This document shows, in pieces, positions 1 through 64,000 of a stretch of DNA of 64,000 nt (positions are counted from its first letter, which is position 1; each line of letters starts with the position of its first letter). Below the pieces are notes generated by a model. That model saw only the letters and a list, made by a program, of their open reading frames with translations, made no database searches and was not told the origin of the DNA. This DNA comes from a virus. The translations under genes were made by a program, and so were the position numbers. The stretch covers positions 1-64,000 of the IMG/VR virus record IMGVR_UViG_3300007513_000013. One strand, given 5' to 3'.

Positions 1-7311: not shown

Positions 7312-8169
7312 ATGAGTTATATACTAAGGAAGGGCGATGAAGGCCAAGAGGTGAAAAGGCTACAAAATTGTCTCTCCGTCTCGCCAGATGGAAAATTTGG
7401 ACCAAAAACAGAAAAAGCAGTTAAAGAATATCAGACCCAAAACAAATTAACAGTTGATGGTGTCGTAGGACCCCAGACACTAAAGAGTTTGGGAATTGAT
7501 GTGCTGCACGGTATCGACGTTAGCGCTTGGAATGGGAGAAATATTGACTGGAAAGAGGTTAGTAAAACAAACGTTAAGTTTTGTTGGATTAAAGTCACAG
7601 AAGGCCAAACGCATGTTAATGGTGGACATGCTGCTAAATTTGAAGGAGCTAGAGATGCTGGCTTGATTGTTGGTGGATATCATTTTGGACGACCAGATTA
7701 TAATAAATATGATAACCCCTACACAGATGCGGAAAAAGAAGCCCATCACTTTTTAAAGCACCTTAAAAAGGTCGGCGCACACTCTGGTGACCTATTGCCG
7801 GTGTTGGACGTTGAGGCTGGAATGAAAACCGACGATCAGTACAACGTGGATTGGGCTTTAAAGTGGCTTGACGTAGTAGAAGAGGAGTTGGGTGTTAAAT
7901 CGGTAATATATACCGCAAAGTGGGCCTGGAGCCTTTATTTATACAAAGCAAATAAAGACGACCTTAAAAGACTGACAACGGAATATCCAGTTTGGTATGC
8001 GCGCTATAAACGCAAGAAACATCTCGTAGGACCAGAGGATAAGCTTAAGGGCTGGAAAGAGTGGGATGTGTGGCAATATACTGGTCATGGCACGTGCCCG
8101 GGCCTTAAAGGCCGATGCGATTTAAATTGGATGGCTGGAAATCAGTTAAAAAACTTGACAATTCCATAA
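7312..8169 (+). CDS. endolysin: PG_binding_1 + GH25 muramidase
   Basis: 285 aa. Residues about 1-65 form a peptidoglycan-binding repeat (GDEGQEVKRLQ, DGKFGPKTEKAVKEYQ, DGVVGPQTLKSL). From D69 (DVSAWNG) a glycosyl hydrolase 25 barrel follows, with the catalytic region PVLDVEA (D166, E168) and terminal WQYTGHGTCPGLKGRCDLN. It cuts MurNAc-GlcNAc bonds for lysis. No signal peptide, so it needs a holin or other release. The next gene is a transglycosylase whose promoter lies in this gene's 3' end. Confidence 0.88.
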   Translation: MSYILRKGDEGQEVKRLQNCLSVSPDGKFGPKTEKAVKEYQTQNKLTVDGVVGPQTLKSLGIDVLHGIDVSAWNGRNIDWKEVSKTNVKFCWIKVTEGQTHVNGGHAAKFEGARDAGLIVGGYHFGRPDYNKYDNPYTDAEKEAHHFLKHLKKVGAHSGDLLPVLDVEAGMKTDDQYNVDWALKWLDVVEEELGVKSVIYTAKWAWSLYLYKANKDDLKRLTTEYPVWYARYKRKKHLVGPEDKLKGWKEWDVWQYTGHGTCPGLKGRCDLNWMAGNQLKNLTIP

Positions 8170-8182
8170 AAAGAAGTATAAT
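8155..8182 (+). promoter_or_regulatory. promoter for transglycosylase operon
   Basis: TTGACA, 16 bp, TATAAT, overlapping the end of the endolysin gene. Confidence 0.65.
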
Positions 8183-8201
8183 AATAAAAGGAGATTAAAA
8201 A

Positions 8202-8693
8202 ATGCCATTAGCAGAATTATTGTGCCTCTCTATGCTTACTTTGAACATAGGAGGCTCGTACGAAAAAGCATCATTTGCTTGCCAGCAGGCGGATTTGATT
8301 GTAGAGCAGTCCGCAAAATACAAAATAAAACCAGAAATTATCATAGCGATTATTCACCACGAAAGCCGATTTAATCACAAATTAGTCGGCAAATCAAAGG
8401 AGTGTGGGTTGATGCAGATTATACCGAAATACACCGGCAATAAAAAAACCGGCGTACGCAAGTTAAATTGTAATCAATTGCTTGATGCCAAGACAAACAT
8501 CACAGCTGGAATACAATACTTTAATTATTGGCTTCGTAAATATGCCAAGGGCAACTATAAGACAGCTCTTTGTGCATATAACAATAAAGGACAGGCTGCC
8601 AACAAAAAGGGCCTTAGTTATGCAAAAAAGATTTTACGCACTGCGAAAAATATCAAAAGAACAATGCGTGAAATTAAAGAAGATGGATGTTAA
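8202..8693 (+). CDS. SLT-type lytic transglycosylase
   Basis: 163 aa. Goose-lysozyme/SLT signature: catalytic E54 in HHESRF, then CGLMQIIP, and CAYNNKG near the end. It cleaves peptidoglycan forming anhydroMurNAc. The first 28 residues are hydrophobic and could be an export signal (LAELLCLSMLTLNIG), so it may act from the periplasm or be in the virion. Strong AAAGGAG site. Second murein-cutting enzyme in a row. Confidence 0.82.
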   Translation: MPLAELLCLSMLTLNIGGSYEKASFACQQADLIVEQSAKYKIKPEIIIAIIHHESRFNHKLVGKSKECGLMQIIPKYTGNKKTGVRKLNCNQLLDAKTNITAGIQYFNYWLRKYAKGNYKTALCAYNNKGQAANKKGLSYAKKILRTAKNIKRTMREIKEDGC

Positions 8694-9505
8694 CTGACAG
8701 GCTGGTGGTTATAGGCGGCAGCCTAAGTGCCCTGCTGTTTTCACACAAAAACAATCTACCCTTAATAATTAATCACCCAAACATACCACACCGGTTTCAG
8801 AAAATAAACTCTCTCAACATGGCTAGCCTGTGGAAAAAACTATACTTTTCTTTGTCTCTGTCCGGCTTAAACCTCATGGGAGACCAGACAGAGAATCTTC
8901 GCTTGGGAGATGGAGAACTTTTAGCAATTACCAAAAATCTCAAACACTTTAACTTTAAATTTACTGAAGCTTATGTGTTTTGCGACAAAAACATTAACGG
9001 TCTAGACAAGCCATTGAAAAAGGAAAACAACTATGATGTGTTTGATTGGATGATTGCAAAACCCTGTGAAAAACACGACATTGAACACCTAACGTCATCT
9101 GGACCATTGGCCATGGACGTGTATTTTTATCCAACAGAAAGAATGTATGGAATGCACAAAGACCAAAAAGATTTATTAGCAGTGTCTAGTCTTAAGGAAA
9201 AGCAATTAACAGATTTTGAATATTCAGACACCCATACAAGATATAAAGTTTTAAAAATGATGTCCGAAGCAGGAATAAAGGGCAAGAAAAACGGCATATC
9301 ATCTCGTGGTCAAGTTAATTATTTATTAAACCTGGAAGTGCAAAAAAGAGAAATTAAAAAGAGCAAAATGGACTCTTATAAAGACACTCAGTTTCTTAAG
9401 TTTAGATACGACTCTGTTGAATCTTTGCTGGGCGATAAAGATAACTGTCATAAATATAGTTTAAAAATAAATAAGTATTTAAATGGAAAACAAAGCATTT
9501 ATTAA
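8687..9505 (+). CDS. unknown protein with Rossmann-like N-terminus
   Basis: 272 aa. Starts RLVVIGGSLSALLFS, resembling the beta-alpha-beta nucleotide-binding start of FAD/NAD enzymes, but the rest has no motif I recognise. ATG overlaps the transglycosylase stop and the next gene overlaps its end, so the three are translated together. It may act with the nucleotidyltransferase-like neighbour. Confidence 0.65.
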   Translation: MLTDRLVVIGGSLSALLFSHKNNLPLIINHPNIPHRFQKINSLNMASLWKKLYFSLSLSGLNLMGDQTENLRLGDGELLAITKNLKHFNFKFTEAYVFCDKNINGLDKPLKKENNYDVFDWMIAKPCEKHDIEHLTSSGPLAMDVYFYPTERMYGMHKDQKDLLAVSSLKEKQLTDFEYSDTHTRYKVLKMMSEAGIKGKKNGISSRGQVNYLLNLEVQKREIKKSKMDSYKDTQFLKFRYDSVESLLGDKDNCHKYSLKINKYLNGKQSIY

Positions 9506-10355
9506 CAACAAGTCATTTCACTTGGCCGGAATTGTTCCAATCGCCGGTCAACCGTTGGATTATAACTTTCCATGGCATGATAGTTTGCAGCCAATTGGAA
9601 AAGATTTTCTAGCAGCAGAGCGCGCCGTATGGGAGTGTGCATGCGCAGGTTGTGAGACGATATGGATTGTCTGTCATGATGATATGCAGCCTTTAATAAA
9701 ATATAGGCTAGGCGATTACGTATACGATCCAACACGAAGCGCAGAAAGAGGCAGTCAAAGAATAATACCCTTGCACTTCGTTCCAATTCACCCAAACGAC
9801 AGAGACAAAAGAGATTGTTTGGGCTGGAGTGTGCTTTATGGCGCACTCACTGCATATTGGCTAAGTAGAACCATAAGCCAATGGGTCCAGCCAGACAGAT
9901 ATTATGTTTCTTTTCCATACGGCGTTTACAAACCAGAGCTGGTGATTCCATATCGAACTAAAATATCGAGCAATGAGCCTTTTTGTGTCTCCTACGATAA
10001 AAAAACTGTCAAGGATAACGAGTATCTAGGGTTTACTTTTGACGGAGAAGACTTTAAAGAATGTCGAAGGGTAATTAGAAAAGAAGGAACGGGCCAATTC
10101 CTGAGCAGTGACATGCACAAACGGATGCCAATAGAAGAAAGATGGTCGGCAAGACATTTTAAACTTGACAAAATATTTGAACATGTTAATATGAATGAAG
10201 CTAACATATTATGTACCCCATGGTATTATAATATTGATAGTTGGGATGGGTTATGCGAATTTCTTGGAACAAAAAACAGAAAAGAACTTGACAGACCTAG
10301 CCATAAGATGTTAGGATATCATGAGTGGAATTTAATTGGAGACGAAATTGAGTAA
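9483..10355 (+). CDS. putative GT-A/nucleotidyltransferase-like protein
   Basis: 290 aa. N-terminal LAGIVPIAGQPLDYNFPWH, PIGKDFLAAERAVWECACAG, TIWIVCHDDM...YRLGDYV follows the layout of sugar-nucleotide transferases (GIIPAAG, P..P..PL...V.....AG...I.IV). The classical GxGxR loop is changed. It may transfer a nucleotide or sugar, perhaps for DNA or surface modification. Overlaps both neighbours. Confidence 0.55.
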   Translation: MENKAFINNKSFHLAGIVPIAGQPLDYNFPWHDSLQPIGKDFLAAERAVWECACAGCETIWIVCHDDMQPLIKYRLGDYVYDPTRSAERGSQRIIPLHFVPIHPNDRDKRDCLGWSVLYGALTAYWLSRTISQWVQPDRYYVSFPYGVYKPELVIPYRTKISSNEPFCVSYDKKTVKDNEYLGFTFDGEDFKECRRVIRKEGTGQFLSSDMHKRMPIEERWSARHFKLDKIFEHVNMNEANILCTPWYYNIDSWDGLCEFLGTKNRKELDRPSHKMLGYHEWNLIGDEIE

Positions 10356-13300
10356 AAGTAAAATACCCTTTGTTGGTTTACACGCGCATAGCGTAGCGGG
10401 ATCGCCCTTTGACGGCCTCGGATATCCGCAAGAACATATGGACTATGCCTATGAAAACGGATCAGACGCACTGGCCTTAACTGATCACGGAAATATGAAC
10501 GGAATGGCCTATCAGGTTATTCATGCTAAACAAATGCAAAAAGAAGGCAAAAACTTCAAGCCAATATTTGGAGTTGAGGCGTACTTTCTACCTAGTTTAA
10601 ATGAGTGGAAGAGGGAATATGAGGAAGCAAAGGCCGATAAGAAAAACAAAATTAAAGACAAAGCGCAGCTTGGCACCACTATTGAAGACGAAGACGCCTC
10701 CAAGAAAGAGGTGAAGAACATACTTAATCGCCGTCGCCATCTCATTCTTTTGGCACAAAATCAAGTTGGCCTAAATAATATCTTTAAGATGGTTTCAACA
10801 TCTTTTTCCAAAGAAAACTTTTATAGATTTCCTAGGATTGATTATGCACTACTCAAAAAGCACAATGAAGGCGTAATCGCCGCATCTGCTTGTCTGGGCG
10901 GTGTATATGCTGGGAATTATTGGGAAAACAAAGATAACGGCGAAGATGCTGTCATTGAGGCGATGCGAGAAACCACTCGTAAAATGCTGGATATCTTTGG
11001 AGATCGTTGGTATGGAGAGCTTCAATGGAATAATATTCCAGAACAACACCGGCTAAACAAATACATCATACAGCTTCATTATGAATTTGGCATACCGCTG
11101 ATATCCACTGCGGATAGTCACTATCCCAACCCAACCGCTTGGAAAGATAGAGAACTTTATAGGAAACTTGGGTGGCTTGGAAAAAGCGCTCCTTCGTGGG
11201 CAACATCAGAGTTACCGGCTGGAGTAGAGGAAATTGGATATGAGTTATACCCTAAAAATGGCGATCAAATGTGGGAGTCATATAAGCTTTATTCTGAAAA
11301 GTGTGGCGTAGAATACGATGATGATCTAGTTCGACAATCAATAGAGAACACACATCACATTGCTCACAACAGAATTGAAAGCTTTCTACCAGACAATGAA
11401 GTGAGGCTTCCGGAGTTTGTAGTTCCTGCTGGCACAACAGCCACACAAACTTTAACAAGATTGTGTGCAGATCAGTTGCGCGCAAAAAACCTTTATAGTA
11501 AAGAATATGCGTCTCGCCTGCAAGAAGAGTTAGAGGTCATTAGCGACAGAGGGTTTAGTAAGTATTTTCTTACCATGAATGCAATTGCAGCAAAAGCAAA
11601 CGAAGGTCAATTAACTGGCCCCGGACGAGGTTCTGCTGCAGGCTCTCTAGTTGCGTATGTACTTGGAATCACACAGGTTGATCCAATTAAGTACAATCTT
11701 CTGTTCTCTCGTTTCTTGCGTAGAGACGCTAAGGACTATCCGGATATTGATTACGACGTCTCAGATCCAATGGAACTAAAAGAGACACTAATGGACGATT
11801 GGGGGCATAATACTGTTGTTCCCATCTCAAACTTCAACACTCTACAACTTCGCTCTTTGATTAAAGACATCTCAAAGTTGTACGAGATTCCCTTTACAGA
11901 GGTTAACGCTGTTACATCGAAGATGCTAAACGAAGCAACGCCTCTAGCAAAACGAAAACATGGAATAAAAGCAGGGGTTTACGTGCCCACCTTCGAAGAG
12001 GTTATGGAGTTTTCCGATTCCTTGAAGAGGTTTTTGCAGAAGTATCCGAACGTTGCAAATCATGTTAACGTTTTATATGGTCAGGTACGCTCTGTTTCTA
12101 GACATGCTGGCGGTGTTGTTGTTGGGGAAGATCTGGATCAGCACATGCCACTAATTAATAGTGGTGGGGTAACTCAGACTCCATGGTCGGAAGGTCAAAA
12201 CGTAAGACACCTTGAGCCGATGGGCTTTATTAAGTTCGATATTCTTGGCTTATCAACCCTCAAGATGATTGAGGGCGCCATTGGGCACATTCTTAAGAGG
12301 CATCATGGAATTGAAGAGCCGACGTTTGGTCAAGTTCAAGAGTATTACAATGAGAACTTACACCCAGACACAATCGATCTTACTGATAGTAAGGTGTATG
12401 AAAACGTTTTTCACAAGGGAAAGTGGGCTGGGATATTTCAGTTTACTGAAGCAGGTGCACAAAAGTTCTGCACTAAAGCAAAACCCAACAACATCATTAA
12501 CATTGCCGCTATCACATCTATATATCGACCGGGCCCATTGAGTGCAAATGTGCACGAGAGCTTTGTTGAAGCAAAAGAGAGCCCAAATGATGTTAAGTAC
12601 ACTAATAAAATCGTTGAAGAGGTCACAAAAGAAACATATGGGTTCTTAATCTTTCAGGAACAAATTGCTCTACTGGCGCACAAACTTGGTAAAGATATTA
12701 GTTTGGATGAAGGGAATAAACTTCGCAAGCTTCTGACCAAGAAAGGCACAGGCAAAGTTAGCAAAGAGAAAAGAGAGATTCACGACAAGTTTATTCAAGG
12801 CTGTTGCGAAAAGGGAATGACAGCCAAACAAGGGGAGGCCCTTTGGCAGAAGTTTGAATTCTTCTCGGGATATGGATTTAATAAGTCGCATGCCGTTTCT
12901 TACTCTATCATTTCCTATCAGTGTGCGTGGCTGTTTAATTACTACCCCGCAGAATGGATGGCTGCCTTTCTAGATAAAGAGCCAGAGAGCAGAAAAGAAA
13001 AGGCAATTAATCTTGCGAAGAGGTTCGGTTTTAAGATTCAGCAAATAGATGTTAACAAGTCGGGCTCAGTGTGGGAAATTGCAGCAGACAACAAGACCCT
13101 GATTCAGCCATTAACTTCCTTGAAGGGCTTGGGAGACAAAGCAATTGAACAGGTTGTTAACAATAGGCCATTTAATACTGCCGAAGATTTCTTGTTTAGT
13201 GAAAACATTTTGTATTCCAAGTTGAACAAGAAGGCTCTGGATGCATTGGCGCGCTCCGGAGCACTTGATTCTTTAGTTGATGAAAGATTTACTGGTCTTA

Positions 13301-13767
13301 AGCATTTTTGGTCAGCAGCGGTGGTCCAGAGACCTAAGAATGTGAAAAAGTTCTTAGAGAACATAGAGTTATACCGGCCGGAAGGCGAGTTTACCGACGA
13401 AGAAACAATTGAGAATCTAACATCCTTAACGGGAATATTCCCAATGAATTTGGTGTTGGATGATTCGGTTCTTAAACAATTAAATGACTATTGTGTTCCA
13501 GCACTAGGAGAGTGGGACAACGATTTAGGCGTGGCGTGGTTTATTCCAAGAGAGGTTGTACAAAAGAAAACTAAAAATGGAAAACTGTATTGGATTGTAA
13601 AAACCATTGACAATACTTCAAAGTCACACAGTATTAAATGCTGGGGGGTAGATCCCAATCGCGATGTTATTCACATTAATCACCCCTACATGAGTAAGTT
13701 GGATTACGATGAACAATGGGGGTTTAGTACGAGATCGATTAGATATAATTTTAGAATGTTAGGGTAG
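10348..13767 (+). CDS. dnaE: DNA polymerase III alpha subunit (DnaE-like)
   Basis: 1139 aa, near full bacterial size. N-terminal PHP domain (LHAHS, LTDHGNMNG), polymerase core with GPGRGSAAGSLVAY and catalytic PDIDYD at 465-470, KFDILGLSTL for the third aspartate region, then YRPGPL, GYGFNKSHAVSYS and the HhH region near 910. Start TTG at 10348 is chosen for its GGAG site at 10338; TTG at 10336 is an alternative. Using a cellular-type C-family replicase is uncommon among T4-like phages. Overlaps the upstream gene by 8 bases. Confidence 0.92.
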   Translation: MSKSKIPFVGLHAHSVAGSPFDGLGYPQEHMDYAYENGSDALALTDHGNMNGMAYQVIHAKQMQKEGKNFKPIFGVEAYFLPSLNEWKREYEEAKADKKNKIKDKAQLGTTIEDEDASKKEVKNILNRRRHLILLAQNQVGLNNIFKMVSTSFSKENFYRFPRIDYALLKKHNEGVIAASACLGGVYAGNYWENKDNGEDAVIEAMRETTRKMLDIFGDRWYGELQWNNIPEQHRLNKYIIQLHYEFGIPLISTADSHYPNPTAWKDRELYRKLGWLGKSAPSWATSELPAGVEEIGYELYPKNGDQMWESYKLYSEKCGVEYDDDLVRQSIENTHHIAHNRIESFLPDNEVRLPEFVVPAGTTATQTLTRLCADQLRAKNLYSKEYASRLQEELEVISDRGFSKYFLTMNAIAAKANEGQLTGPGRGSAAGSLVAYVLGITQVDPIKYNLLFSRFLRRDAKDYPDIDYDVSDPMELKETLMDDWGHNTVVPISNFNTLQLRSLIKDISKLYEIPFTEVNAVTSKMLNEATPLAKRKHGIKAGVYVPTFEEVMEFSDSLKRFLQKYPNVANHVNVLYGQVRSVSRHAGGVVVGEDLDQHMPLINSGGVTQTPWSEGQNVRHLEPMGFIKFDILGLSTLKMIEGAIGHILKRHHGIEEPTFGQVQEYYNENLHPDTIDLTDSKVYENVFHKGKWAGIFQFTEAGAQKFCTKAKPNNIINIAAITSIYRPGPLSANVHESFVEAKESPNDVKYTNKIVEEVTKETYGFLIFQEQIALLAHKLGKDISLDEGNKLRKLLTKKGTGKVSKEKREIHDKFIQGCCEKGMTAKQGEALWQKFEFFSGYGFNKSHAVSYSIISYQCAWLFNYYPAEWMAAFLDKEPESRKEKAINLAKRFGFKIQQIDVNKSGSVWEIAADNKTLIQPLTSLKGLGDKAIEQVVNNRPFNTAEDFLFSENILYSKLNKKALDALARSGALDSLVDERFTGLKHFWSAAVVQRPKNVKKFLENIELYRPEGEFTDEETIENLTSLTGIFPMNLVLDDSVLKQLNDYCVPALGEWDNDLGVAWFIPREVVQKKTKNGKLYWIVKTIDNTSKSHSIKCWGVDPNRDVIHINHPYMSKLDYDEQWGFSTRSIRYNFRMLG

Positions 13768-13771
13768 AAAA

Positions 13772-15040
13772 TTGGGAAGAAAGAGAAAAACGACAGAACA
13801 ATTCATCAAACAGGCGCGCAAAGCCCACGGCGACAAATATGATTATTCAAAGGTGGTTTATAAGTCCTATGATTATAAAGTTTGTATAATTTGTCCTAAA
13901 CATGGTGATTTTTGGCAGGTCCCTAATGGGCACACGCGTAAAAAACGCTCGAAACGCCGCGGCCTTAGTGGTTGTGCAAAATGCGGTATAGAATCCGCCG
14001 GTTTGAAACGCAGACTAACTGCAGAAAACTTTATAGAAAAAGCAAAGAAGGTTCATGGTGATAAATATGATTATTCAAAGGTGGTTTATAAAGGCAATCG
14101 ATTCAAGATCTGTATAACTTGTCGCGACCATGGCGAATTTTGGCAGAACGCAGCCAATCATCTTACCGGCTATGGCTGTCCGCCCTGCGGCACACTTCGG
14201 CGCGCACAGAAGACAACAAAAACATCAGAACAGTTTATAGAAGACGCTAGAAAGGTTCATGGCGATAAATATAATTATGACAAGTCAATCTATAAGGGTT
14301 GTTTTGAAGACATTTGTGTGACGTGTCTAAAACATGGAGACTTTTTGCAAGCTGCAAATACCCACCTTAAGGGTAGCGGTTGCAACGATTGTTGGCTAGA
14401 GGATAACATTAAAGCCCAAATAAAAAACAGAAAAACAACAGAAAAATTTATAGAAGAAGCAAAAAAGACTCATGGCGATAAGTATACTTACGAGGATACA
14501 AATTATACAACTGCGCTTAAAAAAGTTTGCATAACTTGTCCTACTCACGGTGGCTTTTGGCAGCTACCAGGCAATCATCTTAAAAATGGCTGCGCACAGT
14601 GCGGCGAACAAAGAAACATTTCAGAAAGTAATGTGAGGGTTGTACTAGAGGAGGTGTTTGGCATTAAACTTCCTAGTAGCTATCCATCATGGTTAATAAA
14701 CCCAAAAACTGATAAAAAACTGCAGTTGGACGGCTATAACGAACAACATAAAATAGCTTTTGAATTTCAAGGCATACAACATTATGAACCAGTAAAAAAC
14801 TGGGGCGGCGAAGAACGGTTGCTAACAATGAGGTATCGCGACAAAATAAAAAACAATCTTTGTTTGCAAAATGATGTAATTCTTGTTAGAATAGATGGTA
14901 GGAAAATACCAAGAAAATATAGAAAAAGCAAGGACCAACTTAAACCTTATATACTAGAGCAACTAAATGGTTTATACAAACACCAGAAACGAGAAATTTT
15001 ACAAAGACTAAAGGAGCAAAATGAACTTAAAAACATATAA
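13772..15040 (+). CDS. zinc-finger-repeat endonuclease (DUF723/Vsr-like), homing type
   Basis: 422 aa. Four repeats of about 60 residues with FI..A...HGDKYDYS and paired cysteines (C..C/H, CPxCG), of the DUF723 kind found in phage homing endonucleases. C-terminal domain LQLDGYNEQHKIAFEFQGIQHY fits a Vsr/PD-(D/E)xK nuclease core. TTG start 4 bases after dnaE; it overlaps dut by 20 bases. A selfish free-standing endonuclease inserted between replication genes is most likely. Confidence 0.75.
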   Translation: MGRKRKTTEQFIKQARKAHGDKYDYSKVVYKSYDYKVCIICPKHGDFWQVPNGHTRKKRSKRRGLSGCAKCGIESAGLKRRLTAENFIEKAKKVHGDKYDYSKVVYKGNRFKICITCRDHGEFWQNAANHLTGYGCPPCGTLRRAQKTTKTSEQFIEDARKVHGDKYNYDKSIYKGCFEDICVTCLKHGDFLQAANTHLKGSGCNDCWLEDNIKAQIKNRKTTEKFIEEAKKTHGDKYTYEDTNYTTALKKVCITCPTHGGFWQLPGNHLKNGCAQCGEQRNISESNVRVVLEEVFGIKLPSSYPSWLINPKTDKKLQLDGYNEQHKIAFEFQGIQHYEPVKNWGGEERLLTMRYRDKIKNNLCLQNDVILVRIDGRKIPRKYRKSKDQLKPYILEQLNGLYKHQKREILQRLKEQNELKNI

Positions 15041-15491
15041 AATAAGAAAAGAAGCCAAGCTCCCAACAAGAGCTTACGAGACTGATGCCGGGATGGATTT
15101 ATATTACTGTCCCAACGGGGATAAGAAGCTGTATGACGAAGATATGAGCTTTCACATACCCCCTAGAGAATCAAGGCTGTTATCAACAGGAATAAAAATG
15201 GAGGTGCCCTATGGACATATGTTGGAAATTAAAAATAAATCAGGAATTGCTTTCAAAAGACAACTTTTGGTTGGGGCTTGTGTTGTGGATCCTGGCTATG
15301 ACGGAGAAATATATGTAAACCTGCATAATGTCGGCACTGAAACTCAAGTGCTCAAGCCGGGCGACAAATTGGCACAAGCTGTTCTCGTACCAATCGTCCA
15401 CTGTGGAATAGAAGAAGTGAGCAGTGATAATATTTTAAACTTTAACTCTGAGCGCGCCAGCGGCGCCTTTGGTTCAACGGGAGAAAGATAA
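15021..15491 (+). CDS. dut: dUTPase
   Basis: 156 aa, usual trimeric dUTPase size. All five motifs can be seen: DAGMDLY, NKSGIAFK, VVDPGYDGEIYV, GDKLAQAVLVP and C-terminal RASGAFGSTG. Converts dUTP to dUMP, keeping uracil out of DNA and feeding dTMP synthesis. It overlaps the endonuclease end and shares one base with dam. Confidence 0.93.
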   Translation: MNLKTYKIRKEAKLPTRAYETDAGMDLYYCPNGDKKLYDEDMSFHIPPRESRLLSTGIKMEVPYGHMLEIKNKSGIAFKRQLLVGACVVDPGYDGEIYVNLHNVGTETQVLKPGDKLAQAVLVPIVHCGIEEVSSDNILNFNSERASGAFGSTGER

Positions 15492-15994
15492 TGAACGAAA
15501 AAACAACAGATATTATGTTTTCATCTAATAGTGTAGAGTGGGATACTCCACAATTATTTTATGACAAGTTAGATGAAAAGTATAATTTTACTTTAGATCC
15601 TTGCGCTACAAAAAACAGCGCAAAGTGCTGGAAGTATTTTACAAAAGAAGACGACGGCCTGTCACAAGACTGGTCCGGCCACACGGTTTTTATGAATCCT
15701 CCGTACGGAAGGGGAATATCAAAGTGGATTGAGAAGGCCTACACAGAATCAAAAAAGCCAAATACAAAGGTTGTTTGCCTTATTCCTTCTAGAACGGATA
15801 CAAAATACTGGCACAAATATTGTATGAAAGCCGATTTCATTTACTTTATAAAGGGAAGGTTGCAGTTTCAAAATAAGCTTTCTTCGGGAAGTAATTCAGC
15901 ACCCTTTCCCTCTGCAGTAGTAGTTTTTGGTGGAGAGAACATCAACAGATCAATGCTGAACGAGTCAGCAATAGTATTTTCATTGGAGAAATAA
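15491..15994 (+). CDS. dam: phage-type Dam DNA adenine N6-methyltransferase
   Basis: 167 aa, the short Dam family found in phages. EWDTPQLFYDKLDEKYNFTLDPCA start, catalytic NPPYG at residues 69-73, CLIPSRTDTKYWHKY and GRLQF...SAPFPSAVVVF. Methylates adenine in DNA, probably protecting against host restriction. Target unknown. Confidence 0.87.
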   Translation: MNEKTTDIMFSSNSVEWDTPQLFYDKLDEKYNFTLDPCATKNSAKCWKYFTKEDDGLSQDWSGHTVFMNPPYGRGISKWIEKAYTESKKPNTKVVCLIPSRTDTKYWHKYCMKADFIYFIKGRLQFQNKLSSGSNSAPFPSAVVVFGGENINRSMLNESAIVFSLEK

Positions 15995-15995
15995 A

Positions 15996-16346
15996 ATGTC
16001 ATCATTAGAAAGAAAGTTCAAAAGAGCAAATAACAAAAAGTCAAAAAAGAAAGCAGAAAAGGAACTGGCCAAAAGAGTAGATTTGTTTGGCAAACTTCCG
16101 GAAAATTGCTTGACTTGTGAGAAAGAGTTTGATAAAAAGAACAAGGAACATGTTTCAACATGGAACGTAATTGTTCGTGAAGAAGAAGAGATTGTTAGAT
16201 TATATTGCCCAGACTGTTGGACGAAGGCAGTCGGCATATTAAATGATTTTGCAGAACACTTAAAAAATAAACTATCAGGAGAGGAGGAAATAAGTGGCAT
16301 CGAAGAACAAACCGAAAACACACGAAACGAAAAAGAAGAAGACTAG
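15996..16346 (+). CDS. lysine-rich zinc-binding-like protein
   Basis: 116 aa. Basic N-terminus (KRANNKKSKKKAEKELAKR), then CLTCEKEF...LYCPDCW, two CxxC pairs about 40 residues apart, and an acidic tail. May bind nucleic acid. A second small gene overlaps its 3' end in another frame. Confidence 0.65.
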   Translation: MSSLERKFKRANNKKSKKKAEKELAKRVDLFGKLPENCLTCEKEFDKKNKEHVSTWNVIVREEEEIVRLYCPDCWTKAVGILNDFAEHLKNKLSGEEEISGIEEQTENTRNEKEED

Positions 16347-16458
16347 CATTGGTAGTTCAAAGTTTACCAAAAAATATAGCAAAGGCGGCGGCACTGGCGG
16401 CAGCACTCCGAGCAAACTATACAAGAAAAAGTATAGAGGACAGGGGAGAAAAAGATGA
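16294..16458 (+). CDS. 54-aa basic Gly/Lys-rich protein
   Basis: GTG start with GGAGG 8 bases upstream, inside the end of the previous gene. Product is Lys/Gly/Ser rich (SKGGGTGGSTPSKLYKKKYR) and overlaps the next start in an ATGA junction, which supports translation. Function unknown; probably nucleic-acid binding. Confidence 0.55.
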   Translation: MASKNKPKTHETKKKKTSIGSSKFTKKYSKGGGTGGSTPSKLYKKKYRGQGRKR

Positions 16459-16676
16459 ACGACAATGTTAACCACCCAAAACACTATACAATTAATTGGA
16501 AAGGCAATAAAGCCATAGAAACTTATGATTATATCAAGTCCTGGGAGATGGGGTATGCTGAAAGCAACGTTGTTAAATATGTTACGCGGCACCCCTATAA
16601 AGGAAAGTCCCTACAGGACTTGAAGAAAGCGCGCTGGTTTCTAGATAGATTAATAGAAGAAGCGGAGGACAAATGA
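16455..16676 (+). CDS. DUF3310 (SaV-like) phage protein
   Basis: 73 aa matching DUF3310: NHPKHYT, IETYDYIKSW, NVVKYVTRHPYKG, DLKKARWFLDRLIE. These proteins are common beside phage nucleotide metabolism genes and have been annotated as nucleotide kinase-like, without a firm function. Overlaps neighbours at both ends. Confidence 0.82.
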   Translation: MNDNVNHPKHYTINWKGNKAIETYDYIKSWEMGYAESNVVKYVTRHPYKGKSLQDLKKARWFLDRLIEEAEDK

Positions 16677-16843
16677 AGTCTGGTGATCTCATTAAACATA
16701 AGCGTTCCGATGCTGTTGGGATAATTGTTAAAATCTCCACACAGCAAAAAGAAAAGCTAGCTACTGTGTTTTTTGCTGACAGTAAGAAGCCAAGCAGCGC
16801 GCCCCTAAAAATATTAGAAGAAAACTGGGAGGTTGTAAAGTGA
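16673..16843 (+). CDS. SH3/KOW-like mini-protein
   Basis: 56 aa; begins MKSGDLIKHKRSDAVGIIVKI and ends LEENWEVVK, as in the large family at 31-40 kb. It sits alone between DUF3310 and IMPDH, overlapping both by 4 bases. Confidence 0.65.
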   Translation: MKSGDLIKHKRSDAVGIIVKISTQQKEKLATVFFADSKKPSSAPLKILEENWEVVK

Positions 16844-17871
16844 TAGATAAAAAAGAGGCTCTAACTTATGATGATGTTTTGTTGATACCTCAGTACTCAG
16901 ATATTAAAAGCAGAAAAGAGATTGATATTGGAAACGATCTAGGTCAATCTTTGCATTTAAATTTACCAATTATATCTGCACCGATGGATACTGTGACCGA
17001 AAGCACAATGGCAATTGCCATGCATCACGCAGGAGGCTTAGGAATTATACATAGGTACAACCCAATCAAAAAACAGGCTTTCCTTGTCCGTGATGCCAGT
17101 GTTGAAGGAGGGTGTACAGTTGGTGCTGCAATCGGAGTGACTGACGATTTTGAAGAACGTGCATGTTCCTTGTATGATGCTGGGGCAAGGGTTCTTTGCG
17201 TTGATGTAGCTCATGGGCATCATGCTTTAGTAGAACGAGCGATCAAAACACTAAGAGATGTTTTTGGAGATGAGTTACACATTATGGCCGGAAATGTTGC
17301 AACGCCAGAAGGATACAGAGCACTATCTAATTGGGGAGCAGACAGCGTTAGGTGTAATGTTGGCGGTGGATCCATTTGCTCTACAAGAATTCAAACAGGG
17401 CACGGCATCCCCGGACTACAAACTATTATAGACTGTTCGCAGTATAAGGCAAAAAGAGCAAAGATTATTGCTGATGGGGGAATTAGAAGTTCCGGAGACA
17501 TGGTTAAGGCAATTGCCGCAGGAGCAGATTTTGTTATGGTCGGTTCCCTTTTGGCTGGCACCGATCAGTCTCCGGGAGAGTTGATTAATAGCGTCTCTGG
17601 GTTAAAGAATAAAGTTTATAGAGGGATGGCCAGCAAAGAGGCTCAATTTGACTGGAAGGGCCAATATTCTTCAAACGAGGGAATATCAACTACGATTCCA
17701 TATAAGGGAGATGTACAAAATGTGCTTGAAGATATGAAAAACGGAATCCGTTCGGGCTTGTCTTATTCTGGTTGCAGAGACATTGTTGAATTTCAATTAA
17801 ATGCGATACTCATTAGACAAACTTCAGCTGGATTGGTTGAAAGCGGCACTCACATTTTAGGGAGTCGTTAG
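16840..17871 (+). CDS. guaB: IMP dehydrogenase, lacking CBS domains
   Basis: 343 aa. TIM-barrel of the IMPDH/GMP reductase family: [22 protein letters not shown], catalytic loop [13 protein letters not shown] with C180, [22 protein letters not shown]. The C-terminal [14 protein letters not shown] fits IMPDH better than GMP reductase. The CBS pair, normally about 120 residues between the early barrel strands, is absent, so adenine-nucleotide feedback would be lost. It makes XMP for dGTP supply. GMP reductase remains possible. Confidence 0.8.
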
Positions 17872-18197
17872 TGTCAGTTGAGTATGGGAAAACAAGAAAA
17901 AAGATTTGTTTTGACAGTCATGACAAGTTACATGCAGATTTAAAAATACGCTTACATTATGATGGCGTTAAAATAAGAGAGTTTTTTAATGGAATGGTTC
18001 AAGCTTATTTGGACAAAAACTCTCACATGATGTCTCTTGTTGAAGAAATAAAAGAGAACAAGAGCATTTCTAAAACTCGGCGGAAAAAAGTTAAACTTGC
18101 CAATCTTAAAGAAAAAGAAACAATTAACAAATTCGCCTTAAGTGAAGATGAGATAGAAAACATATTTGATATACTAGAAAAGGAGTTAGATAAATGA
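17871..18197 (+). CDS. putative ribbon-helix-helix-like protein
   Basis: 108 aa. HADLKIRLHYDG then KIREFFNGMVQAYLDKN resembles a strand followed by two helices of RHH regulators; a basic stretch KTRRKKVK and an acidic C-terminus follow. Overlaps guaB by one base and the sigma-like gene by 4. Function inferred only from pattern. Confidence 0.55.
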   Translation: MSVEYGKTRKKICFDSHDKLHADLKIRLHYDGVKIREFFNGMVQAYLDKNSHMMSLVEEIKENKSISKTRRKKVKLANLKEKETINKFALSEDEIENIFDILEKELDK

Positions 18198-18424
18198 TAA
18201 AATGTGCTGAATCGTGCTACTTAAAAAGTAGCAGTTGTAAAAATAAAGATTGTCGCCTTTGGCTAGATTATGACGAAGACTTAAATTGTACGATAATCGC
18301 TTCAAAAAAGAATCCAGAGATGACATATAAAGAGATTTCAAAAAGGCTAAACATTAGTATCGTGAGAGCAAAGCAGATTCATGATAAGGCCTTACAAAAA
18401 TTGAAACAAATTGCTCTTTTCTAA
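18194..18424 (+). CDS. sigma70 region 4-like protein with Cys cluster
   Basis: 76 aa. C-terminal MTYKEISKRLNISIVRAKQI followed by HDKALQKLKQ is a helix-turn-helix of the sigma region 4 type. The N-terminus has CAESCYLKSSSC..KDC, a possible metal site. It could be a stand-alone sigma-like or anti-sigma-like factor for middle or late genes, and lies directly before the prohead-core genes. Confidence 0.65.
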   Translation: MIKCAESCYLKSSSCKNKDCRLWLDYDEDLNCTIIASKKNPEMTYKEISKRLNISIVRAKQIHDKALQKLKQIALF

Positions 18425-18483
18425 TTTGGAGAACTAATTACTTAAGAAATTAGAATCTTTTGTCTAAAAAGGAGAAGTTATTC

Positions 18484-19137
18484 ATGAGCGACAAAGAAAA
18501 AACACTTTTAAATGAGACGACCGTACGTCGTTTTATGGATTTGGCAGGTACCAAGAAGTATACGGACAATTTTTTGACCGAAGGTAAGGCTGGCGACACT
18601 TCACGTAGTGACGTTGGCAACAAGGTGCCCAAGGGCTTTGTTAATGAAGAAGAGAACCTTGAAGAAGAGAACCTTGAAGAGCAATTTGGCGCTACTCCTG
18701 AAGAGGACGAATTGGCTCTTGATGCGGCACCAGACGAATTAGCTCTTGACGATCCTATGGCAGCAGAAGAATCTCCCGCAACTGCAGGTGCAGAAGAAGT
18801 TGCAACAGCAGTTGCTCAAGCAGTTGCAAATGCAGTGGCTGAGTACGGCGTTGATATGGATGTTTCTGGCGAAGGCGACGAAGAAGAGGCAATGGAACTT
18901 GGCCCTGAAGACGAACTTGGCCCTGAAGACGAACTTGGTCCTGATATGGGCATGCCCCCTCTCCCCAACGAGGAAGAGGCTGCAGCACTGCAGGAGGCTT
19001 TCATTCGCGAACTTACTGCCAGAGTAACCCACAGAGTACAATATGCTGCTCAACAGCGCGCTCAAAAAGAACAGATTGTTGAAACAGTGATGCGACGCGT
19101 CGCCAAAAGACTACAAAAGCCCACGAAGAAAGGGTAG
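18484..19137 (+). CDS. acidic prohead-core-like protein, type C leader
   Basis: 217 aa. Leader LLNETTVRRFMDLAG...NFLTE, shared with the next gene, ends in L-T-E. The body is strongly acidic and low-complexity, with tandem repeats EENLEEENLEE and ELGPEDELGPEDELGP, and a basic helical tail (about 175-217). Composition and leader fit a scaffold/core component cut by a prohead protease. ATG at 18484 chosen for AAAAAGGAG. Confidence 0.6.
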   Translation: MSDKEKTLLNETTVRRFMDLAGTKKYTDNFLTEGKAGDTSRSDVGNKVPKGFVNEEENLEEENLEEQFGATPEEDELALDAAPDELALDDPMAAEESPATAGAEEVATAVAQAVANAVAEYGVDMDVSGEGDEEEAMELGPEDELGPEDELGPDMGMPPLPNEEEAAALQEAFIRELTARVTHRVQYAAQQRAQKEQIVETVMRRVAKRLQKPTKKG

Positions 19138-19148
19138 AGGAAACAAAA

Positions 19149-19808
19149 ATGTCAGAAAAACTTCTCAACGAGAGCACAATTAAACGCTTCATGAAATTGG
19201 CAAACTTGTCACCATTGTCAAATAACTTTTTGCAAGAGAAAAACGTTCCAATTGGTAAAAATCAGCCACTTAAAGGCGGCAGTTCCGGCAAACCAGAATC
19301 GGAAGAAACGAAAATGGATAGGAAGCTAGATGATACCAATCCAAAACACAGGGCATATATTGCTTCGGTAAAGGCTGGACATGCCGACATGCCGACAGGC
19401 AGGAGAAAGAAGGCTTGGGATGCATATTTCAGCGTAGAGAGCAATAGAAAGAAGTGGGAGAAGAATTTTAAGAACGAATCCGTTGAGCCGCTTGAAGAAG
19501 AAGAAGAAATTAAGAGGAAGGTCTTTACAAACACAGCGAGAAAGACAGCGCTTGACAAGGCCAAAGAGGCTAGCGGCGAACACGGCGAATCAACAGCGTA
19601 TGGCAAGCCCAGTCACGTGGCAAAAACAAAGGTGGTGGGAATACAAGATCCGGAACAGCAAATGACCGTGCCCGTTGTTGACCCAATGCAAACCCGCGAC
19701 TTACCTGATGCATCTGAAAACCTTCAAAGAGAATCTGTATTTAATTCAGATTATATCTTGCAAGAAACCTTAAAAAGAGTTATACTTAATCTTAAGGGTT
19801 CGAAATAA
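19149..19808 (+). CDS. prohead-core-like protein, type C leader
   Basis: 219 aa. Starts LLNESTIKRFMKLA and reaches NFLQE, paralleling the upstream gene. Middle holds KHRAYIASVKAGHADMP and a basic W..YF segment, then E-rich and mixed regions, ending SDYILQETLKRVILNLKG, a helix like other cargo signals. Probably packaged or a core protein. Confidence 0.58.
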   Translation: MSEKLLNESTIKRFMKLANLSPLSNNFLQEKNVPIGKNQPLKGGSSGKPESEETKMDRKLDDTNPKHRAYIASVKAGHADMPTGRRKKAWDAYFSVESNRKKWEKNFKNESVEPLEEEEEIKRKVFTNTARKTALDKAKEASGEHGESTAYGKPSHVAKTKVVGIQDPEQQMTVPVVDPMQTRDLPDASENLQRESVFNSDYILQETLKRVILNLKGSK

Positions 19809-19846
19809 ACTAATCAATCTAAACAGCGAACCCATAAGGAGGACTT

Positions 19847-20230
19847 ATGTATGAATTGTTATGGTTTGTTGGCGGAGCATTGCTCTATAAATTTCTTTCC
19901 AAGCTACTAAAAGTATATCAAGCATTTATTTTATTCCAAGAGACTCAAATACAAACAATTGCAATGCTTGTTGCTGCAGCTGAAGATCTTAAGCATGCTA
20001 TCGACGCCAAACAAAAAGCTTTAGAAAAAACAGATTTAACAGAAGAGGAGCTTAAAGATATCAAAAGCACTGATGCATCCGCGCTAATGCTTTGGAAAGA
20101 GATCAGTGTTAAGAAACTTATTATTCACACACCTAGTTATTTTAAAGGGCTCGTTCAATTTCAAACATGGAACGAGTGCGTGAATTATTTTAATTCAACC
20201 ATCGAGAAAGGCTATAAAACAAGACACTGA
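19847..20230 (+). CDS. membrane-anchored protein, unknown
   Basis: 127 aa with TAAGGAGG. N-terminal hydrophobic stretch LLWFVGGALLYKFLSKLL, then helical region (QTIAMLVAAAEDLKHAIDAK) and KTDLTEEELKDIK. Likely an inner-membrane-anchored phage protein. Confidence 0.65.
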   Translation: MYELLWFVGGALLYKFLSKLLKVYQAFILFQETQIQTIAMLVAAAEDLKHAIDAKQKALEKTDLTEEELKDIKSTDASALMLWKEISVKKLIIHTPSYFKGLVQFQTWNECVNYFNSTIEKGYKTRH

Positions 20231-20234
20231 TAAA

Positions 20235-20537
20235 ATGAGCAAAAAATTTACAATACCTATTTTAGCATGGCTTAAAAATGAACAGTGCATAACTTTTAAT
20301 AAAAACATTATTCATGCCGAAAAGGCGTTTTTTATAAGTTCGGTTATAAAGTGGTGCATAAAAGAGAGGGAAAATAAGGAACTATCTGACTCTAGGGTAA
20401 ACAAGTATCTTCGTTTAATTAAACAATATTTAAATGAAGATTTAGATCTCTATTGGGAAGGCGGCAAAATTGTAATAAGCCTTTCACAAGAAGAAGAACC
20501 AAACGACGACAACGACAAGGAAGAGTCTGGGAACTAA
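20235..20537 (+). CDS. small protein, unknown
   Basis: 100 aa. Mixed alpha/beta (ILAWLKNEQCITFNK, AEKAFFISSVIKWCIKE, VNKYLRLIKQYL) with an acidic tail (EEEPNDDNDKEESGN). Starts 5 bases after the previous stop. No family recognised. Confidence 0.6.
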   Translation: MSKKFTIPILAWLKNEQCITFNKNIIHAEKAFFISSVIKWCIKERENKELSDSRVNKYLRLIKQYLNEDLDLYWEGGKIVISLSQEEEPNDDNDKEESGN

Positions 20538-20569
20538 ATGACAACAAGAAAAAACACGAGGACATACGA

Positions 20570-20791
20570 ATGTTTACTTGGTTCGCAATACATCGTAATA
20601 AAAAATATGCAAAGGAGTACAACTGGGATCCTCGATGGCTTGGTGTCGAAGAAGTCAACGCAACCTTTGTCGCGAGAGTCAAAGAGCTTCAAAAACGATA
20701 TGGGATCAAGCAAGACGGCCTCTGCCGCGACCTCACATATAAATTGCTTTTACTGGAACATTTAAACGACGTTAGGGACAAGAAATACTAA
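20570..20791 (+). CDS. small protein with PG-binding-like pattern
   Basis: 73 aa. FVARVKELQKRYGIKQDGLC then RDLTYKLLLLEHL resembles one peptidoglycan-binding_1 repeat (lQ..yg...DG..G..T...l). ATG at 20570 is preceded by GAGG. Homology is weak and the glycine after DG is replaced by Leu-Cys. Confidence 0.45.
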   Translation: MFTWFAIHRNKKYAKEYNWDPRWLGVEEVNATFVARVKELQKRYGIKQDGLCRDLTYKLLLLEHLNDVRDKKY

Positions 20792-20799
20792 TTATTATT

Positions 20800-22212
20800 A
20801 TGGATATCAATAAATTACTTCAAAAATATAACAATCGTGAAAAGCCCATTTCTGAAAAAAAGGAAATAAGCTCAGAATCTTTCTTGAGCCTTATAGAGGG
20901 GCAACTCAATGTTTTAATCGAGCAACAAAAAAAGAATCATAGAACAAAGAAGCTTTTCGAAGAAGTGAAAGAAAAAACCATTAGGTTTCCAGCAATTAAG
21001 ATATCTGAATTGTGGGGGCAAGTTGAAAATGGAGACAGAGAACTCATCGAAACTATTTTAAGCAATGTTGAAGGAAACACAGTAGAAGCAAAAATTAAAA
21101 GTGTCAATGCTTTCCTCGATCTCGAAGCTTACAGGCAAAGTGGAGATCAACATAAAATTGAGAAGATCTTGTCTAATCTTTTGTTTGCAGAGATCTTTGC
21201 TAGCATCATTACTGATTATAACGCCTCTGTTTCTGGCTTTCTGTTTGAGGCTTTTCTTGCCGCACTAATGGGTGGCACATCTATACAAGTTGACGATCCG
21301 GAAGCGGTCGGTGCAGCTGCCGGATCTTTGCCCATTGAAGACGTACAGCTAGCTGTCCGACTCGGAGATGAAGACGACAACAGAGAAATAGTCCCATATA
21401 GCCTTAAGGTTCTTTCGGACAAAGGAGAGGTTAAGGGTTCGTTTGTTAATCTAGTAGATTACTTCCTCGATCCTTCCGAAGAACGAAAAACAGATACAAT
21501 TGTTTATTTAGTTGCCATCAAACGACATGTGAAGAGCGACGAAGACAAAAAGATCTGGACCGGAGTTTTAGACTTCTATGAGTTTACAATTCGAAGGGAT
21601 AATTTCTTAGACTGGATTGGATATCAAGTTGAACAGCCGGTAAAAGATTGGGTGCCATATGCTGCGCCGTATAGAATGAAGGTCGGAAAAAGCACCAAAC
21701 TTCAAACTACAGATGGAGAACCAATTGAGCCGGGAACGGTGCTTGAAAAAGGTACGGAAGTATTAAGACTTGAAAAGGTTGGAACGGAAAAGGTTTTAGG
21801 AGGTTCAGGTAAGAAGCTATATTCTCCCGAGCAATATCAGACGGTTAGCGCCGCGCTGCAAGCAGATGAAATTGATAGAGAAGTGTTCAATACGCTACAA
21901 GACACTAAGGGATATGCGGGGAACGTGCAATGGAAAATTGCTGCTGGTAAATATCAAAGACCTGATTACTGGATTGGTAGTTTAAACCTTTCTACTGAAA
22001 AGTTGGTCGAGGCTGCAAATGAATATGCACAAGATTTAAATTCAGGATTGGTGCAAATATTCAACGCCCTATCAGATCTCACCAGCCAGATTAGTTTGTA
22101 TTTTATGGGTGGTGGCGAAAAAGATGGCGTAAGTAGAAAAGCGCATGGCAAAAATGCTATTGAAAACGCCAAGATTCTAAAACATAACACAGAGGAGCTA
22201 ATTGGTGACTGA
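20800..22212 (+). CDS. 470-aa phage protein, unknown
   Basis: Central region GFLFEAFLAALMGG, IEDVQLAVRL, VPYSLKVLS has the E...D...K spacing of some PD-(D/E)xK nucleases, but this is only suggestive. C-terminal half is mixed, with GNVQWKIAAGKYQ and a helical end. Starts after an ACTAATTATTATTATG leader and lies between prohead-like genes and GroEL, so a virion-assembly or packaged protein is possible. Confidence 0.5.
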   Translation: MDINKLLQKYNNREKPISEKKEISSESFLSLIEGQLNVLIEQQKKNHRTKKLFEEVKEKTIRFPAIKISELWGQVENGDRELIETILSNVEGNTVEAKIKSVNAFLDLEAYRQSGDQHKIEKILSNLLFAEIFASIITDYNASVSGFLFEAFLAALMGGTSIQVDDPEAVGAAAGSLPIEDVQLAVRLGDEDDNREIVPYSLKVLSDKGEVKGSFVNLVDYFLDPSEERKTDTIVYLVAIKRHVKSDEDKKIWTGVLDFYEFTIRRDNFLDWIGYQVEQPVKDWVPYAAPYRMKVGKSTKLQTTDGEPIEPGTVLEKGTEVLRLEKVGTEKVLGGSGKKLYSPEQYQTVSAALQADEIDREVFNTLQDTKGYAGNVQWKIAAGKYQRPDYWIGSLNLSTEKLVEAANEYAQDLNSGLVQIFNALSDLTSQISLYFMGGGEKDGVSRKAHGKNAIENAKILKHNTEELIGD

Positions 22213-22558
22213 ACTGGCCACTGATTCGCTAATCAAACTTTACTACAACATAACACTAATGATCAAAGTAAAAGAAGAAATATATGACGATATTGTTTTA
22301 CAAAACGAAGATATGTCGGAGGCAGATTTTAAGTTGATTGAGTCTGATTTAAATCAACTAGCAGAATGTAGGAAATCTCTCAAAGAAGTCATAAGCAAAA
22401 AGATAAAAGAAAAGGACGTCGAAGAAGAAATTGATCGTTTTATTATGTTAGATCCATATAGCCTCTTAATTAATCGTTCAAAAAATGTTATTCTTTCAGA
22501 GGATGATCGGCTAAATGGGTTATTTAACTTTACCGACAAAAAACAATATATAAACTAA
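22205..22558 (+). CDS. helical protein, unknown
   Basis: 117 aa. Predominantly helical with a coiled-coil-like middle (DLNQLAECRKSLKEVISKKI). GTG at 22205 lies 7 bases after GAGGAG; TTG at 22202 is the alternative. Overlaps upstream gene by 8 bases and precedes GroEL. Confidence 0.55.
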   Translation: MTELATDSLIKLYYNITLMIKVKEEIYDDIVLQNEDMSEADFKLIESDLNQLAECRKSLKEVISKKIKEKDVEEEIDRFIMLDPYSLLINRSKNVILSEDDRLNGLFNFTDKKQYIN

Positions 22559-22570
22559 AAAGAGGCAATA

Positions 22571-24142
22571 ATGAGTAAACAATATGAATGCGGAGCATCT
22601 TTGCAACAGAAGGTGCTGAAAGGCGCTAACACGTTGGCCGACAATGTGGCGTCAACTTTAGGTCCTAGAGGCAGAAATGTCATTTTAGCCAGCAAAGGCA
22701 AAAGACCGGTAATTACAAAGGATGGTGTCACTGTTGCTAAGTTCATAGAACTAGAAGATCCGTTTGAAAACGTTGGTGCACAAATTATAAAACAAGCTGC
22801 AGCAAAAACCAATTTAGAGGCTGGTGACGGTACTACAACTTCAACTGTACTAGCCAGAGCGATACTAAACAAGGCCCAGAAATACATCACTTCTGGCGTT
22901 CCTCCGGTGGAACTCAAGAGAGGCATCGATAAGGCAGTGAAAGGGGTCACAGAGAGGCTCCTAGAGGCTTCTATGCCCATCAAATCCCAAGAAGATATCG
23001 CACACATTGCCACTGTTTCTGCTAACGGCGATGAGACCATTGGCAATCTAATAGCAACAGCCGTTGATCTGGCTGGAAAAGACGGAGCAATTACTATCGA
23101 AGAGGCCCGTTCAATAGAAACCAGCTTAGATGTTGTTGAAGGGTTTCGCTTTGATTCTGGATATATAGCAACGGCATTTATCACCGATGAAAAACGCGGC
23201 ACGGTAAAATATGAAAATCCTTTAATCCTTGTAACGGACGAAAAGATTGATACAGTAGATGAGATGATGCCTGTGCTGGAATTGGTAGCGCGAGAGTCGC
23301 GACCTTTAATAATTGTCGCAGAAAATGTTGAAGGCCAAGCTTTAGCTGCATTGATTATGAACAGTACGCGCGGCACTCTAAGAGTTGCAGCGGTGAAAGC
23401 ACCACGCTACGGAGAAGAGAGAAGAAATATACTTTCAGATTTGGCTATCTCTACTGGTGCCACTTTTATAACACGTTCGAACAATTTAAGATTGAAGGAT
23501 GCTAAGTTGACTCACTTCGGCAGTGCCAATACCTTTGAAAGCGCTAAAAACTTTACAACAATAGTTGACGGCAAAGGCGATGCAGAAGAGATTGAAAAAC
23601 AGATTGAGGCTCTTAAAGTTGAACTAGAACAAACAGAAGACATGCATCAAAGTGAGCGAATACAAGAAAGAATTACGCGACTAGCTAGTGGCATTGCAAT
23701 TATAAGAGTGGGTGCGGCAACTGAAATCGAAATGATAGAAAAGAAGCATAGAATAGAAGATGCACTTGAAGCTGTCAACTCTGCCCGACAAGAAGGAATT
23801 ATAATTGGAGGCGGCGTTGCGTTACTAAAAGCAACACAGAATTTAAACGTCGAAACTCAAAACGAAGAACAGGCGCACGGGGTTAAAATTATAGTTGAAG
23901 CGGTACAGGAGCCGCTGCGCCAAATGGCACTCAACGCAGAAAAGTCCCCAGATCTGATCGTCGCAACAGTGCTTAAGTCAAAAAAACACGAGGGGTGGAA
24001 CTTCCTCACAAACAAGCTGGATGATCTATATGCTGTCGGAATTATTGACCCTGTTAAAGTAACTCGATGTGCTTTGCAAAATGCCGCGTCTGTATCCTCT
24101 ACTTTAATTACCACTAACCATGCCATTGTTGAGGGCGACTAA
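22571..24142 (+). CDS. groL: phage GroEL chaperonin
   Basis: 523 aa, near the bacterial 548. ATP site GDGTTT at residues 85-90, LGPRGRNV, DGVTVAK, VGAATEIEMIEKKHRIEDAL, GGGVALL. The C-terminal Gly-Gly-Met tail of bacterial GroEL is missing, and a coiled region (about 335-370) is rather charged. Folds phage proteins in a double ring; the GroES-like protein at 5.9 kb is its likely partner. Phage chaperonins are known but rare. Confidence 0.93.
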   Translation: MSKQYECGASLQQKVLKGANTLADNVASTLGPRGRNVILASKGKRPVITKDGVTVAKFIELEDPFENVGAQIIKQAAAKTNLEAGDGTTTSTVLARAILNKAQKYITSGVPPVELKRGIDKAVKGVTERLLEASMPIKSQEDIAHIATVSANGDETIGNLIATAVDLAGKDGAITIEEARSIETSLDVVEGFRFDSGYIATAFITDEKRGTVKYENPLILVTDEKIDTVDEMMPVLELVARESRPLIIVAENVEGQALAALIMNSTRGTLRVAAVKAPRYGEERRNILSDLAISTGATFITRSNNLRLKDAKLTHFGSANTFESAKNFTTIVDGKGDAEEIEKQIEALKVELEQTEDMHQSERIQERITRLASGIAIIRVGAATEIEMIEKKHRIEDALEAVNSARQEGIIIGGGVALLKATQNLNVETQNEEQAHGVKIIVEAVQEPLRQMALNAEKSPDLIVATVLKSKKHEGWNFLTNKLDDLYAVGIIDPVKVTRCALQNAASVSSTLITTNHAIVEGD

Positions 24143-24151
24143 CTATTTATA
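24142..24151 (+). promoter_or_regulatory. putative late promoter motif ACTATTTATA
   Basis: Exact copy of the motif found upstream of structural-region genes, 27 bases before the ATG at 24179. A run of eight G follows at 24161-24168. Confidence 0.45.
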
Positions 24152-24178
24152 AGTGTAACTGGGGGGGGTTATAATCTT

Positions 24179-24451
24179 ATGGACGAAGAAGAAACCGCAG
24201 TGGCACTGACAGAAATGTCGGGGAAATTTGATCAATTGATTGACAAGATAGAAACAGTCAAGGAAAGACAAGAAGGCATGGCCGACGACATTTCCAAGAT
24301 AAAAGAAGCTGTTTACCACCCAGACAAGGGGCTTTATTCAAGATTGCGGGAACTTGAGTCGTGGAAAGATACATCCTCTCGCCTCATTTGGATCATCATT
24401 ACAAGCCTTATAGGTTTAACCTGTGCAACAATCTATAAAATTTTATTTTAA
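24179..24451 (+). CDS. XhlA/holin-like membrane protein
   Basis: 90 aa. Long amphipathic N-terminal helix (FDQLIDKIETVKERQEGM...RLRELESWKD) and one C-terminal membrane span (LIWIIITSLIGLTCATIYKIL). This is the layout of XhlA-type proteins, which aid lysis in other phages. Likely inner-membrane, N-in or N-out unknown. Confidence 0.55.
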   Translation: MDEEETAVALTEMSGKFDQLIDKIETVKERQEGMADDISKIKEAVYHPDKGLYSRLRELESWKDTSSRLIWIIITSLIGLTCATIYKILF

Positions 24452-24507
24452 ATAACTTTTCTTTTGTGATATTATATATTCAGTAAACAGAGAAGGAGTT
24501 GCCAACT

Positions 24508-24822
24508 ATGCGAGTTAATATTGCGTATTCTATTGATCTAGATGATGTGCCAAATTTAGTGAAAGAATTATTAAAAGAGGTGGTGTTAGATTTTGCCGTT
24601 CTTGAGGATACCGTTGAGGGTGCAGTACTTTCAATTGAGCACGGTGGCCATGAAAAAATGAGCAAGGCACTCGACGATGCAAGAAAGAGAATGGCAAAAA
24701 TGGATGCGCGCCTGTCGGAGTGCATAAATATGTACGGCGGCTATGTCGATGCCCTTAATGTGCCACCAGCGCAGCCAAGCTTAAAAACACCAGTGGAGAA
24801 AAATGAAACCACAGAAGGGTGA
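24508..24822 (+). CDS. small protein, unknown
   Basis: 104 aa; ATG at 24508 follows AAGGAG by 9 bases. IAYSIDLDDVPNLVKELLKE and a coiled segment KMSKALDDARKRMAKMDARL. Overlaps the next gene by 20 bases. Confidence 0.6.
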   Translation: MRVNIAYSIDLDDVPNLVKELLKEVVLDFAVLEDTVEGAVLSIEHGGHEKMSKALDDARKRMAKMDARLSECINMYGGYVDALNVPPAQPSLKTPVEKNETTEG

Positions 24823-25069
24823 TTTGGTATATGTCCCTGCGGAGTCGACATTGTTAAAATTTAACAAGGATGTTGACATTGACAACATTGATCCGCAGGA
24901 GACTTACATGGGACCAGCACCAGTGAGGTTTCTTAGGCTTGAAAAGCCCATCAACTTAATTGTCTTGGAAAGCCAACTAACGGATATTTATGTAAAAGTT
25001 TGGTATAACGGAGAAGAATGGCTTTTAAGGAAAAATGATGTCAAAAAGACAAAGGAAAAAATATGGTAA
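24803..25069 (+). CDS. SH3/KOW-like protein, larger variant
   Basis: 88 aa. KGDLVYVPAESTLLKF start, then IYVKVWYNGEEWLLRKNDV, the W-containing strand pattern of the mini-barrel family, with a 20-residue insertion. Overlaps both neighbours. Confidence 0.5.
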   Translation: MKPQKGDLVYVPAESTLLKFNKDVDIDNIDPQETYMGPAPVRFLRLEKPINLIVLESQLTDIYVKVWYNGEEWLLRKNDVKKTKEKIW

Positions 25070-25356
25070 AATTAATAGAGATATGCGAAACAAAAGCTCT
25101 CACTTCAGGGCAAAAATATACTTTGCGAGAGGTTTATGTTAACCCTAAGCATGTTGTTGCACTGAGAGAAGAGTCTACATTTAAAAAGAAACTAGTGGAG
25201 GGGCTACTACCGGAGAATTTGGATGAGCGACAACAATTCACCCGCCTGACCTTAGATCGCGGTCAAGTTGGATTAGACTTGGTTGTTGTTGGTGGCCCGG
25301 GCCTAGTTGAAAGCAAGCTTAAGGATGCAGGAGAAAGACATGTACTCAGAGACTAA
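25063..25356 (+). CDS. small protein, unknown
   Basis: 97 aa. Beta-rich (LREVYVNPKHVVALRE, FTRLTLDRGQVGLDLVVVGG). The pattern resembles small beta-barrel proteins of unknown function. Its end overlaps the glutaredoxin start. Confidence 0.6.
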   Translation: MVKLIEICETKALTSGQKYTLREVYVNPKHVVALREESTFKKKLVEGLLPENLDERQQFTRLTLDRGQVGLDLVVVGGPGLVESKLKDAGERHVLRD

Positions 25357-25612
25357 AAATCATTTTTTCTTATGGACGAAAGAAAGTTGTCCATATTGTG
25401 TGAGCGCAATTGAGCTTTTAGAAAAAAACAACATTCCGTTCACGGTGCACACTATTGATGAGAAACCAGAATTGCTGGTTGAGGTGCAAAAAAACGTTGG
25501 CGTTTCTTGGAAGACTGTGCCACTGATCTTAGAACAACAGGCTAGTGGCGAGAGAAAGTTTGTCGGCGGATACACGGATCTAAGAGAATACCTAGGAATC
25601 TCTGATGGTTGA
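25340..25612 (+). CDS. grx: glutaredoxin
   Basis: 90 aa thioredoxin fold: active site CPYC (C17, C20), TVP cis-proline region and GGYTDLREYL. ATG at 25340 has AGGAG upstream. Supplies electrons for ribonucleotide reductase or other reductions; class II RNR can use such donors. Confidence 0.88.
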   Translation: MYSETKNHFFLWTKESCPYCVSAIELLEKNNIPFTVHTIDEKPELLVEVQKNVGVSWKTVPLILEQQASGERKFVGGYTDLREYLGISDG

Positions 25613-26036
25613 ATGTAGTTTGTTACCAATGAAGAAAGGTACAGCTTCCGGCCCAAAAAACGGCACAAAGTACGGCACTTATTTAAGGTGCTACTTTTGG
25701 GGTGTACCGGGCTTTGGTCAAAACAGGTGGGTTGTTGCTGTTAATATTGATGTTGATTACGACAAATATTTGGAAGAGGGAATGAAAGCGGAGGAACTAG
25801 TCTTTGAGTGCGTTAGGCACTTGAATACTCCGCTCAAAAGCAGATATGGAAAGCGCAGAAAACGACGACCTACATATGGTATATTTCAAGATAAACCCCA
25901 CAAGTTTTCCCTTAAGGAATCAGAGAAGGGAAAGTACATTCAGGCATTTCTTGTTGTTGACTATCCAAAAAGCAGACACTTCTGGGGAGAGGGTGAAAAA
26001 ATAGCCTCTGCAAAGAGAAGAAAAAGGGCAAAATGA
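25605..26036 (+). CDS. basic protein, unknown
   Basis: 143 aa. Aromatic and basic: YLRCYFWGVPGFGQNRWVVA, RYGKRRKRRPTYG, AKRRKRAK end. Overlaps glutaredoxin by 8 bases. No family recognised. Confidence 0.6.
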   Translation: MVECSLLPMKKGTASGPKNGTKYGTYLRCYFWGVPGFGQNRWVVAVNIDVDYDKYLEEGMKAEELVFECVRHLNTPLKSRYGKRRKRRPTYGIFQDKPHKFSLKESEKGKYIQAFLVVDYPKSRHFWGEGEKIASAKRRKRAK

Positions 26037-26368
26037 GCAAGAAAACAAAATATCTTTTTTCAGTGGGCGAAGATTCTTATTTTAATTATTTGTCAAAAAT
26101 AGAAGCTGACAAAACAAAACTTAAATATATGATTACTTCAGAAGGCAAACTTGAAGAAGATGTTTTTTCTGATTTTTGTGAATACTTTGCTTCGCTGCAT
26201 ATGTTTCAAGGTCTTTTAGAAGAGATAGAAGACACGTTCAACGAGGAAAAGAAACAGTTCTTTATGGATGAGACCCAGGCTCTTAAGTTTAATGTTTTCT
26301 TGGAGAGCATGGTTCTAGTGAAAGAACGTCTTTTGCATGACTATAATTTGTCCTTATCTTCTCATTGA
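26033..26368 (+). CDS. helical protein, unknown
   Basis: 111 aa, acidic and helical (FASLHMFQGLLEEIEDTF). Overlaps upstream gene in an ATGA junction. Confidence 0.6.
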   Translation: MSKKTKYLFSVGEDSYFNYLSKIEADKTKLKYMITSEGKLEEDVFSDFCEYFASLHMFQGLLEEIEDTFNEEKKQFFMDETQALKFNVFLESMVLVKERLLHDYNLSLSSH

Positions 26369-26382
26369 AACTAATTAATAAT

Positions 26383-28563
26383 ATGAAGCTTCTATTTGAA
26401 TCTTGGCGTAATCATTTAAATGTTTTAAACGAACAACTTCTCATTGAAGGTCGTTATGATGATGCCGCAAAGAAATATCCTGATGCAGTTGAGGAAACAA
26501 TCGACGGCATGCCAATCTTAAAATACTTTTCAAAACACGATGCATCTGGCAATAATAAATATATTATGTGGATGGCGAGGCAATTTGCTGATGATATGGC
26601 CCGATGGAAACGGAACGGTTTAAGCGAAGAAAGTGATCCAGGTTGGCGGGAAAGCGTTGAACAGCGCGCCGATGACATTGCAACCGCAGTTAGAAAATAC
26701 CATAGACTGCTGCCGTATGTTCGCGACGACGATGCAGAATACAAAGACATTTACAAGATAGAAAACAAACTTAAGTTGGATAGGGTTGTTTATAACGCAC
26801 ACCACAGAAAACAACGGAAAGAACAAGAAAAAGAACAAGCGAGACGCGAAAAGGCAATTGCACATCGAGACTCAGAAGTTCTCATAGACGATGATGACTT
26901 TATGATGGTGCGACCAACCAGCAAAGAAGCCTCTTGTTATTGGGGCAAAGGAACCCGATGGTGTATCTCGGCTGCCCAATCTCAAAATTACTTTGACTCC
27001 TACACGGGCGAAGGTAAAGCATTCTATTTCTTGTTTATGAAGAATAGAAAGAATTTTGCGCTTGAAGATTGGGAGCAGTATAAAAAAATTGCTCTGGTAT
27101 ATGAGCCGGAAGGTCATGGCTACGGCGGAAGTGGCTTTACGGAAGGATACGACGCATCAGACACTCCAATGGACGCAGATGAGGTTGCACAACAGATTGC
27201 CACTAATTTGGTGGGATATGCAACAGTCAATGCCTATGACGAGTACACTCGCTATGGCAGTTTAGAAGGGCAGTTCAAAGAAGACGAACCAGAGCATTAC
27301 CTAGAACTTGTGAGAACCATGACAAATGATGGCTGGACAGAAGATGACGATCCCGAAGAGTGGTGGCAAGAGACGGTTACAAACAAGTGGTATGAGATAG
27401 AGGCAGCAGCATCTCAGCACTCATATGATAATCCCGCTGGGCCCCGATCAGAACAATTTGATGAGATTTATAAATCTGCAGAGTTGGAATACGCACATGT
27501 ATCTTACGATGAATATGAGCCGGGGAGATGGTATTGGAATGCTAGTATGTCTTTTGATTTCAGCGACTTGGATTGGAAAGACGAAACAAATCTTGATGAA
27601 CATGAACTTGATGACGCGATAAGAGAGGTGCTTGATACACATTATATTCACCCAGAAGATATAGAGATTTATGGCGATGATGTGAACCTCACAATTAATC
27701 CAAACGATTATGACGAGCAAACTGGACTAGAGGGCTTTCAAAACTTTGTTAACAACGTTTCTAACATGGATGAGAACTATGTTGAGGCTCGCGATACTCT
27801 GATCGAACTGTTTATGGACGAAGGAGTAATAGAGGCTTCATCGTTGACCCCTTATGGGCAACTTCGAGGAAAAGCAAAAGACAAAGAGTGGGAACATTTT
27901 AGAGTTGATTCTTCTGGAGGGTCAGTTCAATATCGTACTTCAATGCAGTTTACAATACCAGAGATTGCCAGTCTTGTACAAGATCTCACGCGAGGCTTAA
28001 AAAGTGACATGTCTGCAACGGGCGCTCCAGATACAGATTCAGAGTCTTATCGTGCAATCACAGGCTGGCAAGAGGAGATTAGAAACAACTTTGCGCCAAA
28101 CGGCGCAAATAATGCGACTGCAACAAATATGCTACTTGATGAATTGAGCGGATTTTTCCGCGATGCACAAAACGCTGCCGCGGCACAGCTGAATTTGCCG
28201 GGGATTCCTGCTGCCGAAGTCAAACAAGTTGTAACGCCTGCTGCTGTGCGCTTTTATCCTTATTCGGTTCGGCTGGACGTGCCAAATCACAGCGTCGCTC
28301 TTGAGCTGGACATTACTGTTGGAAGAGATGTTAATGAGGCGCAACTTGAAGCGGTCGGTGAGTTCACTGAATATTTCGACGAGAACTATGAAGAACTCAC
28401 TGAAATTGTACGAAAAACTGTTCTTGATGTATTGATGATGTCTGCAAAAACTGCCAAAGAAGCCTATGGTCTACAAGACACAGGGCCACTACAGGAGAAG
28501 AAACTCAAAGAATGCGGCCCAATGCCAAAGAAGAGAATTAGAATAAGAATAGGAAGGAACTAA
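26383..28563 (+). CDS. large packaged protein with GxGTxWC domain, type B leader
   Basis: 726 aa. Leader MKLLFESWRNHLNVLNEQ holds L-N-E. Then GNNKYIMWMARQF, and GKGTRWC at 188-194 with CISAAQSQNYFDSYTGEGKA, a motif shared with the 52-kb gene and common in phage proteins of unknown role. A long acidic middle and a terminal RIRIRIGRN tail follow. ATG at 26383 chosen because the leader starts there. Probably injected with DNA. Confidence 0.65.
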   Translation: MKLLFESWRNHLNVLNEQLLIEGRYDDAAKKYPDAVEETIDGMPILKYFSKHDASGNNKYIMWMARQFADDMARWKRNGLSEESDPGWRESVEQRADDIATAVRKYHRLLPYVRDDDAEYKDIYKIENKLKLDRVVYNAHHRKQRKEQEKEQARREKAIAHRDSEVLIDDDDFMMVRPTSKEASCYWGKGTRWCISAAQSQNYFDSYTGEGKAFYFLFMKNRKNFALEDWEQYKKIALVYEPEGHGYGGSGFTEGYDASDTPMDADEVAQQIATNLVGYATVNAYDEYTRYGSLEGQFKEDEPEHYLELVRTMTNDGWTEDDDPEEWWQETVTNKWYEIEAAASQHSYDNPAGPRSEQFDEIYKSAELEYAHVSYDEYEPGRWYWNASMSFDFSDLDWKDETNLDEHELDDAIREVLDTHYIHPEDIEIYGDDVNLTINPNDYDEQTGLEGFQNFVNNVSNMDENYVEARDTLIELFMDEGVIEASSLTPYGQLRGKAKDKEWEHFRVDSSGGSVQYRTSMQFTIPEIASLVQDLTRGLKSDMSATGAPDTDSESYRAITGWQEEIRNNFAPNGANNATATNMLLDELSGFFRDAQNAAAAQLNLPGIPAAEVKQVVTPAAVRFYPYSVRLDVPNHSVALELDITVGRDVNEAQLEAVGEFTEYFDENYEELTEIVRKTVLDVLMMSAKTAKEAYGLQDTGPLQEKKLKECGPMPKKRIRIRIGRN

Positions 28564-28571
28564 TTATAGTT

Positions 28572-29231
28572 ATGAAGCTTACAAAAGATACATTAAGACA
28601 ACTTGTGCTAGAAGAGCTAGAAGCTGCTGACAAGAAAGCTGCTGAACACGCAGAACTTCATCTAAAATCGGATGACACAGGCGCGTCAACGCTTAAGACG
28701 CGTGGTAAAAAAACGGATTGGAAAACCAACAAATCACCTTATGATAAATCGGCATTGGTCAGCGGAGAAATGGGGGTCTCGTACGACTCCAAAAAAGGAG
28801 AAAAAAGCTATTCAAGAACACATATTCGTACACCCGAAGCAGAAAAAGCTCTTCAAAATGAGCCTTGGGAAGTCTACGAGACCGACCCATCCGGAAAAAC
28901 TTATCACGGTTATCAAGAACCAGAAACAACGATGCATCGAACTGCGGAAAGCTTAAACAAATCTCAACTTAAACAAATGATTGAAGAAGAGTTCGAACAT
29001 GCGACTGCACAACATCAAGAACATGGCGAAGGGGTAATGGCAAAGCGCCAACTACTTCAAATTGGAGAGTACTCAAAGATGTTGATGGAAATGCTAGAAG
29101 ATAACGACGAGCTTCCTAGTTGGGTACAAGCAAAACTCACAAAAGCAGCAGACTACATGGACACAGTATATCATTATATGAACGTGGAAAAGGTCTTGTG
29201 TGAAGGGGAACAAAGATTAGATGAAGAGTGA
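28572..29231 (+). CDS. packaged protein with two type A signals
   Basis: 219 aa. Leader MKLTKDTLRQLVLEELEAAD and a second copy near residue 130 (LNKSQLKQMIEEEFEHA). The C-terminal part AKRQLLQIGEYSKMLMEML ... ELPSWVQAKLTKAADYMDTV is a domain seen in virion proteins of marine T4-like phages. SD-less leader ACTAATTATAGTTATG. Confidence 0.65.
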   Translation: MKLTKDTLRQLVLEELEAADKKAAEHAELHLKSDDTGASTLKTRGKKTDWKTNKSPYDKSALVSGEMGVSYDSKKGEKSYSRTHIRTPEAEKALQNEPWEVYETDPSGKTYHGYQEPETTMHRTAESLNKSQLKQMIEEEFEHATAQHQEHGEGVMAKRQLLQIGEYSKMLMEMLEDNDELPSWVQAKLTKAADYMDTVYHYMNVEKVLCEGEQRLDEE

Positions 29232-29547
29232 CCAGACAATAAAGACGTGCGGGTCGCAGTCGTCAAAAAAGGATAATAAAAGACTCGTAACAATTCAGAC
29301 AATATTGCTGATTGCTATGTTTGCCTTTGCGCTTTTGTTTCCTGTGTTTTCTGAGGCGTCCCCGCCTAAGAATCAAAAATCTAAATTCTACGATTTCAAT
29401 GAACAATTGATAGATGGAGAAATTAGAAAACCCACAGCGCTTTATATGGATGCAAGACAGAGAGCCAAGTTTGAAAGACTGCTAAAACTTAAAAAGTCTT
29501 TCCTACCGGCATTATTTAAAACCAGTAAAAATAAAGTATTTAAGTAA
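29221..29547 (+). CDS. exported or membrane protein with delta-type C-terminal motif
   Basis: 108 aa. Membrane span or signal IQTILLIAMFAFALLFPVFS, then YDFNEQLIDGEIRKP and ARQRAKFERLLKLKKSFLP. This tail follows a pattern (DGE...P....R....LI..R..F.P..LKS) that I associate with deltaproteobacterial membrane/gliding proteins. Overlaps upstream gene by 11 bases. Function unknown. Confidence 0.55.
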   Translation: MKSDQTIKTCGSQSSKKDNKRLVTIQTILLIAMFAFALLFPVFSEASPPKNQKSKFYDFNEQLIDGEIRKPTALYMDARQRAKFERLLKLKKSFLPALFKTSKNKVFK

Positions 29548-29643
29548 ATTTCCTAACAAAAACAACTTTTTGCGCAAAGCGATCCTATGTATTAATAGGT
29601 GCGTAAGTTTTTACACGCCTGTCCCCTATATAGGAGTTCGTAT

Positions 29644-30252
29644 GTGTCTCGTAAAGTGAAAGCTAAATATGCTGTTCTAGTTATCTTACCATATCTTATA
29701 CTTTACTTTTTAATTCAATCAGTTATAACCTCCGGACACAATTTATCAACCAGCTTAGATCTAGCAATTCCCTTTATACCAGAATTTATTTGGATATATC
29801 ATACAATAATTCCTGTTTTTTTATTAACAACAATAATCCTAATTGAAAGGAAAGAAGTATTCTTTTCTGCTATGGCTGCCATTGGTCTGGTGTCACTTGT
29901 TATGTTAATTTTTTATATATTTTTTCCAGCACCCTATCCCCGTCAAGCGTTTGCCGATGTTTCGCTTTCAGATACGCTAGTAAAGCTTACACGAATGATC
30001 GATGGCGCAGGCAACACTTTTCCATCTGGCCATGTAACCTTTGCTTGGCTATTGGCCCTCTTTTCTGGCCTGTCGGCAATGGCCAAACGATTCCGATGGA
30101 TTCAGCCTGCATATTTTATGTGGGCTTTTTTAATATCTGTTTCAACATTGGTGCTTAAACAGCATTTTATAGTTGATGTCGTTTTTGGTTTGGCACTGGC
30201 GCTGTTTGCTTATTATTTTGCAAAGCGTTATATATATGAAGTTATGAACTGA
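29644..30252 (+). CDS. PAP2-family membrane phosphatase
   Basis: 202 aa, about six membrane spans. PAP2 motifs: PSGHVTFAW in the second loop and LKQHFIVDVVFG as the third motif. Related to lipid phosphatases and inositolphosphorylceramide-synthase-like (PAP2_3) proteins. GTG at 29644 lies 7 bases after AGGAG. A phage-borne lipid phosphatase could alter host envelope lipids or undecaprenyl recycling. Confidence 0.75.
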   Translation: MSRKVKAKYAVLVILPYLILYFLIQSVITSGHNLSTSLDLAIPFIPEFIWIYHTIIPVFLLTTIILIERKEVFFSAMAAIGLVSLVMLIFYIFFPAPYPRQAFADVSLSDTLVKLTRMIDGAGNTFPSGHVTFAWLLALFSGLSAMAKRFRWIQPAYFMWAFLISVSTLVLKQHFIVDVVFGLALALFAYYFAKRYIYEVMN

Positions 30253-30263
30253 CTAATTATATT

Positions 30264-30884
30264 ATGGCCCCTGACTTTCCCGAAGAAGAGAGACTCAAAC
30301 AAAAAAACAAAATAATCAACGAAGTGCTAAAAAACAAATATCAAGTTAAACTTAAATCGTTCTTGGTAAGAGAGGACTTTGAAAACAACAAATCAACAGT
30401 GATTTGTGTTGTTGGCTCTGGTTTTTCAGGCGATTTGGTAGATATTAGTTTGGAAGGTACGGGCACTGGTGCCATTGACGCATTATTTAAGATACTCTTA
30501 AAAGAATATTCTAAATATTTCCCCTCTCTGGGGCGAGTAAAACTCTATGATTTTTTAGTAAAGGTGAAGTTTCAGAGCAGTTCTCGTGATACCGCTGCGC
30601 CTGTCGAAGTTAAGGTCGCGATAGAGGGAATTAACAATAATAACAAACTATATTTTAAAGAAACTTCTGATTCTCTGGTTCGTGCCGGGGTTGGGGCTAC
30701 ATGTAAAACATTGGAGTATTTAATAAATGCAGAATTAGCAGTTAGGCATTTGTATGAAGATATTTTAGACGCAAGAGAAAGAAGCAGGGGCGACCTAATC
30801 AGGTCACACACAAATAATCTCATAGAGTTGACAGATTTTATTTCCTACGAAGAGACAATCGATTTTATAAAAAAGAAGAAATAA
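30264..30884 (+). CDS. orphan LeuA/CimA regulatory (dimerisation) domain protein
   Basis: 206 aa. GTGTGAIDALFKILLKEY, LYDFLVKVKF, APVEVKVAIEG, SDSLVRAGVGATCKTLEYLI match the allosteric domain of isopropylmalate/citramalate synthases. No TIM-barrel catalytic domain is present. In the host enzyme this domain binds leucine or isoleucine, so the protein might sense branched-chain amino acids or form mixed oligomers with host LeuA/CimA. Confidence 0.65.
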   Translation: MAPDFPEEERLKQKNKIINEVLKNKYQVKLKSFLVREDFENNKSTVICVVGSGFSGDLVDISLEGTGTGAIDALFKILLKEYSKYFPSLGRVKLYDFLVKVKFQSSSRDTAAPVEVKVAIEGINNNNKLYFKETSDSLVRAGVGATCKTLEYLINAELAVRHLYEDILDARERSRGDLIRSHTNNLIELTDFISYEETIDFIKKKK

Positions 30885-30896
30885 TTTATTTTTTTC

Positions 30897-30925
30897 TTGA
30901 ATACTTGCTCACAAGCTGTTATAGT
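30897..30925 (+). promoter_or_regulatory. promoter for SH3-like gene block
   Basis: TTGAAT, 17 bp, TATAGT, followed by AGGAGG and the gene at 30942. Confidence 0.5.
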
Positions 30926-30941
30926 TATTTAGGAGGTAGTG

Positions 30942-31166
30942 ATGAGTGTTGGAGATAAAGTAATTATTATAAACAATGAAGAGAACGCTGGATACAAAGA
31001 GTTTTTCGGCAAGATTGGCGTGATCACTGATGAGCAGCGGCTCAAGGGCAGGCAAAGGAGTTACTTTCGTGTTTCCTTTGATCGAGGTCTTACGTTTTCA
31101 TCTTCCTATATAGATGTGGGCGATTGGCGCTTGAAGTTGGCAAATGAAAATAGGCGATTTAGTTAG
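30942..31166 (+). CDS. SH3/KOW-like mini-protein
   Basis: 74 aa: MSVGDKVIIINNEENAG, FGKIGVITDEQ, FRVSFDRG. ATG at 30942 follows AGGAGG by 5 bases. First of a run of overlapping family members; overlaps the next by 23 bases. Confidence 0.7.
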   Translation: MSVGDKVIIINNEENAGYKEFFGKIGVITDEQRLKGRQRSYFRVSFDRGLTFSSSYIDVGDWRLKLANENRRFS

Positions 31167-31368
31167 GCCAAAGCGCTCTTCTTTGACGGTTGATGAGATT
31201 GGTGAAGATTTGCTTGGCATAATTTCAAATTACAATGATTGTTTGGCATGCCCCTACGAGGTGGCATGGTTAAACAGGCGCAAAGGTAGGTTTTTTTATT
31301 TTTGGGAAATTAAGGATGATTTGATGCTAATTAGTAGTAATGAAGGTGGGGGACTTGATACGTACTAA
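31144..31368 (+). CDS. SH3/KOW-like mini-protein
   Basis: 74 aa: MKIGDLVRPKRSSLT, LLGIISNYND, YEVAWLNRRKG. Overlaps the next family member by 29 bases. Confidence 0.7.
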   Translation: MKIGDLVRPKRSSLTVDEIGEDLLGIISNYNDCLACPYEVAWLNRRKGRFFYFWEIKDDLMLISSNEGGGLDTY

Positions 31369-31552
31369 ACATAGCATCGACATCGGTGACTCCACAGGCA
31401 ATACAGTCGGCTACATCCGGTCTGGGGAAATTGGGATATTATTTGAAAAAAGGAATCCCAACAAGGCAAACGAGTGGCATGTTAGGTTTAACTCTGGTGA
31501 TGTTTGGTGGCTTACCGAGGACGGGTTAGAAATTTTATCAAAAAGTGCTTGA
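31340..31552 (+). CDS. SH3/KOW-like mini-protein
   Basis: 70 aa: MKVGDLIRTKHSIDIG, IGILFEKRNPN, WHVRFNSGDVWWL. The last codons overlap the -35 box of the promoter for the RNA candidate. Confidence 0.72.
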   Translation: MKVGDLIRTKHSIDIGDSTGNTVGYIRSGEIGILFEKRNPNKANEWHVRFNSGDVWWLTEDGLEILSKSA

Positions 31553-31577
31553 CAAATTCAACGCTATCTATTATTAT
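31549..31577 (+). promoter_or_regulatory. promoter for RNA candidate
   Basis: TTGACA, 17 bp, TATTAT (31572-31577). No good ORF follows for 200 bases. Confidence 0.65.
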
Positions 31578-31583
31578 GAGGTT

Positions 31584-31775
31584 ATAGCAATTGGCATTAA
31601 GCCGAAGAAAGAGAGGAAAAATGCAATAGCTAGGGTATAACAGATAAAGAGATAAAATATATATGGATAATAAACCTTCAATGATTCTCCTGAAGGAGGT
31701 TGAGAGCCAATCAAAAGGAATCTGGTAATGTGGCGCGATGAGAACAGCGGCTATCTCTTTATTTTATTTATTGTA
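31584..31775 (+). ncRNA. candidate structured RNA, about 190 nt
   Basis: Own consensus promoter and no convincing gene. Visible pairings: GTTATA/TATAAC enclosing hairpin TTGGC-ATTAA-GCCGA; AAAGAGATA near 31650 with TATCTCTTT near 31760 (9 bp) enclosing CCTTCA-loop-TGAAGG. Ends in a U-rich run. A 21-codon frame from ATG at about 31662 lies inside but has no Shine-Dalgarno. Role unknown; 6S-like or regulatory RNA possible. Confidence 0.5.
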
Positions 31776-31784
31776 TAAAAATAT

Positions 31785-31979
31785 ATGAAAGTAGGAAGTT
31801 TAGTAAGGCACATTTATTGGGGCGACAGGGCCTCCGGGCACGGCATTGTTGTAGAGAAAAAACAGAACACGGGAGAAAAGATCTACTATAGAATCAAGTG
31901 GGTGGGCGGGAATCAATCTGAATTTGACCAGTGGTTCCCCGAGAAAGAATTAGAGGTGGTCAGTGATGCAAATAGGTGA
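31785..31979 (+). CDS. SH3/KOW-like mini-protein
   Basis: 64 aa: MKVGSLVRHIYWGDRASG, HGIVVEKKQN, YRIKWVGG, LEVVSDANR end. Overlaps the next by exactly 14 bases. Confidence 0.72.
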   Translation: MKVGSLVRHIYWGDRASGHGIVVEKKQNTGEKIYYRIKWVGGNQSEFDQWFPEKELEVVSDANR

Positions 31980-32139
31980 TCTGGTGAGGGCTGTAAACTT
32001 GAGCTTGTTTGGCTGGAACTCAAGCGGTATTGTGATTGCCATATGTGGTCCAAAGTGGGTAAAGGTAGCGTGGTCTGATGGGATTATTTACGAAGAGCAC
32101 GTTGAGGATTTGGAAAGGATTAGCACTGCCCCCACTTAA
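31966..32139 (+). CDS. SH3/KOW-like mini-protein
   Basis: 57 aa: MQIGDLVRAVNLSLFGW, SGIVIAICG, VKVAWSDGII. Start lies inside the upstream gene's last codons. A run of 17 T follows its stop. Confidence 0.7.
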   Translation: MQIGDLVRAVNLSLFGWNSSGIVIAICGPKWVKVAWSDGIIYEEHVEDLERISTAPT

Positions 32140-32176
32140 TTTTTTTTTTTTTTTTTCCTGCGCGCGAGGGCAAATT

Positions 32177-32350
32177 ATGAAAGTTGGAGATCTAGTAAAG
32201 TTTGGACAGAACGATGCAATGGGCATTATTGTTGATATAAGCCCTAATTCTTATTTTGGCAATTCGGACTTGTATCATGTCAGATGGTTCGATGGTGTTA
32301 TGAACTCTCGATTCGACGTTGAACTGGAAGTTATCAGTGAAGGTCGGTGA
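32177..32350 (+). CDS. SH3/KOW-like mini-protein
   Basis: 57 aa: MKVGDLVKFGQNDAMGIIVD, YHVRWFDGVMNS, LEVISEGR end. The end overlaps the next start by 14 bases. Confidence 0.75.
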   Translation: MKVGDLVKFGQNDAMGIIVDISPNSYFGNSDLYHVRWFDGVMNSRFDVELEVISEGR

Positions 32351-32531
32351 TCTAGTGGCAATAAAATCCAACATGGGAGATGACATGGGAAAAGTATATT
32401 GCACAGGAATATACTTAGGCACCAGCAACACTTGGAAAGATTGGCATCTTGTGTGCGATATGAAAGGCCGACAAATGAAGTGGGATGAGCCTTTTTGGAT
32501 ACTGGAGGTAATCAGTGAGAGCCAAACCTAA
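32337..32531 (+). CDS. SH3/KOW-like mini-protein
   Basis: 64 aa from GTG: VKVGDLVAIKSNMGDDMG, GIYLGTSN, WHLVCDMKG, LEVISESQT. GTG sits in the interlocked 14-base junction. Confidence 0.72.
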   Translation: MKVGDLVAIKSNMGDDMGKVYCTGIYLGTSNTWKDWHLVCDMKGRQMKWDEPFWILEVISESQT

Positions 32532-32688
32532 AGTTGGCGATCTTGTAGAGCATTTTCATGGCGCGCGCGGCATCGTTAAAGCCACTCGCGGAATTGACGT
32601 GGAAATTCATTGGATGGGGAGGCGCGCCCTAGTGGGCGACTCTTCATGGCACCGGCGCACTAGTGTCAAAGTGATATCAAGGGCTTAG
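32515..32688 (+). CDS. SH3/KOW-like mini-protein
   Basis: 57 aa from GTG: VRAKPKVGDLVEHFHG, ARGIVKATRG, VEIHWMGRRAL. 17-base overlap with upstream gene. Contains a GGCGCGCC site. Confidence 0.7.
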   Translation: MRAKPKVGDLVEHFHGARGIVKATRGIDVEIHWMGRRALVGDSSWHRRTSVKVISRA

Positions 32689-32717
32689 AAAAAACATGAA
32701 AAAAAACATGAAAAAGC

Positions 32718-32746
32718 TTGACATTTTCTTCAACGTGTGAGATAAT
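32718..32746 (+). promoter_or_regulatory. early-type promoter
   Basis: TTGACA, 17 bp, TGAGATAAT. Confidence 0.75.
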
Positions 32747-32772
32747 TATAATGAACGATGGATGGAGAAAAC

Positions 32773-33420
32773 ATGAATCCTACGATGCTCGAAAGATTGA
32801 CTGCTGCTCTTGAAAAGAAACAGCTTCTAACCGATTGGGAACATGGCTTTATTGAGAGTTTGCAAGAGCAATTCAATAAACGTGGAAGGCTCTCTGCGCG
32901 TCAGGTTGAGATCCTTGATCGCATTGAGAGAGAAAAGCTTTCTGAGAGCGCAGTCGCAAAAGCGAAACGCTGGTTCAAAGAGTACAGCGATGAACATCGC
33001 CGCACTGCGCGCATATGCGCCGAATATTATAGGCACACTGGATACTTTCAGACGCTTGTTCACCTCATCCTGAATACAGAAAACCATATCCCCACTGAGA
33101 AGCAGTACAAAAAGATGTGCGAAAACAAGTACGCCAAAAAAGTGCTGGCCGAACATGATGTTGCGCCAAAGTACCCTGTTGGTTCGCTGGTTGAAGTACG
33201 CGCCACTGCTGATTGGTCCCACCGACGCTCCGCAAATGGTATGCCTTGTGTTGTCATTTCATCGGGAGGCACAGTTAAGAGCGCAGCTAAGGGCGCGAAA
33301 CCATACAAGATTTTGCCCTTTGGCTCCGCGAAGCCCATTGATTGCGAAGAGCGACACATAAAAAAGTGCAAGAATCCAAAAAAAGCTAAAAAAGTTGTTG
33401 ACAACGATATACCATTCTGA
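32773..33420 (+). CDS. early protein, unknown
   Basis: 215 aa. N-terminal LTDWEHGFIESLQEQF, LSARQVEILDRIE resembles a short helical domain found in several phage early proteins; a later SH3-like piece YPVGSLVEVRATADW and basic tail with KKVVDNDIPF. ATG at 32773 has GGAG 6 bases upstream; ATG at 32758 is possible. DNA or RNA binding is plausible but unproven. Confidence 0.62.
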   Translation: MNPTMLERLTAALEKKQLLTDWEHGFIESLQEQFNKRGRLSARQVEILDRIEREKLSESAVAKAKRWFKEYSDEHRRTARICAEYYRHTGYFQTLVHLILNTENHIPTEKQYKKMCENKYAKKVLAEHDVAPKYPVGSLVEVRATADWSHRRSANGMPCVVISSGGTVKSAAKGAKPYKILPFGSAKPIDCEERHIKKCKNPKKAKKVVDNDIPF

Positions 33421-33426
33421 TATAAT
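33398..33426 (+). promoter_or_regulatory. promoter for zinc-knuckle gene
   Basis: TTGACA, 17 bp, TATAAT, formed partly by the end of the upstream gene. Confidence 0.75.
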
Positions 33427-33459
33427 AGTGGCAGGACTTAAGAAACAAAGGAGAAAAAC

Positions 33460-34161
33460 TTGAGTTGGAACAACACAGTTAGGTGTTCTCATTGTTGGCA
33501 AAACGGCCACAACAAGGCCGGATGCACAGAATTACGAGAAAAGATGCAAAAACGCATGGATGCTGATCCGGACGACTGGCGCGCCCAAGAATACTTTAGA
33601 AAGAAACAGCGAAGCAGAAGCCGCACGTGTTCTTATTGCAATCATTCCGGGCACAACCGAAAGACATGCAAAGAGTTGCAACATGCAAAGAACGTAACGC
33701 GAGAAAAAGCCGCTGAATGGCGAGTCATGGCATTGGAGCATCTTAGTCGCATCGGCGTTGGTGTTGGGGCGCTCGTAACCTACCAAACTTGGGAAAATGC
33801 GCCAAGACCAGCGATGGTTACAGGGATCGACTGGAATAGTCTAGATCACAGGTATATCCACAGCGGTTGGCACGAAACAAACTCTTTTAGGATCGGCAAC
33901 TTGGACAACTCCAATGTTCGGGCGGCTGATTACACCGTGGCTTTGCCAAAAGATGAGACAAACAAGGTGACAGCCGAAAACTACGATCCTTATCGGCCTG
34001 TTGTCATCGTCGGACCTCTTTCAGCGGAGTCGGTGAAAAGCCAAGTTCCAGCGAATTGGCTGACGGGCGAAAGCGCGCTCACTAACATTTTTGACAAGGA
34101 TACCAGACCACACACTGTTAGTGATTGGGTAGAATTCCAGAATTTTTATCAAGAAAAGTAA
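33460..34161 (+). CDS. double CCHC zinc-knuckle protein
   Basis: 233 aa from TTG with AAAGGAG. Two knuckles: CSHCWQNGHNKAGC (residues about 9-22) and CSYCNHSGHNRKTC (57-70), a C-x2-C-x4-H-x4-C pattern that binds single-stranded nucleic acid. The C-terminal region (VGALVTYQTWENAPRPAM) may be SH3-like. Early expression suggests an RNA- or DNA-directed host-takeover role. Confidence 0.72.
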   Translation: MSWNNTVRCSHCWQNGHNKAGCTELREKMQKRMDADPDDWRAQEYFRKKQRSRSRTCSYCNHSGHNRKTCKELQHAKNVTREKAAEWRVMALEHLSRIGVGVGALVTYQTWENAPRPAMVTGIDWNSLDHRYIHSGWHETNSFRIGNLDNSNVRAADYTVALPKDETNKVTAENYDPYRPVVIVGPLSAESVKSQVPANWLTGESALTNIFDKDTRPHTVSDWVEFQNFYQEK

Positions 34162-34169
34162 AAAAAACC

Positions 34170-34198
34170 TTGACAGATTGAAGAATCTGTGAGATAAT
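34170..34198 (+). promoter_or_regulatory. early-type promoter for MoxR gene
   Basis: TTGACA, 17 bp, TGAGATAAT. Confidence 0.75.
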
Positions 34199-34239
34199 TA
34201 CTATAGAAACAATGAGAAAAGCCGGGAGGCACACACAAC

Positions 34240-35301
34240 ATGGCAATTGACTTCAAAACTTTTATCGAAATTGTTCCACACGTAACCACGATTCGCAAGC
34301 CTGTTTTGCTTCGTGGTCGCCATGGCATCGGCAAATCTCAGGTTGTTTATCAGTACGCTGAAAACGCTGATATGCCAGTGGTAGAGCGACGTGCAAGTCA
34401 AATGACTGAAGGCGATCTGCTCGGCCTCCCCTCTACTGATGGTCAGATCACGTCTTGGAATCCTCCCGATTGGTACAAGGCTGCATGTGATCAGGGCGTT
34501 GTGCTCTTTCTCGATGAGGTTGACCGTGCGACCACTGAGGTCCGTCAAGGTATCTTTGAGTTGACCGATAGCCGCAAGCTGAATGGTCATCACTTGCACC
34601 CTGATACTTTCATCTTTGCTGCTGTCAATGGCGGCGACCATGGCGATCAGTATCAGGTTGGCGAAATGGACCCGGCAGAACTTGATCGTTGGACCGTGTT
34701 TGACATTGAACCAACCATTGAGGATTGGCTGACTTGGGCAAAAGACAAGGTTGACACGGTTGTTTGGGACTTTATTAACAACAATCACAGTCACTTAGAG
34801 CACACGAGCGAATTCGAGCCTAACAAGGTATATCCTTCGCGCCGTTCGTGGGAACGCTTGGATTCATGTCTGGTTAGTGCGGATCTTTTGAAAGAGGCTA
34901 GCCCAACACTGTTCAACCTTGCCACTGGGTTCGTTGGTTTCGAGGCGGCTGTCTCTTTCAACGATTACGTTGCAAATTACGACCGTCAGGTCACAATTGA
35001 AGATGTTTTGGATGCTGGTGCTCTTGACAAAGTGAAAGATTGGGACATCAACCAGCACAACGCTTTGATTGAGAAGATGGAGGCAAAAGACGTCTTCAAA
35101 GAGGATCTGAATAAAACTCGGGTCCAGAACCTCGCGAATTATTTCGTGATTCTACCTTCTGAGGTCGCCATGAAGCTATGGACCGTTCTCGGTCAGGGCA
35201 AGATGGAGAACACGGTTGCTCTCCATCAGGCCAAAGCTAGCGATGGCAAGTCCGTCAGTGCTCACATGGTTGAAATTCTAACTGGTACTGAGCAGGGCTA
35301 G
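34240..35301 (+). CDS. MoxR-family AAA+ ATPase
   Basis: 353 aa. Walker A GRHGIGKS at 26-33, Walker B VLFLDE at 88-93, and AAVNGGD sensor region. MoxR ATPases work with VWA proteins to remodel or insert metals in targets; the next gene is exactly such a partner. GC content and codon use look higher than in neighbouring SH3-like genes. Ends at a strong terminator. Confidence 0.85.
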   Translation: MAIDFKTFIEIVPHVTTIRKPVLLRGRHGIGKSQVVYQYAENADMPVVERRASQMTEGDLLGLPSTDGQITSWNPPDWYKAACDQGVVLFLDEVDRATTEVRQGIFELTDSRKLNGHHLHPDTFIFAAVNGGDHGDQYQVGEMDPAELDRWTVFDIEPTIEDWLTWAKDKVDTVVWDFINNNHSHLEHTSEFEPNKVYPSRRSWERLDSCLVSADLLKEASPTLFNLATGFVGFEAAVSFNDYVANYDRQVTIEDVLDAGALDKVKDWDINQHNALIEKMEAKDVFKEDLNKTRVQNLANYFVILPSEVAMKLWTVLGQGKMENTVALHQAKASDGKSVSAHMVEILTGTEQG

Positions 35302-35308
35302 TAAAAGC

Positions 35309-35348
35309 GCCCTGATGTTGAAAAAAAACAACATCAGGGCATTTTCTT
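35309..35348 (+). terminator. rho-independent terminator
   Basis: 12-bp perfect stem GCCCTGATGTTG/CAACATCAGGGC with an A8 loop, followed by ATTTTCTT. It ends the MoxR transcript just before the next promoter. Confidence 0.85.
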
Positions 35349-35349
35349 C

Positions 35350-35378
35350 TTGACATTTTACTCAGCCTGTGAGATAAT
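35350..35378 (+). promoter_or_regulatory. early-type promoter, leaderless
   Basis: TTGACA, 17 bp, TGAGATAAT; ATG at 35385 lies 6 bases after the -10. Confidence 0.75.
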
Positions 35379-35384
35379 TATATC

Positions 35385-36602
35385 ATGGTAAACGAAACAA
35401 AGAAAGAATTCAACCTCAACATGCACACGGCGCGCCTTCTTTTTGATGAGCCGTTCTTTGCAGCGTTGAGTCGTCGCATCAACAAGATTGCGACCACTTC
35501 AATTCCCACAGCCGGTGTTCGTGTGAACCCAGACACAGCGCAGTTTGAGATGGTTTACAACCCTGAGTTCTTTGAGGGACTTGAAGATAATCACCGCACT
35601 GGAGTACTGAAACACGAGTTCTATCATCTTGTTTTTGAGCACGTTACAAGTCGTAAGCCGGATGGTGTTGACCACAGGACTTGGAATTACGCTACGGATC
35701 TTGCAATCAATTCGCATCTTTCTAGCGAACTTCCTGAGACTGCTTTGATTCCCGGCGCAGGTCCGTTTGAAAGTTATCCGTCAGGACTTAGCGCAGAAGC
35801 CTATTTACTTAAGCTGCAAGAGGATGAACAGTTTCAAGAGGGGAAAGGTAAAGGGGATGCTGGAAATGAGAATACAGAATCTGGCGCGAGTGACGATAGT
35901 GCCGGTGGTGAGCAATTTGATTCTCACGAGGGCTGGGGTGAATCAAATTCTACAACTAGCGAGATCGCTAAGGAAAGACTCAAAGATTACATAAAAAAGG
36001 CAGCCGAAGAAGCGCAGCAAGGTAGCGGTTGGGGTTCTGTACCTGCGGCATGCCGACGCGATATTATGGCGCGCCTTGCCACTTTTGTTGATTGGCGCTC
36101 TGTGCTACGTTATTTCGTAAAGACCTCACAGCGCGCAGCCAAACGCTCTACAGTGCGTAAGATTAATAAGCGTTTTCCTTATGTCCATCCGGGCAAGAAA
36201 GTGAAACGTCAGGCTCGCATTGCAATTAGCATTGATCAGTCTGGATCGGTTTCGGATGGCATGCTTGAAGCCTTCTTTAGCGAGTTGAACAAGCTGGCGA
36301 AACATGCTACCTTTACCGTTGTTCCGTTTGATACTCGCGTTGAAGAGGCTTTGGTCTATGAGTGGAAAAAGGGCGAGAACCATAAAACTGAGCGAGTTAT
36401 GTGCGGAGGCACGGATTTTGATGCTCCAACGGCATATGTCAATAAGAACAACTTTGATGGTCACATCGTTTTGACTGATATGATGGCACCGAAACCAAAG
36501 GCTAGTAATTGCCAGCGTATGTGGATGACTACAAGGGCTTGTGCGGCGCATCCATACTTTAAGACAAATGAACGTGTTATCGCAGTTGACATAAAAGAGT
36601 AA
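35385..36602 (+). CDS. VWA-like protein with N-terminal metallopeptidase domain (DUF2201-like)
   Basis: 405 aa. HEFYH at 77-81 in a KHEFYHLVFEH helix is an HExxH zinc site; C-terminal VWA metal-site motif DQSGS at 284-288 with later GGTDFDAP and LTDM. A low-complexity acidic linker lies between. It pairs with the MoxR ATPase upstream, as in RavA-ViaA-type systems. No Shine-Dalgarno; leaderless transcript likely. Confidence 0.82.
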   Translation: MVNETKKEFNLNMHTARLLFDEPFFAALSRRINKIATTSIPTAGVRVNPDTAQFEMVYNPEFFEGLEDNHRTGVLKHEFYHLVFEHVTSRKPDGVDHRTWNYATDLAINSHLSSELPETALIPGAGPFESYPSGLSAEAYLLKLQEDEQFQEGKGKGDAGNENTESGASDDSAGGEQFDSHEGWGESNSTTSEIAKERLKDYIKKAAEEAQQGSGWGSVPAACRRDIMARLATFVDWRSVLRYFVKTSQRAAKRSTVRKINKRFPYVHPGKKVKRQARIAISIDQSGSVSDGMLEAFFSELNKLAKHATFTVVPFDTRVEEALVYEWKKGENHKTERVMCGGTDFDAPTAYVNKNNFDGHIVLTDMMAPKPKASNCQRMWMTTRACAAHPYFKTNERVIAVDIKE

Positions 36603-36619
36603 AAAAGTGAAGTTTTTAC

Positions 36620-36648
36620 TTGACAAAACTGGTTTATTTTGAGATAAT
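36620..36648 (+). promoter_or_regulatory. early-type promoter, leaderless
   Basis: TTGACA, 17 bp, TGAGATAAT; GTG at 36655 is 6 bases downstream. Confidence 0.72.
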
Positions 36649-36654
36649 ATAAGA

Positions 36655-36759
36655 GTGGTAGAAGCAATCGCAATATTTTACTTGGTATTTACAATAGCTT
36701 TTATAGCTTGCGATGGCTTAAACCTTATGTTTAAAAACCCGAAGAGTGGGAGAAAATAA
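36655..36759 (+). CDS. 34-aa membrane peptide, leaderless
   Basis: GTG start at the expected transcription start. One hydrophobic helix (AIAIFYLVFTIAFIA) and a basic tail NPKSGRK. Its TAA shares a base with the next ATG. Supported by promoter position rather than homology. Confidence 0.55.
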   Translation: MVEAIAIFYLVFTIAFIACDGLNLMFKNPKSGRK

Positions 36760-37265
36760 TGCAAGTTAATGATATTCTTATGAAAAAGTGGTGTTTCGGA
36801 ATGGGACGCAGCAAGGTTCGCGAAGAGGCAACAATGGGCGCAAACGGGGAACTTCAAACGTTCCGCACCTATCCCAAGTATCGCACTATTGTTTTCAAGG
36901 TTGAGAAAGCAACAAAGAAGGGCAACCAATGGCATGTTGAGGGAAAACAATATTCTTCTTTGAATGGCAAGCCCAAGACAACTAAGTTGGTGCTCGATGA
37001 AAAGAAAGTGGGCAAGTATAAGTTGTTCAGCGTACCGGGACAGAAGCGCCCATTCTTGCAGATTGAGAACCCCGGCACTCTAACAGAAGAGGGTTTGCCG
37101 CCGGTTGGTAGTCTGATTACTATCAACAAAAAGCATGCCATTGTAACTGCTGTAGGTCGAAATGAGTTGACAGTATTTACAAACAACAAAATGCAAACTA
37201 TCACATGCAAACCGGGCACAATCAAGTGGCACTCGGACAAAATTCTAACCAGCGTTGTTGGTTGA
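36759..37265 (+). CDS. early protein with SH3-like C-terminal part
   Basis: 168 aa. N-terminal half basic and beta-rich; from about residue 115 VGSLITINKKHAIVTAVG resembles the SH3/KOW-like family. Overlaps upstream stop by one base. Function unknown. Confidence 0.65.
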   Translation: MQVNDILMKKWCFGMGRSKVREEATMGANGELQTFRTYPKYRTIVFKVEKATKKGNQWHVEGKQYSSLNGKPKTTKLVLDEKKVGKYKLFSVPGQKRPFLQIENPGTLTEEGLPPVGSLITINKKHAIVTAVGRNELTVFTNNKMQTITCKPGTIKWHSDKILTSVVG

Positions 37266-37275
37266 GGGAGGAAAA

Positions 37276-37335
37276 GTGTTTGAATTACTGGTACTTGCAG
37301 CATTATCATATATTTGCTGGAAACTTAACAATTAA
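37276..37335 (+). CDS. 19-aa membrane peptide
   Basis: GTG with GGGAGG upstream; FELLVLAALSYICWKLNN, one short hydrophobic helix. Tiny but with a good ribosome site. Confidence 0.4.
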   Translation: MFELLVLAALSYICWKLNN

Positions 37336-37346
37336 CTAAAAACTTC

Positions 37347-37375
37347 TTGACAAAACGTTCTCTGTGTGAGATAAT
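37347..37375 (+). promoter_or_regulatory. early-type promoter
   Basis: TTGACA, 17 bp, TGAGATAAT, followed by ACATATAGAAAC, a leader shared with promoters at 40392, 41898 and 42256. Confidence 0.75.
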
Positions 37376-37407
37376 ACATATAGAAACTTAGAGAAAGGGC
37401 AAATAAC

Positions 37408-37575
37408 ATGCAAGCTGGCGATTTAGTGGGACATAGATTTGAAAATGGTTTAGGCGTGATATTGAAAACACCAGAACAAACGAACAACGGTGATTATTTG
37501 GTACATTTTACAAACGACCGCAAGCCAAGATGGTATAGAGAGAAATACTTGGAGCTAATCAATGTCGCATCCTGA
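37408..37575 (+). CDS. SH3/KOW-like mini-protein
   Basis: 55 aa: MQAGDLVGHRFENGLGVILK, YLVHFTNDRK, WYREKYLELI. Overlaps next gene by 14 bases. Confidence 0.7.
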   Translation: MQAGDLVGHRFENGLGVILKTPEQTNNGDYLVHFTNDRKPRWYREKYLELINVAS

Positions 37576-37798
37576 AAACAATGAAAAGAACAGGTTCGAA
37601 CTAGCCACAAACGTTGTTGACACTTGGTCACTGGAGGATTTACGCGAATATGTGATACGCGAGCTTGAATCCGACTACCGTGCTGACCAATCATATTTTG
37701 AAGAAGAGTTCGACAACTTCGAAGACTCTTTCGAGTGGTCCGAAGAACTTCAGGCAACTATTGAAAAGCCGATTGACACTTCTCACATTGGAGCATAA
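37562..37798 (+). CDS. acidic early protein, unknown
   Basis: 78 aa. WSLEDLREYVIRELESDY and FEEEFDNFEDSFEW; strongly acidic, helical. Its start lies in the last codons of the SH3-like gene. Confidence 0.62.
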   Translation: MSHPENNEKNRFELATNVVDTWSLEDLREYVIRELESDYRADQSYFEEEFDNFEDSFEWSEELQATIEKPIDTSHIGA

Positions 37799-37801
37799 AC
37801 A

Positions 37802-38185
37802 ATGGGATACCGATCAGAAGTAGCACTCGCAGTTAGCAAAGACATTATGCCATATTTTCTTGGCGTATTGGCAAAAGAACCAGCGGCGCGCCCCATGATA
37901 TTCAAAGGCTGCGACCATCTTGATCAAGATTATAACGGAGAGGGCACATTGCTCGTTGTCTGGCATGAAATAAAATGGTATGACACTTATCCAGAGATCA
38001 AGGCAATTCAGGACTTTATTGAAGGTTGTGAATTGGATGATGCCGAACACATGGGACTCAAAGACATTGAATATCCAAGCGAGCATGTACGATTCGTGCG
38101 CCTCGGTGAGGACTTTGATGACTGTGAGACGAAGGGCACATTGCACGATTGGGATATTGGCATGAGCAGGGCACTGAGCTATTGA
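37802..38185 (+). CDS. MGYRSEV-type phage protein
   Basis: 127 aa. MGYRSEVALAVSKD, HEIKWYDTYPEIKAI, VRFVRLGEDFDD: a recognisable conserved phage early protein of unknown function. Ends in an overlap with the next SH3-like gene. Confidence 0.7.
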   Translation: MGYRSEVALAVSKDIMPYFLGVLAKEPAARPMIFKGCDHLDQDYNGEGTLLVVWHEIKWYDTYPEIKAIQDFIEGCELDDAEHMGLKDIEYPSEHVRFVRLGEDFDDCETKGTLHDWDIGMSRALSY

Positions 38186-38379
38186 AAGTCGGTGATTTAG
38201 TTAAAGTTACAGCATCAGGTTTGCGCCCACAAATTGATGGTATTGCATTGATCACAAGAGTGGAAGAACGGAAAGATTCATCAGGTGCTATAGTTCAATA
38301 TTGGGCACAAATGGCGGAATCAGGCCACTTGTACTGGTTTCGAGAAGGGCAGATAGAGGTTATAAGTGAAAGTCTGTAA
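38182..38379 (+). CDS. SH3/KOW-like mini-protein
   Basis: 65 aa from TTG: MKVGDLVKVTASGLRPQIDG, ALITRVEER, YWFREGQIEVISESL. Overlaps the lipoprotein gene by 14 bases. Confidence 0.68.
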   Translation: MKVGDLVKVTASGLRPQIDGIALITRVEERKDSSGAIVQYWAQMAESGHLYWFREGQIEVISESL

Positions 38380-38635
38380 AGTAATTATAGTTTTGATAAT
38401 GGTTGTTGTTTCTGGGTGTGTTTTTCATGTAGAAGAAGAGCCTATTCCTTGTGGGTATGATGAACAACCTTATTATGAGGTGCCTTTATACTGCGATGTG
38501 AACCCGTGGACATATAAAGGCGAGTGCTGCACTTGGATAGTACAAGACTACTACAGCGAGTGCATTGAATCATGGTGCTATAATGAATACGTGTGCGGCT
38601 GGATGGTTAACCAGCGCTCCTGTTATCCCATATAA
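38366..38635 (+). CDS. Cys-rich lipoprotein
   Basis: 89 aa. Signal peptide VKVCKVIIVLIMVVVSGC with lipobox VSGC, then a Tyr/Trp/Cys-rich mature part with about ten cysteines (ECCTWIVQDYY, WCYNEYVC). Its start reuses the same GTGAAAGTC junction as SH3-like genes. Early lipoproteins of this type in phages may block superinfection. Periplasmic or outer-membrane. Confidence 0.65.
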   Translation: MKVCKVIIVLIMVVVSGCVFHVEEEPIPCGYDEQPYYEVPLYCDVNPWTYKGECCTWIVQDYYSECIESWCYNEYVCGWMVNQRSCYPI

Positions 38636-38650
38636 AACAAAAGAAACTTC

Positions 38651-38679
38651 TTGACAAAACATCGTTTGTGTGAGATAAT
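38651..38679 (+). promoter_or_regulatory. early-type promoter, leaderless
   Basis: TTGACA, 17 bp, TGAGATAAT; ATG at 38686 lies 6 bases later. Confidence 0.75.
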
Positions 38680-38685
38680 ATAAGC

Positions 38686-38865
38686 ATGAAAGTTAAAAGA
38701 CTAGTTGAAGTTCTCACAACGATGGACGTGCCAGCCTCTCGAAAAGAACTTACGCCATCAAACGTACGATGGCTACTTCGAAACCTGCGAGTACGCAACG
38801 GGCAACATCCCGATATTAATGAAACAATTTCAGATCTTAAGGAGATTGCACGTGCAAGTCGGTGA
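38686..38865 (+). CDS. small basic protein, leaderless
   Basis: 59 aa: MKVKRLVEVLTTMDVPASRK, NVRWLLRNLRVRN. Helix-turn-helix-like spacing is possible. Ends ARASR in the 14-base junction. Confidence 0.55.
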   Translation: MKVKRLVEVLTTMDVPASRKELTPSNVRWLLRNLRVRNGQHPDINETISDLKEIARASR

Positions 38866-39040
38866 TTTAGTTGAGCTTTCGGCTTGTGGTAAGAAACTTA
38901 AAAGTTTCAAGGGGTTACATGGGCATCATGGAATTGTGATCAAGCCTTCTTCAAGGTACGGCCTCTATCAAATACATTGGTTTGGAAAGCCTGTTAATTT
39001 TATGAAACGAAAAGATATAAAACACGTAAAAAACACTTGA
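38852..39040 (+). CDS. SH3/KOW-like mini-protein
   Basis: 62 aa from GTG, with AAGGAG 7 bases upstream: VQVGDLVELSACGKK, HHGIVIKPSSR, YQIHWFGKP. Its stop overlaps the next -35 box. Confidence 0.72.
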   Translation: MQVGDLVELSACGKKLKSFKGLHGHHGIVIKPSSRYGLYQIHWFGKPVNFMKRKDIKHVKNT

Positions 39041-39065
39041 CAAACCCGCCAATCTATGAGATAAT
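39037..39065 (+). promoter_or_regulatory. early-type promoter, leaderless
   Basis: TTGACA, 17 bp, TGAGATAAT; ATG at 39072 lies 6 bases later. Confidence 0.75.
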
Positions 39066-39071
39066 ATTAAC

Positions 39072-39245
39072 ATGATACGAGAACTTCAAATTGGAGATTT
39101 AATTCAGACCAGAATGGGCTGGGTGGGAATTATTGTCGCACAAGACATACAAACCCAAACCGGTCAGCATTGGTGGAGAATTTACAACGCTGCCCAACAA
39201 CGATTCAGAATTGTTGGAGAGTGGGAGTTAGAGCGCATAAAATGA
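39072..39245 (+). CDS. SH3/KOW-like mini-protein, leaderless
   Basis: 57 aa: MIRELQIGDLIQTRMG, WVGIIVAQD, WWRIYNAAQ. Overlaps next ATG by 4 bases. Confidence 0.7.
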   Translation: MIRELQIGDLIQTRMGWVGIIVAQDIQTQTGQHWWRIYNAAQQRFRIVGEWELERIK

Positions 39246-39424
39246 AAGTCGGTGATATAGTAAAACATACTCGCGGCCTGTTAGGGATTATTGTTGAAGT
39301 TCCGGCAGAAGATGACTACTGGGGCAAAACTGCTGTAATTCAATGGACCGATGGACCGATGTACAGAGCAGAGCACACAGAAGAAGAATTTGAAGTTCTG
39401 GAGGTAATCAGTGCAAGTCGGTGA
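39242..39424 (+). CDS. SH3/KOW-like mini-protein
   Basis: 60 aa: MKVGDIVKHTRGLLGIIVEV, VIQWTDGPMY, LEVISASR end. 14-base overlap with next. Confidence 0.74.
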   Translation: MKVGDIVKHTRGLLGIIVEVPAEDDYWGKTAVIQWTDGPMYRAEHTEEEFEVLEVISASR

Positions 39425-39599
39425 TTTGGTTAAAGAAAGAAGCAAAATGAATCGCATCTGTTCGTTGGGAGTGATACTAAAAATACAAGAATGCCGCGCC
39501 GCCAAATGTGAATGTAAGGCAGAAGAATATTTAGTTCATTTCTTTGATGATGATGACAAGTGCTGGATGAGCAGTGGGTTTTTAGAGGTTGTCGGTTGA
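39411..39599 (+). CDS. SH3/KOW-like mini-protein
   Basis: 62 aa from GTG: VQVGDLVKERSKMN, LGVILKIQEC, YLVHFFDDDD. Has a Cys-rich loop CRAAKCEC. Confidence 0.7.
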   Translation: MQVGDLVKERSKMNRICSLGVILKIQECRAAKCECKAEEYLVHFFDDDDKCWMSSGFLEVVG

Positions 39600-39607
39600 G
39601 CAGTAGA

Positions 39608-39808
39608 ATGCCCAAAGTTGGTGATTTGTTGATTCAGAAGGTTGACGGACAAAACCATGTTGGTTTTATTTATAGCCTCTCTTTTCCTAAAGCAAGGGTT
39701 TTTGTGCGATGGGCGGGAAAAGCACCAAATTGTTATAACAGTGAATACGGCTATTCACCAACCAATATCCACAATCAACCCCACGTATTTAGTTTGGTGA
39801 AAACATGA
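39608..39808 (+). CDS. SH3/KOW-like mini-protein
   Basis: 66 aa: MPKVGDLLIQKVDGQNHVG, ARVFVRWAGK. 4-base overlap with next. Confidence 0.66.
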   Translation: MPKVGDLLIQKVDGQNHVGFIYSLSFPKARVFVRWAGKAPNCYNSEYGYSPTNIHNQPHVFSLVKT

Positions 39809-39993
39809 AAGTTGGCGATATGATTAGAGAAAAAGAGTATCCCGACGATTCGTGCGGAGTGATTGTGCATGTTGGAGACTTGCGAACAAAAAAACCATAC
39901 AAAGTCTGGTGTCCCTTTTGGCAGGGCATTATGGACTTTGATAAGAATTACGTTCAAGAGGTGTGCGAGGTCGTTAGCAGTGCAAGTAGGTGA
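39805..39993 (+). CDS. SH3/KOW-like mini-protein
   Basis: 62 aa: MKVGDMIREKEYPDDSCGVI, YKVWCPFWQG, CEVVSSASR end. 14-base overlap with next. Confidence 0.72.
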   Translation: MKVGDMIREKEYPDDSCGVIVHVGDLRTKKPYKVWCPFWQGIMDFDKNYVQEVCEVVSSASR

Positions 39994-40144
39994 TTTAGTT
40001 AGACAAAAACACACCCCGCAAGGCGTTTGGTTAGTTACCAAGATAGATACTATTGATGGCTGGTTTAAGGCTCAAAGCTGTGGATATCATAGCGCATGGT
40101 TGAGAACAAACGAATACGAGGTCTTGAGTCGTGGCAATAGATAA
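39980..40144 (+). CDS. SH3/KOW-like mini-protein
   Basis: 54 aa from GTG: VQVGDLVRQKHTPQG, WLVTKIDT, YEVLSRGNR end. 14-base overlap with next. Confidence 0.7.
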   Translation: MQVGDLVRQKHTPQGVWLVTKIDTIDGWFKAQSCGYHSAWLRTNEYEVLSRGNR

Positions 40145-40358
40145 GAGCAAACTAAAGGAGCCAATTAGCACAGAAGAGAATCGCGAGCTATTTGCAGAGC
40201 TTCTTGTTAATGATATGTCAACGAAAGAAATTCGAGAGAGAGTAAAAGAGGACATAATGAAGTCTTTCAGAAACTCAAGGACAACATTTCTCAGGGAGTA
40301 TTGGAAGTATTACGAAGAGACTTATGGGCACTGTCCGTTCAGGCTCAATAGTGACTAA
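40131..40358 (+). CDS. small helical protein, unknown
   Basis: 75 aa from GTG: ENRELFAELLVNDMSTKEIR, FLREYWKYYEETYG. Starts in the same kind of 14-base junction but is not an SH3-like protein, so the junction links unrelated cassettes too. Confidence 0.6.
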   Translation: MAIDKSKLKEPISTEENRELFAELLVNDMSTKEIRERVKEDIMKSFRNSRTTFLREYWKYYEETYGHCPFRLNSD

Positions 40359-40391
40359 AAAGTAGCTCGCGAAATTTTTTCACTTTAATAC

Positions 40392-40420
40392 TTGACAAAC
40401 ACGTCACCATATGAGATAAT
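40392..40420 (+). promoter_or_regulatory. early-type promoter
   Basis: TTGACA, 17 bp, TGAGATAAT, then GTATATAGAAAC leader. Confidence 0.75.
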
Positions 40421-40451
40421 GTATATAGAAACAGTGGCAAAAGGAGCCAAA

Positions 40452-40622
40452 ATGTTAGATATAGAACGAGCAAAGATTCAATCCTTTCTCGACAACGCAG
40501 AAACGCCCGAAGAAACTGAGCTTGCAGAAGCTTTGCTTGAGGGTTATGATAGTGGTGAACTTGAGGTTCTGACAGATACAGCAACGGGCGAATTGCTCTT
40601 TGCTTTGAAGAGGGTAAACTAA
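40452..40622 (+). CDS. small acidic protein, unknown
   Basis: 56 aa with AAGGAG: RAKIQSFLDNAETPEETELA and a strand-turn-strand LEVLTDTATGELLFAL. One-base overlap with next. Confidence 0.6.
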   Translation: MLDIERAKIQSFLDNAETPEETELAEALLEGYDSGELEVLTDTATGELLFALKRVN

Positions 40623-40834
40623 TGACTGATATTAGTCAAATTATTTTAGATGTACTGGATTCACATCCAGACTTAGCCGGGAACCATGCCAACGCTGAAG
40701 TAGCAGAGCTATGTGAACAAAAACTACTAAACGCTTCGCTGCATCAGTTGGCAAGCGTTATTGGTGGTACTGTAGAAGTAGATAATGACGGTCAAGCTGT
40801 TATCTACACAAATATGCGCCTTGGAGGGCTATAA
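40622..40834 (+). CDS. small protein, unknown
   Basis: 70 aa: SQIILDVLDSHPDLAGNH, ASVIGGTVEVDNDGQAVIYT. Translationally coupled to the gene upstream. Confidence 0.58.
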   Translation: MTDISQIILDVLDSHPDLAGNHANAEVAELCEQKLLNASLHQLASVIGGTVEVDNDGQAVIYTNMRLGGL

Positions 40835-40837
40835 TTT

Positions 40838-40993
40838 ATGACGAGAGCAGAAGAACTAAAAATCCTTAAAGACTTCATTGACAAGAATGGAGTAACTCAG
40901 CTTCCCCCAGATGAAAGGGGGCCAGAAGCATTCATTAGCGCATGGGCAAAGCCTAAAGCTAAGAGAGGGAGAAAGAAGAAAGTTGCAAAGTGA
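40838..40993 (+). CDS. small basic-tailed protein
   Basis: 51 aa: MTRAEELKILKDFIDKNGVT, AWAKPKAKRGRKKKVAK. GGAGG about 10 bases upstream. The Lys/Arg tail suggests nucleic-acid binding. Confidence 0.55.
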   Translation: MTRAEELKILKDFIDKNGVTQLPPDERGPEAFISAWAKPKAKRGRKKKVAK

Positions 40994-41219
40994 AGTAAAA
41001 GAAATACTGATTGACTTGGTTAATTATTATAATACAATGGGCACGCAATCTGATCCGGGCATTGAAGCCTTTCAATCAGTTGCACAACGCGCATCAAAAG
41101 CATTAGAACGCGATGCTGCTAACAAACGTTTAGGTTCAGCAGATGTTGATCCATATTCGTTTGATGTAGTTGGTACGCTCAAAGAAGTAGCTACCGTTAA
41201 ACACGAATCAGAACTTTAA
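40983..41219 (+). CDS. small helical protein, unknown
   Basis: 78 aa from TTG inside the previous gene's end: MQSEVKEILIDLVNYYNTMG, FQSVAQRASKALERDA. Start uncertain. Confidence 0.5.
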   Translation: MQSEVKEILIDLVNYYNTMGTQSDPGIEAFQSVAQRASKALERDAANKRLGSADVDPYSFDVVGTLKEVATVKHESEL

Positions 41220-41388
41220 TTTTTTTATTTTTTTGGTTTTAGATAGAGGTAGCAAAGGTTATAAGTAGATAAAGGCGTTGATTGATTAGGTGGAAGTGGA
41301 AATAGGTGGTTAGAGTAGTACTATAAAGCCTATATACGCGAACACCGCTTGTCAAGCCTTTATTTATTTTTTTTTTATTTTTATTTGC

Positions 41389-41417
41389 TTGACAAGCGTA
41401 CCGTCGCATGGTATGAT
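41389..41417 (+). promoter_or_regulatory. promoter in T-rich intergenic region
   Basis: TTGACA, 17 bp, TATGAT. The gap 41220-41443 is otherwise A/T-rich with poly-T runs and no gene. Confidence 0.65.
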
Positions 41418-41443
41418 GGTATTAACAAGTAGGAGGATTGTTT

Positions 41444-41527
41444 ATGACGCTAGGAATTATTGGTTATATAGCGGCTGTGGCTGCATCGGCAACGATGTTC
41501 GCATGGTCGAACCCTAAAAAGTTTTAA
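41444..41527 (+). CDS. 27-aa membrane peptide
   Basis: ATG with an ideal AGGAGG site. MTLGIIGYIAAVAASATMFA then WSNPKKF: one helix and a basic tail NPKKF, like the NPKSGRK tail of the peptide at 36655. Function unknown. Confidence 0.55.
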   Translation: MTLGIIGYIAAVAASATMFAWSNPKKF

Positions 41528-41582
41528 AACAGGCTATTTTTAAAGCCTAATGATATCGCGGAGTTAGTTTAACTTTCGCTTA

Positions 41583-41774
41583 GTGGAGATAGAATTGAAA
41601 TTATTTTCTACATTGCCTCTCGACAATTTAATATTGCTTTCAATATTGCCCTTTGGTACGGGCTATTTATTGGACGAGGAAGACAAGCCAGACGAGAATT
41701 CTCTCATGTTTGCCATGGCATTAATAGCGGCTGACAGTCGCGCAACCATTCCAACCATAACCTACAGCAATTAA
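41583..41774 (+). CDS. possible small hydrophobic protein
   Basis: 63 aa from GTG: LPLDNLILLSILPFGTGYLL. No Shine-Dalgarno seen, so the call rests on an open frame in a coding-dense region. Confidence 0.3.
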   Translation: MEIELKLFSTLPLDNLILLSILPFGTGYLLDEEDKPDENSLMFAMALIAADSRATIPTITYSN

Positions 41775-41788
41775 TATCGAGGGCAGCA

Positions 41789-41920
41789 ATGTATAATTCA
41801 GACGAGTCAGTGATCACGGGTATGGATATCCATCCAATCGTCAAGAAAATGACAGTCAAGAAGGTTAAAAAAAGATTGAAAAAGCGAAAGAAAAAGCTTG
41901 ACAAACGGCGCAAAATTTGA
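41789..41920 (+). CDS. small basic protein
   Basis: 43 aa; Lys/Arg-rich C-terminal half (VKKVKKRLKKRKKKLDKRRK) that overlaps the next promoter. GAGGG upstream. Plausible nucleic-acid binding peptide. Confidence 0.4.
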   Translation: MYNSDESVITGMDIHPIVKKMTVKKVKKRLKKRKKKLDKRRKI

Positions 41921-41926
41921 GATAAT
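41898..41926 (+). promoter_or_regulatory. early-type promoter
   Basis: TTGACA, 17 bp, TGAGATAAT, then GTATATAGAAAC leader. Confidence 0.75.
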
Positions 41927-41958
41927 GTATATAGAAACTTAGAGAAGGATAACATTCT

Positions 41959-42183
41959 ATGGCTAGCGACTTGTACAACGTCATGACCCACGATCAGGCA
42001 GTTGATTATTTCAACGCTGAGATCCTGCCAACAATCAAAGAGCATTACGAGCAAGATGGCGTTCCAGATCTTCCCGCGCGCCGTGAAGAGTGGAACAATT
42101 GGACTGATTCGCTCTGCAAAGATGAGCAGATCAGCGACTGGCAATACGACAATTGGACACAACCCGAAACCTGCGAGGGCTAA
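41959..42183 (+). CDS. small acidic protein, unknown
   Basis: 74 aa: YNVMTHDQAVDYFNAEILP, REEWNNWTDSLCKDEQISDW. Tryptophan-rich and acidic, a style common in phage inhibitors of host enzymes; no homologue recognised. Confidence 0.58.
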   Translation: MASDLYNVMTHDQAVDYFNAEILPTIKEHYEQDGVPDLPARREEWNNWTDSLCKDEQISDWQYDNWTQPETCEG

Positions 42184-42190
42184 AAATAAT

Positions 42191-42247
42191 ATGCTTACAA
42201 TAGCAATTCTTTCAGCAGTAGTAACCACAACAAGTATTTTTATTTAA
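42191..42247 (+). CDS. possible 18-aa membrane peptide
   Basis: MLTIAILSAVVTTTSIFI; hydrophobic, but no Shine-Dalgarno site. Confidence 0.25.
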   Translation: MLTIAILSAVVTTTSIFI

Positions 42248-42255
42248 TTTTTTTC

Positions 42256-42284
42256 TTGACAAACCTTATGTCATTTGCTATAAT
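42256..42284 (+). promoter_or_regulatory. early-type promoter
   Basis: TTGACA, 17 bp, TATAAT (extended by TGC), then GTATATAGAAC leader. Last early promoter of the block. Confidence 0.75.
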
Positions 42285-42321
42285 GTATATAGAACAATGA
42301 AGAAAGGTTAAGAGTATACCT

Positions 42322-42495
42322 ATGACACGTAAAGACTTCCAACTGATTGCCGACGTACTCAAAGCTAGTAGCACGTCCCCTATGAATCGCTGCGTAATAC
42401 GAGAGCTAGCGGTGAGCTTCGCTAGCGAGCTAACCAAGACCAACCCCCGCTTTAATAAAGAGCGTTTCGTTAAAGCCTGTTTAGAAAAAAGCTAA
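42322..42495 (+). CDS. small conserved phage protein
   Basis: 57 aa: MTRKDFQLIADVLKAS, AVSFASELTKTNPRFNKERF. This compact helical pattern is frequent in phage and plasmid genomes, without known function. Confidence 0.65.
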   Translation: MTRKDFQLIADVLKASSTSPMNRCVIRELAVSFASELTKTNPRFNKERFVKACLEKS

Positions 42496-42514
42496 ACAAT
42501 AACAAACAGTTAAA

Positions 42515-42590
42515 GGTACCCCCCCTCCCCCCTATACCGGAATTATAATCCCTTATAGAGAGGGGAGAAGTGGGGACTAAGTACAGCCGC
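42515..42590. promoter_or_regulatory. C-rich/G-rich hairpin at the early-late border
   Basis: A C7-T-C6 tract at 42518-42532 faces GAGGGGAG and TGGGG at 42558-42575, able to form a strong imperfect stem. It lies in the largest gap between the early-promoter block and the first late motif. Could terminate or process early transcripts. Confidence 0.4.
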
Positions 42591-42640
42591 GTGATCACAA
42601 AAAAAAATTAAGCCAGAATTCGAAACAACGTTACCTCCGA

Positions 42641-42650
42641 ACTATTTATA
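42641..42650 (+). promoter_or_regulatory. putative late promoter motif ACTATTTATA
   Basis: Exact motif, 17 bases before the ATG at 42668 and directly ahead of an AAAAGGAG site. Confidence 0.5.
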
Positions 42651-42667
42651 TAAAAGGAGACAATAAC

Positions 42668-42742
42668 ATGAAAAACGTACTACATCGATTACTTAACTGG
42701 CTAAACCCGATGCATTGCTGTTGCAAGTGTGGCTGTTGCTAA
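42668..42742 (+). CDS. 24-aa peptide with CCCKCGCC tail
   Basis: MKNVLHRLLNWLNPMHCCCKCGCC: amphipathic helix and six clustered cysteines at the end, metallothionein-like. AAGGAG site and a late motif upstream support expression. Function unknown. Confidence 0.5.
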   Translation: MKNVLHRLLNWLNPMHCCCKCGCC

Positions 42743-42753
42743 TAAAAAAAAAT

Positions 42754-42813
42754 ATGGAACTAGCTAGATTAAAAAAAATAATCATAGAAGAACTACGTAA
42801 ACTTCTAGAATAA
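42754..42813 (+). CDS. signal-only peptide, type A
   Basis: 19 aa: MELARLKKIIIEELRKLLE, essentially just the type A capsid-targeting helix (II-x-EEL..LL) with nothing attached. No Shine-Dalgarno. Could be a core peptide in its own right or a degenerate cargo gene. Confidence 0.45.
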   Translation: MELARLKKIIIEELRKLLE

Positions 42814-42835
42814 TGATGAAAAGCTAAATTTTAGT

Positions 42836-42845
42836 ACTATTTAAT
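42836..42845 (+). promoter_or_regulatory. late-motif variant ACTATTTAAT
   Basis: 20 bases before the ATG at 42866. Confidence 0.4.
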
Positions 42846-42865
42846 ATATCAGGAGTGTTAACAGC

Positions 42866-44062
42866 ATGAAAATCACTAAATCAATATTACAAAGAATCAT
42901 ACAAGAAGAATTGAGCTTAACCTTGAAAGAAGCGTTTTGGCCGTTCGGCGTACGCCTAGGCGATATCGTAGAGCCTGCAGCGCAGAGTGTCGCGCGGTCA
43001 GACCCGGCATATACAGCAGACGCCGCGGCCAACATATATGATCGAAACATGCAACTGTTGCGAACAAATCTAGGAAAAGGCTACGGTCGACATCGACTGG
43101 GAATTGGACCAGAATTTGCCGCACCGCCGCTGCAGCAGGGAGACTTTATTGATTTAGACGGTGATGGCGAAAACGATTCTGCAACAATATTGCGCCTTGC
43201 CTTAAAACACCACTTAGAAGATGATGACGCGGCGATTAACACGGTACCGGCATACGAAGCCGATCCGTTAACAGCTGGCGGAGCGCTGCTAGGAGACTAT
43301 TTAGAGGAAACAAAACATATGAAAATCACAAAATCAATATTACAAAGAGTTATACAAGAAGAACTACAGGCAGTACTGCAGGAAGAAAATTTTACACCTG
43401 CGGACTTTGGCCAAGAGCAGATGACGCACGTGGCACCGGTTACGCAGGGTTCAAGTACGTTCGTTCCAGTAGGCATTGAAGACGAAAGTACCCGCACATC
43501 GTACCCTGTGAGCAAGACCCCGATGAGCCGTATTGACCGCCGCGAGCCTGGTAGTGTCGATCTTAAGCCCTCTGAAGAGGCGCGCAGAGACTTTGTCACC
43601 GGATCCACGATTGGAGTGGTCGGTGAAGCGCTTTCATTCGAGCAAATTGTACAAGAAGAATATGATATGCTAATGCAAGAAAAAGAAGAAAAGCTAGTGA
43701 CCCCAGCAAAAAGTCCGAAGAAGGGATTCACAAAAGACAAGAAAGTCACAGTAAAGGGCGAATTCGGTGGCAAGAAAGTAGTAACGTTACCAGGAAAAAA
43801 ATATGATCCCGGTAAATTTCGCGATGATGTTAAGATAGTCCACACGGGCCCAAAAAAGCCCAAGTATACGCCAAGAGTAACAGTAGGCGGCTTGGTCAAG
43901 CGCGACATAGAAGATGTATATGGAAAAGAAGATAAGAAAGAGAAGAAAAAAAGCAATCTAAAAGTAAGCAAGAAGCCGACAGATAAAGATACTGCAGCTC
44001 TGCGTAAACTAAAGAAACAGAAAGAGAAAAACATCGATGCTAAAGCGCGGAAGAAAAAATAA
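42866..44062 (+). CDS. packaged polyprotein-like protein, three type A signals
   Basis: 398 aa. Leader MKITKSILQRIIQEELSLTL; a near-identical second leader at residue 152 (MKITKSILQRVIQEELQAVL, own ATG at 43319); and FEQIVQEEYDMLMQ near 255. The tail is very basic (KKEKKKSNLKVSKK...ARKKK). It looks like two cargo genes fused in frame, or one polyprotein cut at several I/L-x-E sites. After the TAA the frame stays open 20 more codons. Confidence 0.62.
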   Translation: MKITKSILQRIIQEELSLTLKEAFWPFGVRLGDIVEPAAQSVARSDPAYTADAAANIYDRNMQLLRTNLGKGYGRHRLGIGPEFAAPPLQQGDFIDLDGDGENDSATILRLALKHHLEDDDAAINTVPAYEADPLTAGGALLGDYLEETKHMKITKSILQRVIQEELQAVLQEENFTPADFGQEQMTHVAPVTQGSSTFVPVGIEDESTRTSYPVSKTPMSRIDRREPGSVDLKPSEEARRDFVTGSTIGVVGEALSFEQIVQEEYDMLMQEKEEKLVTPAKSPKKGFTKDKKVTVKGEFGGKKVVTLPGKKYDPGKFRDDVKIVHTGPKKPKYTPRVTVGGLVKRDIEDVYGKEDKKEKKKSNLKVSKKPTDKDTAALRKLKKQKEKNIDAKARKKK

Positions 44063-44166
44063 CCGCCAAAGAAAAAGAGAAAGTTCACGGCGCAGGAAAT
44101 GGACGATATGGACAAAGACTTATAGACACTATTAACAATTATTAAAAGGACAAGGGTTAACCACAC

Positions 44167-44718
44167 ATGAAACTAACTAAATCACGACTACAACAAATTA
44201 TTAAAGAAGAGTTACAGGCAGTTCTCCAAGAAACCGGCCCATACCAAGATCAACATCCGGGTAGTGGCTGTGATCCTTCCGTGCAGACATGTGTTGGCCC
44301 ATCGGTTGAATTGGGTAGTGAATTTGATTACGGCGGCAAAACGGCTGATGTGGTTAGATCCTACCAAGCCGGGCAATCACGTGACATGTCACCTCATTCT
44401 AACCAAACCCTTACCGGCGATTTCCAAACACTACTAGCGCATGCAAGTGAAGTTGGAGATGCTATGGACCCGGGTATGAGGCAGCATATGCATGATTTAG
44501 GCCAAGAATTACTGGCCCGGGGCTATCCAGCCAATTTAGTTAATGCGCAATATAAGACATTTGGAATTAACCAACAACAACCACAATATAAACTGCAATT
44601 AAGAAATTTAAACAAGGCACCGGGAGAGGAGGGCTTTGTGCCCATCGATGAGTCAACAATCAAAAAACAACAACTGCAGGATATTATTCAAGAAGAATTA
44701 CGAAATGTTTTGCTATGA
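44167..44718 (+). CDS. packaged protein with type A signals at both ends
   Basis: 183 aa. N-terminal MKLTKSRLQQIIKEELQAVL, C-terminal IKKQQLQDIIQEELRNVLL. Between them Gly/Pro/Gln-rich sequence with DQHPGSGCDPSVQTCVG and a helical stretch QHMHDLGQELLARGYPANL. Probably released between two cut sites inside the head. Confidence 0.62.
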   Translation: MKLTKSRLQQIIKEELQAVLQETGPYQDQHPGSGCDPSVQTCVGPSVELGSEFDYGGKTADVVRSYQAGQSRDMSPHSNQTLTGDFQTLLAHASEVGDAMDPGMRQHMHDLGQELLARGYPANLVNAQYKTFGINQQQPQYKLQLRNLNKAPGEEGFVPIDESTIKKQQLQDIIQEELRNVLL

Positions 44719-45803
44719 AGTTAACCAAGGCCAAATTGCAACAAATTATCAACGAAGAATTACTAGTTTGTTTTAATGAAGAAAAAAAAATTTTGGTAAC
44801 TGAAAGCGAGGCGCGACAACCTCGTCGCGGAATGGAATACGATATCGAAAAGGCCCCTCCAATTGATTATGCTGCTGGGCGGGGTTCAACATACGAAGAT
44901 TCATATGGCGAAGAAAGGGCAGCTGCTCCTAAACAAGAGCTATCTTCTGAAGCTTGGGAAGATATTCTTCATATGGCCAACGATCCATTTTCTGTGTATC
45001 ATAACATGGCGCTTGACGCAATACGAGCTGAATTACCATCACCGTTCTTTACCCATCACATGCCGGGCATGCCGGGCCTATCGAAAAAAGAAGCTAATGA
45101 TTGGTTATATTCTACTGGCTTTAGCGGAATAGAAGGTCATGGTGAAGCTGCAGACTATGAAACAACACTTGTATCTCCCCACGTACCTGAGCAGTACGCG
45201 GGCGAAAAATCGCCCGGCCATATAGATCTATATAGGTGGGGCATTGCTCCTGGTATATATGAAGAAAACTTAAAGCGAGTCGTAAAAGAAGAATATAAAA
45301 AATTATTGGAAGAGCATGCGAAAGATTACGTTTGGGGCGTCAAGGCTCCCTACGGGCGCGCCGCCAATCAATATGAGCTAAAAACACTTCATGAATCAAA
45401 AGCTGGGATATTGCCGCCCGGGCAAGCATCACATACTCCGACCACAGCTGGTAACCCTGAAGAAGAAAAGAATTGGCCAACCGGAGGTAAATTATATCGT
45501 AAAGGGTGGCACAACAAGCCTTATGATATGTGGTACCGACACGGGCCAGCGCAAGCAAACGCCGTTCCAGTTTTTAGTCCTGCCAACCAATCTCGCGAAG
45601 GCAGCAGATGGAGCATCACACCACTTGGGTGGCCCAACGTTCAAGAAATGGACAAAATATATGGCGCTGGTGGTCTAGGCGAAGAAAGCCCTTTTCCCAT
45701 CGGCGGGCCTTATGAGCGAATATATATACCGGCCGGAATAAGGCAAGGACCTGAAATGGACGCATATATAAGAGAAAGTGCTCCATGGTTGTTTGTTGAT
45801 TAA
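44715..45803 (+). CDS. packaged protein, type A leader plus internal signal
   Basis: 362 aa. Leader MKLTKAKLQQIINEELLVCF and internal NLKRVVKEEYKKLLEEH near residue 183. Remaining sequence is Pro/Gly/Tyr-rich, without a recognised domain. Overlaps upstream gene by 4 bases. Confidence 0.62.
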   Translation: MKLTKAKLQQIINEELLVCFNEEKKILVTESEARQPRRGMEYDIEKAPPIDYAAGRGSTYEDSYGEERAAAPKQELSSEAWEDILHMANDPFSVYHNMALDAIRAELPSPFFTHHMPGMPGLSKKEANDWLYSTGFSGIEGHGEAADYETTLVSPHVPEQYAGEKSPGHIDLYRWGIAPGIYEENLKRVVKEEYKKLLEEHAKDYVWGVKAPYGRAANQYELKTLHESKAGILPPGQASHTPTTAGNPEEEKNWPTGGKLYRKGWHNKPYDMWYRHGPAQANAVPVFSPANQSREGSRWSITPLGWPNVQEMDKIYGAGGLGEESPFPIGGPYERIYIPAGIRQGPEMDAYIRESAPWLFVD

Positions 45804-45840
45804 GAAAAAAATATTTTTGATGTTTTCTGTTCTCGATAAA

Positions 45841-45849
45841 CTATTTATA
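45841..45849 (+). promoter_or_regulatory. putative late promoter motif CTATTTATA
   Basis: In AAACTATTTATATTATAAAA, 34 bases before the ATG at 45884. Confidence 0.45.
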
Positions 45850-45883
45850 TTATAAAAACGTGCACGAATTAAGGAGAATTTAA

Positions 45884-46486
45884 ATGTCATCATTCAAAAA
45901 AGGCAGTTCAAGTACACAAACACTAACAATCACAAAGGAATTGGTTGTCGACAGCACGACTCTCGTCGTTGATGATGATGATAATAACGTCGGTATAGGA
46001 ACTGCAACGCCGTTAACCAGTTTACATGTAATAAATGATTATCAGGCTGAAACATTTGAGAACCACTTAACTAGCGGTCAAGGCGGTGGCGAAATTTTGC
46101 GCTATTCGCCGGGTGCTGATGATACCTTAACAGCGGGGCAAGTATACTTTCTACATACGGATGGCACGTGGAATGTTGCAGACGCAGACGCCGAAGCAAC
46201 AGCAAAAGGTATGCTTGGTGTTGGTCTTGGCGGCTCTTCGCGTACGGTTGGAGTATTGACACGTGGATTTATCCGTATACCAAGTACTGAAATTTTAAAC
46301 ACACCCGGTAGTGGTGCCGTCGACGGCCTACCTCTTTATATAAGCACTACAGATGGCCACTTTGATTTCACGGCGCCTTCAGCTTCAGGAGACATAGTTC
46401 GACTTGTAGGGTATGCGATTGATGACCATTCTAGTGACGTCCTTGTTTATTTTAATCCCTCCAATGATTACGTGGAGATAGCATAA
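45884..46486 (+). CDS. tail-fibre/decoration-like structural protein
   Basis: 200 aa. NVGIGTATPLTSLHV is a classic repeat of phage fibre and head-fibre proteins; the remainder is beta-rich (GQVYFLHTDGTWNVADADAE, LTRGFIRIPS). Strong AAGGAG site. Precedes a lectin-like protein. Confidence 0.68.
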   Translation: MSSFKKGSSSTQTLTITKELVVDSTTLVVDDDDNNVGIGTATPLTSLHVINDYQAETFENHLTSGQGGGEILRYSPGADDTLTAGQVYFLHTDGTWNVADADAEATAKGMLGVGLGGSSRTVGVLTRGFIRIPSTEILNTPGSGAVDGLPLYISTTDGHFDFTAPSASGDIVRLVGYAIDDHSSDVLVYFNPSNDYVEIA

Positions 46487-46487
46487 T

Positions 46488-47360
46488 ATGGCTGTGGCTC
46501 TTAAGGTCAATGGAGTTGCATGTCGCGATCTCAAAAAAAGAAATGGCGTTGCAAAATTGAGCGTTGATAACTATAATGGAACGGCACATACCAGCCCCTC
46601 TCCTATAATTTATTACACCTTCGAAGATCATGATACGGCCATTGAAGATTATTCAGAAAGCGGCACAGATCATGATGGAACTGGTAGCGGTACCGAAAGG
46701 GATGACACATCAGCAAAACGGGGAACATATTCTTTAAAGTTTGAGGCGGGCGCGCCCGACACGGAACATATAGAAATTGCGCACCATGCTGACATAAACT
46801 GGGATCATGATGATCCATGGACGATCTCAGGATGGGTTATAATGTCGTCAGCAATTGCCGGGTATCGTGGCCTTTATGTTAAAAGAGAGTCCGCGGGTAA
46901 TGACTACACCGGCCCTGCAGTATTTTTTGCTACTGTTAGTGGTAATCAGTGCGTTACGGCTTATTTGATATCGGATTGGACTAGTCAATCAGGCGATCCT
47001 GCTGCTTATGATGCTGCAATTTATAAAGAATCTACTGTTACAATAGACGATAACGATTGGCATCATGTTGTGGTTACATATGATGGATCAGGCGGGCAAG
47101 CCGGAATGCTTTGCTATATAGATGGTTCTCTTGATAGCACTTTTGCTGTGGCTGAAAGCAGAACAACAGTTGCTGGTAAGCCAACTACGAATTCGGTTGT
47201 GGCTCGCGTGGGTGGCGATACCGCCAATCTTCCCACCGCTCAATATTCTTTAAGCGCTTGGCTAGATGAGTTCGCCATATGGAACGTGGCGCTAACAGCA
47301 AATCAGGTTTCTGTTTTATATAATAGTGGTACACCAGCTGCCATAGCATCGGGACTATAA
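46488..47360 (+). CDS. LamG/concanavalin-like lectin fold structural protein
   Basis: 290 aa. YYTFEDHDTAIEDYSESG, YSLKFEAGAPDTEHIEI, DDPWTISGWVIMSS, NDWHHVVVTYDG, YIDGSLDSTF, LDEFAIWNVALTANQVSVLY: all landmarks of the LamG_3 jelly roll. Likely a tail adhesin or virion decoration that binds host or environmental sugars. Confidence 0.82.
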   Translation: MAVALKVNGVACRDLKKRNGVAKLSVDNYNGTAHTSPSPIIYYTFEDHDTAIEDYSESGTDHDGTGSGTERDDTSAKRGTYSLKFEAGAPDTEHIEIAHHADINWDHDDPWTISGWVIMSSAIAGYRGLYVKRESAGNDYTGPAVFFATVSGNQCVTAYLISDWTSQSGDPAAYDAAIYKESTVTIDDNDWHHVVVTYDGSGGQAGMLCYIDGSLDSTFAVAESRTTVAGKPTTNSVVARVGGDTANLPTAQYSLSAWLDEFAIWNVALTANQVSVLYNSGTPAAIASGL

Positions 47361-47361
47361 A

Positions 47362-47682
47362 ATGCCAGTATTAATAGCACCACACAAGATAGCAGCTGCA
47401 CAATGGGAATACGACGCAAAAATAACTATACCTGACAGCATGCCGGAATGGTCTCGTAAATTGCAATGCTTGTTGGCAAAGGAAGCGCTATATCAACATG
47501 AACAAGCATTAACAAACACACAGGTACAAGAAATTAAGGCCAGATACTTAGAGACTTGGAGTGTAAAGAAAGACGGAGAAGTACCTTCCGAAGATCCCTT
47601 GCCACATTTTATCATCGGCTCAGGAACATCCGAAGATCCTTACAAAATGAACTATTCTTCGTTTTTGTTAACAGAAGAATAA
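47362..47682 (+). CDS. protein after lectin gene, unknown
   Basis: 106 aa: KIAAAQWEYDAKITIPDSMP, EALYQHEQALTNTQVQEIKA. Starts 1 base after the lectin stop; probably a partner of the structural pair. Confidence 0.6.
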   Translation: MPVLIAPHKIAAAQWEYDAKITIPDSMPEWSRKLQCLLAKEALYQHEQALTNTQVQEIKARYLETWSVKKDGEVPSEDPLPHFIIGSGTSEDPYKMNYSSFLLTEE

Positions 47683-47686
47683 TCTA

Positions 47687-48013
47687 CTAATACTTTTTCT
47701 TTTTCTTCCACTTCTTTTTATTACGATTGCGGTTGTTTTTATTTCTATTATAATAATGATGGTGGTGTCGATGTATAGTTGTTTTTCCTCTATAAATTGT
47801 TCTCTTTCTGATTATCCGCCTAGGTCGATAATATCTTCTAGGTTTGTGATATCTATAGTATTTTCTTCTCGGACGTTCATATATGTGCACATCCGCAGGT
47901 ATGTGTGAGGTGTATACAACACGATGTGGTGTAATTACACCATGGTGTGCATAGCAACCCGGGGTAATCACCATACCAAACCCCGTAATAATGTATAAAA
48001 TGCATTTTTCCAT
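47687..48013 (-). CDS. exported Tyr/Arg/His-rich lipoprotein-like protein (only minus-strand gene)
   Basis: 108 aa. Minus-strand AAAGGAG site 6-7 bases before ATG. Signal MEKCILYIITGFGMVITPGC with a possible lipobox, then Tyr-Arg-Pro-rich repeats (KYYRYHKPRRYYRPRRII) and a HRHHHHYYNRN/Lys tail. Strongly basic; could bind nucleic acid, LPS or murein outside the cytoplasm. Its direction suggests a separately acquired gene. Confidence 0.65.
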   Translation of the reverse strand: MEKCILYIITGFGMVITPGCYAHHGVITPHRVVYTSHIPADVHIYERPRRKYYRYHKPRRYYRPRRIIRKRTIYRGKTTIHRHHHHYYNRNKNNRNRNKKKWKKKKKY

Positions 48014-48080
48014 TTGTTTTCTCCTTTATACAACATTAATTATTGCAAGTCGCATGCCAAAGTAAAAAACAAAATGACAC

Positions 48081-48090
48081 AGTATTTATA
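48081..48090 (+). promoter_or_regulatory. late-motif variant AGTATTTATA
   Basis: Ends 3 bases before the ATG at 48094, close to a leaderless arrangement. Confidence 0.35.
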
Positions 48091-48093
48091 AAC

Positions 48094-48264
48094 ATGGACT
48101 CAGAACAACAATTTGTTAATTTAATTATAGCTGAAAGCGCTGCGGCATCTTTGGAGATAGAGAATGCTAGGTTGCGTACGGAAAATGAAAGATTAAAGAA
48201 AAAAATATTTGACTTTATTAAACTAAATCCGTCTAAAGACTATTTAGATATACTAAAAAAATGA
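48094..48264 (+). CDS. short coiled-coil protein
   Basis: 56 aa with a leucine-zipper-like helix EIENARLRTENERLKKKIF. 4-base overlap with the next gene. Confidence 0.58.
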   Translation: MDSEQQFVNLIIAESAAASLEIENARLRTENERLKKKIFDFIKLNPSKDYLDILKK

Positions 48265-48458
48265 TTAAAATTGGGGACTTAGTGCAACTCGATTTCGGCG
48301 CTGATATATTTGGAATTGTACTAGAAGTCAATGAGATATTTGATGAATACCCTGAAACAGCTGGTAGATATGATGTGCAAGTATACTGGTTTGATTCAAA
48401 TGATGCATATTGGTGTTTCTCAGAGGGCTTGCATATAATATCTTCTATAAAAAAATAA
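48261..48458 (+). CDS. SH3/KOW-like mini-protein in late region
   Basis: 65 aa: MIKIGDLVQLDFGADIFGIV, YDVQVYWFDSNDAYW, LHIISSIKK. Same family as the early array. Confidence 0.68.
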   Translation: MIKIGDLVQLDFGADIFGIVLEVNEIFDEYPETAGRYDVQVYWFDSNDAYWCFSEGLHIISSIKK

Positions 48459-48460
48459 AA

Positions 48461-48470
48461 ACTATTTACA
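48461..48470 (+). promoter_or_regulatory. late-motif variant ACTATTTACA
   Basis: Upstream of the zinc-ribbon gene at 48546, about 75 bases away. Confidence 0.35.
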
Positions 48471-48545
48471 ATCATGGCCATTTGTGTTATGATTAACTAA
48501 ACTTATCGCTGCCGCGGTAAAACTAATTTCAATTGAGGTAAAAAA

Positions 48546-48770
48546 ATGGCAAAGAAAAATGTAATTCAAGAAGAGAGTCCACAAGTTAATATTAAAGACG
48601 CTGATGATATTGTGTGTGAAAAGTGTGAGAGCACCTATTTTCAGCCCGCTTTCATTATTAAGCGTATTTCGCCCTTGATGTCACCAACAGGACAGGGAAT
48701 GTTTGCTCCTGTGCAATTGTTTCAGTGTGCTGAATGTAAACACGTTAATGAAGAATTTTTGAATTTTTAA
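48546..48770 (+). CDS. zinc-ribbon protein
   Basis: 74 aa: CEKCESTYF and CAECKHVNEEF form two CxxC knuckles around a beta-rich loop. GAGG upstream. Similar small ribbons are common in T4-like genomes; role unknown. Confidence 0.66.
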   Translation: MAKKNVIQEESPQVNIKDADDIVCEKCESTYFQPAFIIKRISPLMSPTGQGMFAPVQLFQCAECKHVNEEFLNF

Positions 48771-48808
48771 TTAGCTGTTGACCAAATGCATTTATAGTTA
48801 AAAATATA

Positions 48809-49012
48809 ATGCAAGTTGGCATGTATGTCAGACATATGTTGTATCGCAATCGTGGCGAACATGTGTATCGCTATGGAATTATTGTAGAATTTATGTGCAC
48901 AGATGTGCCAAAAGTGGCTAATGTCTTTTGGCAACCCACCCCTTCTTATACGCTTCAGATTAATCCTTACTTTCAAATAATAAAAGTATATTTACTAGAA
49001 CCCATTTCATAA
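48809..49012 (+). CDS. SH3/KOW-like mini-protein, diverged
   Basis: 67 aa: MQVGMYVRHMLYRNRGEHVY, RYGIIVEFM, VANVFWQP. Divergent late-region member. Confidence 0.55.
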   Translation: MQVGMYVRHMLYRNRGEHVYRYGIIVEFMCTDVPKVANVFWQPTPSYTLQINPYFQIIKVYLLEPIS

Positions 49013-49020
49013 AACTTACA

Positions 49021-49030
49021 ACTACTTATA
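49021..49030 (+). promoter_or_regulatory. late-motif variant ACTACTTATA
   Basis: 21 bases before the ATG at 49052. Confidence 0.4.
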
Positions 49031-49051
49031 TAAGCAAAGGTATTTTATAAC

Positions 49052-49822
49052 ATGGATTCAACTAAAGACCCCAAGGGTATTCTAGAAGAAATCGAACCAG
49101 AATCGGTTGATGTGTCTAGTTTCGAGGTACAAGACATCCTACATCCAGAGTTTTGGGATGAGGCCGGAAATCTAAATGAAGAAATAGCAAACAAACTATA
49201 TGAAATTGCTAAAGAATTCTTTCAAGGCTTAGAATTAGATTGGGTTGAGATTGTTGATGTTACAATGACAGGTTCTTTAGCGAATTTCAATTGGTCAGAA
49301 TATTCTGATATTGATCTCCACGTTATTGTGGACTACACACAAGTAGACGACAAACAAGATTTAGTTCAAGACTTTTTTAGAACCGCTTCCAGCCTTTGGA
49401 ATAGAAATCATAAAATATTAATAAAAGGATTTGAAGTAGAAGTGTATGTTCAAGATTCCAATGAGCCGCACTATTCTACTGGTGTATTCTCTATAAGAAA
49501 TAACAAATGGAACACTGAGCCCTCTAGAGAAGAGAACATAATTGACGAGAAGAATATAAAAAAGAAAGCTGCAGCATTTATGAACGATATCGACGCAGTG
49601 TATGAACTGTTTGAAGAAGGACACTATGAAGAAACTGTAGAACAAGCAGAAAAATTAAAAGAAAGAATCAGAAAACTTAGACAATCTGGCTTAGAGGATA
49701 AGGGCGCGTTTTCAGTAGAGAATTTAGCTTTTAAAATTCTAAGACGTACAGACTATTTACGAAGACTGTCTAGTGTAAAAACAATGGCATATGATAAATC
49801 AATGTCGATCAACGAGGAATAA
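49052..49822 (+). CDS. pol-beta-type nucleotidyltransferase
   Basis: 256 aa. GS at 74-75 and SDIDLHV with D86 and D88, then VEVYVQD as third acid: the minimal nucleotidyltransferase core. Helical C-terminal part (AEKLKERIRKLRQSG). Might modify RNA, tRNA ends or protein by NMP transfer. No capsid leader is seen at its start. Confidence 0.72.
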   Translation: MDSTKDPKGILEEIEPESVDVSSFEVQDILHPEFWDEAGNLNEEIANKLYEIAKEFFQGLELDWVEIVDVTMTGSLANFNWSEYSDIDLHVIVDYTQVDDKQDLVQDFFRTASSLWNRNHKILIKGFEVEVYVQDSNEPHYSTGVFSIRNNKWNTEPSREENIIDEKNIKKKAAAFMNDIDAVYELFEEGHYEETVEQAEKLKERIRKLRQSGLEDKGAFSVENLAFKILRRTDYLRRLSSVKTMAYDKSMSINEE

Positions 49823-49824
49823 AA

Positions 49825-50691
49825 ATGAAATTGACCAAAGAACAATTACAAAAACTAATACAAGAAGAATACCAAAATGCGCTAAGTGAGCAGGTGCATG
49901 AACCTACGAGTCCGAGGTATGACCTGATGAACGTGCCGCGGCAGTGGCAAAATGTAGCACCAGACTCTGAGGGTTTTGGTACGCAAGTTCATAAGAAGGG
50001 AGACGATGACAAAATATATGGAATGACGCGACCGGCCACCGAGGGCGAAATTGCTGATCGGTTCAACATTGGGGACGGATGGTGGGCCGATGCATTAAGA
50101 ACTGGTCGCGACACTGTTGCCAACTTTACTCCCGCTACGGATGAAATTTGGGGACACACACCATTGGAGCCCCGGACCGATGTTGAAGCGGTATATGGCA
50201 TGCCCCGAACTGAACAAGAACAAGAACATTATAAAGTACGACCTTTGGACCGGAGTGACGAAATGGAAGCCGGATATTTGACGGAATCCCTGCAACGAAT
50301 CATACAAGAAGAATACGAAACGATGGTAGGTCCAGAAATAGTAACAGATCCATTAACCGGCCAAGAGTATGAAGATCCTTACGGGGGAATTGCAGCGAAT
50401 TTAGCTACTTTTGGAGAAGCTTATCCGTTTGACTATGATCCCTATGCAGCGCCGGAGGGCTATCAAATTCCACATTTTGAACCTCCTCCTTCGTCAGGAT
50501 ATTATGGGGGCCCCCTGAATAACGCTTATATGTCGCCGGAGGAAAGTGAGGCCAATGTGATGCGCGCAGAACAGGAAAGGGCGGAGCAATTGCTACAAAT
50601 GAAATCTCTTTTAGATCCAGGGCCGGAAGGTCCAACAGAAGAGCAAGTTCGTAATGAGCTTATACGGCAAGAAATGGAAAGAAACCAGTAA
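49825..50691 (+). CDS. packaged protein, two type A signals
   Basis: 288 aa. Leader MKLTKEQLQKLIQEEYQNAL; second signal LQRIIQEEYETMV near residue 155. The rest is Pro/Tyr/Glu-rich, ending in a Glu/Gln-rich helix. Begins 2 bases after the nucleotidyltransferase. Confidence 0.62.
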   Translation: MKLTKEQLQKLIQEEYQNALSEQVHEPTSPRYDLMNVPRQWQNVAPDSEGFGTQVHKKGDDDKIYGMTRPATEGEIADRFNIGDGWWADALRTGRDTVANFTPATDEIWGHTPLEPRTDVEAVYGMPRTEQEQEHYKVRPLDRSDEMEAGYLTESLQRIIQEEYETMVGPEIVTDPLTGQEYEDPYGGIAANLATFGEAYPFDYDPYAAPEGYQIPHFEPPPSSGYYGGPLNNAYMSPEESEANVMRAEQERAEQLLQMKSLLDPGPEGPTEEQVRNELIRQEMERNQ

Positions 50692-50702
50692 GGAACAAAA
50701 CT

Positions 50703-50927
50703 ATGTGTATAATTTGTACAGAATTTAGAGCAGGAAAACTCACCGTTAAAGAAGCTTTACGCAATTACGGCGAAATGCAAGAAATAATTGAAGAAGATCA
50801 CAAGCCAGAAGTTGATCAATTGCTGTACGAAGGGTTTTGGAAAGAATACAGCGAACAGTCTATGGAATCAGGTGGCGAAAAAGAAGAAGATGACGATTAT
50901 TATGAAGAAACAGGATTTGGCGATTGA
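50703..50927 (+). CDS. small acidic CxxC protein
   Basis: 74 aa: MCIICTEFRAGKLTVKEALR, acidic tail EEDDDYYEETGFGD. One-base overlap with the lipoprotein. Confidence 0.58.
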   Translation: MCIICTEFRAGKLTVKEALRNYGEMQEIIEEDHKPEVDQLLYEGFWKEYSEQSMESGGEKEEDDDYYEETGFGD

Positions 50928-51373
50928 TGAAAAAATGCTTAATTTCAATTATATTGTTGCTTGTGGCATGTGGACCTCAATATGTAAAGGATCCCAATGC
51001 TAACGTTTTAGTAACCTCACAATATGAAAATGGGCCGCTAACAATACACCTTCCGGAAAACTGTAGGCCGCAACTCGATTGTAGTCAAAAAACAGAAGCA
51101 CAGTGCTCAATTGCACTTTATGAGGCTTCTAGAAAATTTATGAAAGAGGGTGAAAAACTAGCTAACAAAAAACTCTATCTTTCCGCTAGTTTAGAATATA
51201 TGCAAGCGTTGACTCGGCTTTCTGAGGCGAAAATTAGAGTCAACAAAGTGAAAACCGAATTGAACGATTTTATACAATGGAAACAGATCGAAAATTATAA
51301 CTTAGAAGAAAAGCTAAAACGAACAATCAAATATTGTGAAAAAAAGGTGTTTTTGTTACAATGGAAAAGATAA
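50927..51373 (+). CDS. lipoprotein with coiled-coil
   Basis: 148 aa. MKKCLISIILLLVACGPQ with lipobox LVAC; helical region KLANKKLYLSASLEYMQALT and a final helix. First of a lipoprotein / membrane coiled-coil / lipoprotein trio, a layout that recalls spanins. Confidence 0.65.
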   Translation: MKKCLISIILLLVACGPQYVKDPNANVLVTSQYENGPLTIHLPENCRPQLDCSQKTEAQCSIALYEASRKFMKEGEKLANKKLYLSASLEYMQALTRLSEAKIRVNKVKTELNDFIQWKQIENYNLEEKLKRTIKYCEKKVFLLQWKR

Positions 51374-51579
51374 AAGTGGATATTAAAACAGCTATAGCTA
51401 TAGGTACTTTGTTGTTTGCTTTTGCAGGGTTTTACTACACAACTGTTAGTGATATCAATAGTTTATCGCTTAACATCAAGGGCCTTGAAAGTGAAAATAG
51501 AATGCATCAGAAGCGATTAGACTCATTAGATAAAAGAATGTCTAAAATAAATAAAAAAATAAGGGAACTACAAAAATGA
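51361..51579 (+). CDS. membrane-anchored coiled-coil protein (spanin-like)
   Basis: 72 aa. N-terminal span TAIAIGTLLFAFAGFYYTTV and a long coiled-coil ESENRMHQKRLDSLDKRM. Overlaps both lipoprotein neighbours. Fits an inner-membrane spanin subunit, though small. Confidence 0.58.
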   Translation: MEKIKVDIKTAIAIGTLLFAFAGFYYTTVSDINSLSLNIKGLESENRMHQKRLDSLDKRMSKINKKIRELQK

Positions 51580-51995
51580 AAAAAACAATTATTTCTTTGC
51601 TATTAGCAATCTTTATGACTGCATGCGCAACAACTCAATTAAAACAACAAGATTTACACCCTCTTATGACATTAGAGACGGTTAAAGCTAATTGTGAGGC
51701 AAGTGAAAGTTGGCAGGTTGGTGTCATTGGACTGGCTAGCCATATTGTAAGATTTGAGAAATGTTTAGCTGTTGAACCTCTTATTTTGATTGCAATAGAC
51801 ACTGAAGTACATACAGACAAAATCAATAGAATCTCCATCGATTTATTGGCAGCACATTATGCCTCGTTCTTGAACAAGGAAGACGAGACAAAGATATATT
51901 CAGTTGAAAAACTCAAAGAAGAGCTGGACAAAAAAGAAGGCTGGCTTGTCTATTATTACGCAGTAAAACAGAAAGAAAAAGAAAAGAAGGAATAG
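51576..51995 (+). CDS. lipoprotein, unknown
   Basis: 139 aa. MKKTIISLLLAIFMTACATT with lipobox MTAC; mature alpha/beta part (PLILIAIDTEVHTDKINRIS) and a Lys/Glu tail. Possible outer-membrane spanin partner or exclusion protein. Confidence 0.62.
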   Translation: MKKTIISLLLAIFMTACATTQLKQQDLHPLMTLETVKANCEASESWQVGVIGLASHIVRFEKCLAVEPLILIAIDTEVHTDKINRISIDLLAAHYASFLNKEDETKIYSVEKLKEELDKKEGWLVYYYAVKQKEKEKKE

Positions 51996-51998
51996 TTT

Positions 51999-53483
51999 AT
52001 GAAAGATTATTTTACAGGTTGGCGAAAATACCTTTTAGTTGAGCGCTATTCAATGCAGGCTGCGTATGAAGCCATTAAGCCCAACAACAAGAAAATGTAT
52101 AACTTATATAATAGGTACGTTAATCAGACTTGGCACTGGGACGTCGAAAACGGCTATATTGACCCAAGAGATGATCCAGAGCCGCCAGCAGATGAAGAAA
52201 AAATAAACAAAGCAGCTGCCAGTTACAGAAATTATATATTAGAAATAATACCAGAAGACATATGGGGCCCAAACGTAACAAGCCCAGAACAAAAAAAGAA
52301 AGAATCCGATAAAAATCAAGGCCTTGCAATGATGTGGGTTCGCAAATTAGCCCTTAAGGATCCAAATCTAGCCAGAGATATTATAGATGGCGAAATATCA
52401 TTTACAGGTCAAGGTCGACCTTATGCAAATATTATGCCCGACCTTGAAATCTACTTCCAAAATCTAGATTTAATGCCAAAAAGGAACTTAATAGAGCTTG
52501 AATCATTTGAAGAATTGCATCAAATGGTAGAAGCGGCAAAAGAAGAAATTCATGCTCGACAACAAGAAAGACAATACCTCGACGCAGAAGAGGGAACAGA
52601 AGTTTTAAGAGATGATGGGGAAATATATATTGCCGCTCTCCACAATAAAGGCGCTGCATGCGAATTGGGAAAAGGAACAGATTGGTGTACAGCTGCGCCC
52701 GGTTTAGATTATTTTTCAGACTATTATGAGCCAGATGATCCATTGTTCTTTTTTAAACGGAAACCGAAAACCGATCCGGATAAGCCTGAATTTATGCAGC
52801 GCGGCCACAAATCTCATCCGGGTGGTGAAGAAAAATATCAATTTCATTATGGCTCTGAACAATTTGTGAATGTGGAGGACTACCCGGTCAGTGATAAACT
52901 ATTCAAAGTACTTCACGGTTTTCTTATGCAAACAGAAGCACCACAAAAATATCCAGTTGTACAAACCTATCACTACAATCTCGTGGCCGATGATCCAAGC
53001 ACACCTCCAGAAGAGTTGAATGATATGGTTGAAGCGTTTGGGAATCTCTTGACCACCCATGATCATTACCACGCGGGTTTGACGTCTGAAGTCTTGTCAA
53101 AAGTTGCAAAAAACCCAAACACGCCAATTGAAGCACTTAGAAAACTTTCTAATTCGCGCGATAAATTTATTATTAGAAGCGTTCAAGTTAACGAACAGTT
53201 GGCGAATTTATTAGGCCCTGACCCAACAGAAGAGGGCATGAAATTAGCAAAAGAAATATTCCTCAACAATATAGAAGATCCACTAATATTTGACAGAGGT
53301 TTGAAACAATTCGGCCGCTGGATAAAGGCTGGAATAATGTCCAAAGAAGAAGCAAATAAAGCATTAAAGGATCATGTGGAGGCAGAAGAATTCCGCAAAA
53401 AGGCAAAAAAGGTTGCAAGGTCTGATGGGGGGTCTCAAGCAACATTAAGAGAGCGCAAGATCAGAATAAGGATAAAGAAATGA
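51999..53483 (+). CDS. packaged GxGTxWC-domain protein, type B leader
   Basis: 494 aa. Leader MKDYFTGWRKYLLVERY with L-V-E. GKGTDWC at 224-230 followed by TAAPGLDYFSDYYEPDDPLF and FHYGSEQFVNVEDYPV: the same domain as in the 726-aa protein. Ends RKIRIRIKK, matching the other's IRIRI tail. Role unknown; both are inferred virion cargo. Confidence 0.65.
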   Translation: MKDYFTGWRKYLLVERYSMQAAYEAIKPNNKKMYNLYNRYVNQTWHWDVENGYIDPRDDPEPPADEEKINKAAASYRNYILEIIPEDIWGPNVTSPEQKKKESDKNQGLAMMWVRKLALKDPNLARDIIDGEISFTGQGRPYANIMPDLEIYFQNLDLMPKRNLIELESFEELHQMVEAAKEEIHARQQERQYLDAEEGTEVLRDDGEIYIAALHNKGAACELGKGTDWCTAAPGLDYFSDYYEPDDPLFFFKRKPKTDPDKPEFMQRGHKSHPGGEEKYQFHYGSEQFVNVEDYPVSDKLFKVLHGFLMQTEAPQKYPVVQTYHYNLVADDPSTPPEELNDMVEAFGNLLTTHDHYHAGLTSEVLSKVAKNPNTPIEALRKLSNSRDKFIIRSVQVNEQLANLLGPDPTEEGMKLAKEIFLNNIEDPLIFDRGLKQFGRWIKAGIMSKEEANKALKDHVEAEEFRKKAKKVARSDGGSQATLRERKIRIRIKK

Positions 53484-53524
53484 AACTCCTATTTGAAAAT
53501 TGGCGAAGGTCTCTAAATGAGTGA
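53480..53524 (+). CDS. signal-only peptide, type B
   Basis: 14 aa: MKLLFENWRRSLNE then stop. It is nearly identical to the leader of the Nudix protein and ends exactly at the L-N-E cleavage-type site. ATG overlaps the previous stop; the stop overlaps the GTG of the nuclease. Confidence 0.5.
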   Translation: MKLLFENWRRSLNE

Positions 53525-53871
53525 AAGATTTAAACTTTTTCACCTATAAAGCAAAATTAATAAAAGTTATAGATGGTGACACCATCGATGCAAAAATCGA
53601 TTTAGGGTTTGATGTGTGGGTTAAAAAAAGAATTAGACTTTTTAATATTGACACTCCAGAGGTTCGAACAAAAGATCTAGCAGAAAAAAAGAAAGGTCTA
53701 GCAGCAAAAAGCAGATTAATAGAAATACTAAACGAATCAAATAATGAATTTTGTATTGTTTCCCATGGTGTTGGAAAATACGGAAGATGTTTAGGTGAAC
53801 TATTTATAGGTGAAAAAAACATTAATAAACAATTGATTTTAGAAGGGCATGCCAAGGAATATAATAAATGA
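53521..53871 (+). CDS. SNase-like nuclease (thermonuclease family)
   Basis: 116 aa. KVIDGDTIDAKID, RIRLFNIDTPEVRT and GVGKYGRCLGEL carry the expected Asp, Arg, Asp/Glu and Arg of staphylococcal nuclease. A Ca-dependent DNA/RNA nuclease. The upstream 14-aa signal peptide is in another frame, so the enzyme itself starts without a leader unless the frames join. Next gene overlaps by 4 bases. Confidence 0.8.
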   Translation: MKDLNFFTYKAKLIKVIDGDTIDAKIDLGFDVWVKKRIRLFNIDTPEVRTKDLAEKKKGLAAKSRLIEILNESNNEFCIVSHGVGKYGRCLGELFIGEKNINKQLILEGHAKEYNK

Positions 53872-54077
53872 GTCATCTAAAAGACAATGACGAAACATAC
53901 ATTAGTCATTTTTTATTTGCAGGAAAGATTGGGTTAACTTTAATTTTTAGAGGAACTATATTTTTATTGCATGCACTGTTTCCGATAGCTGATGTACCAA
54001 AGCGCTGGAACTTGTTTGCTACAATATCAGAACTAAAAGAGTGGCACTCTTATACAATTACGAGAAAAAACAAATGA
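53868..54077 (+). CDS. DUF6356-like membrane protein
   Basis: 69 aa. YISHFLFAGKIGLTLIFRGT, FLLHALFPIADVPKRW fits a small family with conserved HF..A...G and HAxFP and one or two membrane spans. Function unknown. Confidence 0.6.
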   Translation: MSHLKDNDETYISHFLFAGKIGLTLIFRGTIFLLHALFPIADVPKRWNLFATISELKEWHSYTITRKNK

Positions 54078-54592
54078 AACTATTATTTGAAAATTGGCGA
54101 AGGTACTTGAAAGAAGACAAGGATATAGATTCTGTTGTTAAAGTTGTTATTTTAAACGATGAAAATAAAATTTTAATTTTAAAACGAAGTGATGATGAAA
54201 TGTGGAATTTACCGGGTGGCCACATGAAAGAAAATGAAAGCGAAGAAGAAGGTGCAAAAAGAGAAGTCTCCGAAGAAACTAATTTAGCTGTTGAGAACTT
54301 GAAGCCAATTGGTGAAAAAGGCAAAATAAAGTACTATGAATCTAAGGAGTTTAGTGGTATAATAGAGTTAAATGAAGAACACACAGAATATGTGTGGGAG
54401 AACAGCGAGGAGATTGCAAACAAGGATATGCATCAAAAAGATAAAGACATTATAACTGAAAAGTATAATAAATTAGAAGAGTTTGATACAAATATCCCAG
54501 GCCAAACACTGGTTTATGGAGATCCCAATAATGCCGGTGGATTAAATACAAAGCCTAAAAAGTTTGCTGACGAAGAAAATGAAGGAAGTTAA
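54074..54592 (+). CDS. Nudix hydrolase with type B capsid leader
   Basis: 172 aa. Leader MKLLFENWRRYLKEDKD with L-K-E. Nudix box from G48 (GGHMKENESEEEGAKREV then SEETNL). Hydrolyses NDP-X compounds (dNTP, NAD, ADP-ribose or RNA caps; substrate not predictable). The leader implies delivery into the host with DNA. Confidence 0.82.
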   Translation: MKLLFENWRRYLKEDKDIDSVVKVVILNDENKILILKRSDDEMWNLPGGHMKENESEEEGAKREVSEETNLAVENLKPIGEKGKIKYYESKEFSGIIELNEEHTEYVWENSEEIANKDMHQKDKDIITEKYNKLEEFDTNIPGQTLVYGDPNNAGGLNTKPKKFADEENEGS

Positions 54593-55178
54593 TAATTTAG
54601 TAAAAGAATGGAAGAAATTTTTATTAAAAGAAGATAAAACCTACCAAATATATTGTGATATGGATGGCGTTTTAGTAGATCTGGTTGGTGCCGTCTTAGA
54701 AAAGGCACAAAAAAATGCAAAAGATGAAAAGTTAAGAAAAGGTGTTGAAAAAATTCTAGCCATTGATTGGAGATGGACGGAAAAGAATCCAAAATACCAG
54801 AAATCTTTAGATTATATTGATAACATGGTAAGCAATAATGTAGAATTTTGGGCAACATTGCCCCCAACATCAGATAAAGACGTTTTGTGGAGTTATATTT
54901 CACAATATGATCCAATTATCCTTTCTCACCCATGGGATGGAGAGTCTGCAGAGGGGAAAAGAGTGTGGGTTTCGAATTTAATAGATCCTCAACCAATTGA
55001 TGTGATACTAACAGGCGACAAACACAGGCATGCTACAACAAAAGATGGTAAACCCAACATTTTAATTGATGATTTTGAAAAATATACTGTCCCATGGGAG
55101 CAAGCAGGGGGCATTGCCATACTACATACTTCTGCAGAGGACACAATAAGCAAACTTAAGGCTTTAATGGAGCAATAA
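54579..55178 (+). CDS. HAD-family 5'(3')-deoxyribonucleotidase-like with type B-like leader
   Basis: 199 aa. LVKEWKKFLLKEDK leader, then DMDGVLVDL (D27, D29), ILSHPWD and NILIDDFEKYT, the HAD core used by NT5C-type nucleotidases. Overlaps the Nudix gene by 14 bases. May adjust nucleotide pools right after infection if packaged. Confidence 0.75.
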   Translation: MKEVNNLVKEWKKFLLKEDKTYQIYCDMDGVLVDLVGAVLEKAQKNAKDEKLRKGVEKILAIDWRWTEKNPKYQKSLDYIDNMVSNNVEFWATLPPTSDKDVLWSYISQYDPIILSHPWDGESAEGKRVWVSNLIDPQPIDVILTGDKHRHATTKDGKPNILIDDFEKYTVPWEQAGGIAILHTSAEDTISKLKALMEQ

Positions 55179-55925
55179 ATGAAGAAATTATTTGAAAATT
55201 GGCGAGGATTAATTAAAGAATCAAGGGGTCCAAAGGGTTTTCACTATAAAATTACACAAAGTTCCAAAACAATAGTGATTTTGCCTTTAAGTTTGCAAAC
55301 TAATGAACCAGAACCAGGAAAAGCAGAGGGAAATGCAGAGGTTGTTCTTGAAAAACGCACAGATATTCCCAATTGGCAGCTAGCATGGTCTAATGCACCT
55401 GCTGATTCAGAGGGTGTTGGTACGATAATGTACCTAATGGCACTAGAATTAGCCGGAAATGAAGGTTTATCCCCCGATGATTACGATCAAAGTGATGATG
55501 CACTACGTGTTTGGGCCAAATTTATGCCCGAAAACAATAGATTTGGTGTTTCTAAGGTCAAAAAAGAGCAATTTGCCCACGATAACGATGAAAATCCCTT
55601 CTTTTTTGTGTTCTACAAGCCGAATAGAGCCATTTTAAGCCGCTTTAAGGACCGTATATCGTATGAGGAGGGGTCGGAGGAAGAAAAGCCCGTCAAAGAG
55701 CCTGATATTGAGCCGTTCGACGTTGAAAATGACTGGGATTCTCTCTATGATGACGAAATATTGCAAGAAGAAGAGCCCTATCAGAAGAAAGTGAAGAAAA
55801 AACACCGCAGAATGAAGGTTAGACTGATTGGAAAGGGCAAAAACAAGCATAATGTGGGCAAAAAGATGAAAAAGCCGTCTTATAAGCGATCAAAAAGCGC
55901 TCCACCGGGCGCTGGTGGCTCTTAG
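55179..55925 (+). CDS. packaged GNAT-like protein, type B leader
   Basis: 248 aa. Leader MKKLFENWRGLIKES with I-K-E. SEGVGTIMYLMALELAGNEG, DQSDDALRVWAKFM is like an acetyltransferase-like virion protein seen in many phages. Basic C-terminus (KVKKKHRRMKVRLIGKGKNK). Starts directly after the nucleotidase stop. Confidence 0.65.
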   Translation: MKKLFENWRGLIKESRGPKGFHYKITQSSKTIVILPLSLQTNEPEPGKAEGNAEVVLEKRTDIPNWQLAWSNAPADSEGVGTIMYLMALELAGNEGLSPDDYDQSDDALRVWAKFMPENNRFGVSKVKKEQFAHDNDENPFFFVFYKPNRAILSRFKDRISYEEGSEEEKPVKEPDIEPFDVENDWDSLYDDEILQEEEPYQKKVKKKHRRMKVRLIGKGKNKHNVGKKMKKPSYKRSKSAPPGAGGS

Positions 55926-55955
55926 TGACTAGTTATTGATAGCGAGGGAGGTTTT

Positions 55956-56156
55956 ATGCCAATTATCACTGAAATTTCCGATTTTGACCTCGAAATGATC
56001 AATATTCTGATCAAAAAAGAGCGCGAAGAGCAAAATAACGCTTTTGGGCGCCCATTTCTTCAAATACCAACCCCAAATCCGCTAAATTGTCCGAAATTGC
56101 GCGAAATAACAGAAGAAAAACAAAATGACGACAAAATAATCATTATTGACATTTGA
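55956..56156 (+). CDS. small protein, unknown
   Basis: 66 aa with GGGAGG: EMINILIKKEREEQNNAFGR, FLQIPTPNP. Reminiscent of short phage proteins with a helical start and Pro-rich middle. Confidence 0.58.
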   Translation: MPIITEISDFDLEMINILIKKEREEQNNAFGRPFLQIPTPNPLNCPKLREITEEKQNDDKIIIIDI

Positions 56157-56158
56157 AA

Positions 56159-56168
56159 ACTATTTAAA
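56159..56168 (+). promoter_or_regulatory. late-motif variant ACTATTTAAA
   Basis: 26 bases before the ATG at 56195. Confidence 0.4.
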
Positions 56169-56194
56169 CTGTATACTTTTATTTTCCCGGAGTT

Positions 56195-58129
56195 ATGCAG
56201 CATATGCCCTATAAGAACCTTGCAAGAATTATATTAGAAGAGTATTATAAGCTTATAAGCGAGTCAAAGGGCAAACTACCATCGACTATAAGCAAAATAG
56301 GTAAACCGGTTCGTATACCTACGCCTAGGCTTCCAACTATTAGGCCTGGTTTGTTAAACCTCGGAAAAACCAGCAAAATAGGACAGACTGGTCATGTTCC
56401 GGATGACGTGGGAGCGCCGCTCGAAGGTGAATTTACATATAGACCTTATGATCTTGAAGCGGCGCCGGTAAAAGAATTGACGCCTGCTGTTGGCGCGCCG
56501 CATGTAGAACCACATGGCCAGAACGTGCAGTATTTAGGGGTGCGCGAGGCTCCGGGTGAACCTGTAGATTATAGCGCGCTAAGAACGGAACTTGGTGGCA
56601 TGCTGGCGCCACATTTTCGAAAAGAACCTGTAAATCCACAAAACTATAGTAGGGTGGCAATGCCGGGAGACGAAGGAAATTTAACGGTTCGGCCATCATA
56701 TGAACAATTTGAAGAACTAGCACCAAGTGGTTTGCGCGATGTAATAAAAAGCATCACAGCGGATGTAAGGGCGGGGGTTATTACTCCACACGATGCTGCT
56801 AGCTTTGTAATCGAGTATTATCCCCGTGAAGCAATGCAATGGCACACAAGACGAGGATATCTTGCGGATGTAGAAAAAGCAGTTAAAGCAAAGATAAAAA
56901 GCATCGATCTTTACCCTAGTGCTGAAAAAGTTGCGTTAGAAAAGTTAAGATTGAAAGCTGCAGAAGCTTTTGAAGCAAACAGACCGGTGGGAGTTGCAAG
57001 CACCGGAAGGCTTGATTTATCAGGTGGTTCAACCATGGAAATACTAGCTCAAGAAAAGGCAGTTATAGACAGCATTGCTCCAAGCTTGGCGCGCCAGTAT
57101 TATGGTAAGGATTATGGTAATTTAACACCTGGAGAAAGAGCGACTGTTCAGGGTATTAGTAAAAACACGCTTGATAGTATAAAAAATACGCCCCCAGCGC
57201 AACTTCGTAAAAATATTGCAAATTTGGAGGCGCGCCAAGGCCAACAGAACCCATGGGAAAAGGCTGGAGTCTCGAAAAAGCTATGGGACGAAGATGTTGC
57301 TGCGAGATGGGGACAATTAATTGATGAAGTACACCCAATGGTAGTAGATTATTATGTCGACGGAATTCGCAGTGGAAAAATTACGGGGCGCGCCCTACAA
57401 CTTGCGCGTGGAACATGGATGAAAGATCCTTTTTATCGCGCAATTGTAAACAAACTGGAGGAACCCTCGCTTATCATCACTGATCATACCAAAGAACCTG
57501 CGATGACCGTTCGAAGGGACTTTAGCGAAGATCCGCGGGGCGTAACGGTTGTTGAACCCACAAAAACACACGAGGATTACGCACCCGGGATGTCTCTTGA
57601 AGATTTTAAAGGCGTTGAGGCGCCGAGTAATTCGGAATTGGCGTGGGCTCGTCACAGGGCACATACGCAAAGGGGCCATGAGGATACAGGCCAACTCATT
57701 CCCGGAAGAACATATGGGATTCAAGCTTATGAGAGAGCGGTGAGCGAGATAGGGCGTCTAGGCATGCCTTTAACTCCCGGAGAAATAAGAGAATTGGCAA
57801 CTAACAGCCCTACAGCATTGCGTGTATATCGCGACATTTTAAATTTGGGATGGGATGAGCACATTGCGCCCGGCCTCAGAACGCCACGAGTGCGCGTTCC
57901 GGAGCGTGGGTTCGATTGGGACACACACTTACAAGACGTGGAACGGGAGATACAAAGGTTTGGGTATTCTCGTTCGGCTGCAGATGTATGGGGTGAAAAT
58001 CCACGTGGTGGTCTAACAGTTGTTGATGAGACACCGCCAAGAAGAAGAGGTCGCATGACAGAATTTGACGAAGCTAAAAAAATAGTACAGAAAGAATACC
58101 AAAAGTTATTGTTGGAAATCAAGAAATGA
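56195..58129 (+). CDS. large putative virion protein, type A signals at both ends
   Basis: 644 aa. NLARIILEEYYKLISES leader; C-terminal AKKIVQKEYQKLLLEIKK. The first 100 residues (LPSTISKIGKP, RPGLL, PLEGEFTYRPYD) are repeated in the next protein. Rest is Pro/Arg-rich with no catalytic motif recognised; three GGCGCGCC sites lie within. ATG at 56204 is an alternative start. Confidence 0.6.
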   Translation: MQHMPYKNLARIILEEYYKLISESKGKLPSTISKIGKPVRIPTPRLPTIRPGLLNLGKTSKIGQTGHVPDDVGAPLEGEFTYRPYDLEAAPVKELTPAVGAPHVEPHGQNVQYLGVREAPGEPVDYSALRTELGGMLAPHFRKEPVNPQNYSRVAMPGDEGNLTVRPSYEQFEELAPSGLRDVIKSITADVRAGVITPHDAASFVIEYYPREAMQWHTRRGYLADVEKAVKAKIKSIDLYPSAEKVALEKLRLKAAEAFEANRPVGVASTGRLDLSGGSTMEILAQEKAVIDSIAPSLARQYYGKDYGNLTPGERATVQGISKNTLDSIKNTPPAQLRKNIANLEARQGQQNPWEKAGVSKKLWDEDVAARWGQLIDEVHPMVVDYYVDGIRSGKITGRALQLARGTWMKDPFYRAIVNKLEEPSLIITDHTKEPAMTVRRDFSEDPRGVTVVEPTKTHEDYAPGMSLEDFKGVEAPSNSELAWARHRAHTQRGHEDTGQLIPGRTYGIQAYERAVSEIGRLGMPLTPGEIRELATNSPTALRVYRDILNLGWDEHIAPGLRTPRVRVPERGFDWDTHLQDVEREIQRFGYSRSAADVWGENPRGGLTVVDETPPRRRGRMTEFDEAKKIVQKEYQKLLLEIKK

Positions 58130-61100
58130 AAAAAAAGAAAATCACCATCAAGATGAACGAATCAAAAAGCAAATTACCATCAACTTTAAGTAAAATAGGC
58201 AAACCTAGACCACCAGGGCCATCGCTTAAGCTACCAGTTATTAGGCCTGATTTATTAAAAATTGGCAGCCCCACTATTTCAAACACTCCACGAGCAGTAG
58301 ATGCGCCACTTGAGGGTGAATTTGTATATAAACCTTATGATCCTGATGTATTAAAACCAGAGGTGCATTTGATGCCGAAGCCGCCGGAGACACCTGATCT
58401 TGCGCGCGGGAAGCAGCCTGATTACGATTGGCTGGAAAGCGAGGTTACACCTGCGGCACCAGTAGAAACTCCAGTTATAGAGCCGTGGGAGTCGCCATTA
58501 CGTTTAGACGACCGACAGCCATTAATGGCAGCCAGGGAAGAAGAAAAGCTGGTTAATGGTTTGAAAAATTTTCTTGCGAAAGAATACTCAAGCGGCCGGT
58601 ATAAGGAAAAATGGTTAGATGCCGGGGTACCAGAAAAAGTGTACGATGAGCTTGTTTTGCCGCGCGTAATAAAAAAAATCAACGCCACGCCAATAATTAT
58701 TTCAAGTCAAACACCTGATGGGCTTAACCCAGAAATATGGGAGAGGGCTGGTGGCGTATATGCCCCGCCGGGTGCAACTGGGACACCATGGGGGAGCGTA
58801 CAAATAAGAACACCATCAGATATAGCAAAATATTCCACCGGAGGCATGTCGACCTTGGGAACACTGGCTCATGAAGTTGGCCATGGTTTTTCTTATGATC
58901 CATATTTGGTTGCAATTTACAACAAATTCAGAAGTGCTCCTAATCCTGCGCAAGAGTTCCTAGCAAACAAAGCATTAGTTAGGAGCGGCATACCGGCTGA
59001 AATTATTCCGTATCTCAAATCGCACGGCTTAAGTGCAGCGCAGCAAGGTCTTTATCGTTACTACCCTCCGGAGCATGCGCAATCCATTTATATACCAACT
59101 GCTACACTGGCTCAAATGCAGGCTTATGAGCTAGATAGTTTACTTGATCTTGGTCAGCATGGCGGCCAGATTGGAGACCGTCTAACACCTGGAGAATTGC
59201 TGGGTTATAAATGGGCGCAAAATTTTAAAAAATATCGTGCTGGAGACACTTCTCCAGAAGTGAAGGAAGCTGCTCTTCAGGAATATAAATGGCGAAGCAA
59301 TATAGAGGAAATATATGCAGATGTAAAAGCAGTTGATGCTATTTTAAAGCGCCCAATGACAGGGAATGATATTAGAGAAACTTGTATGGGAGTTCGTACT
59401 GTTGGTTCGGCTGCAATAAATGCTGTCCCTTCGTTTAGGGATTTTTTAAATTGCAAACACCCTGAAAAGGCTGCTTCTATATTCAACAAAATAGTCCAAA
59501 TCGGCATTGCTGGTACTGGTGCTGCAGCTGTTGGTGCTTCCGAGGGAGATGGATCACAAAGCTTAAAAGAAGATACACAAAATAAAATAAACAAAATTAT
59601 TTCTGAAGAAATTGAGAAAATGTTGTTAGAGGCACCTGTGATACCCGCTTCTTTTGCCGATTATTTAGATACACCGCATGCAGCTGCTCTTCGAAGAAAA
59701 ATGGACTTCTTAGGTTCAAAACATTCTCTCCCCTACCCTCAAAGCATGGACGTACGCCCGAAGGAAGAAATCGGTGGTGGTTATACAGACGAATTTGGCT
59801 TGAAGCATCAAAAAGGTTCACAGCGCGTGACGCCCGGAGAGCAACTTAAGCACGAAATTGCAATGGGCGGCATGAACTGGAAACAAGGTGTCCCGGGATA
59901 TTATTTACCATGGGGCGGCCCTAAAGATCCTAAAGATCCCCGCGGGGCGCCAAGAGGTTGGATATATCAAGGGCCCGGAACACGAGAAGGTGGGGGTTCC
60001 ACACCGGTTCCTCCGCAAAGAATGGGCGGCTCTAGTGCTCTAAAAAAAGATCCGAGTGGTTATTTTCAAAGATTTGGAAAGGGCAAACGAACTTGGTCTG
60101 GTGTGCCAAGAGGAAAAAATAAAGGACTGAGATATGGCTACATTCCCGGCTCAGAATTAAAGGCGAAAGTGGACGAATACACCAAAACGAGAAACATACA
60201 CAAAGATCTAGAAGACGAAACGTGGCAAAATTACAGAGGCCGCTCAAGTTTTTTCAGTGAAGATTCCGGAGATTTAGATGGTCCGATTGTTCGCTCATAT
60301 CAAGATCCAAAAACAGGCAAGTGGCATCAAACCACAATTGTACCGATGGCAGATCCATATAGGCAGGGACCGGATCCCAGTAAAGAGGGAAAGTCATCAT
60401 GGTTAGATCTGTTTACTGGTGGCGGATCTGGTGTGGGATGGACTGGCATGCCACACACTGGTCCAAGCGCATCGCGGCAGCTAGAATTAAACAAAGAAAG
60501 AATGCGTCGGTGTGCAAATGATCCTAAATGTCTTGATAAATTAAAATCAAAATGGGAAAAATCTAAATATTTCCCTGGAGCAACAGAAGGGTTCGGAAAT
60601 CTTCCTCTCATGTGGCCTGGATGGGAACAACTTACAGATTATTGGACCGGAATACAGTCGCCCGGAACGCATCGTGCTGCCCTACCAGATGAAAGCAGTT
60701 ATCTACGACATTTGGGTGTACCCAAGAAAGCTACACAAAAGGTTTTTAATAAAAAAGATTGGCATTATTTAAACGACAGAGAGAAAGAGGTCGCTAGTTT
60801 TAACTATTGGGAGCGCAAAGAGAATAAAGATAGAATTCCTGAACTTTTGAAAAAACAAGAATCTGGTGATCTTACCGATAGAGAAAGACTGGAACTAAAA
60901 GGGTTAACGTATGTAAAGGAGTTTAGTAAAATCGCAGACAAATACAAAAAAGCGATGGGCCCGGGCTATGAATATTCTAACCCTGCATATGCAGGTGACG
61001 TTCCTTATCAGTTTAATCTTTTCACAGATCCTATAGAAGTAACTCCAGCCGGTATACCGGCCATGCTTTGGAGAGGGCTAGCCAAGGGAGGCTTACGGAA

Positions 61101-63114
61101 TATGTACAGATCATTGAAAAGTGGACAGCCTATGCCAACTGGTTTAGGTGGCGAAATTACCCCAAGGCTGGCTCATTGGTCAGAATCTCCGGTGTTGGCG
61201 AGGCTAGCTCCAAAAACAATAGACGCGGCGCAGTCTGCAGAGCTAATGCGCCAGGCGAAAGCCGCAACTGATCCTACGCAGTTGGCCAAAGGAGCAGTAG
61301 TTGGGCCCGGGGCACTTCCGGGTGGTGAGCAAATAATACGTCCATATGAAATACCAACGCCCAAGGGGCCAAAGCCGTTTGAGCCGGTAAGAGTCGACGT
61401 AGAAAAAAGCGAAGCCTTTAAACACATTCATCAACAAGTTAAGGCTTTAAAAGATTGGCATCAAGCTAATTTTGGTGCAAGGAATTCGGTCGAAATTGAA
61501 AATATCAAAAAAGGAATAACACAACAAGCGGTAACTGGTAGGCTTTATGACCTAGAAGACCTCAAACATATAATCATCGATCTTAAAACTAGTGGCGGTT
61601 GGGCAAGAAATCCATTTGCGGAGCTTTCACAAATAAAATATGATCCTAGGTTACTTGAAGAATCCTTAGACAGCTTGAAAAACGTTGTTCTAGGAAAATT
61701 ACAGAGTTTATTAAACGAAGACAAAGATATAGTTCTGGAAGAAATAAAGCCGCCCAAGCCCTACAAACCCAAGACTGTCAATTATAAATTTTCGTTTGGA
61801 AGAATTGGAGAGGAGCCTTTAGAAGAGCGTGATGGCGACAAACTTCATTATGGAGCATCGATGAATAAGCCTGTTTTGGCTTTTATCAATCTTGTTCTGG
61901 CCAAAAGAAAAGTCAAGCAACAGCAAACAGGAAAACCAATTAGAGCGCTAACTGATAAAGAGCTTTCAGATTTGATTACATATACAAATTACAAAGGTGG
62001 CTCAAATAAGGTTAATAGAGCTTTAAGCAATCTTCGTTATAATCCAAAAAATCCAAAAAACGATAGAGATTACTATAAAAAACTCAGCAAACAAGTAGGA
62101 ATAACACAAGAACAAACACGAGAAATGTTAAAAGAACTTGAAATTGATAATGTAATTGGTGGCGTTCGATGGGGTGGGGCGAACAACAGGCAATCGCCGC
62201 GGGGTTATAGCCAATTCATGTCTAAAATGCTACAATATAAGTCCAATCCGGATTCTGAATTTCATGATGAGGCCACTAAAGTATTATATTATATGCAACA
62301 CCGGCATGACAAGAGGAATACTGGTGCAAAAGGTTTAAAAAAATATTTAAATAAAAGACTAGAGAAAGAAGGGTATGGCAAAGATGCCATACAAACAATA
62401 TATGGAAAAGGCGGATATGTAAAGGGTACCCTAAACTACTCCATCGTTATAAATGATAAATATGTCCTATCTTTGTATACAAAGTCTAAAAAACCTAAAG
62501 CATCTTCATATAAAATGAGACCAGACTTACATAAGATATCGGCTGATATTATCTTACGTAACCTCGATCCAGAAGAGTTAGGTGTTGGTGGTTATGATCG
62601 ATTAAAACAGGACACGGAAATAGAAGGCTGGAATCAAAGAGAGATGGATAGAGTAGAGAAACTAGCTACTTGGGATGTTATTTCACCAGAGGACATGATG
62701 TCTGCACAAAAAATTGATGCACTAGTACCTCAAGAGGTGGACAAAGCAGTTGACCTAGATAGAGCAGAAGAGGAGCCAGATCTGCCATTGAGCAAAGAAA
62801 GACTAAATGAAGAAAAGCAACATATTGCGGTTGATATTGTACTAAAGTATAATAACGACTTTTCATTCTATGGCTATGTGTTAAATCAAATTAGAGCAAT
62901 TGATGGAATTACAATTGCAAAGGCGGATGAAGCTGGTGTTGTAGATGTTTCGCCCGAACGTCAACAAATTTTATTGCACCTTAAGTTTATGCCAATTGGC
63001 TCACTTTCACGTTATTTTTGGTATCTAAAAAATGAGCTAAAGAAGATACAGGATGCCAGTGGCGACAAGATCGACAGTGTACAAATTCGCGGAATCCCAC
63101 GACAAATAGATTAA
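58126..63114 (+). CDS. giant virion protein: HEVGH and beta-lactamase-like domains
   Basis: 1662 aa. N-terminal module related to the previous protein (LPSTLSKIGKP, PLEGEFVYKPYD). HEVGH at 249-253 in TLAHEVGHGFSYDP is a zinc-metallopeptidase motif. Internal type A signal INKIISEEIEKMLLEA near 490-505 separates the halves. Gly/Pro-rich middle. GASMNKPVLAF with S1245/K1248 (SxxK) and KGG at 1428-1430 fit a serine beta-lactamase/transpeptidase fold. C-terminus SFYGYVLNQIRAIDGITI resembles a virion-associated alpha/beta domain. Possibly a murein- or protein-targeted cargo polyprotein. Confidence 0.65.
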   Translation: MKKKKITIKMNESKSKLPSTLSKIGKPRPPGPSLKLPVIRPDLLKIGSPTISNTPRAVDAPLEGEFVYKPYDPDVLKPEVHLMPKPPETPDLARGKQPDYDWLESEVTPAAPVETPVIEPWESPLRLDDRQPLMAAREEEKLVNGLKNFLAKEYSSGRYKEKWLDAGVPEKVYDELVLPRVIKKINATPIIISSQTPDGLNPEIWERAGGVYAPPGATGTPWGSVQIRTPSDIAKYSTGGMSTLGTLAHEVGHGFSYDPYLVAIYNKFRSAPNPAQEFLANKALVRSGIPAEIIPYLKSHGLSAAQQGLYRYYPPEHAQSIYIPTATLAQMQAYELDSLLDLGQHGGQIGDRLTPGELLGYKWAQNFKKYRAGDTSPEVKEAALQEYKWRSNIEEIYADVKAVDAILKRPMTGNDIRETCMGVRTVGSAAINAVPSFRDFLNCKHPEKAASIFNKIVQIGIAGTGAAAVGASEGDGSQSLKEDTQNKINKIISEEIEKMLLEAPVIPASFADYLDTPHAAALRRKMDFLGSKHSLPYPQSMDVRPKEEIGGGYTDEFGLKHQKGSQRVTPGEQLKHEIAMGGMNWKQGVPGYYLPWGGPKDPKDPRGAPRGWIYQGPGTREGGGSTPVPPQRMGGSSALKKDPSGYFQRFGKGKRTWSGVPRGKNKGLRYGYIPGSELKAKVDEYTKTRNIHKDLEDETWQNYRGRSSFFSEDSGDLDGPIVRSYQDPKTGKWHQTTIVPMADPYRQGPDPSKEGKSSWLDLFTGGGSGVGWTGMPHTGPSASRQLELNKERMRRCANDPKCLDKLKSKWEKSKYFPGATEGFGNLPLMWPGWEQLTDYWTGIQSPGTHRAALPDESSYLRHLGVPKKATQKVFNKKDWHYLNDREKEVASFNYWERKENKDRIPELLKKQESGDLTDRERLELKGLTYVKEFSKIADKYKKAMGPGYEYSNPAYAGDVPYQFNLFTDPIEVTPAGIPAMLWRGLAKGGLRNMYRSLKSGQPMPTGLGGEITPRLAHWSESPVLARLAPKTIDAAQSAELMRQAKAATDPTQLAKGAVVGPGALPGGEQIIRPYEIPTPKGPKPFEPVRVDVEKSEAFKHIHQQVKALKDWHQANFGARNSVEIENIKKGITQQAVTGRLYDLEDLKHIIIDLKTSGGWARNPFAELSQIKYDPRLLEESLDSLKNVVLGKLQSLLNEDKDIVLEEIKPPKPYKPKTVNYKFSFGRIGEEPLEERDGDKLHYGASMNKPVLAFINLVLAKRKVKQQQTGKPIRALTDKELSDLITYTNYKGGSNKVNRALSNLRYNPKNPKNDRDYYKKLSKQVGITQEQTREMLKELEIDNVIGGVRWGGANNRQSPRGYSQFMSKMLQYKSNPDSEFHDEATKVLYYMQHRHDKRNTGAKGLKKYLNKRLEKEGYGKDAIQTIYGKGGYVKGTLNYSIVINDKYVLSLYTKSKKPKASSYKMRPDLHKISADIILRNLDPEELGVGGYDRLKQDTEIEGWNQREMDRVEKLATWDVISPEDMMSAQKIDALVPQEVDKAVDLDRAEEEPDLPLSKERLNEEKQHIAVDIVLKYNNDFSFYGYVLNQIRAIDGITIAKADEAGVVDVSPERQQILLHLKFMPIGSLSRYFWYLKNELKKIQDASGDKIDSVQIRGIPRQID

Positions 63115-63140
63115 TTATTTTTATAAACTAAAGAAAACGC

Positions 63141-63169
63141 TTGTTTTTTTGTTAAGTTGTGTTATACTT
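63141..63169 (+). promoter_or_regulatory. promoter for MopE-like gene
   Basis: TTGTTT, 17 bp, TATACT; GAGGG follows before the TTG start. Confidence 0.5.
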
Positions 63170-63189
63170 ATATATAGAGGGCTTGTGCG

Positions 63190-64000
63190 TTGTTTATTAA
63201 AAAGCTACTTTCCTTAATACTTTGTTTCTTTATAATTTTATTTTTTATCGTTTCATGTACAGATGAACAAGGAGGGGGCAGTGGGAAAAATGATGAAGAT
63301 TTATATGCGTACCCCGAAATTTCTACAAAAGATACTTCTGAAGATTCTGAGGATGTATCTGAATCTGAAGACGCGACTGAAGAAGTAGAAGAAGATACCT
63401 ACTCTGTTTGGACCGATCCTTGTGTTGACTGCGCTTGGTATTTTTGTGGCAACCTAGATGTCATATGGCAAAAACAAATTTGTATCAATAACTGTGATGA
63501 TCCCCCTACAATTGTTTTTGAAGGTGAGTGCGAAGAGCACTTAGAATGCAATCCCGCACAACTAATTTTAGAAGCAAACATTCCATGCACAACAGAAGAT
63601 GGATATCCAGGCACAAAAGACAAGCTTTGCAACAAAGGGCAAATACAATATACAGACTGTAAATCAAGCTGCTCAGAGGAGATCTGTGACCTTTTAGACA
63701 ACGATTGTGATGGTGACATCGATGAAGGCGTAAAGAACGCTTGTGGAGAGTGTGGGGACGTCCCAGAGGAGGTTTGTGACTTCATAGATAATGATTGTGA
63801 TGGCGTAATTGACAATGGTGTCGCAAATGCGTGTGGTGGATGTGGAAAAGAACCAGAAGAGATATGTAATGGAATAGACGATAATTGTGATGGTGAAATT
63901 GATGAAGGTCAATTAAATGCGTGTGGAAAATGTGGACCAGTTGATGATGAAATTTGTGATGGTATTGATAATGATTGCAACGGATTGATTGATGAAGATT
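63190..64000 (+). CDS. MopE-repeat lipoprotein (partial, runs off window)
   Basis: At least 270 aa. TTG start, signal KKLLSLILCFFIILFFIVSC (lipobox IVSC), acidic Ser/Glu linker, Cys-rich region, then at least four repeats of ICDGIDNDCNGLIDE type, the calcium/copper-binding MopE-like motif abundant in Myxococcota and relatives. Secreted or surface-bound. Either a phage copy of a host surface gene or a hint that host-like genes follow. Confidence 0.78.
   Translation, partial: MFIKKLLSLILCFFIILFFIVSCTDEQGGGSGKNDEDLYAYPEISTKDTSEDSEDVSESEDATEEVEEDTYSVWTDPCVDCAWYFCGNLDVIWQKQICINNCDDPPTIVFEGECEEHLECNPAQLILEANIPCTTEDGYPGTKDKLCNKGQIQYTDCKSSCSEEICDLLDNDCDGDIDEGVKNACGECGDVPEEVCDFIDNDCDGVIDNGVANACGGCGKEPEEICNGIDDNCDGEIDEGQLNACGKCGPVDDEICDGIDNDCNGLIDED

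Follow-up and report, generated by a model that had tools for sequence, protein, structure and literature searches.

A protein-coding junction of mostly 14 bases that probably serves as an exchange joint between small-gene cassettes of phages

Introduction

Why do many small genes in one region of a phage genome start exactly 14 bases before the preceding gene ends, and could such a junction be a joint at which genes are exchanged? The original prediction, made from the sequence, held that this overlap acts as a standard connector, which lets cassettes be swapped while translational coupling is kept. Here, we analyzed the junctions in the window, a 64,000-nucleotide stretch of an IMG/VR virus record, and in related phage loci.

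Results

Overlapping junctions in the window

All eight starts named earlier (31966, 32337, 37562, 38366, 38852, 39411, 39980, and 40131) overlapped the upstream open reading frame by exactly 14 bases (Table 1). The same sequence was said to occur at most of them; GTGCAAGTCGGTGATTTAG, with at most one mismatch, was indeed found at 38852, 39411, and 39980, but these are only three of the eight. [KQ][VI]GDL was encoded at five of the eight 14-base junctions in the window, and the genes that start at 37562, 38366, and 40131 were non-SH3 genes without KVGD. Other overlap lengths stood beside 14, namely 4 bases at 38182, 39242, and 39805 and 17 bases at 32515. As predicted, connectors in the window joined SH3-like genes to each other, to a lipoprotein, and to a helical-type gene.

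Table 1. Cassette genes and connectors in the window
Feature	Position	Strand	Basis or relatives
SH3-like cassette gene, LEVVSDANR tail	31785..31979	+	family profile and alignment
Connector 1: SD GAGGT, start ATG 31966, upstream stop TGA 31977-31979, overlap 14 bases	31955..31984	+	
SH3-like cassette gene	31966..32139	+	family profile
SH3-like cassette gene, LEVISEGR tail	32177..32350	+	family profile
Connector 2: GGAAGT-SD, start GTG 32337, overlap 14 bases	32326..32355	+	
SH3-like cassette gene	32337..32531	+	family profile
Connector variant: GGAGGT-SD, start GTG 32515, overlap 17 bases	32504..32536	+	
SH3-like cassette gene, end of its chain, tail without SD	32515..32688	+	family profile
SH3-like cassette gene, LELINVAS tail	37408..37575	+	family profile
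Connector 3: GGAGCT, start ATG 37562, overlap 14 bases, SH3 to non-SH3 gene	37551..37580	+	
Non-SH3 gene (MSHPENNEKNR..)	37562..37798	+	relatives in L098, L053, L010
SH3-like cassette gene, 4-base overlap entry (TTGA)	38182..38379	+	
Connector 4: AGAGGT, start GTG 38366, overlap 14 bases, SH3 to lipoprotein	38355..38384	+	
Lipoprotein-like gene (VKVCKVIIVLIMVVVSGC..)	38366..38635	+	
Helical-type small gene, tail RASR-stop overlapping SH3 start	38686..38865	+	
Connector 5: AAGGAG, start GTG 38852, overlap 14 bases	38840..38870	+	
SH3-like cassette gene	38852..39040	+	family profile
SH3-like cassette gene, head of chain, preceded by promoter-like site 39037, leaving by a 4-base overlap	39072..39245	+	
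SH3-like cassette gene, LEVISASR tail, predicted SH3/Tudor-like fold	39242..39424	+	
Connector 6: GGAGGT, start GTG 39411, overlap 14 bases	39400..39429	+	
SH3-like cassette gene	39411..39599	+	family profile
SH3-like cassette gene, 4-base overlap exit	39608..39808	+	family profile
SH3-like cassette gene	39805..39993	+	
Connector 7: GAGGT, start GTG 39980, overlap 14 bases	39969..39998	+	
SH3-like cassette gene, YEVLSRGNR tail	39980..40144	+	family profile
Connector 8: GAGGT, start GTG 40131, overlap 14 bases, SH3 to DUF7326-like gene	40120..40149	+	
DUF7326-like gene	40131..40358	+	E 9.5e-4, below Pfam cut-off

Prevalence and anatomy of the junction

IMG/VR phages held 2341 SH3-like genes in 243 loci, and 921 of 1228 close SH3-SH3 neighbour pairs in these loci overlapped by exactly 14 bases, counts in which loci of one contig and of related contigs are partly redundant. 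As a control, non-SH3 pairs of the same viral loci overlapped by 14 in 4 of 195, with 4 and 1 dominating, indicating that the 14-base overlap is not due to chance. When loci were fetched via the neighbouring ATPase and not via the junction, the overlap was 14 in 41 of 95, 10 in 26, and 4 in 17.

The tail of the upstream SH3 gene (LEVISESR-stop) doubled as the Shine-Dalgarno sequence GGAGGT, a spacer, and RTG, and the TGA that stops the upstream gene lay in GGTGA, part of the downstream KVGD motif; the junction profile read TTGGAGGTNATCA-RTG-AAAGTCGGTGAYTT. The overlap is 14 because GGTGAY, encoding Gly-Asp of the downstream KVGD, holds the upstream TGA in one frame. Stops in the other frame gave overlaps of 4 (NTGA) or 10 (CAAGTAG or CAAATAG), and this 10/4 version was found in a minority of loci. 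The standard part is the SH3 tail, with its Shine-Dalgarno, spacer, and start, plus a stop from the KVGD codons of the next gene, and not the number 14.

The terminal Glu codon was GAG in 96% of genes with a 14-base SH3 neighbour downstream and in 94% with a non-SH3 gene there, compared with 47% without an overlapping start downstream and 48% internally. In the same comparison, the S[EADG][SGNA]R tail was present in 57% versus 2%. ATG or GTG preceded [KQ]xGDL in 808 of 815 cases with an SH3 gene ending 14 bases later. Judged from codon use, the embedded Shine-Dalgarno and start are under clear synonymous selection; the KVGD and LEVIS motifs might be conserved solely for what the proteins do. 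The synonymous third positions 3′ of the overlap varied and thus did not point to a dedicated recombination site.

Relative to the upstream stop, the downstream gene is read in the +1 frame, as expected if programmed +1 frameshifting at CGG-TGA-T fused neighbouring SH3 proteins like beads on a string. However, such fusion needs neither the start codon kept in those 808 of 815 cases nor a Shine-Dalgarno at start-codon distance with synonymous selection, and a lipoprotein and a membrane protein also occur in the chains; we regard frameshifting as highly improbable. Initiation would instead occur at the embedded site. The downstream genes overlapped or closely followed the upstream ones and had their own ribosome-binding site, as coupled pairs do, and the predicted translational coupling may hold. 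In published tests, longer overlaps coupled less well than −4 or −1, and termination-reinitiation was reduced (PMC12548453, PMC10666635). Since long overlaps lower reinitiation, the embedded Shine-Dalgarno may be an independent initiation site rather than a coupling device.

Exchange of cassettes at the junction

Next, the neighbours of orthologous SH3 genes were compared. The downstream partner was different in 330 and the same in 50 of 380 comparisons, and in 269 of the 330 with different partners the overlap was 14 on both sides. In contrast, the backbone was stable, and in 63 of 71 loci the gene next after the ATPase was VWA-like. DNA identity was 0.7-0.9 to +15, fell to 0.37 at +20, and was 0.26-0.30 beyond. 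Unlinked genes or variable overlaps in relatives had been named as signs of mere coincidence between related sequences; the genes were unlinked, yet the overlap was kept.

The pair of window genes linked by Connector 3 was also linked in L098. The ortholog of the 38182..38379 gene (L181, 144-341) had another SH3 gene next downstream, and that of 39805..39993 in L010 (79% DNA identity) had a 14-base entry junction and another downstream partner. The tail of the L010 homologue of the helical-type gene differed, and the DUF7326-like gene was docked on another SH3 gene in L181 and free-standing with its own Shine-Dalgarno in L010.

Among cassette indels, 33 of 45 were centred on −10 to +20 of an SH3 start (null 4.2, maximum 11 in 2000), where local alignments tend to run through conserved motifs and make breakpoints look sharper. 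In most junction events, the junction sequence on one side matched that on the other, and the flanking alignments typically overlapped by 12-40 b. Two metagenome assemblies, L039 and L041, shared stretches of 8386 b (99.5% identity) and 2609 b (100%) and differed by a single cassette, present or absent between 20-base repeats (ATGAAAGTCGGTGATTTGGT). Illegitimate recombination is general in mosaic phage genomes (PMC3203893), and the remaining 12 of the 45 indels broke outside SH3 junctions; both fit ordinary mosaicism, in which recombination strikes everywhere, selection leaves the gene-boundary junctions, and the conserved junction is coincidental. Nevertheless, this explanation is unlikely, as junction sequence matched on both sides of most events, including the 20-base repeat, and turnover in the SH3 chains was far above that at the ATPase-VWA boundary.

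Unrelated genes (lipoprotein, DUF2061, gp32-like, and GIY-YIG) occupied the same docking site. Chimeric starts were also observed: a DUF2061 gene began with VKVGDTL, lying outside the Pfam match, a gp32-like gene began with VKVGEYD immediately after VISESR-stop, and MKVGDL-TDWLGF stood against MNLARIKWEILDWLGY. Changing partners with the overlap kept, indels in the junction, and docking of unrelated genes all bear out the predicted swapping, which these comparisons leave well supported.

The same data bear on plain tandem duplication, in which an SH3 gene was copied head to tail and the overlap was inherited from the first duplication with no role in exchange. The SH3 genes are all paralogous and share one strand, the junction would be carried along in a duplication, and 14 follows automatically from KVGD codons in one frame. 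However, 14-joined neighbours were hardly more alike than non-neighbours (detectable in 23/937 versus 14/937), the best SH3 relative lay in another locus 2117 times and in the same locus 84 times, and non-SH3 genes docked at the same site. Duplication without exchange is therefore quite improbable, and as sole cause it was ruled out because neighbours were not more alike; ancient duplication can be the origin, without explaining the present order.

Cassette proteins and their distribution

The SH3/Tudor-like cassette protein is usually ~60 residues. The AlphaFold2 model of the 39242..39424 product (pLDDT 84) had five strands, and Foldseek matched it to the UvrD/PcrA Tudor domain (TM 0.66-0.67, probability near 1, E 0.1-0.8); profile matches to Spt5/NusG were weak. 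The model thus predicts a small five-stranded barrel of the SH3/Tudor/KOW type, similar in fold to UvrD/PcrA Tudor, the RNAP-interaction domains of Mfd and CarD, and the KOW domains of eS4 and Spt5. Unlike these known domains, the cassette proteins are stand-alone, hyperdiverse, and without significant family assignment. These proteins may have a host-directed role. Three tblastn queries found no SH3 relatives in cultured phage records. In Salmonella phage Det7 and relatives, a 19-base stretch matched on the strand opposite the annotated genes, probably by chance. The strict pattern occurred in only four contigs among 84,980 genomes searched, all MAGs of mixed phyla, so no host is named.

Discussion

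We propose that these genes probably form a cassette array joined by a protein-coding connector, whose junction homologies allow loss, gain, and exchange with the overlap kept. One cassette is one small gene, usually SH3/Tudor-like. Its 3′ end (L-E-V-I-S) also spells GGAGGT, a short spacer, and the RTG of the next gene, whose first codons (K/Q-V-G-D) hold the TGA at which the upstream gene ends. Cassettes joined at the connector are in register whichever two they are, so exchange would keep the upstream protein whole and preserve the downstream ribosome-binding site. The conserved junctions of ~30 bases could provide short homologies for cassette loss, gain, and exchange by general recombination, phage-encoded or host, viable products being those that retain the 14-base overlap. 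Homologous or annealing recombination would be the cause, with a corresponding enzyme; a search of the record with the RecA-family model PF00154, which may miss UvsX, gave no match.

More tentatively, and with rather less confidence than even chances, marine T4-like phages may draw an integrase-free, recombination-driven repertoire from a common pool comprising thousands of SH3/Tudor mini-proteins. The connector would be selected as the exchange joint, any cassette (even a core gene, e.g., gp32-like) could be inserted and be expressed immediately, and 14-phase and 10/4-phase lineages would be separate compatibility groups. With exchange joint, ribosome-binding site, start, and stop in one coding sequence, the genome could stay compact and expressible despite reshuffled gene order. 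The way in which large marine phages build their long series of tiny unknown genes would have a concrete explanation that can be tested, and GAGGTNATNARTGMAAGTNGGTGAYYT provides a sequence handle for locating such arrays and new docked proteins. No account of such arrays was found in the literature searched.

Small, single-orientation genes in rapidly reordered arrays resemble integron gene cassettes, as a dedicated site-specific system would produce, and a diversity-generating retroelement was considered likewise. Unlike integron cassettes, each cassette here brings along its neighbour's start signal. No tyrosine recombinase (PF00589, IntI) or reverse transcriptase (PF00078) was present in the possibly fragmentary record of 118,471 b, and attC-like inverted repeats were absent from the cassette junctions at 31000-40500. 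Either system is very improbable.

In coding for protein, the connector represents a new variant of the module boundaries known from phages. Lambdoid phages have short conserved boundary sequences between exchangeable modules; unlike these, one sequence here joins dozens of interchangeable single genes. Like the −4, −1, and −8 termination-reinitiation overlaps (PMC10666635, PMC12548453), it overlaps start and stop on one mRNA, probably with linked translation. Unlike these short overlaps, −14 is rare in prokaryotes generally and is the majority here, with an embedded Shine-Dalgarno.

Cluster K mycobacteriophages have the SAS/ESAS, of which SAS is 13 bases long and lies a few bases ahead of the start codon (PMC3203893). 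Like the connector, this is a short repeat with a Shine-Dalgarno at many gene starts of one phage group, on one strand in the non-structural region, and in some cases it takes in the upstream stop; here, GGAGGT, spacer, and RTG stood at hundreds of starts in one orientation. The connector differs in being dual-coding, as it encodes the tail of one particular protein family together with the head of the next protein, and the SAS consensus GGGATAGGAGCCC had no match with up to two mismatches in the window.

The connector also resembles the PeSL of T4-type phages in being a repeat at module borders tied to shuffling of adjoining genes. These promoter/stem-loop cassettes were reportedly proposed by Arbiol in 2010 and Comeau in 2014 to drive small-gene shuffling. 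However, PeSL are promoter-terminator motifs between genes, whereas the connector lies inside coding sequence, without promoter or hairpin. Promoter-like repeats were found at 32718-41898, where they mark the heads of chains and not the connectors.

Junctions within the window

The source record of the window is an IMG/VR virus of 118,471 bases, of which the window covers bases 1-64000. This virus has large-phage features: a DNA polymerase, a DnaB-like helicase and the large subunit of ribonucleotide reductase. In the record, 18 SH3-like genes were found, all within the window, and none in the other 54 kb.

The original prediction named eight starts with an overlap of exactly 14 bases into the upstream ORF, and this length was observed at 8/8. 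The junction string GTGCAAGTCGGTGATTTAG, which was said to occur in most of them, was found with at most one mismatch at only 3/8, whereas [KQ][VI]GDL was encoded at 5/8. Non-SH3 genes lie downstream of 3/8. As predicted, the junction joins an SH3-like gene to a lipoprotein (14-base exit of SH3 gene 38182) and helical gene 38686 to an SH3-like gene; the RASR* end of the helical gene overlies the SH3 start, and its homologue in the compared phage locus L010 has a different end. Other overlaps in the window were 4 bases (38182, 39242, 39805) and 17 bases (32515).

Comparison with related loci showed changed partners. The ortholog of SH3 gene 39805 in L010 (79% DNA identity) has a 14-base entry, versus 4 in the window, and a different SH3-like gene downstream. 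The ortholog of SH3 gene 38182 in locus L181 is followed by an SH3-like gene, versus the lipoprotein in the window, with a 14-base exit in both. The DUF7326-like gene 40131 is joined by 14 bases to a different SH3-like gene in L181 and is free-standing with its own Shine-Dalgarno in L010.

The connector encodes parts of two proteins and a start signal

The upstream tail L-E-V-I-S-E-S-R-stop is written TTG GAG GTN ATC AGT GAA AGT CGG TGA. Shifted by one base, it reads GGAGGT, a short spacer and GTG AAA GTC GGT GAT (start-K-V-G-D). Thus, the tail contains the Shine-Dalgarno and start of the next gene, and its stop lies within that gene's Gly-Asp codons. Among 546 distinct 14-base junctions, G, A, G and T at -10, -9, -8 and -6 were 89-94% conserved and GGTGA 97-100%. 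The overlap is 14 bases because no stop comes earlier in that frame than the one held by GGTGA. Reading in the other frame first meets a stop in NTGA, for an overlap of 4, or, with CAA/CGA as codon 2 and GTA/ATA as codon 3, at TAG, for an overlap of 10. Among loci that had four or more close pairs, the prevailing overlap was 14 in 134, 10 in five and 4 in five. The overlap-10 connector, TTGGAGGTAAT|ATGCAAATAGG, is interchangeable with ATGAAA (overlap 4) and occurs in a minority of loci (L016, L019, L020, L160, L198, L184 and L236).

Selection on the Shine-Dalgarno was analyzed by the choice of GAA or GAG for the Glu codon of the terminal E[VIL]. GAG was used in 437/457 cases when a 14-base SH3 neighbour comes next and in 61/65 when a non-SH3 candidate does, compared with 41/87 without an overlapping start downstream and 324/680 Glu codons inside SH3-like genes, indicating that the embedded start signal is under selection. 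Of 14-junction genes, 57% had the S[EADG][SGNA]R tail, versus 2% where no start overlaps the gene: the tail is a by-product of the following gene's start. ATG or GTG directly preceded [KQ]xGDL in 808/815 cases, which argues against reading the junction as a frameshift fusion. The predicted translational coupling is plausible; the embedded Shine-Dalgarno may just permit initiation independent of it.

The 14-base overlap is not due to chance

The comparison set, gathered by ATPase neighbour and junction patterns, comprised 243 loci (2.32 Mb) with 2341 SH3-like genes. A 14-base overlap was found in 921/1228 distinct close SH3 pairs. As checks for selection bias, 95 pairs from ATPase-fetched loci overlapped by 14 in 41, 10 in 26 and 4 in 17, and pattern-fetched loci showed 14 in 321/449 with pattern-matching junctions left out. 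In contrast, non-SH3 pairs of the same loci (n=195) overlapped by 4 in 27, 1 in 21 and 14 in only 4; with 4 and 1 common and 14 rare, they follow general prokaryotic behaviour. Among 2.66 million prokaryotic pairs, all spacings outside -8 to +6 are at least 10 times rarer than -4 (PMC10666635). These results indicated that the overlap is not chance; individual counts are weakened by redundant contigs and by errors of metagenome assembly, but the pattern as a whole is not.

Cassette shuffling at the junction

Orthologous SH3-like genes from different loci, with an identity of 65% or more, were followed by different partners in 330 comparisons and by the same one in 50; of the former, 269/330 had a 14-base overlap on both sides. 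In contrast, the backbone ATPase kept its VWA-like neighbour in 63/71 loci. Across 265 different-partner pairs, DNA identity was ~0.75 over the shared gene and ~0.9 over the junction; from +20 it was 0.37, then 0.26-0.30. All four ends lay at junctions in 52/81 isolated matches (130-330 bases, at least 90% identity). The predicted breakpoints of cassette gain and loss were also borne out: 33 of 45 distinct indels (flanks at least 80% identical) were centred -10 to +20 of an SH3 start, while random placement gave 4.2 expected and a maximum of 11 in 2000. Most clearly, L039 and L041 differ by a single cassette bounded by a 20-base repeat, ATGAAAGTCGGTGATTTGGT, with flanks 99.5% identical over 8386 bases and 100% over 2609 bases; the 14-base overlap is intact with and without it. 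Likeness hardly differed between neighbouring (23/937) and non-neighbouring (14/937) SH3-like genes, and the nearest relative was in another locus for 2117/2201. Cassettes are thus shuffled at the junction.

Unrelated genes were docked at the same junction. L094 has a GIY-YIG protein. The docked gene in L073 encodes a DUF2061 membrane protein, and the domain match does not include its seven N-terminal residues, VKVGDTL. In L057, VKVGEYD opens a gp32-like single-strand binding protein right after ..VISESR* of an SH3 connector; relatives in L126 and L030 differ from it at the N-terminus. A small protein in L121 starts MKVGDLTDWLGF, and its relatives MNLARIKWEILDWLGY and similar. The genes of these proteins look as if they gained an SH3 start through exchange at the junction. 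Two further docked genes may be MazG-like (KLVRD) and Smr-like; neither candidate had a Pfam match.

Most likely, general recombination between junction homologies of ~12-40 bases would remove, add or exchange cassettes, with recombined products kept functional by the dual coding. The 118,471-base record, which is possibly not complete, gave no match to an integrase, an RT or the RecA family. Immediately beyond the overlap, synonymous positions were variable, so no dedicated recombination site was seen; junction conservation is explained by coding and ribosome binding. Like the start-associated sequences (SAS) of cluster K mycobacteriophages and the promoter/stem-loop (PeSL) cassettes of T4-type phages, the junction works as a repeated phage border element, and its likeness to integron cassettes is functional; however, it departs from each of the three on a defining test. 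We rate it as a protein-coding, dual-frame connector for single-gene cassettes.

SH3-like proteins and other features

The SH3-like family had no confident Pfam or PHROG assignment. The structure predicted for it (pLDDT 84) forms a small beta barrel, with UvrD/PcrA Tudor, Mfd and CarD RNA-polymerase-interacting domains and KOW domains as nearest folds (E-values 0.1-0.8, TM up to 0.67). As to function, action at RNA polymerase or the ribosome is no more than a lead. Other features are listed below; the helical motif is perhaps another N-terminal module common to proteins of this phage.

Coordinates of additional features (in the window unless stated)
Feature	Position	Strand	Remark
Three tRNA genes	43-1748		At left end; Arg-TCT, Leu-TAA, Met-CAT
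GroEL-type chaperonin gene	22571-24142		phrog_5725, E 4e-143
Short helical N-terminal motif	28572-29231		Coordinates of the protein; motif alike in different proteins, e.g. MKITKSILQRIIQEEL / MKLTKDTLRQLVLEEL
T x17 run	32140-32156		Directly after stop of SH3 gene 31966, between two chains; no clear hairpin
gp32-like gene (L057)	8073-9089		Locus coordinates
Short helical N-terminal motif	42866-44062		Coordinates of the protein; same type of motif, present twice in it
Nine near-identical promoter-like sites, TTGACA-N14-TGAGATAAT	32718-41926	+ (all)	Confined to this range within the window; at the beginning of cassette chains and of backbone genes; at some, the start codon is only a few bases beyond the -10
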